Source: an uncultured Pelagibacteraceae bacterium
Lineage (GTDB): Bacteria; Pseudomonadota; Alphaproteobacteria; Pelagibacterales; Pelagibacteraceae
Direction: 5' to 3'
Assembly: GCA_902595125.1 (NCBI GenBank)
Contig: CACJOY010000004.1
Span: 1-64,000, forward strand
Length of the DNA stretch: 64,000 nt
Shown: positions 1 through 64,000 of the stretch, piece after piece
Layout: every line of letters starts with the position of its first letter
How positions within the stretch are numbered: position 1 is the first letter of the stretch
Notes under the pieces: model-generated
What the model was told of the DNA's origin: nothing
Databases searched by the model: none
The model's input: only the letters and a program-made list of their open reading frames with translations
Program-made: the position numbers and the translations under genes

Positions 1-287
1 TTGGTGCTATGAATAAAGGATCTGCCGATCGATATTTTCAATCAAAACAAAAAGATTTATCCAAATATGTTCCAGAAGGAGTAGAGGGATTTGCAAAATA
101 CAAAGGGAAAGTTAATAATATAATTTTTAAATTAATTGGGGGCTTAAAATCATCTATGGGATATCTTGGATCAAGACAAATTAAATTTTTAAGAGATAAA
201 CCACAATTTGTTAAGATTACAAAAGCTGGGTTTTATGAAAGTATGGTTCACAATGTAGATATAATTAAAAGTGATAATAAATATTAA
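1..287 (+). CDS. guaB: IMP dehydrogenase, C-terminal fragment (truncated by window start)
   Basis: Frame reads ...GAMNKGSADRYFQ..., the conserved C-terminal IMPDH segment; lies upstream of guaA. Confidence 0.85.
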   Translation, partial: GAMNKGSADRYFQSKQKDLSKYVPEGVEGFAKYKGKVNNIIFKLIGGLKSSMGYLGSRQIKFLRDKPQFVKITKAGFYESMVHNVDIIKSDNKY

Positions 288-724
288 TGAAAAAAATACT
301 TAAAACATCAATCCTTTTTTATTTCTTAATTAACATCTATAGTTTTTCATCAAGTGAGCAAAATTTTTTTAACAAAGGTTTGGAGTTATATAATAAAGAA
401 AAATTTGAAGATGCTCGATTTATGTTTGAAAGAAGCATTGTTTTTAATCCGAAACACTTCAATTCGTATTTGTATTTAGCAAAAATTTATAATCAGGAAA
501 AAAATCAAATAAAAGAGGAAAAAAATTTAGAAGCAACTTTATTAATAGAGCCTAGAAATGAAGAAGCAATATTAATGTTAATGAAAATAGCTTTAGAAAA
601 ATCAAATTATTCAAAAGTAAAAGACTTATCGGAAAATTTTATTAAAGTTTGTAAAACTTTATGTGATGAAAATAAAAGTATCTTAGACTCTTTATCTAAT
701 TTAGAGCCAAAAAATGAGTCTTAA
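287..724 (+). CDS. Small secreted TPR-repeat protein
   Basis: N-terminal signal-like hydrophobic stretch, TPR-like helices ([28 protein letters not shown]); start overlaps guaB stop (TAATG). Confidence 0.6.
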
Positions 725-2276
725 TTATAATTTGAATAAAATTTTAATAGTCGATTTTGGTTCTCAATTTACACAATTAATAGCCAGGAGAATAAGAGAA
801 TTAGGAATTTTTTCAGAAATCATAAGTCATAAAAAAGTTAAAAATAAAGATATTGATAGTACAATAAAAGGAATTATTTTATCTGGTGGTCCGTTGAATG
901 TTTATGAAATAAATAGATACTCATTCGATAAAAAGATAATTCATAAAGGAGTTCCGGTCCTAGGAATCTGTTTTGGCCATCAAATCATATCTAAATTAAA
1001 TGGAGGCAAAGTAAAACAATCCAAACATAGAGAGTTCGGTTTAGCTAATATTTCAAAAAAAAATGATAGTCTTTTAATAAATGATTTATTTAAGAAAAAA
1101 AAATTAATTAAAGTTTGGATGAGTCACGCGGATCAAGTATCAAAACTACCAAAAAATTTCAAAGTGATAGCTTCAAGTCAAAATTCAAAATTTGCTGTAG
1201 TCGAAAATAAGTTAAAGAATTATTATGGGGTTCAGTTTCATCCAGAAGTGACACATACCGAAAATGGTAAAAAACTTTTAAGCAATTTTATTTTTTTAAT
1301 ATGTAAAATGAGAAAAAACTGGTCTTCTAAAGATCAAAAAATTAAATTGATTAAAGATGTTAGAAAATTGGTAAGTAATAATAAAGTTATTTGTGCTTTA
1401 TCTGGCGGTGTAGATAGCAGTGTAGTTGCTCAACTATTAAACAAAGCAATTGGTAAAAATTTGTACTGTATTTTTGTAAATACTGGTCTCTTAAGAAAAG
1501 ATGAGGAAAAACAAGTTGTTGCAACATTTAAAAAGAAACTAAAAATTAATCTTATATATGTAAATGCTGAAAAAGAGTTTATTAAGAAATTATCAAATAT
1601 TTCAGATCCTGAAAAAAAAAGAAAAATAATAGGAAATTTATTTATAAAGATATTTGAAAGATACGCTAAAAAAATTAAAAATGTGAAATTCTTAGCTCAA
1701 GGAACACTTTATCCTGACTTAATAGAGAGTAAATCAGTTACAGGCAGTCAAACATCTAAAATCAAATCTCATCATAATGTCGGAGGTTTACCAAAAAAAA
1801 TGAAACTTAAACTAGTAGAACCATTAAAATTTTTATTTAAAGATGAAGTTAGAAAATTAGGTTTAGAATTAAAATTAAGTAAAGAAATTATTTCAAGACA
1901 CCCTTTCCCAGGCCCTGGACTAGCAATTAGAATGCCTGGAGTTATAACTAAGGAAAAAATCAATATTCTTAAAGAGGCAGATAATTATTTCATTCAATCT
2001 TTAAAAGATCACAAACTTTATGATAAGATCTGGCAAGCTTATGCTGCTCTACTACCAGTAAAAACTGTTGGAGTGATGGGTGATAATAGAACTTATGAAT
2101 ACTTATGTTTGCTTAGGGCTATTACATCTGAAGATGGTATGACTGCAGATTTTTATCAATTTAAAAAATCATTTATACAAGAAATTTCAAATAAAATAGT
2201 TAATAGTATTAGAGGGATTAATAGAGTAGTTTATGATATAACTTCAAAACCTCCTAGCACTATTGAGTTAGAGTAA
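714..2276 (+). CDS. guaA: GMP synthase (glutamine-hydrolysing)
   Basis: Class I amidotransferase GICFGHQ motif, PP-loop [11 protein letters not shown]-terminal [12 protein letters not shown] and KPPSTIELE. Confidence 0.97.
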
Positions 2277-3056
2277 ATGAATAAAAAAATAAATAAAATT
2301 CTCAATAAAAAAAATAAATCTAAAGTCATATGTCTTACAGCATATTCAAAAAATGTTGCTTCAATTTTAGATAAATATTGCGATCTTGTTCTAGTGGGAG
2401 ATTCATTAGGTTCAGTTCTCTATAATTATAGGTCTACAAAAGAGGTAACCTTAGAAACTATGATCAATCACTCTAAAAGTGTAAGATTAGGGGTAAAAAA
2501 ATCTTTGATGGTAGTTGATATGCCATACAATACATACCGTAATCCGAAAGAAGCTTTGAAGAATGCGAGATTAGTGATGAAAAAAACAAAATGTGATGCA
2601 GTAAAGTTAGAGGGAGGAAAAAGAATTATTCATATAATTAAATCTCTTGTTAGAAATAAAATCCCTGTTATGGGACATTTGGGTATTTTACCTCAAACTG
2701 AAAAAAAGTTTACTTATAAGGGTAAAAAAGTATCAGAGCAAAATAGGATTTTAAAAGATGCTAAATTATTAGAAAGGGCAGGTATCTTTTCAGTAGTGTT
2801 AGAATGTATAGAAACTAAATTAGCAAAAAAAATAACTGAACAATTAAATATTATAACTATTGGAATTGGTTCATCAGTCAATTGTGATGGACAAGTTTTG
2901 GTAATTGATGATTTGATTGGTTTAAGTCAAAGTAAATTTAGGTTCGTAAAGAAATATGCAAATATTAATCAAATCATTAATTCTGCTGTTAAAAAATACA
3001 AATTAGAAGTACTAAAAAAAAGATTTCCTAAAGCTCACCATTCATTTAGCAATTAA
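2277..3056 (+). CDS. panB: 3-methyl-2-oxobutanoate hydroxymethyltransferase
   Basis: VICLTAYS, LVGDSLGSVLY, VMGHLGILPQ motifs. Confidence 0.93.
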   Translation: MNKKINKILNKKNKSKVICLTAYSKNVASILDKYCDLVLVGDSLGSVLYNYRSTKEVTLETMINHSKSVRLGVKKSLMVVDMPYNTYRNPKEALKNARLVMKKTKCDAVKLEGGKRIIHIIKSLVRNKIPVMGHLGILPQTEKKFTYKGKKVSEQNRILKDAKLLERAGIFSVVLECIETKLAKKITEQLNIITIGIGSSVNCDGQVLVIDDLIGLSQSKFRFVKKYANINQIINSAVKKYKLEVLKKRFPKAHHSFSN

Positions 3057-3059
3057 AAT

Positions 3060-4541
3060 CTAACCCATGGTAAATGGATCAGTCATCGGTTTATCTGATG
3101 AATTATACCATGTAGTCTTTATTCTTGTGTATTCTTTTATAGACTCAATACCTGCTTCTTTTCCATAACCACTATCTTTAATACCTCCAAATGGTGCCAT
3201 TGGTGAAATTAATCTGTATGTGTTGATAAAAACTATACCTGCTCTTACAGCTTTAGAGACTCTTAAACCTCTCGCAAAATTAGAAGTATAAACTCCTGAG
3301 GAAAGTCCATATTTATTATCATTCATTTTTTCAATTACTTCCTTTTCATTTTCAAATTTCATAACTGATAATATTGGTCCAAATAACTCATTTTCTGCAA
3401 CTGGAAGATTGTGATTTTCACATTCAATTATTGTTGCTGGAAAATAAAAACCTTTATTTGAAATAGAAGATCTTTTTCCTCCACATCTAATTTTTCCACC
3501 TTGTTCAATTGTAGCTTTAATATTTTTTTCTATTGTTTCTAATTGTTTAAAACTATTTAATGGACCCATTTGTGTGTCTTTATCCATAGGACCACCCAAT
3601 TTTATTTTCTCAGCTTTAGCTATCAATTTTTTAAGAAATTCTTCATAAATTTTAGACTGAAGATAAAGTCTTGAACCTGCAATACAACTTTGGCCACTAG
3701 CGCCAAATATTCCTGCGGTAATTCCATTTAATGCATTTTCTTGGTCAGCATCATCAAATACTACAACTGGGCTTTTTCCTCCTAGTTCCAAACTTACTTG
3801 AGATAAATTTTCAGCAGAATTTTTAACAATATGTTTTGCAGTCTCTGGGCCACCAGTAAAAGCTATTCTTTCTATCAGATCATGAGTAGTAAGTGCCTTT
3901 CCACATGGTTCACCAAGTCCAGTAATTATATTAATTACTCCTTTTGGTACCCCAGCTTTTTCAATTAATTTTGCAAACTCTAATAAAGTTACTGGTGCAA
4001 GCTCTGATGCTTTTATTACAACAGTATTACCCATTGCTAGAGCTGGTGCAAGTTTAACCGCGGTTAATAGCATTTGAGAGTTCCAAGGGATAATTGCTGC
4101 GACAACACCTATAGGAATTCTTGTTGTTGTAACTTGCATGTCAGGTTTATCTATTGGAACAACAGTTCCTTCAACTTTATCGGCTAGACCAGCAAAGTAA
4201 TCATAATATTCTGCAATATAATTTGCTTGATTTTTTGTTTCTCTATAAAGTTTTCCAGTATCAATAGTTTCTATTTTTCCAAGATGCTCAGCATTTGCTC
4301 TTAGTTGGTCTGCAATTAATCTTAGATATTTTGCTCTGTCTCTTGGGTGAAGTTTTGACCAATTATTTTCAAAAGCTCTTTGAGCTGATTTAACAGCTTT
4401 GTTGACATCTTTTTCATTTGCCTCTGGAACAGTCGCCCAAATCTCATTATTTTCTGGATTTAAAGTTTCAATTTTTTTTCCAGAAGATGAATCTACCCAT
4501 TCACCATCAATATACATCTTAAAATTTTCAATTTTTGACAT
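3060..4541 (-). CDS. NAD(P)-dependent aldehyde dehydrogenase
   Basis: ALDH motifs FTGGPETAKHI, SLELGGKSP, GQSCIAGSR; C-terminus ...DPFTMG. Confidence 0.92.
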   Translation of the reverse strand: MSKIENFKMYIDGEWVDSSSGKKIETLNPENNEIWATVPEANEKDVNKAVKSAQRAFENNWSKLHPRDRAKYLRLIADQLRANAEHLGKIETIDTGKLYRETKNQANYIAEYYDYFAGLADKVEGTVVPIDKPDMQVTTTRIPIGVVAAIIPWNSQMLLTAVKLAPALAMGNTVVIKASELAPVTLLEFAKLIEKAGVPKGVINIITGLGEPCGKALTTHDLIERIAFTGGPETAKHIVKNSAENLSQVSLELGGKSPVVVFDDADQENALNGITAGIFGASGQSCIAGSRLYLQSKIYEEFLKKLIAKAEKIKLGGPMDKDTQMGPLNSFKQLETIEKNIKATIEQGGKIRCGGKRSSISNKGFYFPATIIECENHNLPVAENELFGPILSVMKFENEKEVIEKMNDNKYGLSSGVYTSNFARGLRVSKAVRAGIVFINTYRLISPMAPFGGIKDSGYGKEAGIESIKEYTRIKTTWYNSSDKPMTDPFTMG

Positions 4542-5324
4542 TTAATTATTAATAAATTTTTTAATATTCATATTAACATCATCTACATATTCTATACTAC
4601 AAAGATGTTTTCCATTTTTAATTTCGATATAAGTAGAATTAACAAGGTCTTTAACCAATTCTTTAGACATTCTAGGGGTCGAACCAATATCATCTGAACC
4701 AGTCATTACTAAAGTTTTTCTATCTATCTTTTTTATAGCCTCTATGTCATCATAATAATTGGCAAACAACTCATAGGCTTTAAGAAAATTTTTATGATCT
4801 TCTGGTTTTTTATTTAAAATATTCATAAATAAATCATAAGTTTTTGGATTATCTTGAAGGTATTTATCACTAAACCATCTTCTTAAAGCTTGTTTGGATA
4901 TTGATTTATTTAATTTAGCTTGATTGTATCTATCTAATACAAGAGATCTTTCATGTTCTGATCTTTTATAGGTAGTTCCAATTAATATAATTTTTTCAAC
5001 TTTATTTTGAAAATTAGATGAAAAATCTAAAGCAATTAAGGAGCCCAAAGAAAAACCCACAAGATTTATCTTTTCTATCTTTAAATAATTTAAAATTCCT
5101 AAAAGTTGATCTGAAAAATCTTTAAGACTTAATTTATCTTTATTATATGGAGTTTTTCCATGACCTAATAAATCGTAAGTTAAAACAGAAAACTCATTTA
5201 AATAATCTACTTGATTATCCCACATTTTATGGTCTAGACCTACTCCATGAATGAACACGATAGGGATTGACTCTTTTTTATTGTAAAAATAATAATTTTG
5301 ATTTGGATCAAAATTTTGAGACAT
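4542..5324 (-). CDS. Alpha/beta hydrolase (enol-lactonase/ring-product hydrolase type)
   Basis: FIHGVGLDHKMWDNQ oxyanion region, nucleophile elbow GFSLGS, C-terminal GKHL. Confidence 0.85.
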   Translation of the reverse strand: MSQNFDPNQNYYFYNKKESIPIVFIHGVGLDHKMWDNQVDYLNEFSVLTYDLLGHGKTPYNKDKLSLKDFSDQLLGILNYLKIEKINLVGFSLGSLIALDFSSNFQNKVEKIILIGTTYKRSEHERSLVLDRYNQAKLNKSISKQALRRWFSDKYLQDNPKTYDLFMNILNKKPEDHKNFLKAYELFANYYDDIEAIKKIDRKTLVMTGSDDIGSTPRMSKELVKDLVNSTYIEIKNGKHLCSIEYVDDVNMNIKKFINN

Positions 5325-5328
5325 GAGG

Positions 5329-5916
5329 TTATTTAGGATCTAATCCCATTTCTTTCATATCTTGATATCGATCTCCAGTTCTAGCATGAGCCCTACCACT
5401 TGATGCTCCACCAATTGCAATTATAATCTCATCATCAAAAGGTGCATCGTGAATAGTAAACTCATGAGTTAAATAATATGGTCTAAGACCTGAGTCTGTT
5501 TTATGCATCATGGGTATCGATATCTTAGATCCAGCGGGACCTCTAGTGTTTGTAAAACTTAAATAAGAAGTGCCTCCAACTGCATCTCTAAATTTATTTC
5601 CAAATCTTAAAGTATGGATAAAAGCTGAGGCATGCTCTATTTCACCATTTAAGCCTACAGTTCCTGCTTTACCATAAGCTAAAATTTTTTCTGGTGATCC
5701 GATTTCTTTTATTAATTCTGGAACTAAAATATCACCAAGTTTTGGGGCTAAATCTAAAATGATTGGCTTTAAGTCTTCTACAAATCCCTTACCTGCCCAG
5801 GGATTTTTGATCACAGCAGCTACAGATACTAATAAGACTGGTTCTTTAGCTAACTTTCCACCTTCAATGAGAGTTTTATCTACAAATTTTGTAAATTTTC
5901 TAAGCTCTAAATCCAT
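5329..5916 (-). CDS. DUF1185 'amino acid synthesis' family protein
   Basis: Family-like sequence (NPWAGKGFVEDLKPIILDLAPKLGD, AIGGASSGRAHARTGDR). Confidence 0.75.
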   Translation of the reverse strand: MDLELRKFTKFVDKTLIEGGKLAKEPVLLVSVAAVIKNPWAGKGFVEDLKPIILDLAPKLGDILVPELIKEIGSPEKILAYGKAGTVGLNGEIEHASAFIHTLRFGNKFRDAVGGTSYLSFTNTRGPAGSKISIPMMHKTDSGLRPYYLTHEFTIHDAPFDDEIIIAIGGASSGRAHARTGDRYQDMKEMGLDPK

Positions 5917-7082
5917 TAACTTGCTTTTTCTATATCAGAAGAATCTAAATTTATTTTTGGAATTACCTCATCATTAAATAATTTAATACTTCTCATACAA
6001 GCTTTATGATCTATACCAGGGAAGTTAGACCATACCTGAAGATTCTGTAAATTTAACTCCGACTTTAATTCATTGATTTTATTAACAACATATTCAGGGG
6101 TACCAAATAACAAATTTCTTTTATGAAGAAAATCATAGTTCAATAAATCTAATTTATGTTTTGTTTCAGGTAGCTCTTCCCCAGGATCCATATGATTTCC
6201 CAATCCTCTCCAATGACAAACCCATTTCATATAATTAATAATATGTTGACCAGCCATTTTTTCTGCCTCTTCCATGGTTTCTGCAACAAACATGTCTCTT
6301 ACTAAAGATACACCTTCCCCTAAAGGAACATCTCTATTTTCAGCAGTTGATTTTGCGTCTCTGTATATCTCAAATCTTTTTTTAAGAGCCTTTACAGTTG
6401 GTATCCACATAATTGTATTTAGACCATTTTGTGCAGCCCATTCAATTGATCGGGCACCATCAACAACTTGCCATATAGGAGGATGTGGTGATTGTTTAGG
6501 TTTTGGAACAATACTTATTTTTTTTATTTCATTTGTTTTCATATCTAAAAACTTTTTACTTGGAGGACTCATATCATGTTGCCAAATAAAGTCTGGTGAC
6601 GGATAAGTATAGAATTCCCCTTTGTGGCTAAAAAATTCTTCAGTCCAAGCTTTTTTCATAATTGTTAAAGACTCTTCAAATAATCTAAAGTTTTTAGCTT
6701 GGTCTTTAAGATCAGCTTCTTTATTCATATTAATTGCTTCTCTTCCATAGATTCCTCTTCCAATACCAACCTCGACTCTACCACCAGATAATTGATCAAG
6801 AAGCGCTATGTCTTCAGCTAGACGAATTGGGTTATGAAATGTAATCACATTGCAAGCTTGGCCAATTCTAATTTGTTTAGTTCTGGCTGCTGCATCAACA
6901 CCCATCATCAAAGGGTTTGTACAGGACTCCATTCCTTCATGATTAAAGTGGTGCTCAGTATACCAAATTGAATTCCATTTATTTTGATCACAGTATTCAG
7001 TAATTTCTTTAGTCTCATCTAATAATTTATTATAAGGTTTATGAGTCCAATTAGTTGTATTACAAAAGTATCCAAATTTCAT
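5916..7082 (-). CDS. LLM-class (luciferase-like) flavin-dependent monooxygenase
   Basis: Bacterial luciferase-type fold signatures (EHHFNHEG, QLSGGRVEVGIGRG); SD AGGAGG just upstream on minus strand. Confidence 0.88.
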   Translation of the reverse strand: MKFGYFCNTTNWTHKPYNKLLDETKEITEYCDQNKWNSIWYTEHHFNHEGMESCTNPLMMGVDAAARTKQIRIGQACNVITFHNPIRLAEDIALLDQLSGGRVEVGIGRGIYGREAINMNKEADLKDQAKNFRLFEESLTIMKKAWTEEFFSHKGEFYTYPSPDFIWQHDMSPPSKKFLDMKTNEIKKISIVPKPKQSPHPPIWQVVDGARSIEWAAQNGLNTIMWIPTVKALKKRFEIYRDAKSTAENRDVPLGEGVSLVRDMFVAETMEEAEKMAGQHIINYMKWVCHWRGLGNHMDPGEELPETKHKLDLLNYDFLHKRNLLFGTPEYVVNKINELKSELNLQNLQVWSNFPGIDHKACMRSIKLFNDEVIPKINLDSSDIEKAS

Positions 7083-7300
7083 TCTTCCTCCTTTAAACTT
7101 TCAATTTAAAAAAAGACGACCGATCCCACTTTCGTATTGGATTTAACGATGAGTTATGTATCGCTTAATAGATTAATATTATAAATCTTATCGCTGATAT
7201 TCAATAAATTTTTTCATGAGAGTTTTCTTAAAAATTTGAAAAAATATCATTTTTAAGGCTTCTTTATTAAAATTATTATTAATTAAGGAAGTTAAACTGT

Positions 7301-8251
7301 TCATCTATTAGGTGTATCTGAAACAATCATTTGGTCACGAACTTTTTCTCTTATGTAGATATATATTCCTGCTCCAATGATTAAAGCGACACCAAAAAAT
7401 GTCCTTAGGGTTGGAATATCATCAAATAAAAAATAACCGATTAAAATTGCCCATATGATTAAAGAATATTCATATAACGAAACAACCGGGGGTGAAGCAA
7501 TTGAATAGGCTGAAAATACACAGTAAAAAGAAAATGAAGCAACAAAACCCATTCCAACAATAAATGGCCAAGCATACCCTGGATTAGTAAACCATTCCCT
7601 AAAAATAAATTGAAGAGTTGGATTGGGATATATATTTAGTTGTCCTTTTCCTGTAAAAATAAAAAAAATTATACTTATAATGATAGCACCAATGTATAAA
7701 TGAGCCATTTGAGTATAAACACTATCTTTATCTGAAGTGTATTTTGTAATAGTCATAGAAATTGCATAAAATAATGCACATGCAACAGGTGCAAGTTTCG
7801 TATAATCAAAATCTTCAAAACTGGGATTTAAAACAATAATTACTCCAGTAAATCCCACAACAATCCCAAGCCATCTTCTTATTCCAACTTTTTCTTTAAG
7901 AAAGATTATAGCTAAAATGGATACAAAAAAAGGGCTCGAAAAGAATAAAGCATTTGCCATTGCAAGGGACATAAAGGTTAGAGAAACATAAAAAAAACTA
8001 AATCCGAAAAAAAAACATATCACTCTTATAATAGTTAAAAAAGGGTAGTGAGTTTTAAAAACAAGTTTTTGAGAGGTAATTTTTAAAAAAATGAATAATA
8101 ATATTGATGCTACTAATGTTCTTCCTAAATATAATTCATATAAAGCAGTGTCATTATAGATAAATTTTATTAAAGAATCTTGAATTGAAAAGGATGCCAT
8201 TCCAAGCAAGATAAAAATTATACCTTTAGTATTATTTTGTACTTGGTTCAT
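7301..8251 (-). CDS. EamA/DMT-family transporter
   Basis: Ten hydrophobic segments, duplicated EamA pattern. Confidence 0.85.
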   Translation of the reverse strand: MNQVQNNTKGIIFILLGMASFSIQDSLIKFIYNDTALYELYLGRTLVASILLFIFLKITSQKLVFKTHYPFLTIIRVICFFFGFSFFYVSLTFMSLAMANALFFSSPFFVSILAIIFLKEKVGIRRWLGIVVGFTGVIIVLNPSFEDFDYTKLAPVACALFYAISMTITKYTSDKDSVYTQMAHLYIGAIIISIIFFIFTGKGQLNIYPNPTLQFIFREWFTNPGYAWPFIVGMGFVASFSFYCVFSAYSIASPPVVSLYEYSLIIWAILIGYFLFDDIPTLRTFFGVALIIGAGIYIYIREKVRDQMIVSDTPNR

Positions 8252-9831
8252 GAATTTAAAATAAAATCTGAAGCTCTTTCTCCTATCATCAAAGTAGGGG
8301 CATTAAGATTACCACTTGTTATTTCTGGCATCACTGAAGCATCAGCAACTCTAATATTTTTTAAACCATGAATTCTAAGTTTTTCATCAACAACTGCCGT
8401 ATCATCAATCCCCATTTTTAAAGTGCATGAAGGATGATAGGCAGTTTCAGCTTTAGATCTAATATAATCAATAATTTCATTTTCACTTTCAGCATTATCT
8501 CCAGGTCCAATTTCCTTACCCGCATAAGGCTTCATTGAATTTTGACTTAATATTTTTCTTGCTACTTTTACACATTTTACAGTCTCATTTAAATCGTATT
8601 CATTTTCTAAATAATTAAATTGAATTTTTGGATATTCATAAGGATTGGAGCTATTGAGAGTTACATGGCCTCTGCTCTTTGGTTGATTTAAACTTGCATG
8701 AAGTTGATATCCATGTCTGTCAGGATCTACATTTCCATGATCAATTACAAAAGCAGGAAAAAAATGAAATTGTATATTTGGATATTCTTTATCTGCTGAA
8801 GATTTACAAAATCCACCTGCTTCTAAGAATGATGTTGCACACGGACCACTTTTATTTAAAAACCATTGAATACCTATCTTTAACATACTTAGTTTATTAA
8901 CGTATGAATATAAAGTATCGGGTGTTTTGCACTCTTGCTGAATATAAGTTTCTAAATGATCCTGAAGATTTTTTCCAACTCCCTTTAAATTATGAACTAC
9001 CTCAATACCTTTTTCTTTTAAATGTTCAGCTGGACCTACTCCAGAAACCATTAATAATTGTGGAGAATTTATTGAGCCACCACTAAGAATAACCTCTTTA
9101 TTCGCATAAATTTTTTTAACTTTATCTTTTATTTTAACTTCAATACCGATTGCTTTTTTCCCCTCAAAAATTATTTTTTCCACGAAAGACTGAGTAAAAA
9201 TTTGTAAGTTGTCTCTTTTTTTTACAGGATTTAAATAATATTTTGAGGCACTTGCTCTTTCACCTTTGTGAATTGTTACATCATACATGCCAAATCCCTC
9301 TTGATCTTTTCCATTCATATCATAATTTAACTTATATCCTGCTTCTTCTGCAGAATTTAAGAAAGCATTAAATAAAGGATTTTTGTTTTTAGACTGATTA
9401 ATTGGCAGTATACCATTTCCACCTCTAAATTCATTTTCCCCTTCTGACCAAGTTTCAATTTTTTTAAAGAAAGGTAAAACTTTTTCATATTTCCAATCCT
9501 TTAATCCAAATGAAGCCCATCTTTCATAATCATTTTTATTTCCTCTCACATAAACCATTCCGTTATGTGCCGAGCACCCCCCAATCATTTTTCCTCTCGG
9601 ACAAAATAATCTTCGGTTATTTAGGTATGGTTCAGGCTCTGAAAAATATTTATAGTTATATTTTGGATCATGCATTGTATAAAGAATAGCGAGTGGCATG
9701 TTAACTTTCCAAATGTCACTATTCTTACCTGCTTCAAAGATTGCAACACTATTTTGATTATTTTCTGATAACCTGTTAGCAAGAACACATCCTGCCGTAC
9801 CAGCTCCGATAATTAAGTAATCAAATTTCAA
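8248..9831 (-). CDS. GMC-family oxidoreductase (choline-dehydrogenase-like)
   Basis: FAD motif DYLIIGAGTAGCVLANRLSE; GMC signatures GRGKMIGGCSAHNGMVY-like and GGSINSPQLLMVSGVGP; YHPSCTLKMG. Confidence 0.9.
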   Translation of the reverse strand: MKFDYLIIGAGTAGCVLANRLSENNQNSVAIFEAGKNSDIWKVNMPLAILYTMHDPKYNYKYFSEPEPYLNNRRLFCPRGKMIGGCSAHNGMVYVRGNKNDYERWASFGLKDWKYEKVLPFFKKIETWSEGENEFRGGNGILPINQSKNKNPLFNAFLNSAEEAGYKLNYDMNGKDQEGFGMYDVTIHKGERASASKYYLNPVKKRDNLQIFTQSFVEKIIFEGKKAIGIEVKIKDKVKKIYANKEVILSGGSINSPQLLMVSGVGPAEHLKEKGIEVVHNLKGVGKNLQDHLETYIQQECKTPDTLYSYVNKLSMLKIGIQWFLNKSGPCATSFLEAGGFCKSSADKEYPNIQFHFFPAFVIDHGNVDPDRHGYQLHASLNQPKSRGHVTLNSSNPYEYPKIQFNYLENEYDLNETVKCVKVARKILSQNSMKPYAGKEIGPGDNAESENEIIDYIRSKAETAYHPSCTLKMGIDDTAVVDEKLRIHGLKNIRVADASVMPEITSGNLNAPTLMIGERASDFILNS

Positions 9832-9839
9832 AATGTTAC

Positions 9840-10667
9840 CTATTGAGGATGATCACCTTCAATAGCAATTCTATCCATTACTCTCTCATGACCCAAACCT
9901 CTACCTGGGAAAAAATCAGTTAATCCTTGATGTAATGTGCTTCTATTATCCCAAATTGCCACTGCGTTTTCTGTCCATTTAAATCTACAAGTAAAATCTA
10001 ATCGTTCTTGATGTCTAAAAATTTCATTTAAAATATCTTCACTTTCATTTTTTTCTAAATCTAAAATTTTTTTTGTATACATTGAATTCACATATAAAAT
10101 TTTTTTACCTGTTTCAGGGTGTGTTCTAACCATTGGATGTGCATTTGAATATTCATCTAAGTTTCCATTTCCTTCCATTGCTTTATAATCTTCAGTAAAA
10201 GCTGCTGCACCTAAAGAACTATGTATGGCTTTTTTATTATCTATTTTATCTTTAATTTTATCATCTAAAGTTTCATATGCGATTTCCATATTAGAAAACA
10301 TAGTATCTCCACCTACAGGTGGAATCTTTAATGATCTTAAAATGATTACTTTGGTAGGTTTAGGATTATAACTTACGTCAGTATGCCATGTTTCTCCCCA
10401 TTGTCTTTTTTCATCAGGTTCTTTGATAATTCTTAAAATCTCAGGATATTTATCTCTTCCCTTGACGTATATGTGTCTTTCTAAAGGGCCAAAACGTTTG
10501 GCAAGATTTATTTGTTCCTCCGAGCTGATATCCTGATCTCTGAAAAATAGGGCTTTATGTTCTAATAACAAATTATTAATTATATTCCAATTTTCTAAAG
10601 ATGAGTCTTTTAAATTAATTCCAGAGATTTCAGCTCCTAGAGCACCTGATAACAATTTAATATCCAT
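9840..10667 (-). CDS. TauD/TfdA-family Fe(II)/2-oxoglutarate dioxygenase
   Basis: HTDVSY (HxD) plus distal WDNRSTLHQG histidine; start taken at internal Met (MDIKLLSGALG) rather than the ORF-track Met. Confidence 0.88.
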   Translation of the reverse strand: MDIKLLSGALGAEISGINLKDSSLENWNIINNLLLEHKALFFRDQDISSEEQINLAKRFGPLERHIYVKGRDKYPEILRIIKEPDEKRQWGETWHTDVSYNPKPTKVIILRSLKIPPVGGDTMFSNMEIAYETLDDKIKDKIDNKKAIHSSLGAAAFTEDYKAMEGNGNLDEYSNAHPMVRTHPETGKKILYVNSMYTKKILDLEKNESEDILNEIFRHQERLDFTCRFKWTENAVAIWDNRSTLHQGLTDFFPGRGLGHERVMDRIAIEGDHPQ

Positions 10668-10718
10668 TAAGATCAACATATTACTAGATGTTTATTTTGT
10701 CAAAATGTATAAGAGATA

Positions 10719-11054
10719 ATGACTTTAACCCAAGCATATTTATTATTAGGAGTTGCTATTGCGGGAGAGATTATTGCAACCGGATCTCTAAAAGCCACAG
10801 AAGGATTTACTAAATGGGCACCTTCACTCATTTCTGTAGCAGCAATTATTGTTTGTATGTATACGATGTCTCACGTAATGAGAATATTACCTATAGGAAT
10901 AACCTATGCCACTTGGTCAGGGGTAGGAATTGTTGCATTATCTTTATGGGGTATTTATAAATATAAACAAATACCAAATATACCAACTATAGTAGGCTTA
11001 CTATTTATTATAGTTGGAGTTATCATTGTAAACACAATGAACAGTAATCAGTAA
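10719..11054 (+). CDS. Small multidrug resistance (SMR/EmrE-like) transporter
   Basis: Four TM segments, conserved membrane Glu in AIAGEIIATGSLK. Confidence 0.87.
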   Translation: MTLTQAYLLLGVAIAGEIIATGSLKATEGFTKWAPSLISVAAIIVCMYTMSHVMRILPIGITYATWSGVGIVALSLWGIYKYKQIPNIPTIVGLLFIIVGVIIVNTMNSNQ

Positions 11055-11103
11055 ATTATTTTTTTTATATCCTTAAGATTTTTATTATATTATAAATACT
11101 TTA

Positions 11104-11991
11104 ATGAGTAACAAAGTATTTATATCATGTGCAGTTACGGGTTCAGGTGATACAGCAAGTAAACATCCTGATTTACCTAAAACTCCTGAACAAATAGCCA
11201 AAGCCTCTATTGAAGCTGCAAAAGCTGGTGCAGCAATAGCCCACATACATGTAAGAGAAGAAGATGGTACTCCAAGTAGAAGATTAGATTTATACAAAGA
11301 GGTGGTAGATAGAATTCGATCAAGTGATACTGATGTAGTATTAAATTTAACTACAGGGATGGGTGGAGATTTAGATATTGGACAAGGAAGTAATCCTTTA
11401 GAATTTGGACCATTGACCGATATGGCAAATGTTATGGAAAGAATAGCAAATGTAGAACAGTTCCTTCCAGAAATTTGCACTTTAGATGCAGGAACATTAA
11501 ATTTTGGAGATAGCTCTGTGATAACAGTTAATACTCCTAATGATTTAAGAAAAGCAGCAAAAAAATTGAAAGAATTAAAAGTTAAACCTGAAATAGAAGC
11601 TTTTGATTTAGGTAACATGTGGTTTGGATCTCAACTATATAAAGAGGGATTGTTAAGTGATCCCCCACTGTTTCAAATGTGCTTAGGTATTCCTTGGGGA
11701 GCGCCTGCCACAACTCTTGCGATGCAAGCGATGAAAGAAATACTTCCAACAGAAGCGGTATGGTCTGGCTTTGCCATCTCAAAAAATGAAATGCCTTTTG
11801 TAGCCCAAACAGTTCTAATGGGAGGTAATCCAAGGGTTGGATTAGAGGATAATTTATATTTATCAAAAGGAAAATTAGCAACAAATGCTCAATTAGTTGA
11901 AAAAGCCAAAAGAATTATAGAAGAATTAGGTTATTCAACTATGACGCCTTCTGAAACTAGAGAAAAGTTAAAACTTGTTAAACACAAGTAA
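11104..11991 (+). CDS. Beta-keto acid cleavage enzyme (BKACE, DUF849); candidate 3-dehydrocarnitine cleavage enzyme
   Basis: N-terminal CAVTGSGDTASKHPDLPKTPEQIA and AHIHVREEDGTPSRR typical of BKACE; adjacent to carnitine dehydrogenase. Confidence 0.85.
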   Translation: MSNKVFISCAVTGSGDTASKHPDLPKTPEQIAKASIEAAKAGAAIAHIHVREEDGTPSRRLDLYKEVVDRIRSSDTDVVLNLTTGMGGDLDIGQGSNPLEFGPLTDMANVMERIANVEQFLPEICTLDAGTLNFGDSSVITVNTPNDLRKAAKKLKELKVKPEIEAFDLGNMWFGSQLYKEGLLSDPPLFQMCLGIPWGAPATTLAMQAMKEILPTEAVWSGFAISKNEMPFVAQTVLMGGNPRVGLEDNLYLSKGKLATNAQLVEKAKRIIEELGYSTMTPSETREKLKLVKHK

Positions 11992-12932
11992 TGTCTACCA
12001 TTAAAAAAGTTGCAGTCATAGGCACTGGAGTTATAGGAGCAGGATGGATTATTCGATGTTTAGCACACAACAAGATCGTTTATGCCTTTGATAAAGATTT
12101 AACATTAAAAAAAAAATTACTAGCCGAGATTAAAAGAACTTGGCCTTATGTTAAAAAGCTTTTTAATAAAAAGAAACTTAATTTTAAAAATTTTAAATAT
12201 TTTACCTCTATTCAAGAAACTTTGAAGGATGCTGATTTTATTCAAGAATGTGCAACTGAAAATTATGTTTTAAAAAATAAGTTGATGAAAATCATAGGAA
12301 ATTATGCAAAATCAAATGCAATTATTTCCTCTAGTTCTTCTGGATTGTTGCCAACAAGAATTTATTCACAATGTAAAAAACCTGAACGAACAATGATTGG
12401 ACACCCTTTTAACCCCGTTTATTTATTACCAGCCGTTGAAATTGTACCTGGAAAAAAAACAGCCAATAAATATCTAAACAAAGCTAACAAGTTCTATAAG
12501 TCAATTTCCATGAACCCAATAATAGTTAAACATGAGTTACCAGGTTATTTATCAGATAGACTTCAAGAGGCTTTATGGAGAGAAGGACTTCATATAATTA
12601 ATGAAGGACATGCAACTACAGAAGATTTAGATAGAGCTATAGAAGATGGGCCAGGTTTGAGGTGGTCGTTAATGGGTACATTTTTAACTTTTCATTTAGC
12701 TGGAGGAAAATCCGGAATGAAACATATGTTGGAACAATTTGGACCAGCCTTAAAACTACCATGGACTAAATTAAAAGCTCCAAAATTATCTAATAAATTG
12801 ATTAATAGATTGGTACTAGGAACTAAAAAACAATCTAAAGGGCGATCTGTTTCAAAAATATCAAATATTAGAGATGAGTATTTAGTTAAACTTCAACATC
12901 TAAGAAAAAAATACGAAAAAAAATTAAGATAA
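11991..12932 (+). CDS. L-carnitine 3-dehydrogenase-like 3-hydroxyacyl-CoA-dehydrogenase-family protein
   Basis: Rossmann GTGVIGAGW, GHPFNPVYLLPAVE, and DRLQEALWREGLHIINEGHATTEDLDRAIEDGPGLRWSLMGTF, which resembles characterised carnitine dehydrogenases. Confidence 0.82.
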   Translation: MSTIKKVAVIGTGVIGAGWIIRCLAHNKIVYAFDKDLTLKKKLLAEIKRTWPYVKKLFNKKKLNFKNFKYFTSIQETLKDADFIQECATENYVLKNKLMKIIGNYAKSNAIISSSSSGLLPTRIYSQCKKPERTMIGHPFNPVYLLPAVEIVPGKKTANKYLNKANKFYKSISMNPIIVKHELPGYLSDRLQEALWREGLHIINEGHATTEDLDRAIEDGPGLRWSLMGTFLTFHLAGGKSGMKHMLEQFGPALKLPWTKLKAPKLSNKLINRLVLGTKKQSKGRSVSKISNIRDEYLVKLQHLRKKYEKKLR

Positions 12933-12933
12933 A

Positions 12934-13722
12934 TTAGTCATTTCTTTCTGTGTGTCCGTCTACGGATATAACTTGACCAGATACTCTTAATGAGTCATCT
13001 GAAATTAAAAAGGAACACATTTTACCTATATCATCTTCTAATATCCATTGCTTCATTGAACTCATTGAAATAAAATCCTTTTCAATTTTTTTTGTAGAAA
13101 CTTTTTTAAACTTTGCCTTATCTCGTATAACTCTCTTCATTCTGTCACCTTTAATAGTTCCAGGACAAACAGCATTTACTCTAATATTATATCTACCAAG
13201 TTCCATAGCTAAAGTTTTTGTAATACCAATAATTGCCCATTTACTGGCTGCGTAAGGAGAACGTAGTGGGAATCCAAGTATTCCTGCAGTTGATGAAATA
13301 TTTATTATTGAGCCGTTTTTAGATTTTTTAATTAAAGGGATAGCTCTTTTAGTAAAATAAAAGTGACTATTTATATCTACTTGTAAAGTATTTTCCCAAT
13401 CTTTAGATTTAATTTTTTCTAAAGATCCTGTAGGTCCTGCAACTCCCACATTATTAATTAAAGCATCAATTTTTTTTGTTTTTTTCTTAACTTTATCAAA
13501 AAATTTGGAAACTTGATTTTCATTAGAAGCATCACAAATATAAGTAAATAATTTTTTATTTATTAATGGATGCTTATTGAGTTTATTAAGAGATTTAATA
13601 TCTAAATCACAAATATAGACGAAAGCTCCTCTAGATAAACATATTTTTGCTATAGCCAGCCCTATACCCGATGCCCCAGCAGATATAATGATTTTCTTAT
13701 TCTTAAGAGTTTGATCTGACAT
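12934..13722 (-). CDS. Short-chain dehydrogenase/reductase
   Basis: GASGIG, NNVG, SYxxxK variant (SPYAASK), VCPGTI. Confidence 0.88.
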   Translation of the reverse strand: MSDQTLKNKKIIISAGASGIGLAIAKICLSRGAFVYICDLDIKSLNKLNKHPLINKKLFTYICDASNENQVSKFFDKVKKKTKKIDALINNVGVAGPTGSLEKIKSKDWENTLQVDINSHFYFTKRAIPLIKKSKNGSIINISSTAGILGFPLRSPYAASKWAIIGITKTLAMELGRYNIRVNAVCPGTIKGDRMKRVIRDKAKFKKVSTKKIEKDFISMSSMKQWILEDDIGKMCSFLISDDSLRVSGQVISVDGHTERND

Positions 13723-13820
13723 TTGAATACTTTAATAATGAATAAGCGTAAAAAACAAGAATATTTTTTCTTATCTTATTTATCATTGAAAATTGCTTAA
13801 AAGTAAATAATCATTGTAAA

Positions 13821-14945
13821 ATGCCCAGTATTTCAAAAATAGAAAAAGATGAAAATAATCTTAATATTAAATGGAGTGACGGAGAGGTAAGTAGTTTCAA
13901 TTACCTATGGCTAAGAGATAATTGTCCCACAGCACATGACAAAGACTCTAATCATCGAATGTTTAACATTCTTGATGTTTCAACAAATCTCAATGCGGAA
14001 AACTTTAAGGTAAATAATGAAGGTAAACTAGTTATTAAATGGAGCGAAGGAAATCATGTAAGTTACTATGATACGGACTGGCTTAGAAAAAATTGTTATA
14101 CTCTAAAAAATAAAAAAAAATATATTTCTCCTTATCAATTATGGGACAACTCATTAGAGAAAGAAATAGATTCTATTTGTATTGAACACAATGAAATATT
14201 GAATACAGAAAAGGGACTTATAAAATGGCTAGAATTATTACACCATAAAGGAATTGCTATAGTAAAGAATTCACCAACAGAAAAAAAATCGGCCTTTAAA
14301 GTTCTGAATAGAATAAGTCATATTAGACAAACTTTTTTTGATACTCCATTTGAAGTTATTAATATTCCAAAACCAAATAATTCAGCTTATACAGCTCATG
14401 AGCTTAAGAATCATATGGACCTTCCATGGTTTGAAAATCCTCCTGGTTACCAATTTCTTCATTGTTTAATCAATTCAGCAAAGGGTGGTGACTCGTCAGC
14501 AGTTGATGCATTTAAAGTTGCAGATTTTTTAAGGGATAACGAAAAAGAAATTTTTGAAACTTTAGTTACAATTCCACTTAAATTTCGTGACAAAGATTAT
14601 ACTCAAGAGGCTCATAGAAGTTTTTATGCTCCAGCACTTAGTCTCACTAAAGACGGGGATTTTAATGATATAAGATTTAGTGTTGCAACTATGGATGCTT
14701 TAGACTGTCACCCAAGTGAAATGGATAGAGTATACAAAGCTCATCACAAATTGGGAAATTTGTTACATGACGATAAATTTCAAATAAAGTTTAGACTAGA
14801 ACCAGGTGATATTTTTTCTTTCAACAATAGGAGAGTATTACATGGAAGAACAGCCTTTGATCCTAACTCTGGCCACAGACATCTTCAGGGATATTATATG
14901 GATAGGGATGAAATAATTGGAAGATTAAATTATTTAAAAAAATAA
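13821..14945 (+). CDS. Gamma-butyrobetaine dioxygenase-like 2OG dioxygenase (DUF971 N-terminal + TauD)
   Basis: N-terminal WSDGEVSSFNYLWLRDNCPTAHD; C-terminal TauD with HMDLPW and NNRRVLHGRTAFD. Confidence 0.83.
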   Translation: MPSISKIEKDENNLNIKWSDGEVSSFNYLWLRDNCPTAHDKDSNHRMFNILDVSTNLNAENFKVNNEGKLVIKWSEGNHVSYYDTDWLRKNCYTLKNKKKYISPYQLWDNSLEKEIDSICIEHNEILNTEKGLIKWLELLHHKGIAIVKNSPTEKKSAFKVLNRISHIRQTFFDTPFEVINIPKPNNSAYTAHELKNHMDLPWFENPPGYQFLHCLINSAKGGDSSAVDAFKVADFLRDNEKEIFETLVTIPLKFRDKDYTQEAHRSFYAPALSLTKDGDFNDIRFSVATMDALDCHPSEMDRVYKAHHKLGNLLHDDKFQIKFRLEPGDIFSFNNRRVLHGRTAFDPNSGHRHLQGYYMDRDEIIGRLNYLKK

Positions 14946-14960
14946 AAATTATTTTCGTAA

Positions 14961-15827
14961 TCACACCTCTTTTTTTTTTGTAGTCCTAAAAACTATCATA
15001 ATTACACCCACAATTATAATTGAACCACCAATAAATAGTTCTGGTGTAGGTTTTTCTCCTAATAAAAATATTGCTGCTAATAAACCAGTTGGGGGTATAC
15101 CCATTGTTACGATCGGAAGAACTTTGTATAAAGGATTATTTTTAAGTACATAGTAAAAACAACCATAAGTAATTGGTTGCATTATAAATCCTATATAAAG
15201 TGCTATTAGCCAATGATCCAGTTTAGCAGAAAAAATATAATTTAACGAATTTCCCTCAATTAAGTTTGATAATAAAATTAGCGTTGGCCCTGAAAAAAAT
15301 GCTAGCCAAGCAACTAAAGCTAATGGATTAATTTTTTTACTCAACGGTTTTACAATTACTTGACCAAGTGCCCAAATAGCAGATCCTAAAATTGTTAATA
15401 AAATACCAAAAAATTTTCCGTCCAAATTTGGAGAACCTGTTAAAATATATACACCAATAAAAGCTATAAAAATTCCAATAAGAGATCTAATTGTTGGTTT
15501 TTCTTTGAGTAAAAAATATGCAAAAATAACTCCAAAAGGAACCTCAGTTTGAACAAGAAGTACAGCGGCAGAGGCATCAATATAGTTTAATCCAGTATAA
15601 GTTATGCTGTATTGCAAAGTATTTGCAATTAAAGAGGCAAAAAATATTTTTTTAAGATATTCTTTTGGAATAGGGAACCACCAGATTAAAATAGATGCTG
15701 CAAAAATAAATCTAATTCCCATTAAAAGAATTGGAGGAAAAGATTCAAATGCTGGTTTTGCTATTACGAAACCAAAACCTAAAAAAATAGGAACTAGTGA
15801 AGCAATTAAGGTATCTTTTAAATTCAT
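14961..15827 (-). CDS. EamA/DMT-family transporter
   Basis: Ten TM pattern, EamA-like repeats. Confidence 0.85.
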   Translation of the reverse strand: MNLKDTLIASLVPIFLGFGFVIAKPAFESFPPILLMGIRFIFAASILIWWFPIPKEYLKKIFFASLIANTLQYSITYTGLNYIDASAAVLLVQTEVPFGVIFAYFLLKEKPTIRSLIGIFIAFIGVYILTGSPNLDGKFFGILLTILGSAIWALGQVIVKPLSKKINPLALVAWLAFFSGPTLILLSNLIEGNSLNYIFSAKLDHWLIALYIGFIMQPITYGCFYYVLKNNPLYKVLPIVTMGIPPTGLLAAIFLLGEKPTPELFIGGSIIIVGVIMIVFRTTKKKEV

Positions 15828-15886
15828 GTAATTTTTTTTATATTAATGATTATTAAAGAACTTATGATATATTCACTTTTTAAAAT

Positions 15887-16630
15887 ATGAATTCAACAAA
15901 AATAGAACCTAAATATAGCCCTTCCTTGAACCCAAAAGTTGGATTAATTGCACTAGCTACTGATTTTAGAATTGAAAAAGATTTTATAAGTGTAATTAAA
16001 GATCAAAGTATAGATTTCTTTGTAAATCGAATTCATTGCTATTTCCCTTTAACAAATGAGAATCTAATTAAAATGTCTGATAGTATTACTGAAATTTCAG
16101 ATGATATCTTGCCAAATGAAAAGTTAGATTGTGTAGTTTATGGATGTACATCAGGCACAATAGCATCAGGATACAGTTCAATAAAAAAAAAAATACATTT
16201 AGCTAAACCAGATGCAAAAGTTACTACTCCAAGTACTGCCGCAGTAAATGCTTTACGAAAGTTAGGATTAAATAAGTTATCAATTTTTACTCCATATTCA
16301 AAAGCACTTAATGATGAAGTTGTAGAATATTTTAAAAAAGAAAATTTTGAAATCACTACTAACTCTTATTTTGATATTTCAAATGATCTAGATATTGGAA
16401 AAATAGATGAAAATTACTTATATGAAACATTATGTGATATGGATTTAGGTAATGCTGAAGCTTTATTTATTTCATGCACTGCACTACCCGCATTATCAAT
16501 AATCGATAGACTTGAAAAAAAATTGAATAAAGTTGTCCTATCCAGCAATCAAGTTTTGATATGGGATACTTTACAAACAATAGGTAAAAAAGATCGAATA
16601 GAAGGCTTCGGAAAACTTTTTAAAAATTAG
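15887..16630 (+). CDS. Asp/Glu racemase superfamily protein, EutA (ectoine utilization)-like
   Basis: VVYGCTSGTIASG and ISCTALPALSIID catalytic Cys pair, VTTPSTAAVNALRKLG. Confidence 0.72.
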   Translation: MNSTKIEPKYSPSLNPKVGLIALATDFRIEKDFISVIKDQSIDFFVNRIHCYFPLTNENLIKMSDSITEISDDILPNEKLDCVVYGCTSGTIASGYSSIKKKIHLAKPDAKVTTPSTAAVNALRKLGLNKLSIFTPYSKALNDEVVEYFKKENFEITTNSYFDISNDLDIGKIDENYLYETLCDMDLGNAEALFISCTALPALSIIDRLEKKLNKVVLSSNQVLIWDTLQTIGKKDRIEGFGKLFKN

Positions 16631-16634
16631 ATCG

Positions 16635-17804
16635 ATGAATTTTTCAAAAGAAGAATACAAAAGTAGATTAAAAAAAGTTCAAAAAATGATGCAAGATAAG
16701 AATATTGAACTTTTAATATCACATGACACAAATAACATTAACTACCTTACTGGTTATGATGCATGGTCTTTTTATTATGCACAATGTGCAATTGTCCACG
16801 TAAATTCAGAGGAACCATTATGTTTTGTCAGAGCACAAGATGCTGGAGGAGCATACATAACCACATATCTTAAAAAAGAAAATATTATCGTATATGACGA
16901 AAACTATATACACAAATGGCCAAGCCATCCTTATGATTATTTGGTTGAGATTATAAAAAAAAAAAAATGGGACAAATTATGTATTGGAGTTGAAATGGAT
17001 GCTCATTATTTTACAGCATTTTGTCATGAAAAAATTAAAAACGGATTACCAAATTCAAAGATAAAAGATTGTGATCGATTAGTTAATTGGGCACGATTAG
17101 TAAAATCTGAAAAAGAAATTAGCTACATGAAAGCTGCAGCTAAAATTTCTGAAAACGGTATGAAAACTGCCATGCAAGTAATTAATCCTGGAGTAAGACA
17201 GTGTGATGCCGTTGGAGAAATTCAAAAAACATTATTCTATGGAACAGAGGAATATGGCGGTGAATATGCAAGTATAACAACTTTATTACCAACAGGAAAA
17301 GGAACTTCAGCGTCTCACTTAACAGCAACACAAGATAAATTTGTTGAGGGGGAGGCAACTATAATTGAGTTATCAGGCGTTTATAAAAGATATCACTCAC
17401 CAATGGCCAGAACTGTATTACTTGGCAAACGAGATCAAGTAAAAATTGACACAATGAAAAAAACGATAGAGGCATTAAATGCTGGGATTGATGCAACTAA
17501 ACCCGGGAATACTGCTGATGAAGTTGCTCAAGCTTTTTGGAAAATTTTAGATAAATATGGAATAGAAAAAAAATCTAGAACTGGATATTCGATTGGTATT
17601 GGATACCCACCTGATTGGGGTGAACACACATTAAATATTTATAAGGGTGATATGACTGTATTAGAGCCTAATGTTTGCTTTCATATGATAGCCGTTATGC
17701 AATTTGGGGACTGGGGAGTAGAAGCATCTGAAGCAGTAAGAGTGACAGAAAAAGGTTCTGAGCTTTTTTGCAATTTTCCTAAAGAACTTCATATCAAAAG
17801 CTAG
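16635..17804 (+). CDS. M24-family peptidase-like, DoeA/EutD (ectoine hydrolase)-like
   Basis: NINYLTGYDAWSFYYAQCAIV, LVNWARLVKSEKEI, GYSIGIGYPPDWGEHTLNI; matches remembered DoeA-family sequence pattern. Confidence 0.72.
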   Translation: MNFSKEEYKSRLKKVQKMMQDKNIELLISHDTNNINYLTGYDAWSFYYAQCAIVHVNSEEPLCFVRAQDAGGAYITTYLKKENIIVYDENYIHKWPSHPYDYLVEIIKKKKWDKLCIGVEMDAHYFTAFCHEKIKNGLPNSKIKDCDRLVNWARLVKSEKEISYMKAAAKISENGMKTAMQVINPGVRQCDAVGEIQKTLFYGTEEYGGEYASITTLLPTGKGTSASHLTATQDKFVEGEATIIELSGVYKRYHSPMARTVLLGKRDQVKIDTMKKTIEALNAGIDATKPGNTADEVAQAFWKILDKYGIEKKSRTGYSIGIGYPPDWGEHTLNIYKGDMTVLEPNVCFHMIAVMQFGDWGVEASEAVRVTEKGSELFCNFPKELHIKS

Positions 17805-17860
17805 TTATTAGGGGTTGATATTTATACTTACAAATGTTTTAAATTCATAGATTAATTTGA

Positions 17861-18940
17861 ATGAATAAAGAATTCGTAAAATTTGATAAAGTAGATAAAA
17901 GCTATGATGGAAAAGTCTTAGTAGTTAAAGATCTTCAACTGGATATTGAAGAAGGAGAATTCGTTACAATGTTAGGACCATCTGGTTCAGGTAAAACTAC
18001 TTGTTTAATGATGTTAGCAGGCTTTGAAACACCAACTCATGGTGAAATTTATTTAGACGGAAAAGCAATTTCAAGTATTCCGCCACATAAAAGAGGAATA
18101 GGAATGGTATTTCAAAATTATGCATTGTTTCCACATATGACTGTTTATGAAAACTTAGCTTTTCCTTTAAGAGTTAGAAAAATTCCTAAAGATGAAGCAG
18201 ATAAAAAAATTGATAAAGCATTATCAATGGTATCATTGCAAGGATTTGCTCAAAGAATGCCAGGTCAATTATCTGGGGGACAACAACAAAGGGTTGCAGT
18301 AGCAAGATCTTTAGTTTTTGACCCACAACTTGTTTTGATGGATGAACCCCTTGGTGCTTTAGATAAAAATTTAAGAGAAAGTATGCAGTATGAGATTAAA
18401 CATATTCACGAAAGTATAGGAGTAACAGTTGTTTATGTAACTCACGATCAAAGTGAAGCGCTTACAATGTCTAACCGTATTGCTGTGTTCAATGATGGTA
18501 AAGTTCAACAACTATCTAGTCCAGATGAGCTTTATGAAAAGCCAGTTAATTCTTTTGTTGCTGAATTTATAGGAGAAAACAATACTTTTGCGGGAGAAGT
18601 TTTAGATATTTCAGAAGGGAAATGTAAAGTTAAGTTAGCTAATGCAGAAATTATGGCAAATCCAATTTCAGTTAAAGGAAAAGGTGAAAAAACAACTGTT
18701 TCTCTGAGACCCGAAAGAGCATTGATTAATCCTAGTGACAAAATGGATAACATTCACAAAGGAAAAATTGAGGAAGTTATTTATCATGGTGATCACACAA
18801 GAGTTAGAATTAATTTATTAGGAAACTCTGATTTTATTCTTAAAGTACCTAATAGCTCGTCTAATCTTGATATAAAATTAGGAAACGAAATTAAGATTGG
18901 CTGGAATAGTCAAGATGCTAGAGCATTAGACCCAAAATAA
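17861..18940 (+). CDS. Polyamine-type (PotA-like) ABC transporter ATP-binding protein
   Basis: Walker A GPSGSGKTT, signature LSGGQQQRVAVAR, Walker B LVLMDEP, C-terminal TOBE region. Confidence 0.92.
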   Translation: MNKEFVKFDKVDKSYDGKVLVVKDLQLDIEEGEFVTMLGPSGSGKTTCLMMLAGFETPTHGEIYLDGKAISSIPPHKRGIGMVFQNYALFPHMTVYENLAFPLRVRKIPKDEADKKIDKALSMVSLQGFAQRMPGQLSGGQQQRVAVARSLVFDPQLVLMDEPLGALDKNLRESMQYEIKHIHESIGVTVVYVTHDQSEALTMSNRIAVFNDGKVQQLSSPDELYEKPVNSFVAEFIGENNTFAGEVLDISEGKCKVKLANAEIMANPISVKGKGEKTTVSLRPERALINPSDKMDNIHKGKIEEVIYHGDHTRVRINLLGNSDFILKVPNSSSNLDIKLGNEIKIGWNSQDARALDPK

Positions 18941-19041
18941 ACACCATTTACATCCTGTATAACTCACAAAAAGGGCTGTTGACTCTCATTATCGATCTTG
19001 CTGTAATTGGTTTTTATAAAAAACGTTTAAACGGAGGAAAA

Positions 19042-20163
19042 ATGAAAACAATTAGTAAATTATTACTAGCCATTTCTTTTGCTATCTCTGTAACTACTTC
19101 AGCATTTGCAGTAACTGCAGTGTCTTGGGGTGGAGCTTACACAGAGTCTCAAAAGTTAGGTTATGGTGATCCTACTGGTAAAGCCCTTGGTATAACAATC
19201 AATTGGGTTGATTATTCAGGTGGATTATCTGAGATCAAAGCGCAAAAAGAAGCTGGCAAAATTACGTGGGATATAATCGACGTATTTGCAATGGACACTA
19301 TCACAGGATGTGACGAAGGATTATTTGTTGAGTTTGATTTCGACAAAGACTTTCCACCCGCACCAGATGGAACTCCAGCAAGTAAAGATTTCTTTACTGC
19401 TATGCCAAGTAAATGTGCTGTAGGAAATATTCTATATTCTTGGAACTATGCTTATAACTCAGAAAATGTTAAAGGCACTCCAAAGACTATCAAAGATTTC
19501 TTTAACACAAAAAAATTTCCTGGCAAAAGAGCTATCTACAATAGCGCTCTAACAAATTTAGAGATCGCTTTAGCTGCAGATGGTATCAAACCTGGAAAAG
19601 GTGGAGCAAAAATCTACAAAGCTTTAAACACAGAAAAAGGTGTTGATAGAGCTATGAATAAGATCAAAGAATTATGTACAGATCCAAAAGGTGGATGTGT
19701 ATTTTGGTCTGCAGGTGCTCAACCACCAGAATTATTAATGAGCGGTGAAGTTGTTATGGCAACTGGTTGGAATGGTAGATTCTTTAACGCTATCGTTGGA
19801 GAAGGTGCACCACTAGTTCAAGTATGGGATGGACAAGGTCTTGACTACGAATACTTCGTACAAGTTAAGGGTGGACCAAACGATGCTAATGGTATGGCTA
19901 AAAAAGCTTTAGCTATGATGACTAGCACAGAAATGTTAGCAGGAAGTGCGAAATATATCGCATACGCTCCTTGGAGAAAATCTTCTATAGCTATTATGGA
20001 AGCAGGAGAGCCGTGGTATAAAGATGGTAAGACTAATATGGTACCACAAATGCCAACTGCACCAGCTAATACTAAAAATTACTTCTTAGTAGATCCACTT
20101 TACTGGGCTGACAACGGTACAGAGCTTGGTGAAAAATGGGAAGCTATGAAAGCTGGTCTATAA
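19042..20163 (+). CDS. PotD-like periplasmic solute-binding protein
   Basis: Signal peptide MKTISKLLLAISFAISVTTSAFA; GGAGG SD 9 nt upstream supports ATG at 19042 rather than ORF-track start 18979. Confidence 0.9.
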   Translation: MKTISKLLLAISFAISVTTSAFAVTAVSWGGAYTESQKLGYGDPTGKALGITINWVDYSGGLSEIKAQKEAGKITWDIIDVFAMDTITGCDEGLFVEFDFDKDFPPAPDGTPASKDFFTAMPSKCAVGNILYSWNYAYNSENVKGTPKTIKDFFNTKKFPGKRAIYNSALTNLEIALAADGIKPGKGGAKIYKALNTEKGVDRAMNKIKELCTDPKGGCVFWSAGAQPPELLMSGEVVMATGWNGRFFNAIVGEGAPLVQVWDGQGLDYEYFVQVKGGPNDANGMAKKALAMMTSTEMLAGSAKYIAYAPWRKSSIAIMEAGEPWYKDGKTNMVPQMPTAPANTKNYFLVDPLYWADNGTELGEKWEAMKAGL

Positions 20164-20200
20164 TTTAAGTTTTATTAAACTTAATTATATATTATAATTT

Positions 20201-20234
20201 AAGGGCGGTTATCTGATAACCGCCCTTTTTATTT
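20201..20234 (+). terminator. Intrinsic terminator/attenuator between binding-protein and permease genes
   Basis: Perfect 13-bp inverted repeat AAGGGCGGTTATC-T-GATAACCGCCCTT followed by TTTTTATTT. Confidence 0.92.
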
Positions 20235-21488
20235 ATGAGCTCAGAAACAAAACAAATTTTAACAACAGATGGAATTCCTTTAGAGGTAAGTCTTAAAAAA
20301 GCTGAAAGAAGAAATAAGATTAAAGCATTCTTGCTAGTAGCTCCTTTACTATTATTTATAATTATCACTTATGTTCTTCCTATTGGAGACATGCTCATGA
20401 GAAGTGTGGATGATAAAATGGTTACTCAAATGCTTCCCAAAACTTTTAAAGCTATGGAAAAATGGGATGGGAAAGAGTTACCAGAGGAAGAAGTTTTTGC
20501 TGCTTTTCATTCAGATTTCATAAAGCTAGTAGAGGAAAAACGTGAGGGAAAATTATCTACACAACTAAATTATACCAAAAACGGATTTAAAAGTATTATT
20601 AAAAAATTAAGAAGAAAATCAAAATCCTTTGAAGATGGAAATTATAAAGAACAAATAATGGCAGTCCACAAAAGATGGGCTAATGTTGAATATTGGCAAG
20701 CGATTAAAAGAAGAGCTCCAGCATATACTGGCCAGAAATATCTAAAGGGTATGGATATGTTCAAAAATGAAAGTGGAGAAATAGTTAGTGTTTCAGAAGA
20801 TAGAAGGATTCATAGAGTTCTATGGTTGAGAACTTTAGAAATTGCATTCTTTGTAACAGTGTTTTGTTTTTTAATGGCATATCCAATAGCTCATTTGTTG
20901 GCAACTTTACCTATGAAGTATAGCAACCTACTAATGATCTGTGTTCTTCTTCCATTTTGGACATCATTACTTGTAAGAACAGCTAGTTGGATGATTTTGT
21001 TGCAACAACAGGGTTTGGTTAATGATTTCTTTGTTGGGATAGGATTAGTAGCTGATGATAATAGGCCTGAAATGATGTTTAATAAGACAGGTAGCTATGT
21101 TGCAATGACGCAAATCCTATTACCTTTTATGGTTTTGCCGCTTTATAGTGTGATGAAAACAATTTCTCCAAGCTTGATGAGAGCTGGAAAGTCTTTGGGC
21201 GGAACCCCTTTTGTGGCTTTTTGGAAAGTTTATTTTCCATTAACTATCCCAGGTATTGGAGCTGGTTGTTTATTAGTTTTTATACTAGCTATAGGTTATT
21301 ATATAACTCCAGCATTAGTTGGAGGAGCCTCTGGTACATTGATTAGTAACCAAATTGCTTTTCATATGAAGAGTACGCTTGATTGGAGTTTTGCATCAGC
21401 AATGGGCTTAATGTTATTGACTGGAGTTTTAGCAATTTACTGGGTGTATAATAAATTAGTTGGAATAGATAACATTAAATTAGGATAA
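20235..21488 (+). CDS. PotB-like ABC transporter permease
   Basis: Hydrophobic segments plus permease EAA-like loop RAGKSLGGTPFVAFWKVYFPLTIPG. Confidence 0.88.
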   Translation: MSSETKQILTTDGIPLEVSLKKAERRNKIKAFLLVAPLLLFIIITYVLPIGDMLMRSVDDKMVTQMLPKTFKAMEKWDGKELPEEEVFAAFHSDFIKLVEEKREGKLSTQLNYTKNGFKSIIKKLRRKSKSFEDGNYKEQIMAVHKRWANVEYWQAIKRRAPAYTGQKYLKGMDMFKNESGEIVSVSEDRRIHRVLWLRTLEIAFFVTVFCFLMAYPIAHLLATLPMKYSNLLMICVLLPFWTSLLVRTASWMILLQQQGLVNDFFVGIGLVADDNRPEMMFNKTGSYVAMTQILLPFMVLPLYSVMKTISPSLMRAGKSLGGTPFVAFWKVYFPLTIPGIGAGCLLVFILAIGYYITPALVGGASGTLISNQIAFHMKSTLDWSFASAMGLMLLTGVLAIYWVYNKLVGIDNIKLG

Positions 21489-21492
21489 AAAG

Positions 21493-22347
21493 ATGGCTTT
21501 ACCAAAATATACAGAACCACATTATAGAATTTGGCATTATATTTATTTGACTATTTGTGCGGCAGTTTTCTTTTTTCTTATAGCTCCATTATTCGTAATT
21601 TTTCCATTATCTTTTAACGCTGAAGAATTTTTAGTTTTTTCTGATGGAATGAAAAGTCTAGATCCTGATGCGTTTTCATTAAGATGGTATAAGGACATGA
21701 TTTATGGAACCAAAAATCCTTGGGGTTTAGCTACAAAAAATAGTTTTATTATTGCTATCTTTGCAACGATTGGCTCAGTCATTTTGGGAACAGTTGCTGC
21801 GTTAGGTTTAAGCAGCAGACATATGCCTTACAAAGGTTTAATCATGGCAGTTTTAATATCCCCAATGATTGTACCATTAATTATTTCTGGAGTAGCAATA
21901 TTTTTTTTTATGGCTAAAGCTGGTTTGGCAGCAACTCATTTAGGAATTATTCTTGCACATATTATTTTAGGCACACCATTTGTAGTTATAACAGTTACTG
22001 CTACTTTATCAGGGTTTGATCATAGTGTTACGAGAGCTGCAGCAAGTCTTGGTAGTAATCCAGTTAATACTTTTATGAAAATTACTCTACCACTAATTTT
22101 ACCAGGTGTTATCTCGGGTGGACTATTTGCTTTTGTAACTTCATTTGATGAAGTCGTAGTAGTCTTATTCTTAGCTGGATTAGAAAACACAACTATACCA
22201 ATTCAAATGTGGACAGGTTTAAGAGAACAGTTAAGTCCAACTATTCTTGCTGTTGCAACTTGTCTAATCATTTTATCAACATTAATATTAGTTACTGCTG
22301 AACTCTTAAGAAGAAGGTCTGAGAGACTCAGAGGTATAAATCAATAG
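21493..22347 (+). CDS. PotC-like ABC transporter permease
   Basis: TM pattern plus EAA-like loop RAAASLGSNPVNTFMKITLPLILPG. Confidence 0.9.
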   Translation: MALPKYTEPHYRIWHYIYLTICAAVFFFLIAPLFVIFPLSFNAEEFLVFSDGMKSLDPDAFSLRWYKDMIYGTKNPWGLATKNSFIIAIFATIGSVILGTVAALGLSSRHMPYKGLIMAVLISPMIVPLIISGVAIFFFMAKAGLAATHLGIILAHIILGTPFVVITVTATLSGFDHSVTRAAASLGSNPVNTFMKITLPLILPGVISGGLFAFVTSFDEVVVVLFLAGLENTTIPIQMWTGLREQLSPTILAVATCLIILSTLILVTAELLRRRSERLRGINQ

Positions 22348-22360
22348 TAAATATCATTTT

Positions 22361-24583
22361 ATGAAGATCAAGAATGTAGTAGTGATTGGTTCAGGAACAA
22401 TGGGAAGTGGGATAGCTGCTCATTTATGTAATGCAAGCGTGCCAGTGACCTTACTAGATTTAAAAACAGAAATTAGCGAAAAAGCTAGAGATAGAATTTA
22501 TAAATCAAGACCACCTTTGTTAATCGATAAATCCAAAATCAATAACATTAAAGTTGGAAATATAAATGACGATTTTAATGTAGTTGAGGATGCTGATTGG
22601 ATTGTTGAGGCAGTTGTAGAAAGAATCGATATTAAACATCAAATTTATGAAAAAATTTTTAAATCAAGAAAAGATGGAGCAATTGTTTCTTCAAACACAT
22701 CATCTATTCCAATCAAAGTTTTATCAGAAAATTTAACTGATAAAGAAAAAAAAGATTTTTGCATTACACACTTTTTTAATCCTGTTAGATATATGGGTCT
22801 TTTAGAAATAGTTAAAAATGAAAATAATGATCTAAACAAAATTAATCAATTAAAAGAATTTTGTGAAGTAGAATTGGGTAAAGGGGCAATCATATGTAAC
22901 GATACCCCGGGGTTTTTAGGGAATAGAGTAGGTGTATACGCTATGCAAATAGCAATGACTGAAGCTTTTAAAATGAAACTTTCAGTCGAAGAAGCTGATG
23001 CGATCTTCGGAAGACCAATGGGAATTCCAAAAACTGGTGTATTTGGTCTTTATGACTTGATTGGTATTGATTTAATGGCTGACGTTCTAAAAAGTTTTAT
23101 AAAGGAATTACCAGAAACAGATGAATTTCATGAAGTAGCTAAAGAAATTCCTTTAGTAAAAAAATTAATTGAGTCAGGTTATACTGGAAGAAAAGGCAAG
23201 GGTGGTTTTTATAGAATAAACAAAACAGGAGCCACAAAAATTATGGAGGCAATCAATCTTGAAACCGGCGATTATTTTACGAGTAAAAAGATTGACGTAA
23301 AATCAGACAAAGTAGATCTTAGAGGATTAATTGATAGAAAAGACAAATATGGAGAATATGCATGGTCAGTAATATCTAAAATAATTAAATATGCATCTTC
23401 ATTAGTCCCAGGAATTACAAAAGAATTTAATGACATTGATGAGGCGATGAGACTTGGTTTTAATTGGGCCAAAGGTCCTTTTGAAATGCTTGAGGAAATA
23501 GGGGTTAAAACCTTTTTTGATAAAGTTGATGAGTTTAAGGGAAATAACTTTTTAGAAAGTTTATCGAAAACAAAAAACGAGGATTTTTATGGTGAAAGAC
23601 AAAAATATACAAATATAGAAACTTTAGGAAAAGTTAAAAAAACAGCATCAAGTTTAGATGGAAATGATTCTGCTAAAATTTACAGGTTCAATGATTATAA
23701 TATTGTTGAGTTCACTACTAAAGCTAACGCTTTAGATTATGACTCTATGGATGCTCTTAAAAAAGCTACAGATAAACCTTTAGTAATAATAAATGAAAGT
23801 ATGCAGTTTTCAGCAGGAGTGAACTTAACTTATACAATGCAGTTTGCAGACAAAAAAGATTTTAAATCAATTGAAAAATTTATAAAATATTTTCAAGAAA
23901 CATGTAAACATTTAAAATATTCAAAGTATCCAGTGATTTCGGCTCCTTCAGGACTGACATTAGGTGGTGGTTTTGAAGTAATGGTGCAAAGTAATTTTGT
24001 TGCCTCTCATACAAATATAGTTGTGGGATTAGTTGAAACTATTGTTGGTTTAATTCCAGCAGGTGGTGGGTGTAAAGAGATGTTAGCGAGGTGGCTTGAT
24101 ACAGACGAAGCAAAAGCAGATCCAAATTATGCTCCTCTAAAAGTTTTTGATATTATTGGATATGGAAAGACAGCCACATCTCCTGTTGAGGCAGAACCAA
24201 TGAAATATCTAAGACCAAGTGATAAAAAAATAATGAATAGAAATAGTTTATTGGAAATTTCAAAAAAAATTTTAATGGAAAATAAAGACTTTAAAGCCCC
24301 TGAAGAACCAAAATTTAACCTTCCTGGAAAAGCAGTAAGGGGAGAGATGTATCAAATATTAGATAAACTTTATAATGATAAAATAATATTAGAACATGGT
24401 GTTGAGGTAGCTAAGGAGCTAGCACATGTTTTGAGTGGAGGGGATACCACAATCGATAAAACTTTATCGGAGGATGATTTATTTAAATTAGAATTAGATG
24501 CCTTTATGAGATTAATAGAAACTCAAAAAACTCAAGATAGAATTAAACATACATTGAGTACCGGGAAACCACTAGTAAATTAA
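22361..24583 (+). CDS. Bifunctional 3-hydroxyacyl-CoA dehydrogenase / enoyl-CoA hydratase (HAD domain N-terminal)
   Basis: N-terminal VIGSGTMGSGIAAHL and HFFNPVRYMGLLEIV; C-terminal crotonase-like SGLTLGGGFEVMVQ and VGLIPAGGG. Confidence 0.88.
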   Translation: MKIKNVVVIGSGTMGSGIAAHLCNASVPVTLLDLKTEISEKARDRIYKSRPPLLIDKSKINNIKVGNINDDFNVVEDADWIVEAVVERIDIKHQIYEKIFKSRKDGAIVSSNTSSIPIKVLSENLTDKEKKDFCITHFFNPVRYMGLLEIVKNENNDLNKINQLKEFCEVELGKGAIICNDTPGFLGNRVGVYAMQIAMTEAFKMKLSVEEADAIFGRPMGIPKTGVFGLYDLIGIDLMADVLKSFIKELPETDEFHEVAKEIPLVKKLIESGYTGRKGKGGFYRINKTGATKIMEAINLETGDYFTSKKIDVKSDKVDLRGLIDRKDKYGEYAWSVISKIIKYASSLVPGITKEFNDIDEAMRLGFNWAKGPFEMLEEIGVKTFFDKVDEFKGNNFLESLSKTKNEDFYGERQKYTNIETLGKVKKTASSLDGNDSAKIYRFNDYNIVEFTTKANALDYDSMDALKKATDKPLVIINESMQFSAGVNLTYTMQFADKKDFKSIEKFIKYFQETCKHLKYSKYPVISAPSGLTLGGGFEVMVQSNFVASHTNIVVGLVETIVGLIPAGGGCKEMLARWLDTDEAKADPNYAPLKVFDIIGYGKTATSPVEAEPMKYLRPSDKKIMNRNSLLEISKKILMENKDFKAPEEPKFNLPGKAVRGEMYQILDKLYNDKIILEHGVEVAKELAHVLSGGDTTIDKTLSEDDLFKLELDAFMRLIETQKTQDRIKHTLSTGKPLVN

Positions 24584-24584
24584 G

Positions 24585-25409
24585 ATGTCACAACTTACTG
24601 CCGATGAGATTAAACAATACGATAAAGATGGTTATATTGCTCCAATAAATGTGCTTACAAAAGAAGAAGCAATTCAAGTAAGAAAAGAAATTGAATTAAT
24701 TGAAAAAGAAATGCCTGATGAAATAGATAATTCAGGTAGATATAATGTTCACTTGATTTCTCCAAAATTAGACAAGATAGTCCATAATTCAAATATTTTA
24801 GATTCAGTTGAAAGTATAATTGGTAAAAATATTTTAGTTTGTAGTACTACTTTATTTATTAAAAATGCTTATCAAAAAGGGTTTGTTAGTTACCATCAAG
24901 ATGCAAAATATATTGGATTGGAACCACATAATTGGGTTACAGCTTGGATAGCAATTACAGATTCTAATGAAATAAATGGCTGCATGAGAATGTGGCCCGG
25001 ATCTCATAAGCACCTTAAAAAACATAATCAGAAATTTAATGAGGGAAATTTATTAACAAGAGGCCAAACAATAGAAAATGTTCCTGAAGACCAAATTAAA
25101 CTAATTGAATTAAAAGCAGGACAAATGTCACTTCATCACCCAAGAATAGTTCATGGATCTGGTGTCAACAAAAGTGATGATAGGAGAATAGGTTTTGTTA
25201 TACAGAGTTATATTGGAACTAATGTTAAACAAGTTCTTGGAAAAAATGGTGTCCAGATAGCAAGAGGTTTTGATGAATTCAAATATCACGAAGTAATCAA
25301 TAGAACTAAATTTTTGATGAGTGAGGAAGGAATGTTACTAAGAAAAAGAGAAAACGATAACTTAAAAAAAATTTTTTATAATGGCTCAAATAAAATTGGA
25401 AAATTTTAG
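24585..25409 (+). CDS. Phytanoyl-CoA dioxygenase (PhyH)-family protein
   Basis: HQDAKYIGLEPHNWVTAWIAI (HxD) and HHPRIVHGSGVN. Confidence 0.85.
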   Translation: MSQLTADEIKQYDKDGYIAPINVLTKEEAIQVRKEIELIEKEMPDEIDNSGRYNVHLISPKLDKIVHNSNILDSVESIIGKNILVCSTTLFIKNAYQKGFVSYHQDAKYIGLEPHNWVTAWIAITDSNEINGCMRMWPGSHKHLKKHNQKFNEGNLLTRGQTIENVPEDQIKLIELKAGQMSLHHPRIVHGSGVNKSDDRRIGFVIQSYIGTNVKQVLGKNGVQIARGFDEFKYHEVINRTKFLMSEEGMLLRKRENDNLKKIFYNGSNKIGKF

Positions 25410-26050
25410 TCTAACATTCTTATAGAATTTATAAAATCTGGCCTTAAAACATACTGTGATTTATCTAAATATTTAATTTTTTCCAGAGCTTCTAATCCAT
25501 AAATTACCTTTCCTATTGGGGTATATTCAGTTTCATATAATGGTTCGTCTCTAAGAATTATAAAGAACTGACTATCTTCAGTATTATATTTTTGTGTTCT
25601 TACTAAGCCAACACTGCCTTTGTCAAAGCTAAAAGGAGCATCTATTTCTGAATTAATTGTTCCTAATCCAGATTTGCCAGTTCCAATCTTTCCATAATTT
25701 AAATTTCCTTTTTTACCAAACTCTAGGTCCCCTGCTTGAACAAGTGTGTCCTTTATTACTCTATGGAAAGCTATATCATTATATGCCTCTGATTTAACTA
25801 ATCTCTTAAATCTTTCAACTGCCTTTGGTGAAATATCTGGATAAAGTTCAATTATTACATTTCCACAATCAACATTTAATATTGCAATATTTTTTGGATT
25901 GTTAAAACTAATCTTTTGAGGATCATAATTTTTTACAAATAAACATTTATCTTTTATCAAAATGAAAGAACCAAAAGAAAATAGTGCTAAAATTATTATA
26001 AATATAAAAATTATTTTTTCTGATCTCGATGCCTTAATTTTTTTGATCAT
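25406..26050 (-). CDS. Membrane-anchored cyclophilin-type peptidyl-prolyl isomerase
   Basis: N-terminal TM; FHRVI, DSQFFI motifs. Confidence 0.85.
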   Translation of the reverse strand: MIKKIKASRSEKIIFIFIIILALFSFGSFILIKDKCLFVKNYDPQKISFNNPKNIAILNVDCGNVIIELYPDISPKAVERFKRLVKSEAYNDIAFHRVIKDTLVQAGDLEFGKKGNLNYGKIGTGKSGLGTINSEIDAPFSFDKGSVGLVRTQKYNTEDSQFFIILRDEPLYETEYTPIGKVIYGLEALEKIKYLDKSQYVLRPDFINSIRMLD

Positions 26051-26769
26051 AAAATAAAATTTTGATCAATTTTTAATAAATTTGATTTAATAAAATTTAT
26101 TTTTTTTTCTAAAATTGGATCAAGGTTTTTTAAATTTACTCCAATCATTAAATGTGAAAAAACCTCCGCCATATCTTCAGATGCTGTAGATTGTGAATAT
26201 TCAGAAAAAAAACCTTTAGTATTAGTATATGTATCTAATCCTAATTTATCTGTACAAGTAGAACATTTAGCATACTCAAATTCTTTGTTATTAAAATTAG
26301 ACCAAATTTTTTTATCAAATATATCTTTAAAACTATCATTAATAATATGGAATACCTCATGATGAATCACACGTTCAAAATAGTCCTCATTAAATTTAAT
26401 ATCTAGGATTAGAGTTTTCATTATATTATCTGGAATCCCAGCGGTATTAATCTTTGATATAGATAAATCTTCACATAAAACAATATATTTTAAATTAATC
26501 TTTTTAAGAAAATTTTGATTGTACCTATTTAGATTTTTTTGAATTATTTTATATTTTTGTTCAAGGATTTTTTTTTCAGAATTGTAACAACTTATATTGT
26601 TATCTGCTCCCAATTTGAAGGGTTGTTTAGCATACAAGTATCTTAGCTTGTTTGGAGTTTTGATATCGTAAATTTCTAAATTTGGAATTTTTATAAGATT
26701 ATAAATAGTATCAGCTTGAGTTTGAGTAAAAACAAATAAAGATAGTATAATTAATCTAATTAAGTTCAT
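26047..26769 (-). CDS. Putative secreted zinc metallopeptidase-like protein
   Basis: Signal-like N-terminus; HEVFH (HExxH) motif; downstream SEDMAEVFSHL. Confidence 0.55.
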   Translation of the reverse strand: MNLIRLIILSLFVFTQTQADTIYNLIKIPNLEIYDIKTPNKLRYLYAKQPFKLGADNNISCYNSEKKILEQKYKIIQKNLNRYNQNFLKKINLKYIVLCEDLSISKINTAGIPDNIMKTLILDIKFNEDYFERVIHHEVFHIINDSFKDIFDKKIWSNFNNKEFEYAKCSTCTDKLGLDTYTNTKGFFSEYSQSTASEDMAEVFSHLMIGVNLKNLDPILEKKINFIKSNLLKIDQNFIL

Positions 26770-26822
26770 ATATTTACATATAGAAGATATTCCAATTTAG
26801 ACGAATGTGATACAATTTTACT

Positions 26823-27782
26823 GTGAAAAAAAAAAGAAATAAAAATCCAATCCAACCAGTAAGTGGAACAAAAGTACCACGGTTTGCCGGGCCTTCAACG
26901 TTTGCAAGACTACCGGAGTTAAGAGATGTTGAAAGTTGTGATGTCGCAATTGTTGGGATACCATTTGATGCTGGAACTAGCTACAGACCAGGTGCAAGAT
27001 TTGGGCCACAAAGTATTAGGCAAGCCTCTAGACATTTAAGAACAAATTATCACCCAAGTTATGATGTTGAACCTTTTAAAATCCAACAAGTTGCTGATGC
27101 AGGTGATATTACTTGTAACCCTTTTAATATAGATGAAGCAATCAAACAAATAGAGATAGGAGCAACAGAATTGTTGAATAAAGTTGGCGGAATTATTAGT
27201 CTTGGTGGTGATCATACAATTGCATTTCCTTTGTTAAAAGCAGTGAATAAAATTAATGATGGTCCAGTAGCTTTAGTTCATTTTGATGCGCATTTGGATA
27301 CTTGGGATACTTATTTTGGAGCACCATACACACATGGAACTCCTTTTAGAAGAGCAAGAGAAGAAAACTTATTTTTAGATGATGCATCTATGCATGTAGG
27401 TATAAGAGGTCCTCTGTACAGTAGAGATGATTTAAAAAATGATGAAAGTTTTGGATTTAAAATAATTCATTGTGATGAATTTCAAACTCAAGGTACTGAT
27501 AAGATAGTAGAAAAAATAAAAAAAAGAGTTGGGAGCAATCCTTTATATTTATCTATTGATATAGATGTATTGGATCCTGCTTTTGCTCCTGGAACTGGAA
27601 CGCCAGAAATTGCAGGAATGACTTCAAGAGAAATGGTGAATACTATAAGAGGTTTGTCAGGTTTAAATTTAATTTCAGCTGATGTAGTTGAGGTTTCACC
27701 AGCTTATGATCATGCAGAAGTAACCTCTCTTGCTGCGGCAACTATAGTTTATGAATTAACTAATTTGTTTGCAAAAAAATAA
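26823..27782 (+). CDS. speB: Agmatinase/guanidino-acid ureohydrolase family protein (GTG start)
   Basis: GGDHTIAFP, HFDAHLDTWD, SIDIDVLDPAFAPGTGTPE Mn-binding motifs. Confidence 0.85.
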   Translation: MKKKRNKNPIQPVSGTKVPRFAGPSTFARLPELRDVESCDVAIVGIPFDAGTSYRPGARFGPQSIRQASRHLRTNYHPSYDVEPFKIQQVADAGDITCNPFNIDEAIKQIEIGATELLNKVGGIISLGGDHTIAFPLLKAVNKINDGPVALVHFDAHLDTWDTYFGAPYTHGTPFRRAREENLFLDDASMHVGIRGPLYSRDDLKNDESFGFKIIHCDEFQTQGTDKIVEKIKKRVGSNPLYLSIDIDVLDPAFAPGTGTPEIAGMTSREMVNTIRGLSGLNLISADVVEVSPAYDHAEVTSLAAATIVYELTNLFAKK

Positions 27783-27802
27783 GGAAAGGTTAGGAGTCAA
27801 AT

Positions 27803-29236
27803 ATGGAAAATAAAAAAAATTTTTATATTGATGGAAAATGGGTAACACCAAAAAGCAAAGAAGAAATAAATGTAATCGATCCTGCTACAGAGGAAGAATG
27901 TGCTGTTATATCATTAGGTAATAAAGAAGATATAGATATCGCAGTTATGGCTGCAAAAAAAGCTTATAGTTCTTGGTCATTCTCACCAAAAGAAGAAAGA
28001 ATAAGATTATTAGAAAAGCTTTATGAAAATTATAAAAAAAGATGGGCAGATATTGCTAATGCTATCACTATTGAAATGGGTGCACCAAAAGATTTTGCTA
28101 CAAAACTTCAAGCTGGAACAGGTGCAGCTCATTTAAAATCTTTTATAAGATATTTAAAAAATTTTGAATTTGAAAAACCACTAGGTGATCACGCTCCAAA
28201 TCAAAGACTTATCTATGAACCAAAAGGAGTATGTGCACTAATAACTCCTTGGAATTGGCCAATGAACCAAGTTTGTTTAAAAGTTATGCCTGCAATTGCA
28301 TCTGGATGCACAATGGTTTTAAAACCATCAGAACTTGCACCATTATCGTCAATGATACTCGCTGAACTAATTGATGATACTAAATTTCCCGCGGGAGTAT
28401 TCAACTTAGTTAATGGAGATGGAGCTACAACGGGTGATGCGTTAACAAGCCATCCAGATATAAATATGATTTCTTTTACAGGCTCAACTAGAGCTGGCGC
28501 TTTGATTTCTAAGAATGCTGCTAAAGATTTTAAAAGAGTGAGTTTAGAATTAGGAGGCAAAGGTGCTAATATTATTTTTAAAGATGCTGATCCCGAGGCA
28601 ATTGAAAGAGGCGCTTTAAGATGTTTTAGAAATTCTGGTCAATCGTGCAATGCTCCTACAAGAATGTTGGTAGAAAAATCCATGTATAGTGAGGCAATAG
28701 AAAGATTAAAAAGATATACAGAAAATTTTGAAGTAGGTGATCCTAAAAAAGAAGGAGAGCATATAGGTCCAGTGATTTCTGAAACTCAATATAATAAAAT
28801 TCAAACTTTAATTAAAAAAGGAATTGATGAAGGTGCTAAATTAGTTGCAGGTGGACCAGGTAAACCAGAAGGTTTAGATAAAGGTTATTTTGTAAAACCT
28901 ACTGTATTTGCAGATGTTAATAATAAAATGGAAGTTGCAAGAACAGAAATTTTTGGACCAGTATTATCGGTAATTCCATTTGAAACTGAAGAGGAAGCAA
29001 TAGAAATAGCTAACGACACACCCTATGGTTTAACAAATTATATTCAAACTAAAGACTCAGAAAAAATAAAAAGAGTAGCAAGAAGGTTAAGATCAGGAAT
29101 GGTTGATGTAAATGGAGCGGGTATTGCAGTTGATGCTCCATTCGGAGGCTTTAAACATTCTGGAATAGGAAGAGAAGCCGGAGAACATGGATTAGAGGAA
29201 TTTCTAGAAGTAAAATCTGTAGGTGGTTGGAGTTAA
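27803..29236 (+). CDS. Aldehyde dehydrogenase family protein
   Basis: PWNWPMNQ, FTGSTRAGALI, SLELGGKGAN, SGQSCNAPTR. Confidence 0.92.
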   Translation: MENKKNFYIDGKWVTPKSKEEINVIDPATEEECAVISLGNKEDIDIAVMAAKKAYSSWSFSPKEERIRLLEKLYENYKKRWADIANAITIEMGAPKDFATKLQAGTGAAHLKSFIRYLKNFEFEKPLGDHAPNQRLIYEPKGVCALITPWNWPMNQVCLKVMPAIASGCTMVLKPSELAPLSSMILAELIDDTKFPAGVFNLVNGDGATTGDALTSHPDINMISFTGSTRAGALISKNAAKDFKRVSLELGGKGANIIFKDADPEAIERGALRCFRNSGQSCNAPTRMLVEKSMYSEAIERLKRYTENFEVGDPKKEGEHIGPVISETQYNKIQTLIKKGIDEGAKLVAGGPGKPEGLDKGYFVKPTVFADVNNKMEVARTEIFGPVLSVIPFETEEEAIEIANDTPYGLTNYIQTKDSEKIKRVARRLRSGMVDVNGAGIAVDAPFGGFKHSGIGREAGEHGLEEFLEVKSVGGWS

Positions 29237-30423
29237 TTTAAAGTAGACCGGTTTTTAATACCATCCAGAAAATTCAAACACTTTTTTAATTCATTGAGTT
29301 CTATAAATTCATCTACTTTATGAGCTTGCTCAATTGAACCTGGCCCACAGACAACAGTACTCATACCTATTTCTTGAAAAAGCCCAGCTTCTGTTCCAAA
29401 AGACACAACTTCTCTTGAATTGTCTCCAGTAAGACTTGAAACAAACTCACAAGCTTCAGATTTTTCAATACGATCAAATCCTGTAACTTCTCCTATAATT
29501 TCTTTTTTAATATTTGATTTAGGAAAAACTTTTTGCATTTCAGGTAAAAGGACATCATTTGCGTATTCATCAATTTTTTTGTTTAAGAAAATACCATCTT
29601 CTTTTACGACTGGTCTTGTTTCCCAATTAACATGACATTTATCAGCTATTACGTTGTGAGCTATTCCTCCAAATATTCCTCCTACTTGTAAAGTAGAAAA
29701 AGGAGGATCAAATATAGATTCTTTTGGTGCTCTTTTTTTAAGTTCATCTCTTAATTCAATTAATTTAGATGCATATCTTGCAGCAAATTCAACAGCACTA
29801 ACACCTTTATGTGGAGTAGAGCTATGTCCCGCCAAGCCTTCAAAATAAGTTGTATATTCGTAACAACCTTTGTGAGCATCTATGATTTTCATATTTGTAG
29901 GTTCTCCAACAATACAAATACCATTTTCAACATTTCTTTTTTTAAGTTCCTCAATTAGGATTGGTGCTCCTAGACAGGCAGTTTCTTCGTCAAAGGTAAA
30001 TGAAAAATGGATATCTCTATTTAAATTTGTTTTTGCATAAATTGGGGCAAAAGCTAAAGCACAAGCTAAAAAACCTTTCATATCACAGGAACCTCTACCA
30101 TAAAGTTTATTATTTTTTATTGTTGCTTTAAAAGGATCGGTGCTCCAACTTTTAGAGACAGGCACTGTATCGGTGTGTCCAGATAAAATTATTGGTTTAA
30201 TTCCATTTGTTTTTTTTGCTTTAATAGTTGAAAATAAGTTTACTCTTTTTTTTTCACTGTCAAATGTTTTAAAAGAAATAGCACCAATTTTATTGAGCAA
30301 ATTTTCGCAATAATTAATTAATTCACTATTATCTTCTCCTGAAATAGTCCTAAAACCTATTAGATCTGATAATATTTTTACTGAGTCTTTATATAATTCT
30401 TCTAAATTAATTTCTGTACTCAT
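29233..30423 (-). CDS. argE: Acetylornithine deacetylase-like M20 metallopeptidase
   Basis: LSGHTDTVPVSKSWSTDPF, GRGSCDMKGF, CGPGSIEQAHKVDEFI. Confidence 0.82.
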   Translation of the reverse strand: MSTEINLEELYKDSVKILSDLIGFRTISGEDNSELINYCENLLNKIGAISFKTFDSEKKRVNLFSTIKAKKTNGIKPIILSGHTDTVPVSKSWSTDPFKATIKNNKLYGRGSCDMKGFLACALAFAPIYAKTNLNRDIHFSFTFDEETACLGAPILIEELKKRNVENGICIVGEPTNMKIIDAHKGCYEYTTYFEGLAGHSSTPHKGVSAVEFAARYASKLIELRDELKKRAPKESIFDPPFSTLQVGGIFGGIAHNVIADKCHVNWETRPVVKEDGIFLNKKIDEYANDVLLPEMQKVFPKSNIKKEIIGEVTGFDRIEKSEACEFVSSLTGDNSREVVSFGTEAGLFQEIGMSTVVCGPGSIEQAHKVDEFIELNELKKCLNFLDGIKNRSTLN

Positions 30424-30452
30424 TACTAATAATTAATATAAATACTGCATTT

Positions 30453-30794
30453 ATGAAAGAAGAAATAACATACGATATTTTTGATAAAGTTGATATAAGA
30501 GTTGGAACAGTCGTTTCAGTGAAAAAAAATGAAAAGGCTAGAAAGCCATCATTAGTTGTTGAGGTGGATTTTGGAGAAGAAATTGGTATCAAGCAATCAT
30601 CAGCTCAAATTACTCATTATTACAATGAAGAAAATTTGAAAGGTAAACAGGTAATAGGTGTTTGTAATTTTGCAGAAAAAAATATAGCAGGAGTAGTGTC
30701 ACAGGTTCTAATCTTAGGTTCTATTGATAAAGAGGGTAAAGTAATTTTAGTACATCCTTCTCAGAAATCTGAAAATGGTCTTCCTATAGCTTAG
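30453..30794 (+). CDS. csaA: CsaA-like tRNA-binding-domain protein
   Basis: DKVDIRVGTVVSVKKNEKARKPSLVVEVDFG... and NFAEKNIAGVVSQVLILG. Confidence 0.85.
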   Translation: MKEEITYDIFDKVDIRVGTVVSVKKNEKARKPSLVVEVDFGEEIGIKQSSAQITHYYNEENLKGKQVIGVCNFAEKNIAGVVSQVLILGSIDKEGKVILVHPSQKSENGLPIA

Positions 30795-30798
30795 GTTC

Positions 30799-31389
30799 AT
30801 GCATCCAGAAATTTTATCAATGGCCTTATTTTGGATAGTAGCAGCCTATACACCTGGTCCTAATAATGTGATTGCCTCATATTCAGGTTTTAATTTTGGT
30901 ATAAAAAAAACATTACCACATATTTTTGGTGTTGCATTTGGTTTTACTTTTCTAATCTTCTTACTGACAATTGGTTTGGTAAATGTTTTTAAAATATTTC
31001 CTATTATTCAAGTTTCTTTAAAATATTTAGGAAGTATATTTTTAATTTACTTAGCGTATAAGATTTATTTTTCACAGATAGATAATGAAAAAAAAAATGA
31101 AAATCCAGTTAAATTTATTGAAACATTTTTATTTCAATTTTTAAACCCTAAAGGAGTACTAATTGGAATAATTATAGTTTCTACTTATGTTGAACATGGA
31201 GAAAATTATTTAGCATATGCAACTCAAGTTGTTTTTTTTGCTTTCTTAGTTTCTTTAAGCAGCATTACTTTTTGGACATTTGTAGGTAAATACTTAAGGA
31301 AATTCGCGACAAATGAGAAATTTATTAAATACTTTAATTGTGTTATGTCACTACTTCTTATTTTAAGCATAATTACTTTTTATATATAA
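30799..31389 (+). CDS. LysE-family amino acid exporter
   Basis: YTPGPNNVIASYSGFNFGIKKTLPHIFGVAFG, TM pattern. Confidence 0.85.
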   Translation: MHPEILSMALFWIVAAYTPGPNNVIASYSGFNFGIKKTLPHIFGVAFGFTFLIFLLTIGLVNVFKIFPIIQVSLKYLGSIFLIYLAYKIYFSQIDNEKKNENPVKFIETFLFQFLNPKGVLIGIIIVSTYVEHGENYLAYATQVVFFAFLVSLSSITFWTFVGKYLRKFATNEKFIKYFNCVMSLLLILSIITFYI

Positions 31390-31392
31390 TAT

Positions 31393-34062
31393 ATGATACC
31401 AGGTACAAAAAATTCATATAACTCATTAACAAATATAAGAATTAATAATAAAGATTATAAAATTTTTTCTCTGTCTAAAGCCGAAAATAATGGCTTAGAG
31501 GGTATAAATAGACTACCTAAATCACTTAAAGTTTTGCTTGAAAATCTATTAAGATATGAAGATGACTTGTCGGTTACTAAAAATCAAATTGAGGCAATAA
31601 AAAATTGGCTAAAAGAAAAAAAGTCTAAAACTGAAATAGCATATAGACCTGCAAGAGTTTTACTCCAAGATTACACAGGAATACCTGCTGTAGCAGATCT
31701 TGCTGCTATGCGAGAAGCTGTTAAAGAGAAGAAGAAAGATCCAAATACAATCAATCCTCTTTCAGCTGTAGACCTTGTTATTGACCACTCAGTGCAAGTA
31801 GATCAATCTGCAAAATCAGACTCTTTTGATAAAAATGTTGAAATTGAATTTAAGAGAAATGGAGAACGATACTCATTTCTTAAATGGGGACAACAGGCAT
31901 TTAATAACTTTAGAATAGTTCCGCCAGGTACAGGAATTTGTCATCAAGTTAATCTTGAATATCTCTCGAAAGTTGTTTGGTCGGCTGAGCACGAAGGTCA
32001 AAATTATTTATTTCCTGATACACTTGTTGGTACAGATAGCCATACAACAATGGTTAATGGTTTATCTGTTTTAGGATGGGGTGTTGGAGGTATAGAAGCG
32101 GAGGCTGGAATGTTAGGTCAACCAATATCTATGTTAATTCCAGAAGTTATCGGTTTTGAAATAAAAAATAAAATGCCTGAGGGCACTACAGCAACCGACT
32201 TAGTTTTGACAGTTGTTAAGATGTTAAGGGATAAAGGCGTTGTTGGAAAATTTGTAGAGTTTTATGGAGCTGGTTTGAAGAATCTAACTTTAGCTGATCG
32301 AGCAACAATAGCTAATATGGCCCCAGAGTATGGTGCTACTTGTGGATTTTTTCCAATAGATGATGAAACTTTAAAATATTTAAAATTTTCTGGCAGAGAT
32401 CAGTCGACAGTAAAAATAGTGGAAGATTATGCAAAATCACAAGGATTATGGGCAAGCGATGATATTGAATTTACGGATACTTTAACTTTAGATATGTCTA
32501 CAATAGTACCTACAATTTCTGGGCCAAAAAGACCTCAAGATAAAGTTTTATTAACTGATGCATCATCAAGTTTTAAAAAAAGTTTTGAAGAAACAACTAA
32601 TAAAAAAGATTTCTCATTTTCTAAAGTTTCAGATACTGATTTTAAAATTAAAGATGGATCTATCCTAATTGCTGCAATCACATCTTGCACAAATACTTCA
32701 AATCCAAATGTTCTTATTGGAGCAGGTTTATTAGCAAAAAAAGCAGTAGAACTTGGTCTTAATGTAAAACCCTGGGTAAAAACTTCATTAGCTCCAGGGT
32801 CTCAAGTGGTTACAGACTATTTAGCAAAAGCAGGCTTGAACATTTATTTAGATAAATTAGGTTTTAATTTAGTAGGTTATGGTTGTACAACATGCATTGG
32901 AAATTCGGGTCCATTAGCAGATAATATAGTTGAAGCTATTCAAAAAGAGGATATTTATGGCGTCTCAGTTTTATCTGGAAATAGGAATTTTGAAGGAAGA
33001 ATTTCTCCTCACATAAAAGCAAATTATTTAGCATCTCCCCCTTTAGTGGTTGCTTATGCTTTAGCAGGTCATATGGGATTTGATTTATACAAAGATTCTT
33101 TTGGAAAAGATAAAAATGGAAATGATGTTTTTATGAAAGATATTTGGCCAACAAATAAAGAAATAGAAGAAACCCTTAAATCATCTTTAAACGCCGAAAT
33201 GTTTGTCAAAAGATATTCAAATGTTTCTGAGGGACCAAAACAATGGCAAGAAATAAAAACAGAAAAAACTAGTATTTATAACTGGGAAGAAAGTTCTACC
33301 TATGTAAAAAAACCTCCTTTTTTTGACGACCTTTCAGATGAACCAGAGGGTTTTAAAGAAATTAAAGATGCAAGACCATTACTTATATTAGGTGATATGG
33401 TCACAACAGATCACATTTCACCAGCCGGAAATATTCAAAAAGAAAGTCCCACTGGTGAATATTTTATGAAACATCAAATATTACCTAAAGATTATAATTC
33501 CTATGGTTCAAGAAGGGGTAACCATGAAGTTATGATGAGAGGAACTTTTGCTAATATAAGAATTAGAAATGAAATGGCTCCAGGAACAGAGGGAGGTTTT
33601 ACAAAACTTTATCCTGAGGATAAAGTGATGCCAATTTATGACGCTGTTGTCGAATATAAAAAAAGAGGAACTGCCCTAGTTGTAATTGGAGGTAAAGAGT
33701 ATGGAACTGGCTCTTCTAGAGATTGGGCCGCTAAAGGAACAAAACTATTAGGAGTAAAAACTGTAATTGCCGAAAGTTTTGAAAGAATTCATAGATCCAA
33801 TTTGATTGGTATGGGTATTTTACCGTTACAATTTATTGACGATATAGATAGAAAAAAACTTAAATTAATTGGTTCTGAATTGATTAGTATAATGGAAATT
33901 GAAAATGGAATTAATCCATCTGATAAAATTAAAGTTGAGATTAAATATGTCTCAGGAGAGATAAAAAAAATTCAAACATTATGTAGGATCGATACTAAAA
34001 ATGAATTAGAATATTATAAAAACGGTGGAATACTCCAATACGTATTGAGAAATATGATTTAA
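31393..34062 (+). CDS. acnA: Aconitate hydratase
   Basis: DLVIDHSVQVD, GTDSHTTMVNGLSVLGWGVGGIEAEA, TSCTNTSNP, GCTTCIGNSGPL. Confidence 0.97.
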   Translation: MIPGTKNSYNSLTNIRINNKDYKIFSLSKAENNGLEGINRLPKSLKVLLENLLRYEDDLSVTKNQIEAIKNWLKEKKSKTEIAYRPARVLLQDYTGIPAVADLAAMREAVKEKKKDPNTINPLSAVDLVIDHSVQVDQSAKSDSFDKNVEIEFKRNGERYSFLKWGQQAFNNFRIVPPGTGICHQVNLEYLSKVVWSAEHEGQNYLFPDTLVGTDSHTTMVNGLSVLGWGVGGIEAEAGMLGQPISMLIPEVIGFEIKNKMPEGTTATDLVLTVVKMLRDKGVVGKFVEFYGAGLKNLTLADRATIANMAPEYGATCGFFPIDDETLKYLKFSGRDQSTVKIVEDYAKSQGLWASDDIEFTDTLTLDMSTIVPTISGPKRPQDKVLLTDASSSFKKSFEETTNKKDFSFSKVSDTDFKIKDGSILIAAITSCTNTSNPNVLIGAGLLAKKAVELGLNVKPWVKTSLAPGSQVVTDYLAKAGLNIYLDKLGFNLVGYGCTTCIGNSGPLADNIVEAIQKEDIYGVSVLSGNRNFEGRISPHIKANYLASPPLVVAYALAGHMGFDLYKDSFGKDKNGNDVFMKDIWPTNKEIEETLKSSLNAEMFVKRYSNVSEGPKQWQEIKTEKTSIYNWEESSTYVKKPPFFDDLSDEPEGFKEIKDARPLLILGDMVTTDHISPAGNIQKESPTGEYFMKHQILPKDYNSYGSRRGNHEVMMRGTFANIRIRNEMAPGTEGGFTKLYPEDKVMPIYDAVVEYKKRGTALVVIGGKEYGTGSSRDWAAKGTKLLGVKTVIAESFERIHRSNLIGMGILPLQFIDDIDRKKLKLIGSELISIMEIENGINPSDKIKVEIKYVSGEIKKIQTLCRIDTKNELEYYKNGGILQYVLRNMI

Positions 34063-34064
34063 AT

Positions 34065-34709
34065 ATGGATGAAGAAATTTCAATAATTGACAAAAGAACA
34101 AGAAATGAAAGAATTAAAAATTTTTTTAATGACAATAAAAAGAAAATAATCTTTGGAATTCTAAGCATAATATTATTGATCTTTATTTTTTACTCATATG
34201 AAATCTATAAAGAAAGATTTAAAAATCAGTTATCTGATAAATATAATAGAGCTATTATTGAATATGAAAGTGGCGATAAATCTAAGACCTCGTCATTATT
34301 AGTCGAAGTTGTTAAGGATAAGGATAGCACATATTCCCCTCTAGCTTTATATTTTATCCTAGATAATAATTTGATTAATGATCAAAATAAAATTAATGAT
34401 TTATTTGATCTTGTAATAGATAAAATAACTTTAGAAAAAGAAATTAAAAATCTTATTATTTATAAAAAGGCTCTATATAATGCTGATAATATAGGTGAGA
34501 ATCAATTATTAGAGATGTTAAACCCATTAATAAACTCACAAAGTGTTTGGAAATCTCACGCATTATATTTATTAGCTGAATATTTTTACAACAAAAATGA
34601 GAAAGAAAAATCAAAAGAGTTTTTTACTCAAATTCTTAACACTAAGAATGCTAATCAGGATTTAGTAAAAGAGACCAAAAAAAGACTTAATAGAGATTTA
34701 AGTGAATAA
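34065..34709 (+). CDS. YfgM-like membrane-anchored TPR protein
   Basis: Single N-terminal TM, helical repeats, upstream of BamB-like gene. Confidence 0.6.
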   Translation: MDEEISIIDKRTRNERIKNFFNDNKKKIIFGILSIILLIFIFYSYEIYKERFKNQLSDKYNRAIIEYESGDKSKTSSLLVEVVKDKDSTYSPLALYFILDNNLINDQNKINDLFDLVIDKITLEKEIKNLIIYKKALYNADNIGENQLLEMLNPLINSQSVWKSHALYLLAEYFYNKNEKEKSKEFFTQILNTKNANQDLVKETKKRLNRDLSE

Positions 34710-36003
34710 ATTAATATACTTATTTTTAATAATCACACTACTTAACTCATGTTCTTTTAATAAAAACTCAAAATTTTGGACATCATCAAAAATTTTAGAG
34801 GAAGAAAAATTAGATATCAAAAAAGTTTTAAGAGATGATACTATTTTAAGTCAAGAATTTAATAAAGGTTTAAAGATTAATATAAAATCAAAAATAAATA
34901 AGATTTCTTTTGAAAACAGTTTGTTAAATAATACTGGCAGAATTAATTATAGTGGAAATTTTAAAAAATCCTCAAGATACAAATTTTCAAAAATAAAAAA
35001 TTTTCATCAATATGAACCTGATATTATTTTTTTTAAAGATAATATTATTTTTTTTGACAATAATGGTTCTATTATACAATTTAGTGAAAAATCAAAATTA
35101 ATTTGGAAAAAGAATTATTATTCTAAAAATGAACGTAAATTAAATCCAATCTTACAATTTGCAAGTAATAATAGATATTTGGTGATAGCAGATAACATTG
35201 CAAAATATTACATGGTAGACTTGTTAAGTGGTGATTTAGTATGGAGCAAAAATAATTTAGCTCCATTTAACTCTCAAATAAAAATTTATAATGACAAATT
35301 TTTTATTATAGATTTTTCTAATACCTTGAGATGTTTTTCATTAAAAAATGGAGACGAATTATGGAATATAAAAACAGAAAACTCTTTAATTAGGTCTAAA
35401 AAAAAATTATCGATGGTAATCGTGGATGATAAAATTTTTTTCAATAATTCTATTGGAGATATAAGTGCTATTGATATTAATAAAGGTGAATTGTTATGGC
35501 AACTGCCAACCCAAAGTAGCTTGATTTATGAGTCAGCCTTTTCTCTAGAAACATCAGACATGATATCAGATAAGAATAATCTTTTTTTTTCAAATAATAA
35601 GAATGAATTTTTTTCAATAGATATAAGAACTGGAAGTTTCAATTGGAAAAATAAAGTTAATTCAAATTTAAGAGCTTCTTTGGTTAATGATTATTTATTT
35701 ACATTTTCTTTGGAAGGTTTTTTTATAGTAATAGATAAAAATACAGGGAACATAATCAGGATTACAGATATATTTGATATATTTAAATCTGATAAACGAA
35801 AAGCAATTAAACCAGTAGGATTTATAGTAGGCTTGAATAATATTTTTTTAACTACAAATAATGGTAGACTTCTGATTATTGATATTCTTACTGGAAGAAC
35901 TTTAAAAAACTTAAAAATAGATAATGAAAAAATTTCTAGACCATTTTTTTCAGATAATAATTTATTTTTGATAAAGGATAATGCTATAATTAAACTACAT
36001 TAA
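34702..36003 (+). CDS. BamB-like PQQ beta-propeller lipoprotein (GTG start)
   Basis: Lipobox LLNSC; repeated GDLVW/GDELWN/GELLWQ PQQ-like repeats. Confidence 0.75.
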   Translation: MNKLIYLFLIITLLNSCSFNKNSKFWTSSKILEEEKLDIKKVLRDDTILSQEFNKGLKINIKSKINKISFENSLLNNTGRINYSGNFKKSSRYKFSKIKNFHQYEPDIIFFKDNIIFFDNNGSIIQFSEKSKLIWKKNYYSKNERKLNPILQFASNNRYLVIADNIAKYYMVDLLSGDLVWSKNNLAPFNSQIKIYNDKFFIIDFSNTLRCFSLKNGDELWNIKTENSLIRSKKKLSMVIVDDKIFFNNSIGDISAIDINKGELLWQLPTQSSLIYESAFSLETSDMISDKNNLFFSNNKNEFFSIDIRTGSFNWKNKVNSNLRASLVNDYLFTFSLEGFFIVIDKNTGNIIRITDIFDIFKSDKRKAIKPVGFIVGLNNIFLTTNNGRLLIIDILTGRTLKNLKIDNEKISRPFFSDNNLFLIKDNAIIKLH

Positions 36004-36431
36004 TGTTTTTAAAATTTTTAGAAAAAATTGGAAGAAAAAAAGTTGTTTTTGATAGAGGCCCTTCACACCCGAAATATCATGAGGCCAAACCATGGATGAA
36101 TAGATATTATTTAATTTTTAGAAATAGACCTAAGTGGTTTCCGTTTAATATTTTAATTCATGAAATGTTAGCAGACGACCATGGAGAAGGAGTACACAAT
36201 CATACTTTCCCCTATATAACAATAATTTTAAGAGGCGGTTATTGGGAAACTTTGAAGAGTGGAAAATTTTGGAGATCTCCAGGTTATATTGGATTTAGGT
36301 CTGCAAACAATCTTCATCGTGTTGATATCGAACCCGGAACAAAACCCTTAACACTATTTATATCTGGTCCGTTTGGATTAAGAAAAGGACCAAGATCTGA
36401 GTATGGAATTGACTTTAAATCGAAAAAATGA
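36003..36431 (+). CDS. Cupin-like protein
   Basis: HNHTFPYITIILRGGYWE and HRVDIEPG cupin motifs. Confidence 0.6.
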   Translation: MFLKFLEKIGRKKVVFDRGPSHPKYHEAKPWMNRYYLIFRNRPKWFPFNILIHEMLADDHGEGVHNHTFPYITIILRGGYWETLKSGKFWRSPGYIGFRSANNLHRVDIEPGTKPLTLFISGPFGLRKGPRSEYGIDFKSKK

Positions 36432-37477
36432 ATTTAAAAGAATCATTTTTAAAACTTTGTGAGAACAAAGAATTTGAGATTAACAAGAACCAATTAATTA
36501 TAATTGAAAAGCTTATCAATTTTTATAATGAAAACTTTAAAAAATCCTTACTTAATAGAATATTAAATAAAAAGGATGTAAATCTTGGTTTTTATTTAGT
36601 AGGAGATGTGGGTGTAGGAAAAACAATGATATTGGATTTTTTTTTTGACAAGTTAGTTGAAAAAAAATTAAGACTTCATTTCAATGAATTCATGATTGCA
36701 TTCCATAATTTTATTTTTAATAACAAAAAAAAAGAAAATGGTATTATCGAATTTGTAAAAGATTTAAGTAAAAGAGCTAAAATTTTATATTTTGATGAAT
36801 TCCAAGTTACTAATATTGTAGATGCTATGATATTAGGAAAATTATTTGAAAAAATATTTGAAGAAAAGATTAAAGTGATTTTTTCATCAAATATTCACAT
36901 TGATGATTTATATAAAGATGGATTACAAAGAGATCAATTCATCCCTTTCATAAAAATTTTAAAAAAAAATTCAAATGAAATAGAACTTAAAATAGAAGAG
37001 GATTATAGATTAAACAATAGTGATATTAATCAAAGATTTCTATCACCACTCAATCAACCTACAAATTTTAAGTTTAATAAATTTTTTAGAAAAGCTACGA
37101 AAAATAAAAAAAAAAATTTAAAAATTTTAGAGATAAAAGGTCGAGAATTGAAAATAGAAAATTTTTATGAAGGAATTATTAAATTTAATTTTAATGAATT
37201 ATTTGATAAAAACTTAGGTTCAGAGGATTATATTAAAATTGCAACAAATAGTATATTTATTTTTTTAGAAAATCTTCCTGATTTTGATGAAAATAATTCA
37301 AACCAGCAGCATAGATTTATTACTTTTATAGATATCGTCTATGAAAAAAAAATTCCATTAATGATTACTTCAGAATCTGATATAAAATTGATTAAATCCT
37401 CAAAAAATTTAATTGATCCATTTAGAAGAACTATTAGTCGTTTATATGAGTTAACATCAATTAACTATAAAGTATGA
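36428..37477 (+). CDS. zapE: AFG1/ZapE-family ATPase
   Basis: Walker A GDVGVGKT, LYFDEFQVTNIVDAMIL, FIDIVYEKKIPLMITSE. Confidence 0.85.
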   Translation: MNLKESFLKLCENKEFEINKNQLIIIEKLINFYNENFKKSLLNRILNKKDVNLGFYLVGDVGVGKTMILDFFFDKLVEKKLRLHFNEFMIAFHNFIFNNKKKENGIIEFVKDLSKRAKILYFDEFQVTNIVDAMILGKLFEKIFEEKIKVIFSSNIHIDDLYKDGLQRDQFIPFIKILKKNSNEIELKIEEDYRLNNSDINQRFLSPLNQPTNFKFNKFFRKATKNKKKNLKILEIKGRELKIENFYEGIIKFNFNELFDKNLGSEDYIKIATNSIFIFLENLPDFDENNSNQQHRFITFIDIVYEKKIPLMITSESDIKLIKSSKNLIDPFRRTISRLYELTSINYKV

Positions 37478-37893
37478 GACAAGAATTTTTAGATTTGATA
37501 ATTAAAACAAATGGACAAAATCTTTACGAATTTACCTATAAAACGATTGACTGGATTAAAGAAAAAAAACTTAAGAACGGTATATTAAATTTAAGTATTC
37601 AGCACACCAGTGCATCATTAATCGTTCAAGAGAATGCAGATCCCGATGTTCAAACTGATTTATTAAATTATTTTGATAAAGTGGTACCAATGAACAATAA
37701 ATTATATATCCATTCCACTGAAGGAAAAGATGACATGCCAGCCCACATTAAGTCAGCTTTAACTAATAATCAAATATCTTTAAGTGTAAAAAAAAACGAG
37801 TTACTACTTGGTACCTGGCAGGGTCTATATTTATTTGAGCATCGTATAGAAAACCAGGCAAGAAAAATAATTCATCATTTTATTGGAGAATAA
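37474..37893 (+). CDS. YjbQ/UPF0047 family protein
   Basis: QHTSASLIVQENADPDVQTDL; GTWQGLYLFEHR. Confidence 0.9.
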   Translation: MRQEFLDLIIKTNGQNLYEFTYKTIDWIKEKKLKNGILNLSIQHTSASLIVQENADPDVQTDLLNYFDKVVPMNNKLYIHSTEGKDDMPAHIKSALTNNQISLSVKKNELLLGTWQGLYLFEHRIENQARKIIHHFIGE

Positions 37894-37922
37894 CTTAAAA
37901 GTTTATTTACTGTAAAAATAAA

Positions 37923-37941
37923 GATAATGATAATCATTCTC
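37923..37941. promoter_or_regulatory. Putative Fur box
   Basis: GATAATGATAATCATTCTC differs from the E. coli consensus GATAATGATAATCATTATC at one of 19 positions. Confidence 0.75.
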
Positions 37942-37968
37942 AAAAAATCTTTGAGATTGATTATCATT
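37926..37968. repeat. Long inverted repeat overlapping the Fur box
   Basis: AATGATAATCATTCTCAAA / TTTGAGATTGATTATCATT, 19-bp arms with one mismatch, 5-nt spacer; no T-tract follows. Confidence 0.85.
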
Positions 37969-38016
37969 CACTAAATTAATAATTGTAAAATTATTTAAAA
38001 AAATTATTGTAAGTTT

Positions 38017-38193
38017 ATGGAAACACAAAACTATAATTGCAAAAAATGTGGATTAACTGTTTCATCTATTTGCTCAAAATGTGATAGAGTTGTAGATGTT
38101 AAAGTGCTTGATAATGGCTGTATAGTTCAAAAAACTAAGTGCTCAGACTGCGCTAATGTGCCTGTTATCAAGGATGTTTGTTCACAAATTTAA
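38017..38193 (+). CDS. 58-aa Cys-rich (zinc-ribbon-like) small protein, absent from ORF track
   Basis: Translation METQNYNCKKCGLTVSSICSKCDRVVDVKVLDNGCIVQKTKCSDCANVPVIKDVCSQI; three CxxC pairs; downstream of Fur box. Confidence 0.65.
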   Translation: METQNYNCKKCGLTVSSICSKCDRVVDVKVLDNGCIVQKTKCSDCANVPVIKDVCSQI

Positions 38194-38231
38194 CATTACA
38201 TTTTAAGGATAATCTATTATTAATATTTTAG

Positions 38232-38468
38232 ATGGAATTAACCAAAGGTTTATTTAAAGCAGCCGAAGATATCTTTATAAACAACAAAGGCTCAATATTG
38301 AGAACTATTGTTTATACTGTAGGGCATTTTATTATTGCAATAACAGTATTGATGTTAGTTGCAGATGTTTCGTTCTTAATAGCGCTAACAGATGCCATTG
38401 TTGAACCATTGGCTAATGCCGTTTGGTATTTTATTTTAGATAAATGGTGGGCCAGTAAATCAAAATAA
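38232..38468 (+). CDS. DUF2061-like small membrane protein
   Basis: Two TM segments, LRTIVYTVGHF... VEPLANAVWYFILDKWW. Confidence 0.65.
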   Translation: MELTKGLFKAAEDIFINNKGSILRTIVYTVGHFIIAITVLMLVADVSFLIALTDAIVEPLANAVWYFILDKWWASKSK

Positions 38469-38482
38469 ATATTTAGAATATC

Positions 38483-39901
38483 TTATTTTTTCAAGGTTTG
38501 GAAAGCCGATAAAGCAGATTGGCGGGCGACTTCGTGAGTCACAATTGGTTTGGGGTAATCTTTCCCGATAATTGTTTTGATAGCTTTTTGGTACTTATAT
38601 TCCATTTCCCAAGGCTTGTGGATAAATTTAGATGGAACTTTCTTAAGTTCTGGTAACCATTTTTTTACATATAAACCTTCTTTGTCAAATTTTTCACCCT
38701 GAAGTATAGGATTAAAAATTCTAAAATAAGGAGCTGCATCAGCACCACAGCCAGCAACCCACTGCCATTGAGCAACATTATTGGCTTTATTAAAATCAAG
38801 TAAACAATTTCTAAAATACTTCTCGCCTTCAGTCCAATTTATTCTTAGGTGTTTTACTAAAAAAGATCCAACAACCATTCTAATTCTATTGTGCATCCAT
38901 CCTGTCTCATAAAGTTCTCTCATACCAGCATCGACAATTGGATAACCTGTCATTCCAGATTTCCATGCTCTTAAAAATTTTTCATTTTTGACCCAAGGAA
39001 ATTTATCAAATTCTTTTCTATAGTTTCCTTTTAAAAACTCTGGAAAATAATTTATTAAACTGTGTGAAAATTCTCGCCATCCTAATTCATTAATATATTT
39101 TCTATAACCGATTCCTTTTGATTTCAATTCACTGCATTTTTTCCAAATTGTATTTACATGAATTTGTCCATGTTTAATATATGGAGATAGCTTAGATGTA
39201 CCCTCGATCGATGGATAATCTCTGGCAGTACCGTAATCTTTTATTTTACTTTCAATCAAATTATTGAGTATTTTTTTAGACTCACTTTCGGAAACTTTCC
39301 AATAATTTTCAAATTTTTTGTACCAATTATTTTTTGGTAGAATTTTTTTTGGCTCGATACAATTTTTAAATAATGATTTTGTTTTTGTCTTTTTTTTTAC
39401 AATGTAATTTTTATTTGGAGGCAAGCTTAAAAATTTTTGCTCAGCATTTCTCCAAAAAGGTGTAAATACTTTGAAAGGTGTTCCATCATTTTTTGTGACT
39501 TCTTGAAACTCATTTAAAATATTTCCTTTAAAATACTTAAATTCAATCTCATTTTTTAAGAAAGTGTCCCTAATTTTTTTTCCTTTAGCAATTACATCAG
39601 GCTCATAGATTTTGTTCCAATATATCGTAACATCATCTTTTTTTTTGATTTTAGAAAATATTTCTATTTCATCACCTGCTAAAATTTGAAGGTTTATTTT
39701 ATATTTAGATAATTCTGATCTAAATATTTCTAAAGATTTAAACAACCACCACTTTTGTGCCTCTCTTTTATTATCAAAGTCAGCCTTATTATAAATAAAC
39801 AATGCGATTACATTTTCATGATTTTGCGAGGCATATGAAAGAGCAGGATTGTTTTCAATTCTAAAGTCTTCTCTAATCCAAGTTATTGCGTTTTTTGTCA
39901 T
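38483..39901 (-). CDS. phrB: Deoxyribodipyrimidine photolyase
   Basis: TWIREDFRIENNPALSYAS, GCGADAAPYFRIFNPILQGEKFD; start at internal Met (39901) avoids overlap with the next gene. Confidence 0.92.
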   Translation of the reverse strand: MTKNAITWIREDFRIENNPALSYASQNHENVIALFIYNKADFDNKREAQKWWLFKSLEIFRSELSKYKINLQILAGDEIEIFSKIKKKDDVTIYWNKIYEPDVIAKGKKIRDTFLKNEIEFKYFKGNILNEFQEVTKNDGTPFKVFTPFWRNAEQKFLSLPPNKNYIVKKKTKTKSLFKNCIEPKKILPKNNWYKKFENYWKVSESESKKILNNLIESKIKDYGTARDYPSIEGTSKLSPYIKHGQIHVNTIWKKCSELKSKGIGYRKYINELGWREFSHSLINYFPEFLKGNYRKEFDKFPWVKNEKFLRAWKSGMTGYPIVDAGMRELYETGWMHNRIRMVVGSFLVKHLRINWTEGEKYFRNCLLDFNKANNVAQWQWVAGCGADAAPYFRIFNPILQGEKFDKEGLYVKKWLPELKKVPSKFIHKPWEMEYKYQKAIKTIIGKDYPKPIVTHEVARQSALSAFQTLKK

Positions 39902-39908
39902 ATAAATA

Positions 39909-41042
39909 TTATTTTCTTCCTTTAGATAGCAGCTGTTTGTAAAATTTAACATCTGCATTTCCTTCGCATCCAATGACAAGAATGTTGGAATCTTCCTTCA
40001 AATTTAATAATTTTCTCGCTTTATAGTTGTTAGCTAAACCTATAAGAGCAATAATCCCGGGAGTTGCACATTCGCCTCCTATAATTGAACCTTTACTTAA
40101 TTTTCTATCTTTTAGCATCGCTGTCGTTTTAGCAACATTATTATCAGCAACAGATACGCAATAGTTAGAAGTTTTTTTTAATATTTGCCATGGAACAAGT
40201 GACATTTCATTACATGACATTCCACCCATAATACTTTCTTTTTTTATTATTATTTTTTTCATTTTATTTGCTCTTATACTTTGAAGCACACAATCCGCGC
40301 TGTCAGGTTCAACAACAATTATTTTTGGAATTCTTTTAAAATATTTTGCTACCCCAGCAACTACACCTGCCGCTAATCCTCCAACACCAGCTTGAACAAA
40401 TATGTGTGTTATGTAATGATTAGTTTGTTTAGATATTTCTTTTATCATAATAGAATATCCAGCCATTGTAAGTTGGGGAATATATTTATATTTCTTGGTA
40501 GAAACGTCTTGAACAATTTGCCAATTATTCTTTTTTGAAAGTCTTTTGCATTCCTCTAATGAATTCTCATAATTTCCCTTAACTCTTATGACCTCAGCAC
40601 CAAATTTCTCTATTTCATGAACTCTTGTTTGACTCACATATTGACTTACAAAAATTTTACACTTTAAATTTAATCTTTTTGCACCCCAAGCAACAGACCT
40701 ACCATGATTACCAGCTGTTGCCGATGAAATTACTATATTCTTTTTTCCTTTAGATATTTTTTCTACAGCGTATGCTCCTCCTAAAGCTTTAAAAGACTTT
40801 AAGTGAAATCTCTTAGACTCATCTTTATAAAATATATTATTAAATTTTAAATTTTTCTTCAATTTATCAAGTGATAAAAGAGGGGTTTTTTTATAATTTT
40901 TCCAACTAGATATTGATTTATAGGCATTAGTGATTAGTGCAGATGGAAGATATTTTAAAATATAATTTCTTTTAAAATTATAATGATTATTTTTTAATAA
41001 TTTTTTATATTTCCAGCTTTTAAGATTTTTTAAGCTTTTCAC
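39909..41042 (-). CDS. Diaminopropionate ammonia-lyase-like PLP enzyme
   Basis: YKDESKRFHLKSFKALGGAYAV (PLP Lys), ATAGNHGRSVAWGA, EPDSADCVLQS. Confidence 0.75.
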   Translation of the reverse strand: MKSLKNLKSWKYKKLLKNNHYNFKRNYILKYLPSALITNAYKSISSWKNYKKTPLLSLDKLKKNLKFNNIFYKDESKRFHLKSFKALGGAYAVEKISKGKKNIVISSATAGNHGRSVAWGAKRLNLKCKIFVSQYVSQTRVHEIEKFGAEVIRVKGNYENSLEECKRLSKKNNWQIVQDVSTKKYKYIPQLTMAGYSIMIKEISKQTNHYITHIFVQAGVGGLAAGVVAGVAKYFKRIPKIIVVEPDSADCVLQSIRANKMKKIIIKKESIMGGMSCNEMSLVPWQILKKTSNYCVSVADNNVAKTTAMLKDRKLSKGSIIGGECATPGIIALIGLANNYKARKLLNLKEDSNILVIGCEGNADVKFYKQLLSKGRK

Positions 41043-41043
41043 A

Positions 41044-42369
41044 TTAGCAATCTAGAGTATTTTGTCTTTCCCATTTGGTTATAGGTTTTGATTTATCAAA
41101 TTTCTCTACATTATCAAATTCTTTAATTTCTATACCTCGAAGCTTTATATAACTATCGATTACATCAGCACCAAAAGCCTCATTCATTTCTTTATTTTGT
41201 TTTAATTGTTTTAACGATTGATTTAACTCATCAGGAAGTTTTGGAAGATCTGGATATTTTGCAAAATCTTCATACATATTACAATCAAGAGGTTTACCGG
41301 GATCAATCTTATTTTTAATGCCATTAATTCCCGCTGCAAGAACACTTGCTTGAAGCAAATATGGATTAGCAGATCCATCCATTAATCTTAATTCAAATCT
41401 TCCTGGATCAGGAATTCTTATCATGTGAGTTCTATTATTACCGGTGTAAGATATACTACTAGGTGACCAGGTTGCTCCTGATTTTGTTGGAGGTGCGTTA
41501 ATTCTTCTGTAACTATTAATTGTTGGATTAAAAAATGCTGATAGAGATGAAGCATGCTTTATTACTCCACCCAAAAAATTATATGCCATTTTACTTAGAC
41601 CTAATTCATTATATTTATCTAAAAATTTATTTTTTTTTCCATCCCAAACAGAAATATGGGCATGGCAACCATTTCCAGTTAAACTTTCAAATGGTTTGGG
41701 CATAAACGTTGCTCTGAGTCCATGCTTTTCAGCAATGGTTTTTACCATGTATTTAAAAAATGTATGTCTATCTGCGGTCTTTAAACAATCTGAGTAATCC
41801 CAATTCATTTCAAATTGGCCATTAGCATCTTCATGATCATTTTGATAAGGACCCCATCCCATCTCAATCATACAATCACAAATTTCTTTAATTAAATCAT
41901 ATCTTCTCATTAATGCTGATTGGTCATAACATGGTTTTGATTGAGTATCTCTTGGATCAGCAATTGACTCTCCATCTGAAGATATCAAAAAATATTCACA
42001 CTCCACACCAGATTTCATAGTCAATCCTTGTTTTGATAGTTTTTTAATTTGTTTTTTTAATATTATTCTTGGTGAGGCATCTACTGGTTTTCCGTTCATC
42101 CAAAGATCTGATGCAAGCCATCCTACTTCTTTATTCCAAGGTAGTTGAATTAAACTATCAGGATCTGGAATTCCAAACATATCAGAGTCAGCAGGTGTCA
42201 TATCCAACCAAGCAGCAAATCCTGCAAATCCTGCGCCATTTTCTTGCATTTCCTTAATTGCTTGAGCTGGAACTAATTTTGATCTTAAAACTCCAAATAG
42301 ATCTACAAAACTTATTAAAAAATATTTAATCTTTTTTTCTTTAGCGATTTTAAATAAATTTTTTGACAC
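41044..42369 (-). CDS. Type III (GlnT/GmaS-like) glutamine synthetase family protein
   Basis: VDLFGVLRSKLVPAQAI, NDHEDANGQFEMNW, GNGCHAHISVWD. Confidence 0.85.
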   Translation of the reverse strand: MSKNLFKIAKEKKIKYFLISFVDLFGVLRSKLVPAQAIKEMQENGAGFAGFAAWLDMTPADSDMFGIPDPDSLIQLPWNKEVGWLASDLWMNGKPVDASPRIILKKQIKKLSKQGLTMKSGVECEYFLISSDGESIADPRDTQSKPCYDQSALMRRYDLIKEICDCMIEMGWGPYQNDHEDANGQFEMNWDYSDCLKTADRHTFFKYMVKTIAEKHGLRATFMPKPFESLTGNGCHAHISVWDGKKNKFLDKYNELGLSKMAYNFLGGVIKHASSLSAFFNPTINSYRRINAPPTKSGATWSPSSISYTGNNRTHMIRIPDPGRFELRLMDGSANPYLLQASVLAAGINGIKNKIDPGKPLDCNMYEDFAKYPDLPKLPDELNQSLKQLKQNKEMNEAFGADVIDSYIKLRGIEIKEFDNVEKFDKSKPITKWERQNTLDC

Positions 42370-42386
42370 AAGTTAGGTTAACATAG

Positions 42387-42545
42387 TTATTTGAAAAAGG
42401 AAAAAATTGTTTCTTTATATAAAATTAAATTTACACAGATAACTATTATTACAGCTATAATTACACCATACTTCGCTTTAGGAAAAACAACACCACGCAT
42501 TTTGCTTGGTCTTAATTCTTTGTTATTATTATCTTCTTCAGGCAT
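42387..42545 (-). CDS. Small single-TM hypothetical protein
   Basis: MPEEDNNNKELRPSKMRGVVFPKAKYGVIIAVIIVICVNLILYKETIFSFFK; start lies just past the terminator. Confidence 0.5.
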   Translation of the reverse strand: MPEEDNNNKELRPSKMRGVVFPKAKYGVIIAVIIVICVNLILYKETIFSFFK

Positions 42546-42565
42546 TATTAGTAAAGAAATAAAAA

Positions 42566-42590
42566 TGGGCACTGCTTATAACAGTGCCCA
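42566..42590. terminator. Bidirectional intrinsic terminator
   Basis: TGGGCACTG-CTTATAA-CAGTGCCCA, 9-bp perfect arms, T-rich on both flanks. Confidence 0.8.
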
Positions 42591-42605
42591 AATTTTTAGT
42601 TTAAA

Positions 42606-42836
42606 TTACCAATCGGTAATATTGCTTTTATGGTCATTTGGACCATGTCTTTTTCTACCCAATCTATCAAGCTCATCACTTTCAGATTTGGCAGTTAAAA
42701 CAGTCCAACCAACCCATAAAAGTATAGCTAGTATAACAAGTATACCTTCACTAGATCCGGCACCAGGATAAACAGCACCAACAACTTCTTCTGCTGGTTT
42801 ATTTAGGTGATCTATCCAGTTTGTAACAGTCGCCAT
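42606..42836 (-). CDS. Small TM protein co-oriented with Amt
   Basis: 76 aa with one central TM (GILVILAILLWVGWTVLTA) and charged C-tail; 11 bp from amt; followed by terminator. Confidence 0.7.
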   Translation of the reverse strand: MATVTNWIDHLNKPAEEVVGAVYPGAGSSEGILVILAILLWVGWTVLTAKSESDELDRLGRKRHGPNDHKSNITDW

Positions 42837-42847
42837 ATATTTCTCCT

Positions 42848-44248
42848 TTACCTGGTTGCAGATGAAACTGCTTTTTCATCTGATTTAGCAGACTCCATCA
42901 TTTCATAATCTAGACCTGCTATTTCTACTTCTCTTGGGATTCTTAATTTACCCATACCCGCGAGAACTTTAGCAATAACATAGCCCGGTATTAGTCCAAG
43001 AACTACGAACATTATTAATGCTCCTATGAACTGTCCTAATGGATTAATTGTTGCGTAAGTAGTTCCATCCCACATAGCTCCAACATTGTAGCCAGATGAT
43101 GGATAACCATTTAGAACAAAACCGCATATTACTAGACCAATAAATCCAGCGTAACCGTGAACTGCAACTGCACCAACTGCATCATCAATTTTGAACTTAC
43201 GCTCAACCCAATAATGTAGTTTGTATGAAATCACAACACCGATCATACCGATTATCATAGCTTGAATTGGATGATATAAATCATTTCCAGCTGACGCACA
43301 TATAATACCTGCTAGTCCACTAGAGTATGTCCAGAAAGGATCACCTTTTGCAATCCAATATCCAGCTAATAATCCTCCTGATAGTGACATCAAGAAGTTA
43401 AAAGTAATACCACTAAGTGTAGTAGGAGTTACGTATATGTTTGTTGCTGTCCAATAAGATATGCCTTCCATTCCGTATTCAGGTCCAAGATCATATATTG
43501 GTATATTACATGCCGCATAGAATCCCCAGAATCCAGTATAAATTAGAAACAATCCAATTGTTACTAGCCAAGGATTTCTTGGTCCAATATTTCTTGGCTC
43601 ACCACTTGATGAGAATTTTCCAATTCTTGGTCCTAAAACCATTAGAACACCTAAAGCAAATCCACCAGCAATTGCGTGAATTACTCCTGACGCATAAGCA
43701 TCATGATATCCTAAAATTTTAAGCATCCATCCATCAAAGTGCCATCCCCAAGCAGCATCAATTGTCCAGAACACAGATCCAATTGCAATTGCTAAAATAC
43801 CAAATGCAAAAGTTGTAATTCTCTCAATGATTGCTCCTGAAACAATGGAAGCAGCTGTCCATGAGAAGAGTAAGAAAGCAGCCCAGAAGACACCAGAAAT
43901 GTGATCTCCTAAATTGATTGCCATCAACTCACTTGTAGCAGTGTACCATGTAGCACTAAATGCAGAATCATCTGTAATTAAAGCGGTACTTTCATTCATT
44001 ATTGATGGAGCTATTCCTGGTCCTGTTGGAAAAGCCCAATAAATCCACCAACCAAATAAAAACCAAGTTACTGTTACCAGCGGTATCAGCATTGTATTTT
44101 TCATAAGAGTATGTTGATGGTGTTTGTATCTTGATGCACCAACTTCATACATACAGAAACCGACGTGAATTAAAAACATCAGTACCACTGTTACCCAGTA
44201 GTAAAATTCTGTAAATATAGTAGTTAGAGCACCTAACTGATCAGTCAT
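42848..44248 (-). CDS. amt: Ammonium (or methylammonium) transporter, Amt family
   Basis: Eleven-TM pattern, IDAAWGWHFDGWMLKILGYHDAYASGVIHAIAGGFALGVL, DDAVGAVAVHGYAGFIG. Confidence 0.93.
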   Translation of the reverse strand: MTDQLGALTTIFTEFYYWVTVVLMFLIHVGFCMYEVGASRYKHHQHTLMKNTMLIPLVTVTWFLFGWWIYWAFPTGPGIAPSIMNESTALITDDSAFSATWYTATSELMAINLGDHISGVFWAAFLLFSWTAASIVSGAIIERITTFAFGILAIAIGSVFWTIDAAWGWHFDGWMLKILGYHDAYASGVIHAIAGGFALGVLMVLGPRIGKFSSSGEPRNIGPRNPWLVTIGLFLIYTGFWGFYAACNIPIYDLGPEYGMEGISYWTATNIYVTPTTLSGITFNFLMSLSGGLLAGYWIAKGDPFWTYSSGLAGIICASAGNDLYHPIQAMIIGMIGVVISYKLHYWVERKFKIDDAVGAVAVHGYAGFIGLVICGFVLNGYPSSGYNVGAMWDGTTYATINPLGQFIGALIMFVVLGLIPGYVIAKVLAGMGKLRIPREVEIAGLDYEMMESAKSDEKAVSSATR

Positions 44249-44373
44249 ATTCTCTCTCCATATTAGTTTTGAAAAGCCTATTAAATTTTCTAAGGTGTGA
44301 CAAATAAAACAACTACAAAAAACCTATTATAAACATCCAGTTTTTAAAAAAGAATCAACTTTAGATTGTGAAA

Positions 44374-44772
44374 TTAAAATTTTAAGTAAGCTTTTTTTAA
44401 ATCAACTAGAGGATGCTTTGGAGACATTTGAAATTTTACTAACAGCTCTCTTGCTATCATATCTCTGTCCTGTTGATTTTCTGGGAGTTTGAAGGATTTT
44501 GGAATTGTAACCCAACCGTTTGCATTTCTGCAAAAAACAGCTGGTCTTCCTTCCTCGTAACCCATATGAACATCTTCTAACCAATTCAGGTCATCCCATC
44601 CCATAGCTTCAACGTATTTTTTTAGAAACGGTGTTATCTTTTTATAATCAGGAAGTAAATTTACATCATATCTATAACCGATATGTTGACCTATCATCTT
44701 TTCTCTGGCAGTCTCCTTAAAGGTACCAAGCTTCATTTTTTTTGGTTTACTTTTATTTTTTTTTTTCGCCAT
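44374..44772 (-). CDS. Conserved-looking hypothetical protein downstream of mgsC-like gene
   Basis: 132-aa ORF, Lys-rich N-terminus, 8 bp from upstream gene, same strand. Confidence 0.65.
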   Translation of the reverse strand: MAKKKNKSKPKKMKLGTFKETAREKMIGQHIGYRYDVNLLPDYKKITPFLKKYVEAMGWDDLNWLEDVHMGYEEGRPAVFCRNANGWVTIPKSFKLPENQQDRDMIARELLVKFQMSPKHPLVDLKKAYLKF

Positions 44773-44780
44773 ACAGATCT

Positions 44781-46202
44781 TTATATTTTATGATAGTTGT
44801 CAACTCCAACAGTATAGTTTGTTCCTGCTAAAGGTACTTTTGCTAAAGCTGAAGCTTCTGAAGTTAAAGCTGCCAAATCTTCAGGCTCTAAAGAATGGAT
44901 ATTTGTTTTTCCACATGCTCGTGCTAGAAGTTGAGCTTCCAAAGTCATTGAATGTAAATAATTGTAAACTCTCAGTGCTGCATCATCAGGATTTAATCTT
45001 GCTCTCAATTTGGGATCTTGTGTTGCTACACCGACCGGACATCTTCCTGTATGACAGTGGTAACATTCTCCAGCTTTTACTCCCATTTCTTTTTCAAAAT
45101 TTGCTTCAGGAATATCTTTATTACAATTCAACGCAATCATTGACCCTGTACCTATTGCAATTGCATCAGCGCCTAAAGCTAAAGCCTTTGCCATATCAGC
45201 ACCATCTCTTACTCCACCTGCGTAAATTAAAGTAACTTTTCCAGTTTTACCCACATCATCTAAAGCTCTTCTGGCCTCTCTAATAGCAGCAATTCCTGGG
45301 ATACCTGTGTTTGCTGCTGCAATGTGAGGACCCGCCCCAGTTGATCCCTCCATACCATCTAAGTAGATTGAGTCAGGATCGCATTTTGCAGCCATACGAA
45401 CATCATCGTAAACTTTAGAAGCACCAAGTTTTAATTGAATAGGCACTCTATTTTTTGTTAATTGTCTTAATTCTTCAACTTTCAAAGCTAAATCGTCTGG
45501 ACCTAGCCAGTCAGGATGTCTTGCAGGAGATCTTTGGTCAATACCAGAAGGTAAAGATCTCATCTCGGCAACTTGATCAGTAACTTTTTGACCCATTAAG
45601 TGTCCACCCATTCCAACTTTTTGACCTTGTCCAATAAACACTTCTATTCCATCTGCAAGCTGAGCATGATGCGGATTAAATCCATATCTAGATTGAATAC
45701 ATTGGTAAAACCACTTTTCTGAGTATCTTCTTTCATCAGGTATCATTCCACCTTCACCAGAGCATGTTGCACTTCCTGCCATTGTAGCTCCTCTTGCTAA
45801 AGCTGTTTTTGCTTCGTATGAAAGTGCTCCAAAACTCATACCAGTAATATAGACAGGAATATCTAATTCAATCGGATTTTCGCATCTAGGCCCAATCACA
45901 GTTTTAGTTTCACATTTTTCTCTATATCCCTCAATAACAAATCTTGTAAGAGTTCCAGGTAAAAAAACTAAATCATCAAATGTAGGGATCTTTTTCATTA
46001 ATGCCATTCCACGCATCCTGTATCTTCCTAATTGAGATTTGATATGAATGTCGTCTATTACTTCAGGAGTAAAAATAGCATTATGCCCTAGTAAACTTTT
46101 ATTTCTCTTACCTTCTTCATGTGCGTGAACATCTGCTTTTCCACCCACACCTTTATTTTTTAATTTACCATTTGATTTTTTTTTTACTTTTCTTTTTGCC
46201 AT
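44781..46202 (-). CDS. Glutamate-synthase-like FMN domain protein (GlxD/MgsC-like)
   Basis: SGEGGMIPDERRYSEKWFYQCIQSRYGFNP, YLDGMEGSTGAGPH, CYHCHTGRCPVGVATQDP. Confidence 0.87.
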   Translation of the reverse strand: MAKRKVKKKSNGKLKNKGVGGKADVHAHEEGKRNKSLLGHNAIFTPEVIDDIHIKSQLGRYRMRGMALMKKIPTFDDLVFLPGTLTRFVIEGYREKCETKTVIGPRCENPIELDIPVYITGMSFGALSYEAKTALARGATMAGSATCSGEGGMIPDERRYSEKWFYQCIQSRYGFNPHHAQLADGIEVFIGQGQKVGMGGHLMGQKVTDQVAEMRSLPSGIDQRSPARHPDWLGPDDLALKVEELRQLTKNRVPIQLKLGASKVYDDVRMAAKCDPDSIYLDGMEGSTGAGPHIAAANTGIPGIAAIREARRALDDVGKTGKVTLIYAGGVRDGADMAKALALGADAIAIGTGSMIALNCNKDIPEANFEKEMGVKAGECYHCHTGRCPVGVATQDPKLRARLNPDDAALRVYNYLHSMTLEAQLLARACGKTNIHSLEPEDLAALTSEASALAKVPLAGTNYTVGVDNYHKI

Positions 46203-47056
46203 TAGATTGCTCCTTTTTTCTCTGTAGGTTCTAAATTGTCATAATTCCAAAGTTTTTTACCAGCTACAATTTTTTTCATTTTACTAACATCAAAATTTTC
46301 ACCAATTTCTGCAACTTTAAGTTTCCTTTTTAACCAATCTTGATCATTTTTAGTTAACTCAGAATCTACTGCATCACTACCATATGAGCCTATTTCTCCA
46401 CCTATGAAAATTGTCCCATCATACATTGAGTCACCTAAATTAATTCCTACATCTCCTAATATAATTATTCTTCCTCTCTGCATCATAAAACCAGTAAATG
46501 CACCAGCATCTCCACCGATTATAATAGTTCCACCTTTCATATCGATACCTGTTCTAGCTCCCACACTTCCTTTGCAGATTAAATCACCACCACGTATAGC
46601 TGCGCCAAAACACGAACCAGCGTTTTTTTCAATTACCACTTTTCCTGCCATTAAATTTTCTGCACAAGACCATCCAACTCTTCCATTAATTCTAACAATA
46701 GGTCCATCACATGAGCCCATTCCAAAATAACCTAAACTTCCTTCAAAAATTAAATTTAATTTATTCAAGATACCCACTCCTAAGCTATGTTTACCTTGTG
46801 GATTTTTAATTACTATTGTTCCAAAACCTTGGCTCATTAAATTATCAATTTCTTTGTTTGCTTCAGCTGCAGTCATATCTTTCACATCAAGATCTGTTCT
46901 TTTATTAAAATCTACATCATAAGTTCCAAAGTAATAAAAATTTTCAGCTTCATCTGGATTAAAAAATTTTTGTTGAGTTCTACCTGTTAAAACTTCAGTG
47001 TGCATACCCATTGCTTGAGCTTTTGTTTTCTTTTCTGTATTTTTTATATTTGCCAT
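46202..47056 (-). CDS. GXGXG-domain glutamate-synthase-like subunit (GlxC/MgsB-like)
   Basis: Beta-helix repeats GGDLICKGSVGARTGIDMKGGTIIIGGDAGAFTGFMMQRGRIIILGDVG. Confidence 0.87.
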   Translation of the reverse strand: MANIKNTEKKTKAQAMGMHTEVLTGRTQQKFFNPDEAENFYYFGTYDVDFNKRTDLDVKDMTAAEANKEIDNLMSQGFGTIVIKNPQGKHSLGVGILNKLNLIFEGSLGYFGMGSCDGPIVRINGRVGWSCAENLMAGKVVIEKNAGSCFGAAIRGGDLICKGSVGARTGIDMKGGTIIIGGDAGAFTGFMMQRGRIIILGDVGINLGDSMYDGTIFIGGEIGSYGSDAVDSELTKNDQDWLKRKLKVAEIGENFDVSKMKKIVAGKKLWNYDNLEPTEKKGAI

Positions 47057-47988
47057 ACTTTAACTTCTCCATCAAATGGGTCGTAAGTATCAATTTCTTG
47101 AGGTAAAATTGATCGAATTGCTATTTCTTCTGAACCCATAGCTACCAATTCATCAGATTCATATAGAACTAGTGGTTTTGCCGCCATAGTATCTTTTGCC
47201 ATACCTAAGGAGTCTTTAGTTGCTACAAAATATGTAAATACACCATCTAAACCAGTTAAAGATTCTTTCATTCCTTCTTCTAATGATGCGCCATCTCTCA
47301 TTTTTTCAGCTAAATAAACAGCAATTAATTCTGAGTCACATTCAGACATAAATCTCATACCTTTGTTTTCTAAAGATCTTCTATTATTCCAGTAATTTGT
47401 AAGTTGACCATTATGAACCACAGATACATCACTAAATGGATAGCCCCAAAAAGGGTGTGCAGATTTTATATCCACTCCAGACTCAGTTGCCATCCTTGCG
47501 TGACCTATTGCGTGTGTTCCAACAAGTTTATCTAGATTGTATCGATCACACACCATTTTAGCGTTTCCAAGATCTTTAATTACCTCTAAAGATTTGCCCA
47601 TTGAAAGAATTTCTACACCAGGAATACTTTCAATTTTCTGTGAAAAATTTAATAAATCTTTTTTATCATATTCTATTTCGTATCTTAATGAGTAGGGCAG
47701 TATTCTTTCTTCTTTAATAATTTTTGCTCCTAACTCTGAAAGATAATTATCTACAATTTTTTTCCTTTCATCATAAACTGATACATCTTCAGCAACTGAT
47801 GTACTTCCTTCTCCAACATTTTCACCTACTTTAAATCGCATGATGAAATTTTTACCATCAGTATCTCCATATAAAGCATACCCAGTTGAGTCTTCCCCCC
47901 TGTGTTTCAGAGCTTGTAACATTCCTTGAAGCTCATGACCTACTTTTGAAGATTTACCTCTATGTATTAATCCTGCAATTCCGCACAT
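47044..47988 (-). CDS. Class II glutamine amidotransferase subunit (GlxB/MgsA-like)
   Basis: MCGIAGLIHRG N-terminal Cys2; HRGEDSTGYALYG; VVHNGQLTNYW. Confidence 0.87.
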   Translation of the reverse strand: MCGIAGLIHRGKSSKVGHELQGMLQALKHRGEDSTGYALYGDTDGKNFIMRFKVGENVGEGSTSVAEDVSVYDERKKIVDNYLSELGAKIIKEERILPYSLRYEIEYDKKDLLNFSQKIESIPGVEILSMGKSLEVIKDLGNAKMVCDRYNLDKLVGTHAIGHARMATESGVDIKSAHPFWGYPFSDVSVVHNGQLTNYWNNRRSLENKGMRFMSECDSELIAVYLAEKMRDGASLEEGMKESLTGLDGVFTYFVATKDSLGMAKDTMAAKPLVLYESDELVAMGSEEIAIRSILPQEIDTYDPFDGEVKVWQI

Positions 47989-48013
47989 AAATTTGCCTCT
48001 GTTAATCCTGATC

Positions 48014-49483
48014 CTATGGTAAACAATCTAAATATGTATCTAGATCCCATTGAGTTGTTGCACCCAAAAATTTCTCCCATTCATCATTTTTATACCAATG
48101 AAATATTTTATACATTTCATCTGGCATTGCTGATTGAACTATCTTATCCTCAGAAAGTCTATCAAGAGCCTCACCTAAACTTAAAGGTAATTTTTTAACA
48201 TCCTTTCCAGCTTTTTGAGCTTCATAAATATTTCTAGATTCTGGCTTACCTGGATCAATTTTGTTTGTAAGACCATCATCCATAGTTTTTAGTAATGCTG
48301 CACCCATTAAGTAAGGATTATGCATCGAGTCAACCGATCTGTATTCAAATCTGCCTGGAGCAGAGACTCTAAGTCCACAAGTTCTATTTTGATATCCCCA
48401 ATCTGCATAAACTGGAGCCCAAAATCCTTGATCCCATAATCTTCTATAAGAATTTACTGTAGATGATCCGATTGCAGTAAGTGCTGGCAAATGTTTCATT
48501 ATACCACCAATAGACTGCAGACCAACTTTTCCTGGAAGCTGCATATCTTTAGTATCAGGCATAAATGTATTCGTTCCACCTTCAACATAAGTAAATACTT
48601 CTTCAACACCTGGTAATTTTTTATGACCTAATCTATTCACAACATCTTTTCCACCCTTCCATAAAGATAGATTTGTGTGGCATCCACTAGCTGAAACTCC
48701 CATAAATGGTTTTGTCATAAAGCATGCAATCAACCCATGTTCTCTAGCGACTTGGGCACAAATTTGTCTGTAAGTTGAAAGCCTGTCAGCATTTCTTAAC
48801 ACATCATCATACATCCAGTTTAATTCTAATTGACCTGGTGCATCTTCATGGTCACCTTGAATCATATCAAGCCCCATTGCATTTGCATACTCAATCACTT
48901 TCATAAAAACAGGTCTTAAGGATTCAAACTGATCAATATGATAACAGAAAGGTTTAGAAAATCCTTTTCCTGTTGGTGTGCCATCATCATTTTTAGTTAA
49001 CCACATCATTTCAGGTTCAGTACCAACCCTCATTTGATAACCATGTTTTTTCTTGAATTCTTCAGCAATTATTCTTAAATTTCCTCTACAGTCAGAAGTT
49101 AAGTGTCCACCTGGATTTTCTCTCTCTTCTCTATTTCTAAAACAAGTACAAAAAACTCTAGCAACTCTTTTGTCCCAAGGTAATTGAACAAATGTTTCAG
49201 GATCAGGTATACCAACTAATTCTTTAGCTTCAGGACCATATCCAATGTAATTATTGTGACGATCTAAAAATAAGTTTGCAGTTGCTCCATAAACTAATTG
49301 AAATCCCTTTTCAGCAGTTCTCTCCCAATGATCTGCTGGTATACCTTTACCAACAACTCTCCCAGTTACTGAAATAAATTGAAAATAAATATAAGTTATT
49401 CCTAACTCGTTAATTTTATCTCTTACTTTTTTTACTAATTTTGCTCTGCCTGGCTGGTTAACATGTTTTTCTAGATCCGTCAT
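48014..49483 (-). CDS. Divergent glutamine synthetase family protein
   Basis: QGDHEDAPGQLELNW, SASGCHTNLSLW, NSYRRLWDQGFWAP. Confidence 0.85.
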   Translation of the reverse strand: MTDLEKHVNQPGRAKLVKKVRDKINELGITYIYFQFISVTGRVVGKGIPADHWERTAEKGFQLVYGATANLFLDRHNNYIGYGPEAKELVGIPDPETFVQLPWDKRVARVFCTCFRNREERENPGGHLTSDCRGNLRIIAEEFKKKHGYQMRVGTEPEMMWLTKNDDGTPTGKGFSKPFCYHIDQFESLRPVFMKVIEYANAMGLDMIQGDHEDAPGQLELNWMYDDVLRNADRLSTYRQICAQVAREHGLIACFMTKPFMGVSASGCHTNLSLWKGGKDVVNRLGHKKLPGVEEVFTYVEGGTNTFMPDTKDMQLPGKVGLQSIGGIMKHLPALTAIGSSTVNSYRRLWDQGFWAPVYADWGYQNRTCGLRVSAPGRFEYRSVDSMHNPYLMGAALLKTMDDGLTNKIDPGKPESRNIYEAQKAGKDVKKLPLSLGEALDRLSEDKIVQSAMPDEMYKIFHWYKNDEWEKFLGATTQWDLDTYLDCLP

Positions 49484-49551
49484 TTTTCCCTCAATGAATT
49501 ATTTTTTAATCAAACGTAGCTGAAAAATTTATTAGTGTCTAGGCTTGAAGT

Positions 49552-50880
49552 TTAGCTCCAAGGAAACGGACTGTTCGAAGTAGGGTGAAGTTCTCCCTTC
49601 TCGTATCGGTTGTATCTAAACGGTTTCAATAAATCACTTTCAGTTCCAAGAATTTCTTTAGCTACTAATTCTCCCACACCAATCATTTTGTATCCATGAT
49701 TAGCATCAGCTATCATATAAACATTTTCTAAAAATCTATCAAAGATTGGAAACGAATCTGGTGTCATACATCCAAGACCACCTGATGGTCCTTTTCTATA
49801 TAGATCAGATTTTCCCTCAAATCTTTTTTGACAATGCGCTAAAGCAGAACACCACATGTCGTTAAAAGCTTCTGTAGTTTGATATTCTGGAGATTCTATT
49901 CCATAAGGATCAACATTTACTTTATCAAAATGTTTATCAACAATGTAAGGAGAAGTTCCACCTTGGACACCTAAGCCTTCGATATCAGGTTTATAGTATA
50001 TTCCCCAAATTTTATCAGTAATTAGTTTCTTAGTTTTATCTGAATATAAAGGTGCAGTTGAGTCAACGTGAATTACAGGTGGTTGTTTACCATTATTCAT
50101 TTTTAAAAAATCTGGCTCAACACCGATTACTCCTTCTTGCAACATCCAATAAGTCCACATATCAGTTGTATGCATTTTACCATCTTTACCTTTGATGTTT
50201 GCAGTCTTAGGAAGTTCCAACATGTTCCAGAAATCTCTTGCCCATGGTCCCGCTCCGATAACCACTTGTTCACAATCAATTGTCCCTTTATCAGTTTCAA
50301 CACCTGTAACTGCCTTACTATTGCTTCCTCTTTTAAATCCATTTACTTTAATACCCTTAATAACTTGAACACCATTTGAAGTAGATTTGTTCTCAAGCGC
50401 CTTAATAGAATCTTTGTTAAATGCATAACCACCTTTTTTTTCATGAAGTACAGATGTAATTCCTTGTGCTTGCCAGTCATCAAACATTCCCTTCATATAT
50501 TTCATACAGTCTTTTTCACCCTCTATAAATTCTGAGTCATATCCAATAGCTTTTTGTTGCTCATAAATTGTTGCTACATCTTTATGCATAACCTCTGGTG
50601 ATATTTGTAAATATCCAACAGCATTATATTTGAATGCGTCTGGATCACTTTCCCAAACAGAAACAGAATGAGCCATTAATTCTCTCATAGCTGGTTGAAA
50701 GTAGTTATTTCTTACTACTCCACAAGCTATTCCACTTGCACCAGCAGCAGTATCTTTCTTTTCTAAAACGACAATGTCACCAGGATTTTTATATGTTTCT
50801 GATAATTTCCAAGCAGTGCTTAGTCCGTGAATGCCTCCGCCAATAATTACTACTTTAGCTTTAGTTGGTATATTTGACAT
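49552..50880 (-). CDS. FAD-dependent amine oxidoreductase (DAO family; SoxB/MgdA-like)
   Basis: AKVVIIGGGIHGLSTAWKLSE, VLEKKDTAAGASGIACGVVRNNYFQPA, GLGCMTPDSFPIFD. Confidence 0.82.
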   Translation of the reverse strand: MSNIPTKAKVVIIGGGIHGLSTAWKLSETYKNPGDIVVLEKKDTAAGASGIACGVVRNNYFQPAMRELMAHSVSVWESDPDAFKYNAVGYLQISPEVMHKDVATIYEQQKAIGYDSEFIEGEKDCMKYMKGMFDDWQAQGITSVLHEKKGGYAFNKDSIKALENKSTSNGVQVIKGIKVNGFKRGSNSKAVTGVETDKGTIDCEQVVIGAGPWARDFWNMLELPKTANIKGKDGKMHTTDMWTYWMLQEGVIGVEPDFLKMNNGKQPPVIHVDSTAPLYSDKTKKLITDKIWGIYYKPDIEGLGVQGGTSPYIVDKHFDKVNVDPYGIESPEYQTTEAFNDMWCSALAHCQKRFEGKSDLYRKGPSGGLGCMTPDSFPIFDRFLENVYMIADANHGYKMIGVGELVAKEILGTESDLLKPFRYNRYEKGELHPTSNSPFPWS

Positions 50881-51014
50881 ATTTGCTTATTATTGAATCT
50901 GTAACAAATACAAAATTCTTATTAAAGTTTATTTTATACTACTAAAAACTATATATATAAAAAATACGTTATTATTTTCTTTAATAATATCTATCAAAAA
51001 ATATACTATTTTTA

Positions 51015-51953
51015 ATGAGTTTTAAGTATTACAAGCCAGCAAAATCTAGATTGCAAAGAAGTGAACTTGCAGTTCCAGGATCATCTCCAGAAATGTTTGA
51101 AAAAGCTTTAAATTCTAAAGCTGATTATATTTTTTTAGATTTAGAGGATGCTGTTTCACCGATGGATAAAACTACCGCTCGCCAGAATGTTGTTAAGGCT
51201 TTGAAAGAGATAAATTGGAGAGAAAAAGGTAAAACAATTTCAGTCAGAATTAATAGTCCTGATACTCATTATATGTATAAAGATTTAATTGATGTAGTAG
51301 AGGAAGCTGGAGAAAAACTTGATACAGTTCTTTTACCAAAAGCTGGTACAGCAAGTGATGTTTACATGATTGATTGTTTATTAACACAAATAGAAACTAG
51401 TAAAAAATTAAATAATAAAATAGGGATTGAATGTTTAATTGAAACCGCATTAGGCATGTCAAATATAAAAGAAATTGCAAAGTCTAGTGAGAGACTAGAA
51501 GCCCTTCATTTTGGTGTTGCGGATTATGCTGCAAGTTTAAGAGCAAGAACTGTCGTAATAGGTGGATTAAATCCTGATTATCCAGGCGATCAATGGCATC
51601 ACGGACTTTCACAATTAGTAATGACATGTAGGGCTTATGGCCTGAGAGCGATAGACGGTCCTTTTGGCGATTTCAATGATCCTGATTCTTATATAGAAGC
51701 AGCAAAAAGAGGAGCAGCTATCGGCATAGAAGGTAAATGGGCAATTCATCCATCACAAATTGAACTTGCAAATAAAGTTTTTTCTCCACCAAAATCAGAA
51801 GTAGATAAAGCAAAAAGAATTTTAGAAGAACTTGATAAAGCAGCAAAAGCAGGAAAAGGGGCCGCACAACTTGATGGCAGGATGATAGATGCTGCATCAG
51901 CAAGAATGGCTGAAAATATTGTTAATATAGATAAACAAATAAATAATAAATAG
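51015..51953 (+). CDS. mcl: HpcH/HpaI-family CoA lyase, malyl-CoA lyase-like
   Basis: IFLDLEDAVSPMDK, IDGPFGDFNDPDSY, GKWAIHPSQIELAN. Confidence 0.83.
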   Translation: MSFKYYKPAKSRLQRSELAVPGSSPEMFEKALNSKADYIFLDLEDAVSPMDKTTARQNVVKALKEINWREKGKTISVRINSPDTHYMYKDLIDVVEEAGEKLDTVLLPKAGTASDVYMIDCLLTQIETSKKLNNKIGIECLIETALGMSNIKEIAKSSERLEALHFGVADYAASLRARTVVIGGLNPDYPGDQWHHGLSQLVMTCRAYGLRAIDGPFGDFNDPDSYIEAAKRGAAIGIEGKWAIHPSQIELANKVFSPPKSEVDKAKRILEELDKAAKAGKGAAQLDGRMIDAASARMAENIVNIDKQINNK

Positions 51954-51956
51954 ATT

Positions 51957-53120
51957 ATGGATATACACGAATACCAAGCTAAAGAAATATTATCAAGTTT
52001 TGGTGTAACGATACCAAGAGGAGGAATCGTTTATAGCCCTGAGACAGCAGAAAACAAAGCTAGAGAAATTGGTGGATCAAAATGGGTAGTTAAAGCACAA
52101 ATACACTCAGGGGCAAGAGGTAAAGCTGGTGGAGTAATTGTTTGTAATTCACCTTTAGAAGTTGCTCAGGCAACAGATAAACTTTTAGGCAAAAAACTAG
52201 TCACAAATCAAACAGGTCCCGAAGGAAAAATAGTTAATAGAATTTATATTGAAGAAGCGACTGACATTGAAAAAGAATTATATTTAGGATTGGTTTTCGA
52301 TAGAAGCTCAGAAAGTATAATGGTTGTAGCCTCTACTGAAGGTGGAATGAGTGTTGAGGAAATTGCTAAAGAAAAACCTAAGTCTATAATTAGATCTAAA
52401 ATTGAAGTCGCAGTTGGTATACAAAGTTTTCAAGCAAGAGAATTAGCATTTGGATTGGGTATTGAACCAGAGTTAATCAGGAGAGCCTCAGAAACTATAG
52501 TTGGATGTGCTAAAGCTTTTAGTGAATTAGATGCAACTATGGTCGAAGTAAACCCCTTAGTGATTTCAAAACAAAAGCAAATCTTAGCTTTAGATTGCAA
52601 AATGAGTTTTGATAATAATGCAATGTTTAGAAGAGATAAAGTTTCTGAACTAAGAGATAAAACACAAGAGGATGACAAAGAAGTTTATGCATCTGATAGG
52701 GGTCTTAACTACGTAAGTTTAGATGGAAATATTGGAAATATTATTAATGGTGCTGGATTGGCAATGGCATCAATGGATATGATTAAATTGGCAGGGGGAG
52801 AACCTGCTAATTTTCTTGATGTCGGCGGCGGAGCAACACCTGAAAAAATAGTTAAAGCTTTTAGATTAATCACTATGGATAAGAAAGTGAAAGTTATTTT
52901 AGTTAACATTTTTGCAGGAATTAATAGATGTGATTGGGTTGCTGAAGGAATAGTCCAAGCGTTAGAGAAAATAGAAATTAAAGTTCCACTAGTAATAAGA
53001 TTAGCGGGAACAAACGTTGAAAAAGGAAATAAAATTCTTCAGGATAGCAAATTAAAATATATTGAAGCAAATACTTTAGAAGATGCTGCAAATAAAGCAG
53101 TTGCAGCATTGAAAAAATAA
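51957..53120 (+). CDS. mtkA: Malate-CoA ligase (malate thiokinase) beta subunit
   Basis: MDIHEYQAKEIL, KAQIHSGARGKAGG, LNYVSLDGNIGNIINGAGLAMASMDMIK, FAGINRCDWVAEG; position next to mcl favours mtkA over sucC. Confidence 0.82.
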   Translation: MDIHEYQAKEILSSFGVTIPRGGIVYSPETAENKAREIGGSKWVVKAQIHSGARGKAGGVIVCNSPLEVAQATDKLLGKKLVTNQTGPEGKIVNRIYIEEATDIEKELYLGLVFDRSSESIMVVASTEGGMSVEEIAKEKPKSIIRSKIEVAVGIQSFQARELAFGLGIEPELIRRASETIVGCAKAFSELDATMVEVNPLVISKQKQILALDCKMSFDNNAMFRRDKVSELRDKTQEDDKEVYASDRGLNYVSLDGNIGNIINGAGLAMASMDMIKLAGGEPANFLDVGGGATPEKIVKAFRLITMDKKVKVILVNIFAGINRCDWVAEGIVQALEKIEIKVPLVIRLAGTNVEKGNKILQDSKLKYIEANTLEDAANKAVAALKK

Positions 53121-53121
53121 A

Positions 53122-54009
53122 ATGGCAGTCATAATTGAAAAAAATACAAAAATTTTAGTTCAGGGATTTACTGGAAAGATGGGAACTTTTCACGCAGAGG
53201 AAATGATAAAATATGGATCTAATGTTGTTGGAGGTGTTACCCCTGGAAAAGGTGGCCAAAAACATTTGGATAAACCAGTTTTTAATACTGTTAAAGATGC
53301 TGTAAATAATACTGGAGCAACAGCATCAATATTATTCGTACCACCAGCTTTTGCGGCAGATTCAGCAATGGAAGCAGCGGATGCAGGTATAAAAACATGT
53401 GTAGCGATAGTCGATGGCATCCCTTCACATGACATGATTAAAATTAAAAGATATATGAGAAGGTATTCAAGAAATGAAAAGATGACATTAGTCGGACCAA
53501 ATTGTGCAGGAATTATTAGTCCTGGAAAATCTATGTTAGGAATTATGCCAGGTCATATTTATAAAGAAGGAAGAGTAGGAATTATAAGTAGGTCTGGTAC
53601 TCTTGGATATGAGGCTGCTCAACAATTAAAAAATTTAGATATAGGTATTTCGACAAGTGTCGGGATTGGTGGAGACCCAATAAATGGAAGTTCTTTCAGA
53701 GATATAATTGAAAAATTTGAAACTGATGACGAAACTGATGCGGTTTTGATGATTGGTGAAATAGGTGGCCCCCAAGAAGTTGCTGCTGGAGAATTTGCAA
53801 AAGAGAATATGAAAAAACCAGTAATAGGATACATAGCAGGTTTAACAGCACCTAAAGGTAGAGTAATGGGACATGCAGGTGCCATTGTTTCTGCTTATGG
53901 AGAAAGTGCAGTTGAAAAAGTTGAAATGTTAAAAGAATGTGGAGTTACAATTTCAAAAAATCCATCCGTGATGGGTGAAACGGTAAAACTAGTTTTGAAT
54001 AAAATTTAA
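53122..54009 (+). CDS. mtkB: Malate-CoA ligase alpha subunit
   Basis: VQGFTGKMGTFHAEEMIKYGSNVVGGVTPGKGG, SRSGTLGYEAA, phospho-His MGHAGAIV. Confidence 0.82.
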   Translation: MAVIIEKNTKILVQGFTGKMGTFHAEEMIKYGSNVVGGVTPGKGGQKHLDKPVFNTVKDAVNNTGATASILFVPPAFAADSAMEAADAGIKTCVAIVDGIPSHDMIKIKRYMRRYSRNEKMTLVGPNCAGIISPGKSMLGIMPGHIYKEGRVGIISRSGTLGYEAAQQLKNLDIGISTSVGIGGDPINGSSFRDIIEKFETDDETDAVLMIGEIGGPQEVAAGEFAKENMKKPVIGYIAGLTAPKGRVMGHAGAIVSAYGESAVEKVEMLKECGVTISKNPSVMGETVKLVLNKI

Positions 54010-54360
54010 TTAAATAGAAATTTCTCTTAATTTTTTAAGATAATTATCAAATTCTTTTACAAAATTAACAGTGGGTTTAATACATTTCTTTCTTTGATCA
54101 TCTTGTGTTTTTTCTAAAAAAAAGAAACCTTTTTCACATGCTTCATTTATCATTAGTGCAGATTTTGGTCTTGATGTTTTAAATAATCGAGTTTTTAATT
54201 CTTCAACTGTTAAATTTTCTTTATACTTAAAAGCATTCATCACCAACAACATCATGTGATAGTGGGATGGTGATTTTCTAAAAAAGTAGTTGCTAGACAT
54301 ATGAGATAGTTTCATTTGATCTTCCCAAAAATCTAATAAATCTTTCGTGGTTTGAGTCAT
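54010..54360 (-). CDS. Putative MarR-like winged-helix regulator
   Basis: LTVEELKTRLFKTSRPKSALMINEACEKGFFFLEKTQDDQRKKCIKPT resembles MarR recognition helix plus wing; abuts tdm start-to-stop. Confidence 0.55.
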   Translation of the reverse strand: MTQTTKDLLDFWEDQMKLSHMSSNYFFRKSPSHYHMMLLVMNAFKYKENLTVEELKTRLFKTSRPKSALMINEACEKGFFFLEKTQDDQRKKCIKPTVNFVKEFDNYLKKLREISI

Positions 54361-56699
54361 TAAGCTCTTACCCTAGTTTTGTCAGGATCAAAATGAGGGA
54401 AACGTACAATTTTAGCAGAAATTCTTTTTTGATGACCATCAATTTTTCCTACTTCAACTTCAGTTCCAATCTCAGCGTACTTGCTGTCAATTCTACACAA
54501 AGCAATATTCTTATTTAAAGTTATTGATAAACATCCACTGGTAACCACTCCTACTTGTGATCTTCCGATATGAACGCAGTCACCATGTCCTGCAATCTCT
54601 TTACCTATTAATTCTAATCCAACAAGTTTTTTTTGTGGATTTGCTTTTCGATCAATTAATACTTTCTTTCCAATAAAATCATCTTCTTTAGTTTTAAGAG
54701 GAACGGTAAAACCAACTCCTGCTTCAAAAGGATCTTGTTGTCCATCAAATTCATTACCAAATAATATTAAACCTGCTTCAATTCTTAATTTATCTAAGGC
54801 AGCAAACCCCGCTGGTATTAAACCATTATCTTTTCCTGCATCCATAAGCTTGTCCCAAACTACAGGAGCATCTTTTGGATTACACCACACTTCATAACCT
54901 AATTCACCTGTATAACCCGTTCTAGATACTATCAATGGAATTCCTTGAAGTGTTTCAACTCTACAGATAGTGAATCTAAACCATTCTAACTCATCTATAG
55001 AAGGTTGAGTAGGAGGAGTGAAAATCAATTTTTTTAATATTTCTCTGCTTTTAGGTCCTTGAATAGAAACATTGCTTATTTGATCAGTAGAATTTTTAAT
55101 ATTTACTTTGAAATTTTTCTTTTTGGCAGTTTCTTTTAACCACTCGCCTGCATATTCATCTCCACAAATCCATCTGAAACCTGTCTCGCTTAATCTTAAT
55201 AAAGTTCCATCATCAAACATCATACCATTTTCGTAGCACATTGCTGAATAAACAACCTGACCAATAGATAGTTTTTTTATATTTCTTGTTAATGTATAAT
55301 TCATCAGCTCTTCTGCGTCTGGACCAATTATTTCAAATTTTCTTAAAGACGAAAGATCAATTAATACTGCATTTTCTCTGCAAGCATTATATTCTTCAAT
55401 TGCACCATGTTTTGTATAATCATTAGGTAACCAAAAACCTCTCGCATCAATAAAATTTCTTGTTAATTTTGAAGTTCTTTCATAAAAACCAGAATTCCTT
55501 GTAAGTTTTTTTTCAGAGTCAGCTTTCATCCTAAATGCAAATGATTTTGAGAATTCTTTTTTTTTATCATAAGTTCTAACAAAAATATCAGTTGGATTCC
55601 ACGAATTACATGGATCTATATCACTAGGACATGCTGTTGTACCTATTGTTAAATCTTTAAGTGCTCTAAACATCACATAATCACCAGGTCTAGCATAAGA
55701 CTCATCAGAAATTACTGAATTAAGTCCAGTAGCTGATGTATTAAAAAATAGGTTTATTGCGTGCCAACCCTTTTGTTTCTGCACACCATATTTATCCATG
55801 GAGTCTGTAAGATTATCAGAACAATTTGGATGCCCAAAATATCCTACATCTTCATAGTATTTTGAAGTACAAGCTAAATTAAAAGTATCATGCTTACCAA
55901 CTGTGTCTCTTATAACTTCAACGAGAGGCTCATGGTCTGTATCATAAAATTTTGAAAATAAACCTGGACCAGGAAAGGTATTTCCCATGAAAGTTCTTGT
56001 CGTTTGCCAATCGAGACCTTTTTCTATTCCTTTATCTAACTTTCTAGAGTCAAATGCCACAAAGTCAGAGCATTGTCTACCTGCAGGGCTAATTATTTGA
56101 ATATAATCACCCTCTTTAACTTGATATGAAATAGCTGTTTGCCTATCAATATTTTTTTCATAATTAGGTTCGTAAACGGGATCTGGAATTATTGATAATT
56201 CTTTATCATCTTTAATTTTAGATCTTTTGATAAATAATGTTAAGTCACTCGATGGATTTTGATCACTAATTAACATTTCATTTTGTGGTGCAGCAAATAT
56301 CACATAGCACTTGTCTTTTGATTTAAACTTAAGTTTTTCACCGTTTGGAGTGTCATTATCAAATACTATTGCTGAATTTGCTTCATTTATGTTCAAATTT
56401 CTTTTTTTTAATTGATGATTAGTAATTAATGAACTCTCAATTTTTTTAGTTAGTATTTCCCTAATAAAACTTGCCTTATCATTTACTTTTAAATTTAAAA
56501 TTCCTAATTCAGATTTTCCATTTTTGTCAAAACAAACTATTTCACAAATTTGATTACCTTCTTCATTGATGATCTCTATTTCATCATCTGGGAAAATTTG
56601 TAAACCTGTCAATCCACCAGCGTTTATTACATGCCTTTCAACCCCAGGTGGTAGTGCATTCAAACCAGGTTCTTTAATATTTAGAGTAGTAAGCGACAT
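54360..56699 (-). CDS. tdm: Trimethylamine N-oxide demethylase-like (DUF1989 N-terminus, GcvT C-terminus)
   Basis: N-terminal DUF1989-like ISPAGRQCSDFVAFD ... HPNCSDNLTDSM; C-terminal GcvT domain (SRTGYTGELGYEVWC, RIEAGLILFGNEFD); neighbours tmoX, tmm. Confidence 0.85.
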   Translation of the reverse strand: MSLTTLNIKEPGLNALPPGVERHVINAGGLTGLQIFPDDEIEIINEEGNQICEIVCFDKNGKSELGILNLKVNDKASFIREILTKKIESSLITNHQLKKRNLNINEANSAIVFDNDTPNGEKLKFKSKDKCYVIFAAPQNEMLISDQNPSSDLTLFIKRSKIKDDKELSIIPDPVYEPNYEKNIDRQTAISYQVKEGDYIQIISPAGRQCSDFVAFDSRKLDKGIEKGLDWQTTRTFMGNTFPGPGLFSKFYDTDHEPLVEVIRDTVGKHDTFNLACTSKYYEDVGYFGHPNCSDNLTDSMDKYGVQKQKGWHAINLFFNTSATGLNSVISDESYARPGDYVMFRALKDLTIGTTACPSDIDPCNSWNPTDIFVRTYDKKKEFSKSFAFRMKADSEKKLTRNSGFYERTSKLTRNFIDARGFWLPNDYTKHGAIEEYNACRENAVLIDLSSLRKFEIIGPDAEELMNYTLTRNIKKLSIGQVVYSAMCYENGMMFDDGTLLRLSETGFRWICGDEYAGEWLKETAKKKNFKVNIKNSTDQISNVSIQGPKSREILKKLIFTPPTQPSIDELEWFRFTICRVETLQGIPLIVSRTGYTGELGYEVWCNPKDAPVVWDKLMDAGKDNGLIPAGFAALDKLRIEAGLILFGNEFDGQQDPFEAGVGFTVPLKTKEDDFIGKKVLIDRKANPQKKLVGLELIGKEIAGHGDCVHIGRSQVGVVTSGCLSITLNKNIALCRIDSKYAEIGTEVEVGKIDGHQKRISAKIVRFPHFDPDKTRVRA

Positions 56700-56740
56700 T
56701 TTTTCTAAATCTATTTCTATAATATATAAATATCTGGGTG

Positions 56741-56769
56741 TTGACTATCATTATACTTAGGCACATACT
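56741..56769 (+). promoter_or_regulatory. Possible sigma70 promoter for tmoX-like gene
   Basis: TTGACT, 17-nt spacer, CATACT; upstream of AAGAAAGGGG SD. Confidence 0.4.
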
Positions 56770-56799
56770 AGATATCATAATATTAAGAAAGGGGAATAA

Positions 56800-57744
56800 A
56801 TGCGAAAAATAATATCGTTAATTTCTGCAGTTATAATTTCAGCAGTAAGTTTTGCTGGACTATCAAATGCAGATAGCAAAAAACCCATAGTTATTCCAAC
56901 ACACAACTGGTCAAGTCAGATTGTAATGGCTTATGTTATTGGTGGAATAATGGAAGATATGGGAAATAATGTTAAATACGTTAATGCTGACTCACAAGCA
57001 GTATATGAGTCAATCAGAATTGGTGACGTAAGTATCTCACACGAAGTGTGGGAATCTGCTTTTGGTAAATCATTTACAACTGCTTTAGATAAAGGCGGCT
57101 TACTTGACTGGGGAGATCATGAAGCAAGAACTCTTGAGGATATGGGTTATCCAAATTGGGTTGCTGAAAAAGGATTATGCCCAGGATTACCAGACTGGAC
57201 TGCTTTAAAAAATCCAGACTGTGCTAAAAACTTTACAACACCTGACTCACCAGATGGAAAAGGAAGGATGTTGGAAGGTCCACAGACTTGGCATGGTGAC
57301 TTAATCCCACAAAGAGTTGACGCTTTAGGCTTAGGAGATCTTTGGTGGGTTAAATTTGCTGGAAGTGCAGACGCGCTATGGGCAGAGCTAGCAGCAGCTG
57401 AAAAAGAAGGAAGAGGAACAATCATCTTTAACTGGACACCAAACTTTACGGATGGTGCTGGTTTTACATTTATCGATTTTCCTCCATACACAGCTGGTTG
57501 TAGACCAGAAGATGGTGGAGATGGAAAATGCGGTTCACCAGATGGTTATTTGAAAAAAGCAGTTAACGCTGATTTTCCAAAAACTCATCCAGATGCAGCA
57601 GCTATGTTTAAAAAACTTTCTTTCACAACAAGTCAAATTGGTGCAATGGCAGCTTTAGTTGATGTCGACAAAATGACTCATGAAGATGCTGCAAAAGCAT
57701 GGTTAAAAAAGAACAAGAAAGTTTGGAAAGCTTTTACTAAATAA
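56800..57744 (+). CDS. tmoX: Glycine-betaine/TMAO-family periplasmic binding protein
   Basis: Signal peptide; KKPIVIPTHNWSSQIVMAYVIGGIMEDMG; divergent from tdm. Confidence 0.8.
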   Translation: MRKIISLISAVIISAVSFAGLSNADSKKPIVIPTHNWSSQIVMAYVIGGIMEDMGNNVKYVNADSQAVYESIRIGDVSISHEVWESAFGKSFTTALDKGGLLDWGDHEARTLEDMGYPNWVAEKGLCPGLPDWTALKNPDCAKNFTTPDSPDGKGRMLEGPQTWHGDLIPQRVDALGLGDLWWVKFAGSADALWAELAAAEKEGRGTIIFNWTPNFTDGAGFTFIDFPPYTAGCRPEDGGDGKCGSPDGYLKKAVNADFPKTHPDAAAMFKKLSFTTSQIGAMAALVDVDKMTHEDAAKAWLKKNKKVWKAFTK

Positions 57745-57768
57745 GGTTAAAAGCAACTAAATCTTTGA

Positions 57769-57803
57769 ATCTCTCCCAACATTGTTGGGGGAGATTTTTT
57801 TTT
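57769..57803 (+). terminator. Intrinsic terminator after tmoX
   Basis: ATCTCTCCCAAC-ATT-GTTGGGGGAGAT (12-bp arms, one G-U) followed by T9. Confidence 0.9.
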
Positions 57804-57816
57804 AAGTATTAATTAA

Positions 57817-58278
57817 ATGATTAAATATTTTTTAAGTATATTCATAAGTTTATTATTTTTTAATCAATCTTTAGCAAAAGATATTAGCATAAATGAAAAT
57901 ATTGATCTCCAGTTTGTTTGTGATTTAGAAAAAAAAATAATCAAAAATTCAGAATATAATTATCAAACTTTTTTAGCTGAAGATTTGAATGAGAAAGGTT
58001 TAGATAGATTTAAAATTTTATCAAAAAAACCAGAAACACTTTTGATTAAAGGATTATCATCATTTCTTTCAGACTCAGCAAAACTTAATGTTAAAGTAGT
58101 CAATAAAGATGTAGTTTTATTCAAGTCAATAGATCAAAATAAAAATTATTCTGAGTCTGGTATTATCACAAGGAAAACAGGTGAATTAATTCATGAAATA
58201 ACAAAAAATATCAAAAGTGAAAACTCCGAAAAATATATTTCAATTTATTCATGTAATAAAGATGACAAAAAAGTATAA
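57817..58278 (+). CDS. Small secreted hypothetical protein
   Basis: Signal-like N-terminus MIKYFLSIFISLLFFNQSLAKD, no recognised family. Confidence 0.6.
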   Translation: MIKYFLSIFISLLFFNQSLAKDISINENIDLQFVCDLEKKIIKNSEYNYQTFLAEDLNEKGLDRFKILSKKPETLLIKGLSSFLSDSAKLNVKVVNKDVVLFKSIDQNKNYSESGIITRKTGELIHEITKNIKSENSEKYISIYSCNKDDKKV

Positions 58279-58307
58279 TTTTTTTTATTAATTTCGTGTA
58301 AAATATT

Positions 58308-58688
58308 ATGATGAAAAAATATCTATATATTATTATTTTAAGCTTACTTGTTAGTTCAGGTGCGCTAGCACGAAGCACAGGATGTAAAGAAGGAAATTGT
58401 GAAAATGGTTTTGGCAAATGGGTTTATACGGATAAAACGACTTATGAAGGTGAATGGGTAGGCACTAAGAAAAACGGCCAAGGAGTTGAAACTTGGCCCA
58501 ACGGATACATCTATAAAGGTGAGTTTAAAAATAGTGAATGGAGTGGAGAAGGTGTTTTAACTTTTCCGGACGGCTCAACTTATAAAGGTGAATGGGCAAA
58601 AGGATTTATGAATGGGCAAGGCACTTTTACTTCATCAGATGGAAACCAAAAATCTGGCATATGGAAAAATGGAAAGTTACAAGAGTAA
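58308..58688 (+). CDS. Secreted MORN-repeat protein
   Basis: Repeats YEGEWVGTKKNGQGVETWPNG / YKGEFKNSEWSGEGVLTFPDG / YKGEWAKGFMNGQGTFTSSDG. Confidence 0.85.
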   Translation: MMKKYLYIIILSLLVSSGALARSTGCKEGNCENGFGKWVYTDKTTYEGEWVGTKKNGQGVETWPNGYIYKGEFKNSEWSGEGVLTFPDGSTYKGEWAKGFMNGQGTFTSSDGNQKSGIWKNGKLQE

Positions 58689-59240
58689 ATGTCAAAAGAA
58701 AATTTTTTAAACAGAATAAAATATTTACCCTCAACTACAAAGCAGTTTGGTGGTCTAGTACTAATAATTCTTATTATATTTTCCTCTTTTTTTGCATTAA
58801 ATATAATGTTTGGTGGAGGAGATGAACTTGTGAGAAAAATGAAACTAGAAGAGGAGAGGATCGCTCAAGAAAAAAAATTAAGTGAGTTGATATCTAAACT
58901 ACCTTCAGGAATTTTGGTAACTTTTGACGGTACAGATCACTACAAGTTAACAGATGAAGTTTATCAGCAAGTATGTAAAGCTACAAAATTAATTCCACAA
59001 CGTGCAATTATGGGGGCAAATTTTCTTAATTTTAGGGCACATGAAATTTATACAATTAATGGTAATAAAATTGATGAAACATTTGTTAAGTGGGATGAGG
59101 AGAAAAATAAGTGTTTTGCAGGCTTTACTGTGAGTGGAAACAATGTTGGAGTTGACGAGTCAATAACTGTAAGTGGTGAAGCACTAAGTTTTTTAAGCAC
59201 CGGAATTGATACTAGAGTTTATTATATTAAAAATTTTTAA
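58689..59240 (+). CDS. Single-TM hypothetical protein
   Basis: TM segment GGLVLIILIIFSSFFALNIMFGG, soluble C-terminal domain. Confidence 0.65.
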   Translation: MSKENFLNRIKYLPSTTKQFGGLVLIILIIFSSFFALNIMFGGGDELVRKMKLEEERIAQEKKLSELISKLPSGILVTFDGTDHYKLTDEVYQQVCKATKLIPQRAIMGANFLNFRAHEIYTINGNKIDETFVKWDEEKNKCFAGFTVSGNNVGVDESITVSGEALSFLSTGIDTRVYYIKNF

Positions 59241-59303
59241 GGGGAAACTAACAATAATATGGATTTAATTTTATCCTAATTTCATATAACTTAATTAAAA
59301 TTT

Positions 59304-60326
59304 ATGTCTGAGCCAGTTATCAAATGTGAAGGTGTATATAAAATTTTTGGAGCAAATGCTCAAAAAATGCTTCAAGATTCAAATGGAAATGTTGATGCTA
59401 AAACTTTTCAAGATAATGGTTGTATTGTTGGAGTGAACAACGCTTCTTTTGAAGTTTCAAAAGGTGAGATGTTAGTTGTTATGGGTTTATCTGGCTCAGG
59501 TAAGTCAACTTTACTAAGATGCATCTCGAGATTAACTGATGCAACAGGTGGTAAAATTTTTATAGAGGGCCAGGACCTGTTACAATTAAATAATAAAGAT
59601 CTTATAGATCTTAGAAGAAATAAAATGGGGATGGTCTTCCAAAGCTTTGCTTTACTTCCACACAAAACTGTTGTTGAGAACATTGCTTTTCCACTTCAGA
59701 TTAAAGGGATCAAAACTGAGGACAGTATAAATAAAGCAATGGATATGGTTAAACTAGTTGGTCTTGAAGGTAGAGAAAATTATTTTCCTAGAGAACTTTC
59801 AGGAGGACAACAGCAAAGAGTAGGTATTGCAAGATCTTTAGCTGTGGAGCCAGATATTTGGTTTTTAGATGAGCCTTTTTCAGCTTTGGATCCATTAATA
59901 AGAAAAGAGATGCAAGATGAGTTTTTAAGACTTCAAGACAAATTACAAAAAACGATTATGTTTATTACACATGATTTTGATGAAGCTTTAAAACTTGCGG
60001 ATCGGATTGCAATTATGAAAGATGGTATAATTGAACAGTTAGACACTCCTGCTAATATTGTTTTAAACCCAGCTACAGAGTATGTAAGAAAATTTACTGA
60101 AGAAGTACCAAGAGAAAAAGTTTTATTAATTAAAGATGTTATGGATATATCAAAAGATAATTTAGGTGACCTAAAAGTCTCAAAAGATGAAATTATAGAA
60201 AATGTTGCAGAAAAAATTCTTACACAAGAAAAATCAGTAGCTGTAGTTGATGACAAGAATGAAATTATAGGTTCTATTAATCCAACCAAAATAATCAACA
60301 CAGTTTTTGGAGGAAGAAAAAAATAG
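59304..60326 (+). CDS. tmoW: Betaine/TMAO-type ABC transporter ATP-binding protein
   Basis: Walker A GLSGSGKST, LSGGQQQRVGIAR, ProV/OpuA-type sequence with C-terminal CBS-like tail. Confidence 0.82.
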   Translation: MSEPVIKCEGVYKIFGANAQKMLQDSNGNVDAKTFQDNGCIVGVNNASFEVSKGEMLVVMGLSGSGKSTLLRCISRLTDATGGKIFIEGQDLLQLNNKDLIDLRRNKMGMVFQSFALLPHKTVVENIAFPLQIKGIKTEDSINKAMDMVKLVGLEGRENYFPRELSGGQQQRVGIARSLAVEPDIWFLDEPFSALDPLIRKEMQDEFLRLQDKLQKTIMFITHDFDEALKLADRIAIMKDGIIEQLDTPANIVLNPATEYVRKFTEEVPREKVLLIKDVMDISKDNLGDLKVSKDEIIENVAEKILTQEKSVAVVDDKNEIIGSINPTKIINTVFGGRKK

Positions 60327-60336
60327 TAATTAAATT

Positions 60337-62490
60337 ATGGAATTTTTAAAGAAATATCCAAAAACTTTTCAATGGTTATTTTTATTAATTGTATTCTTTG
60401 CTTTGTGCTTTGCGATTGAAGTTCCTGAAACATATAAGTTCATTAGGGGTCAAGCTGAATTTATTAAAGATCCTAATCAAAGTAGTTACATATTTTTAGG
60501 TAAAGAAGTAAGATACTATGCTTTCGATGTCTTCTGGAGATTACCTCCATTGCTTGGATGGTTACCCATTTGGATAAATGACTCGTTATTTTTCTTAATG
60601 AACGAATGGATGCCCATTGAGGTTTGGAATGAAGATACACAAGAGTTTAAAAGTCGTCCTATAGTTTTACAAATTAGTAGAAATTTGACTGCCTTTATGA
60701 CCTTTTTAATAGAATTAATAAGAGAAATTTTACTAGGAGGTCTTGAAACTATAGTTGCGTTTACAAGTTGGGATTGGATAGATAAAAATCCATGGGCTGA
60801 ACTACCAGGATTACCTTGGACTATTGTTGCAGCAGGTGCAGCATTTCTTTCATATAAGCTTAGCGGCAAAGGTCTAGCTTTTTTTGCCGGTGTAACTATG
60901 ATTTATATTTCAGTGTTTGGTCAATGGAAACCATCAATGCAAACTCTTTCATTTATATTGGTTGCAGCTCCATTATCTTTTATATTCGGTTTAGGATTAG
61001 GAATAGCAGCTTTTAAAAGTAAACGTGTAGAGAAAGCTTTATATCCAATATTATTAGTGATGCAAACAATGCCACAATACGCTGTATTGGTTCCTGCGCT
61101 AGTCCTCTTTGGAGTGGGCGATCATGCTGCAGTCATTATTACTATGGTTGTGGCAATACCACCGATGATATTATTAACCCTATTAGGTTTAAGAGCGGTG
61201 CCACCAGAGGTTATGGAAGCAGGTAGAATGAGTGGATGTAATAATTTTCAATTAATGTTTAAAGTATTAATCCCAACTGCTAGGAGAGATATTTTAATTG
61301 GAGTAAACCAAGTTATCATGGTGTGTTTTTCGATGGCAGTTATTTCAGCCTTTATTGGAGCAAAAGGTTTAGGATTTAATTTATTATTAGCATTAAACCA
61401 ATTGAATATTGGATTAGCTCTGGAGGCAGGCTTATGTATTAGTTTAATTGCAATTCTATTAGATAAGATGTCTTTAGCATGGGCAAATAAACAAACAGAT
61501 TATTTTGGCAATCTTACATTCTATCAAAGAAACAAAAATCTTTTATTTTTTGGAGCTACATTTGTTATTGGAATAATACTAGCTTACATTGGAACTTTTT
61601 TATTCAAAGATACATTCAACTATTTATTTGAAATTCCACACAATAAAGGAATATCTACTGCTGATTTTTGGAATAAAGGGGTAGATTGGATTTTTGATAC
61701 TTTCTTCGTTTACATTAAAGCCTTTAATACATGGTTAATTCAAGAAGTGCTTCAACCAATGAGAGCTTTATATTTAAGAATGCCTGCAATTGCTACAATA
61801 GTATTAGTTGTAGGTGCAGGATATCTAATCGGTGGCCTACGTTCAGCTTTGGTAGTTTGTGCTTTAACTTTATTTATCGCTTTTAGTCCATGGTGGGATA
61901 GAGCATTAGTTACAGCGTATATGGCAACTTTTGGAGTTTTTGTTTCTTGTATTATTGGATTTACTGTAGGAACTTTATGTTTTCAAAATAAACACTCAGC
62001 AAATTTTATGTTAGGCGTTTGTGATATTTTTCAAACATTCCCATCTTTTGTATATTTAATTCCAGTGATGATGTTATTTGGTATAACTGATACATCTGTA
62101 CTTATTGCAGTCATAGTTTATGCAACGATACCAGCAACAAGATATACAATTGAGGGACTTAGAAGTGTTCCTGCTGGCTTACATGATGCAGCAACTATGT
62201 CAGGCGTAAATAAATTTCAAAGATTAACTAAAATAGAATTCCCTTTGGCATTCCCACATATGATGCTTGGTATAAATCAAACGATTGTATTTGCTTTGTT
62301 TATGGTAATTATTGGAGCATTTATTGGAACAGAAGATTTAGGTCAATATATTTTAAAAGCATTATCAGATAAAAATGGTGCAGGAATTGGATTAACACTT
62401 GGTATCTGTGTAGCTTTTATAGCTTTAATATTTGATAACTTAATTAGAGCTTATGTTCAAAAAAGAAAAAAACACCTGGGAATTGATTAA
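60337..62490 (+). CDS. tmoV: Tandem-fused betaine/TMAO-type ABC permease
   Basis: Two ProW-like permease halves: QTMPQYAVLVPALVLFGVG...EAGRMSG and QTFPSFVYLIPVMMLFGIT...DAATMSG. Confidence 0.82.
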   Translation: MEFLKKYPKTFQWLFLLIVFFALCFAIEVPETYKFIRGQAEFIKDPNQSSYIFLGKEVRYYAFDVFWRLPPLLGWLPIWINDSLFFLMNEWMPIEVWNEDTQEFKSRPIVLQISRNLTAFMTFLIELIREILLGGLETIVAFTSWDWIDKNPWAELPGLPWTIVAAGAAFLSYKLSGKGLAFFAGVTMIYISVFGQWKPSMQTLSFILVAAPLSFIFGLGLGIAAFKSKRVEKALYPILLVMQTMPQYAVLVPALVLFGVGDHAAVIITMVVAIPPMILLTLLGLRAVPPEVMEAGRMSGCNNFQLMFKVLIPTARRDILIGVNQVIMVCFSMAVISAFIGAKGLGFNLLLALNQLNIGLALEAGLCISLIAILLDKMSLAWANKQTDYFGNLTFYQRNKNLLFFGATFVIGIILAYIGTFLFKDTFNYLFEIPHNKGISTADFWNKGVDWIFDTFFVYIKAFNTWLIQEVLQPMRALYLRMPAIATIVLVVGAGYLIGGLRSALVVCALTLFIAFSPWWDRALVTAYMATFGVFVSCIIGFTVGTLCFQNKHSANFMLGVCDIFQTFPSFVYLIPVMMLFGITDTSVLIAVIVYATIPATRYTIEGLRSVPAGLHDAATMSGVNKFQRLTKIEFPLAFPHMMLGINQTIVFALFMVIIGAFIGTEDLGQYILKALSDKNGAGIGLTLGICVAFIALIFDNLIRAYVQKRKKHLGID

Positions 62491-62497
62491 CTTTAAA

Positions 62498-63829
62498 CTA
62501 TTTATCTAAAAAAGTTTTTGATGAGTCATCCATAGCAGTTGCCCATGGAGTATGATGAATAGGAGCTACTGAACCAGTTACTGGAGATGAGAAAGATTTA
62601 TTTCTGTAAGTTGAAATATCCTCAACTTTGTGATGCTCCCATTCCTTAAAGTGCTTTCTTATTAACTCAAAATCAATTTTTGGATAATCAGACATTTCAT
62701 GTAGTTCTTTTGTATACTCAGTTTGAAAATCAATCATTTGATCTGGGTTTTCTAATTTCTCTTCTATTGCTACCCACTTATTAATATCTTTCTCAATTTC
62801 ATTATTATTAGGCAACTTAATTTTATTCATTATTATGTCCCTTGCATACCAAGCCTGACAGTCAAACATATTAAATGTATGAAACTGATCTTGCATTCCA
62901 AGATATAAAAGTTTTTGATTATCTTGCCATACAATACCCTTATATAATTTTGGTGGATAAAGTCTGTTACCAGTTTTTAATTGTAAGCTTTCTTCTAAAA
63001 ATGGAAAATGATGTAAATAACCAGTACATAAAATTACAACGTCAGCTTCCTGTTTAGTACCATCTTTAAAAATTGCTTTTTTACCTTCTAATCTATCTAA
63101 ATAGTGTACCTCTTTCATTCCCTCAGGCCATTTAAATCCCATAGCATTGTGTCTGTATCCTATAGTAACGCTTTTCGCTCCATATTTATTACATTGAAGT
63201 GCAACATCTTCTGCAGAATAGCTACTTCCTAAGACTATCACATTTTTATCTCTAAATTCTTCAGCGTCTCTAAAGTCATGAGAATGCATTATTCTTCCTG
63301 GAAAAGATTTCATACCTTTATATTCAGGAATGAATGGTACAGAAAAATGCCCAGTGGAAACAACAACATAATCAAAATAATCTTTTAAAATTTTATTATT
63401 AACTTTATCTTGGTAACTAATTTCAAATTTTTCATTTTTAAATATTGTATTTATAACCCTTGTATTAAACTTTATTTTACTTTTTAAATTTCCTTTACTC
63501 ACTCTTCCGATAATATAATCATATAAAACCTCTCTAGGTGGGAAAGACGGAATAGGTTTTCCGAAATGTTCATCAAAAGAGTAGTCGGCAAACTCTAAAC
63601 ATTCTTTAGGTCCATTTGACCAAAGATATCGATACATACTATTTGGAACAGGGTCTCCATATTGATCTGAACCAGTTCTCCAGCTATAGTTCCATAATCC
63701 ACCCCAATCTTCTTGTTTTTCAAAACAAACTATTTCAGGAATTTTTTCACCTTTTTTTTCAGCATGCTCAAAAGACCTCAACATTGATAAACCACATGGT
63801 CCGGCACCTATTATTGCAACTCTAGTCAT
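62498..63829 (-). CDS. tmm: Trimethylamine monooxygenase (bacterial FMO)
   Basis: VAIIGAGPCGLSMLRSFEHAEKKGEKIPEIVCFEKQEDWGGLWNYSWRTG, SMYRYLWSNGPKECLEFADYSFDEHFGKPIPSFPPREVL, SGHFSVPFIPEY-type FMO motif. Confidence 0.92.
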   Translation of the reverse strand: MTRVAIIGAGPCGLSMLRSFEHAEKKGEKIPEIVCFEKQEDWGGLWNYSWRTGSDQYGDPVPNSMYRYLWSNGPKECLEFADYSFDEHFGKPIPSFPPREVLYDYIIGRVSKGNLKSKIKFNTRVINTIFKNEKFEISYQDKVNNKILKDYFDYVVVSTGHFSVPFIPEYKGMKSFPGRIMHSHDFRDAEEFRDKNVIVLGSSYSAEDVALQCNKYGAKSVTIGYRHNAMGFKWPEGMKEVHYLDRLEGKKAIFKDGTKQEADVVILCTGYLHHFPFLEESLQLKTGNRLYPPKLYKGIVWQDNQKLLYLGMQDQFHTFNMFDCQAWYARDIIMNKIKLPNNNEIEKDINKWVAIEEKLENPDQMIDFQTEYTKELHEMSDYPKIDFELIRKHFKEWEHHKVEDISTYRNKSFSSPVTGSVAPIHHTPWATAMDDSSKTFLDK

Positions 63830-63912
63830 TCAAATAATAATTTATAATAATATTTTTAAAAAATTAATTTACTAACAAAATACTAAAAATTAAAATAAAA
63901 TAATTTCATTTT

Positions 63913-64000
63913 ATGAAAAAATTTATAATTTCAATAGACCAAGGAACAACCTCAAGTAGAGCAATTTTATTTGATTTAAAAGGTAAACCAATATTTGTTT
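63913..64000 (+). CDS. glpK: Glycerol kinase, N-terminal fragment (truncated by window end; not in ORF track)
   Basis: [29 protein letters not shown]. Confidence 0.87.

Follow-up and report, generated by a model that had tools for sequence, protein, structure and literature searches.

Trigonelline is a compound found in plants and plankton. Its degradation, as Perchat et al. are said to have described it in 2018, reportedly proceeds by cleavage of the ring to N-methylformamide and an aldehyde, followed by oxidation and hydrolysis. For homarine, a hom operon was reportedly described by Ferrer-Gonzalez et al. in 2026 in Nat Microbiol, and it is said to occur also in SAR11; if it does, the operon analysed here may itself already be known. 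This operon lies in a window of 64,000 nucleotides, the whole stretch of DNA that was analysed, which comprises bases 1-64000 of contig C4 in the 98% complete genome, 1.18 Mb in size, of a marine SAR11 bacterium (Pelagibacteraceae).

The operon can be set beside the following described systems. First, the tgn cluster of Acinetobacter (Perchat et al. 2018, cited in PMC7913881) has in common with it an LLM (bacterial luciferase-like) oxygenase, a TgnC-type aldehyde dehydrogenase (ALDH), an alpha/beta hydrolase and a DUF1185 protein (TgnF), but the LLM of the SAR11 operon is from another clade, and the operon is without genes for a flavin reductase, a succinate-semialdehyde dehydrogenase and a GntR regulator. 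Second, the Rut pyrimidine pathway (RutA-F of E. coli) likewise opens an N-heterocycle with an LLM oxygenase, a flavin reductase and an alpha/beta hydrolase, whereas our operon has an ALDH and DUF1185 in place of an isochorismatase or RidA partner. Third, the catabolic operon for 7-hydroxycoumarin (Hcd cluster) also encodes a DUF1185 protein, HcdD, although its oxygenase and substrate differ from those of our operon; attempts at showing a stimulating effect of HcdD failed (PMC7913881).

Gene organization of the operon

The preliminary description had reported four close-packed genes on the minus strand in the order LLM, DUF1185, hydrolase and ALDH, and the ORF coordinates together with the Pfam families confirm this arrangement (Table 1). 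The LLM and DUF1185 genes overlap by 1 nt, a gap of 4 nt separates DUF1185 from the hydrolase, and the gap between hydrolase and ALDH is 0. The Pfam scores are 153 bits for Bac_luciferase, 215 bits for AA_synth (DUF1185), 88 bits for Abhydrolase_1 and 544 bits for Aldedh.

Table 1. Positions in the window of the operon genes and of the elements in front of them
Feature	Position	Strand	Remarks
Conserved leader element (model R1), candidate cis-regulatory RNA	7108..7171	-	64 nt; two near-invariant blocks around a variable hairpin
Predicted hairpin, leader 3' strand paired with ribosome-binding site	7083..7119	-	
Ribosome-binding site AAAGGAGG of LLM gene	7087..7094	-	rated strong
LLM (bacterial luciferase-like) flavin monooxygenase	5916..7082	-	388 aa; first gene; conserved Glu43-His44-His45
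DUF1185 / PF06684 protein (TgnF-like)	5329..5916	-	195 aa
Alpha/beta hydrolase (TgnD-like)	4542..5324	-	260 aa; intact triad Ser92-Asp212-His240
Aldehyde dehydrogenase (ALDH), TgnC-type clade	3060..4541	-	493 aa; catalytic Cys286, Glu252, Asn154

Relationship to tgn-type modules

The tgn reference used here is the cluster of Acinetobacter baumannii, as a stand-in for A. baylyi. DUF1185 recurs on plasmids and in other records within a block of GntR, DUF1185, hydrolase, flavin reductase, LLM and ALDH genes, which is the gene content expected of tgn. The block is carried by Sinorhizobium meliloti (pSymA), Klebsiella aerogenes, Leisingera, Marivivens, Thioclava and A. baumannii, in the last of which it is accompanied by an NCS1 permease and a succinate-semialdehyde dehydrogenase. 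The DUF1185 protein of the window shares 54% identity with the tgn-like copy of Acinetobacter and 53-59% with tgn-type copies from Acinetobacter, Sinorhizobium, Rhizobium and others. Moreover, TgnF has been described as a homologue of DUF1185 proteins (PMC7913881). The DUF1185 protein had previously been taken for an uncharacterised extra step; since TgnF belongs to the same family, it is not an orphan step, and it is better seen as a recurrent member of the tgn-type block.

The ALDH of the window is 50% identical to the ALDH of the A. baumannii block and 34% identical to its succinate-semialdehyde dehydrogenase. In the tree it falls inside a clade of 17 rows (support 100/99) together with the ALDHs of tgn-type clusters, and BetB, FeaB, PuuC and AldA of E. 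coli, as well as the succinate-semialdehyde dehydrogenases, are placed outside this clade. Judged by the ALDH clade and the DUF1185 identity, the operon is a tgn-type module.

The hydrolase is distant, with 28% identity to the Acinetobacter copy and 23-32% to tgn-type hydrolases overall. The comparison of the LLM with TgnB, chosen beforehand as one that could overturn the likeness to tgn, goes partly against it: the LLM shares 25-28% identity with tgn-type LLMs, its clade and the TgnB-type clade are separate with support of 100/100 each, and the stem of the tgn-type clade measures 1.5 changes per column. The earlier comparison with tgn thus stands at the level of the module (TgnC-type ALDH, DUF1185 of the TgnF kind, hydrolase with a triad, luciferase-type oxygenase) and falls for the LLM, which is not TgnB-type. 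Some SAR11 genomes have a second LLM, which was considered as the true TgnB and rejected, being just 24-29% identical to tgn-type LLMs.

Because the ALDH and DUF1185 are close to tgn but the LLM lies outside the TgnB-type clade, the downstream chemistry looks common to tgn and the oxygenase looks specific to another ring. For the same position of the LLM, trigonelline itself is not indicated, and we consider it an unlikely substrate; since the LLM belongs to a different branch, its substrate is probably a related compound, for instance homarine. That the operon is nevertheless the trigonelline pathway proper, with a TgnB that diverged fast or was replaced, seems improbable to us. Its TgnC- and TgnF-type partners would agree with such a pathway, as would an ALDH of the succinate-semialdehyde (TgnE) clade with 39% identity, which is encoded elsewhere in the genome and could fill the role of TgnE. 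However, the LLM belongs to a separate, long-stemmed clade, none of the SAR11 loci read has a TgnE gene directly within the operon, and trigonelline is picomolar where measured, homarine reaching up to 67 nM in particles (PMC8269262).

Conservation and surroundings of the operon

The LLM is present in 44 of the 197 sampled genomes of the same family (Pelagibacteraceae). An operon carried by about a fifth of them and shaped like a known ring-opening module would name the route of a compound pool into the cell. The exact order LLM-DUF1185-hydrolase-ALDH is kept in 69 of the 81 SAR11 loci that have the LLM, so it is not due to chance; nine of the remaining loci are cut by contig ends, and in three an extra gene, for a TPP enzyme, separates LLM from DUF1185. 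The closest relatives outside SAR11 are mostly alphaproteobacterial MAGs (LLM identity 55-71%), plus one contig labelled Actinomycetota.

The surroundings vary among SAR11 genomes and include EutA/DoeA with a Pot-type ABC transporter, carnitine-type genes with EamA, livK, or panB-guaA. This change of neighbours around a constant block indicates that the four genes travel as a unit. Carnitine-type genes adjoin the operon in the window and in some relatives. Two kinds of neighbours were considered as parts of the pathway and rejected. A LivK-type binding protein is encoded 3' of the operon in 47 of 67 readable loci, but it is not taken as a dedicated transporter, because a 93%-identical protein is encoded elsewhere in the window's genome. 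The EutA/DoeA genes adjoin the operon in many SAR11 genomes and are not taken as pathway members, because nearly every genome of the genus encodes EutA, whether it has the LLM or not.

The carnitine-type neighbours also bear on a different reading, in which the substrate is not an N-heteroaromatic compound and the enzymes might, for example, hydrolyse a lactone formed by Baeyer-Villiger-type oxidation and then oxidise an aldehyde, in connection with the adjoining carnitine/betaine genes. The structure model of the LLM resembles luciferases and type II Baeyer-Villiger oxygenases, and the top structural hit for the hydrolase is an enol-lactonase, both of which would suit such a reaction series. 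However, the structure search with these two proteins gave generic fold matches only, the four genes stay together while their neighbours differ, and the ALDH clade and DUF1185 tie the operon to tgn-type blocks. We therefore regard this reading as rather unlikely.

Flavin reductase

The flavin reductase partner had been described as missing near the operon, which proved correct and, for PF01613, holds for the window's whole genome. In fact, none of the 44 LLM-carrying genomes has a PF01613 reductase, and the 26 genomes of the family that have one are all non-carriers. Among the related operons outside SAR11, a PF01613 gene is located directly upstream of the LLM in L050 and directly after the ALDH in L086. 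On the evidence of these two operons, SAR11 has probably lost an ancestral PF01613 partner. Reduced FMN may be supplied by either of two candidate Flavodoxin_2 proteins encoded in the window's genome (C11:5353 and C1:400216). The FAD enzyme next to L050 was also compared with the FAD enzyme next to the Leisingera cluster, and the two are unrelated.

Proposed pathway and substrate

On balance, we read the operon as a tgn-type route that opens the ring of an N-methylated pyridinium carboxylate, likeliest homarine, with its translation controlled by the SAR11 leader RNA. The opening of an N-heteroaromatic ring is what we infer by analogy. In the proposed scheme, the LLM, with reduced FMN from an unlinked reductase, would oxygenate the ring and cleave it beside the nitrogen, yielding an N-formyl group and an aldehyde. 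The aldehyde would be oxidised by the TgnC-type ALDH and the formyl group removed by the alpha/beta hydrolase, and DUF1185 would play a supporting role as TgnF does, a role that is still poorly understood. For homarine (N-methylpicolinate), C5-C6 cleavage as in trigonelline, followed by oxidation and deformylation, would give a five-carbon N-methyl-dehydroglutamate skeleton and formate.

Homarine is favoured as the substrate by chemistry and ecology only, and we put it forward as a tentative first choice. It has been argued for steric reasons that TgnAB would not take homarine (PMC8269262), which fits the separate branch of the LLM. PMC13390433 cites a 2026 report in which N-methylglutamate dehydrogenase takes part in homarine catabolism, and this agrees with the N-methyl-dehydroglutamate product reasoned above. 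By the same chemical reasoning, our operon would have the likely substrate and the N-methylglutamate end product in common with the homarine catabolism pathway (Ferrer-Gonzalez et al. 2026, cited in PMC13390433). The window's genome has two SoxD-type sets, SoxD being a rough proxy for N-methylglutamate dehydrogenase. The copy number of SoxD does not track the operon (p = 0.47), and as a mark of homarine use it was rejected for this missing association.

A conserved leader in front of the operon

Two blocks, approximately GCGATACATAACTCRTC and TACGAAAGTGGGATCGGTCGTC, make up the leader; the spacer that separates them differs in length between loci, and the ribosome-binding site follows. Wherever the leader of a SAR11 locus was readable, the element is present (80 of 80). 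The two blocks have mean pairwise identities of 0.89 and 0.92, compared with 0.40 just upstream and 0.63 from the block to the ribosome-binding site. A covariance model of the leader has matches in 44 of the 197 genomes, which are exactly the 44 with the LLM, and in none of the 153 others. The tested non-SAR11 and tgn-type loci yielded no copy of it, and a search of Rfam 15 gave no match above gathering, with weak chance matches only. The leader is previously uncatalogued and is the most novel part of the locus.

Two pairings were considered within the leader. In P1, an aptamer-like stem, the 5' and 3' blocks pair with each other, and P2 is the closing stem of the variable hairpin; pairing holds in 85% of cells, compared with 30-47% in slid controls. 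The covariation of P1 is weak (score 0.145 versus 0.120), and RNAalifold does not predict P1. Moreover, the 5' block can also fold into another hairpin, and the details of P1 may therefore be wrong. The second element is the predicted hairpin at the ribosome-binding site, which uses at least 4 of the 7 nt of the P1 3' strand in all 36 leaders with a clear site and shows A-U to U-A exchanges at positions -1 and -4. In the predictions, 86% of leaders have this site paired, versus 33% after shuffling of the upstream part. The folding z-scores of the whole leader are mixed, from -2.3 to +0.9.

In these models P1 and the ribosome-site hairpin are mutually exclusive, and the layout looks switch-like. 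It would act as a translational on-switch, in which the formation of P1 sets the ribosome-binding site free and a ligand presumably drives the change. Translational riboswitches with a sequestered ribosome-binding site share with the SAR11 leader a conserved leader, mutually exclusive pairings and a site near the start codon, but the SAR11 leader has no Rfam family match and is a candidate only. It is possible but doubtful that the leader represents a new SAR11 riboswitch class whose ligand is homarine or a similar N-methylated pyridinium betaine and which turns on translation of the operon.

A DNA operator or a protein-binding RNA, rather than a ligand-binding riboswitch, is a serious possibility, though not what we would expect. 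It is consistent with a sequence conservation that far exceeds covariation, with a P1 that lacks thermodynamic prediction and with the alternative pairings of the 5' block. On the other hand, each block is conserved in sequence despite a spacer of widely varying length, the 3' block overlaps a conserved ribosome-site hairpin with compensatory exchanges, and a single operon as the only target, together with the few regulators of SAR11, favours a local RNA. If the leader is a riboswitch, it would offer a quick functional test, since the compound it responds to would be the likely substrate of the operon, and it would show how a regulator-poor genome controls an optional pathway. Two further copies of the leader occur in G074 and G082; neither is followed by an LLM gene, and both look like remnants.

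Hydrolase divergence and flavin reductase distribution

The hydrolase of the operon (4542-5324) has evolved much faster than the adjacent operon genes: across 69 SAR11 loci, its median identity to the window is 60%, against 91–92% for the luciferase-like flavin monooxygenase (LLM) and DUF1185 and 83% for the aldehyde dehydrogenase (ALDH). Flavin reductases of the PF01613 family were found in 26 SAR11-family genomes (genera g5, g7, g9 and g12). They are confined to genera without the operon, with no overlap between these 26 genomes and the 44 that carry its LLM.

Neighbouring genes and related clusters

Genes for catabolism of carnitine and betaine adjoin the operon, and ectoine-type genes are also present in the window (see table). 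Almost every genome of the genus carries EutA, whether or not it has the LLM operon. Some SAR11 genomes possess an additional LLM-hydrolase pair, often within the carnitine cluster, whose LLM shares 24–29% identity with those of trigonelline-degradation-type (tgn-type) clusters. In some loci, a TPP enzyme resembling sulfoacetaldehyde acetyltransferase or acetolactate synthase is inserted between LLM and DUF1185, accompanied in L065 by a methyltransferase.

Outside SAR11, a Parasedimentitalea marina plasmid (L075) bears a hybrid cluster, the ALDH of which is 56% identical to that of the window. A relative of the operon also occurs in L083 (SI037_bin109), where co-directional genes resembling EutA and an M24 peptidase lie upstream of it. 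The Actinomycetota label of this contig may reflect a binning error or transfer. Orphan or degenerate copies of the conserved leader element, with no LLM gene directly downstream, are possibly scars left by operon loss or movement.

Features of the window and comparison loci (L-numbers)
Feature	Location	Content
Carnitine/betaine genes	window 7301-14945	EamA, choline-dehydrogenase-like GMC, TauD-type oxygenase, SMR transporter, BKACE, carnitine dehydrogenase-like, SDR, gamma-butyrobetaine-dioxygenase-like
Ectoine-type genes	window 15887-24583	EutA-like, DoeA-like, Pot-type ABC transporter, 3HCDH/ECH fusion
Inserted TPP enzyme (LLM/DUF1185 junction)	L065:10883-13213; L066; L069; L183; L184; L186	
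Second LLM-hydrolase pair	L183:6214-8025; L184:11275-13086; L185:8913-10727; L186:10380-12191	
Hybrid cluster	L075	DUF1185, hydrolase, RidA, ALDH, LLM, carnitinyl-CoA dehydratase, carnitine-dehydrogenase-like, BKACE
Orphan/degenerate leader element	L187:1788-1870 (minus); L188:897-955 (plus); L107:8582-8637
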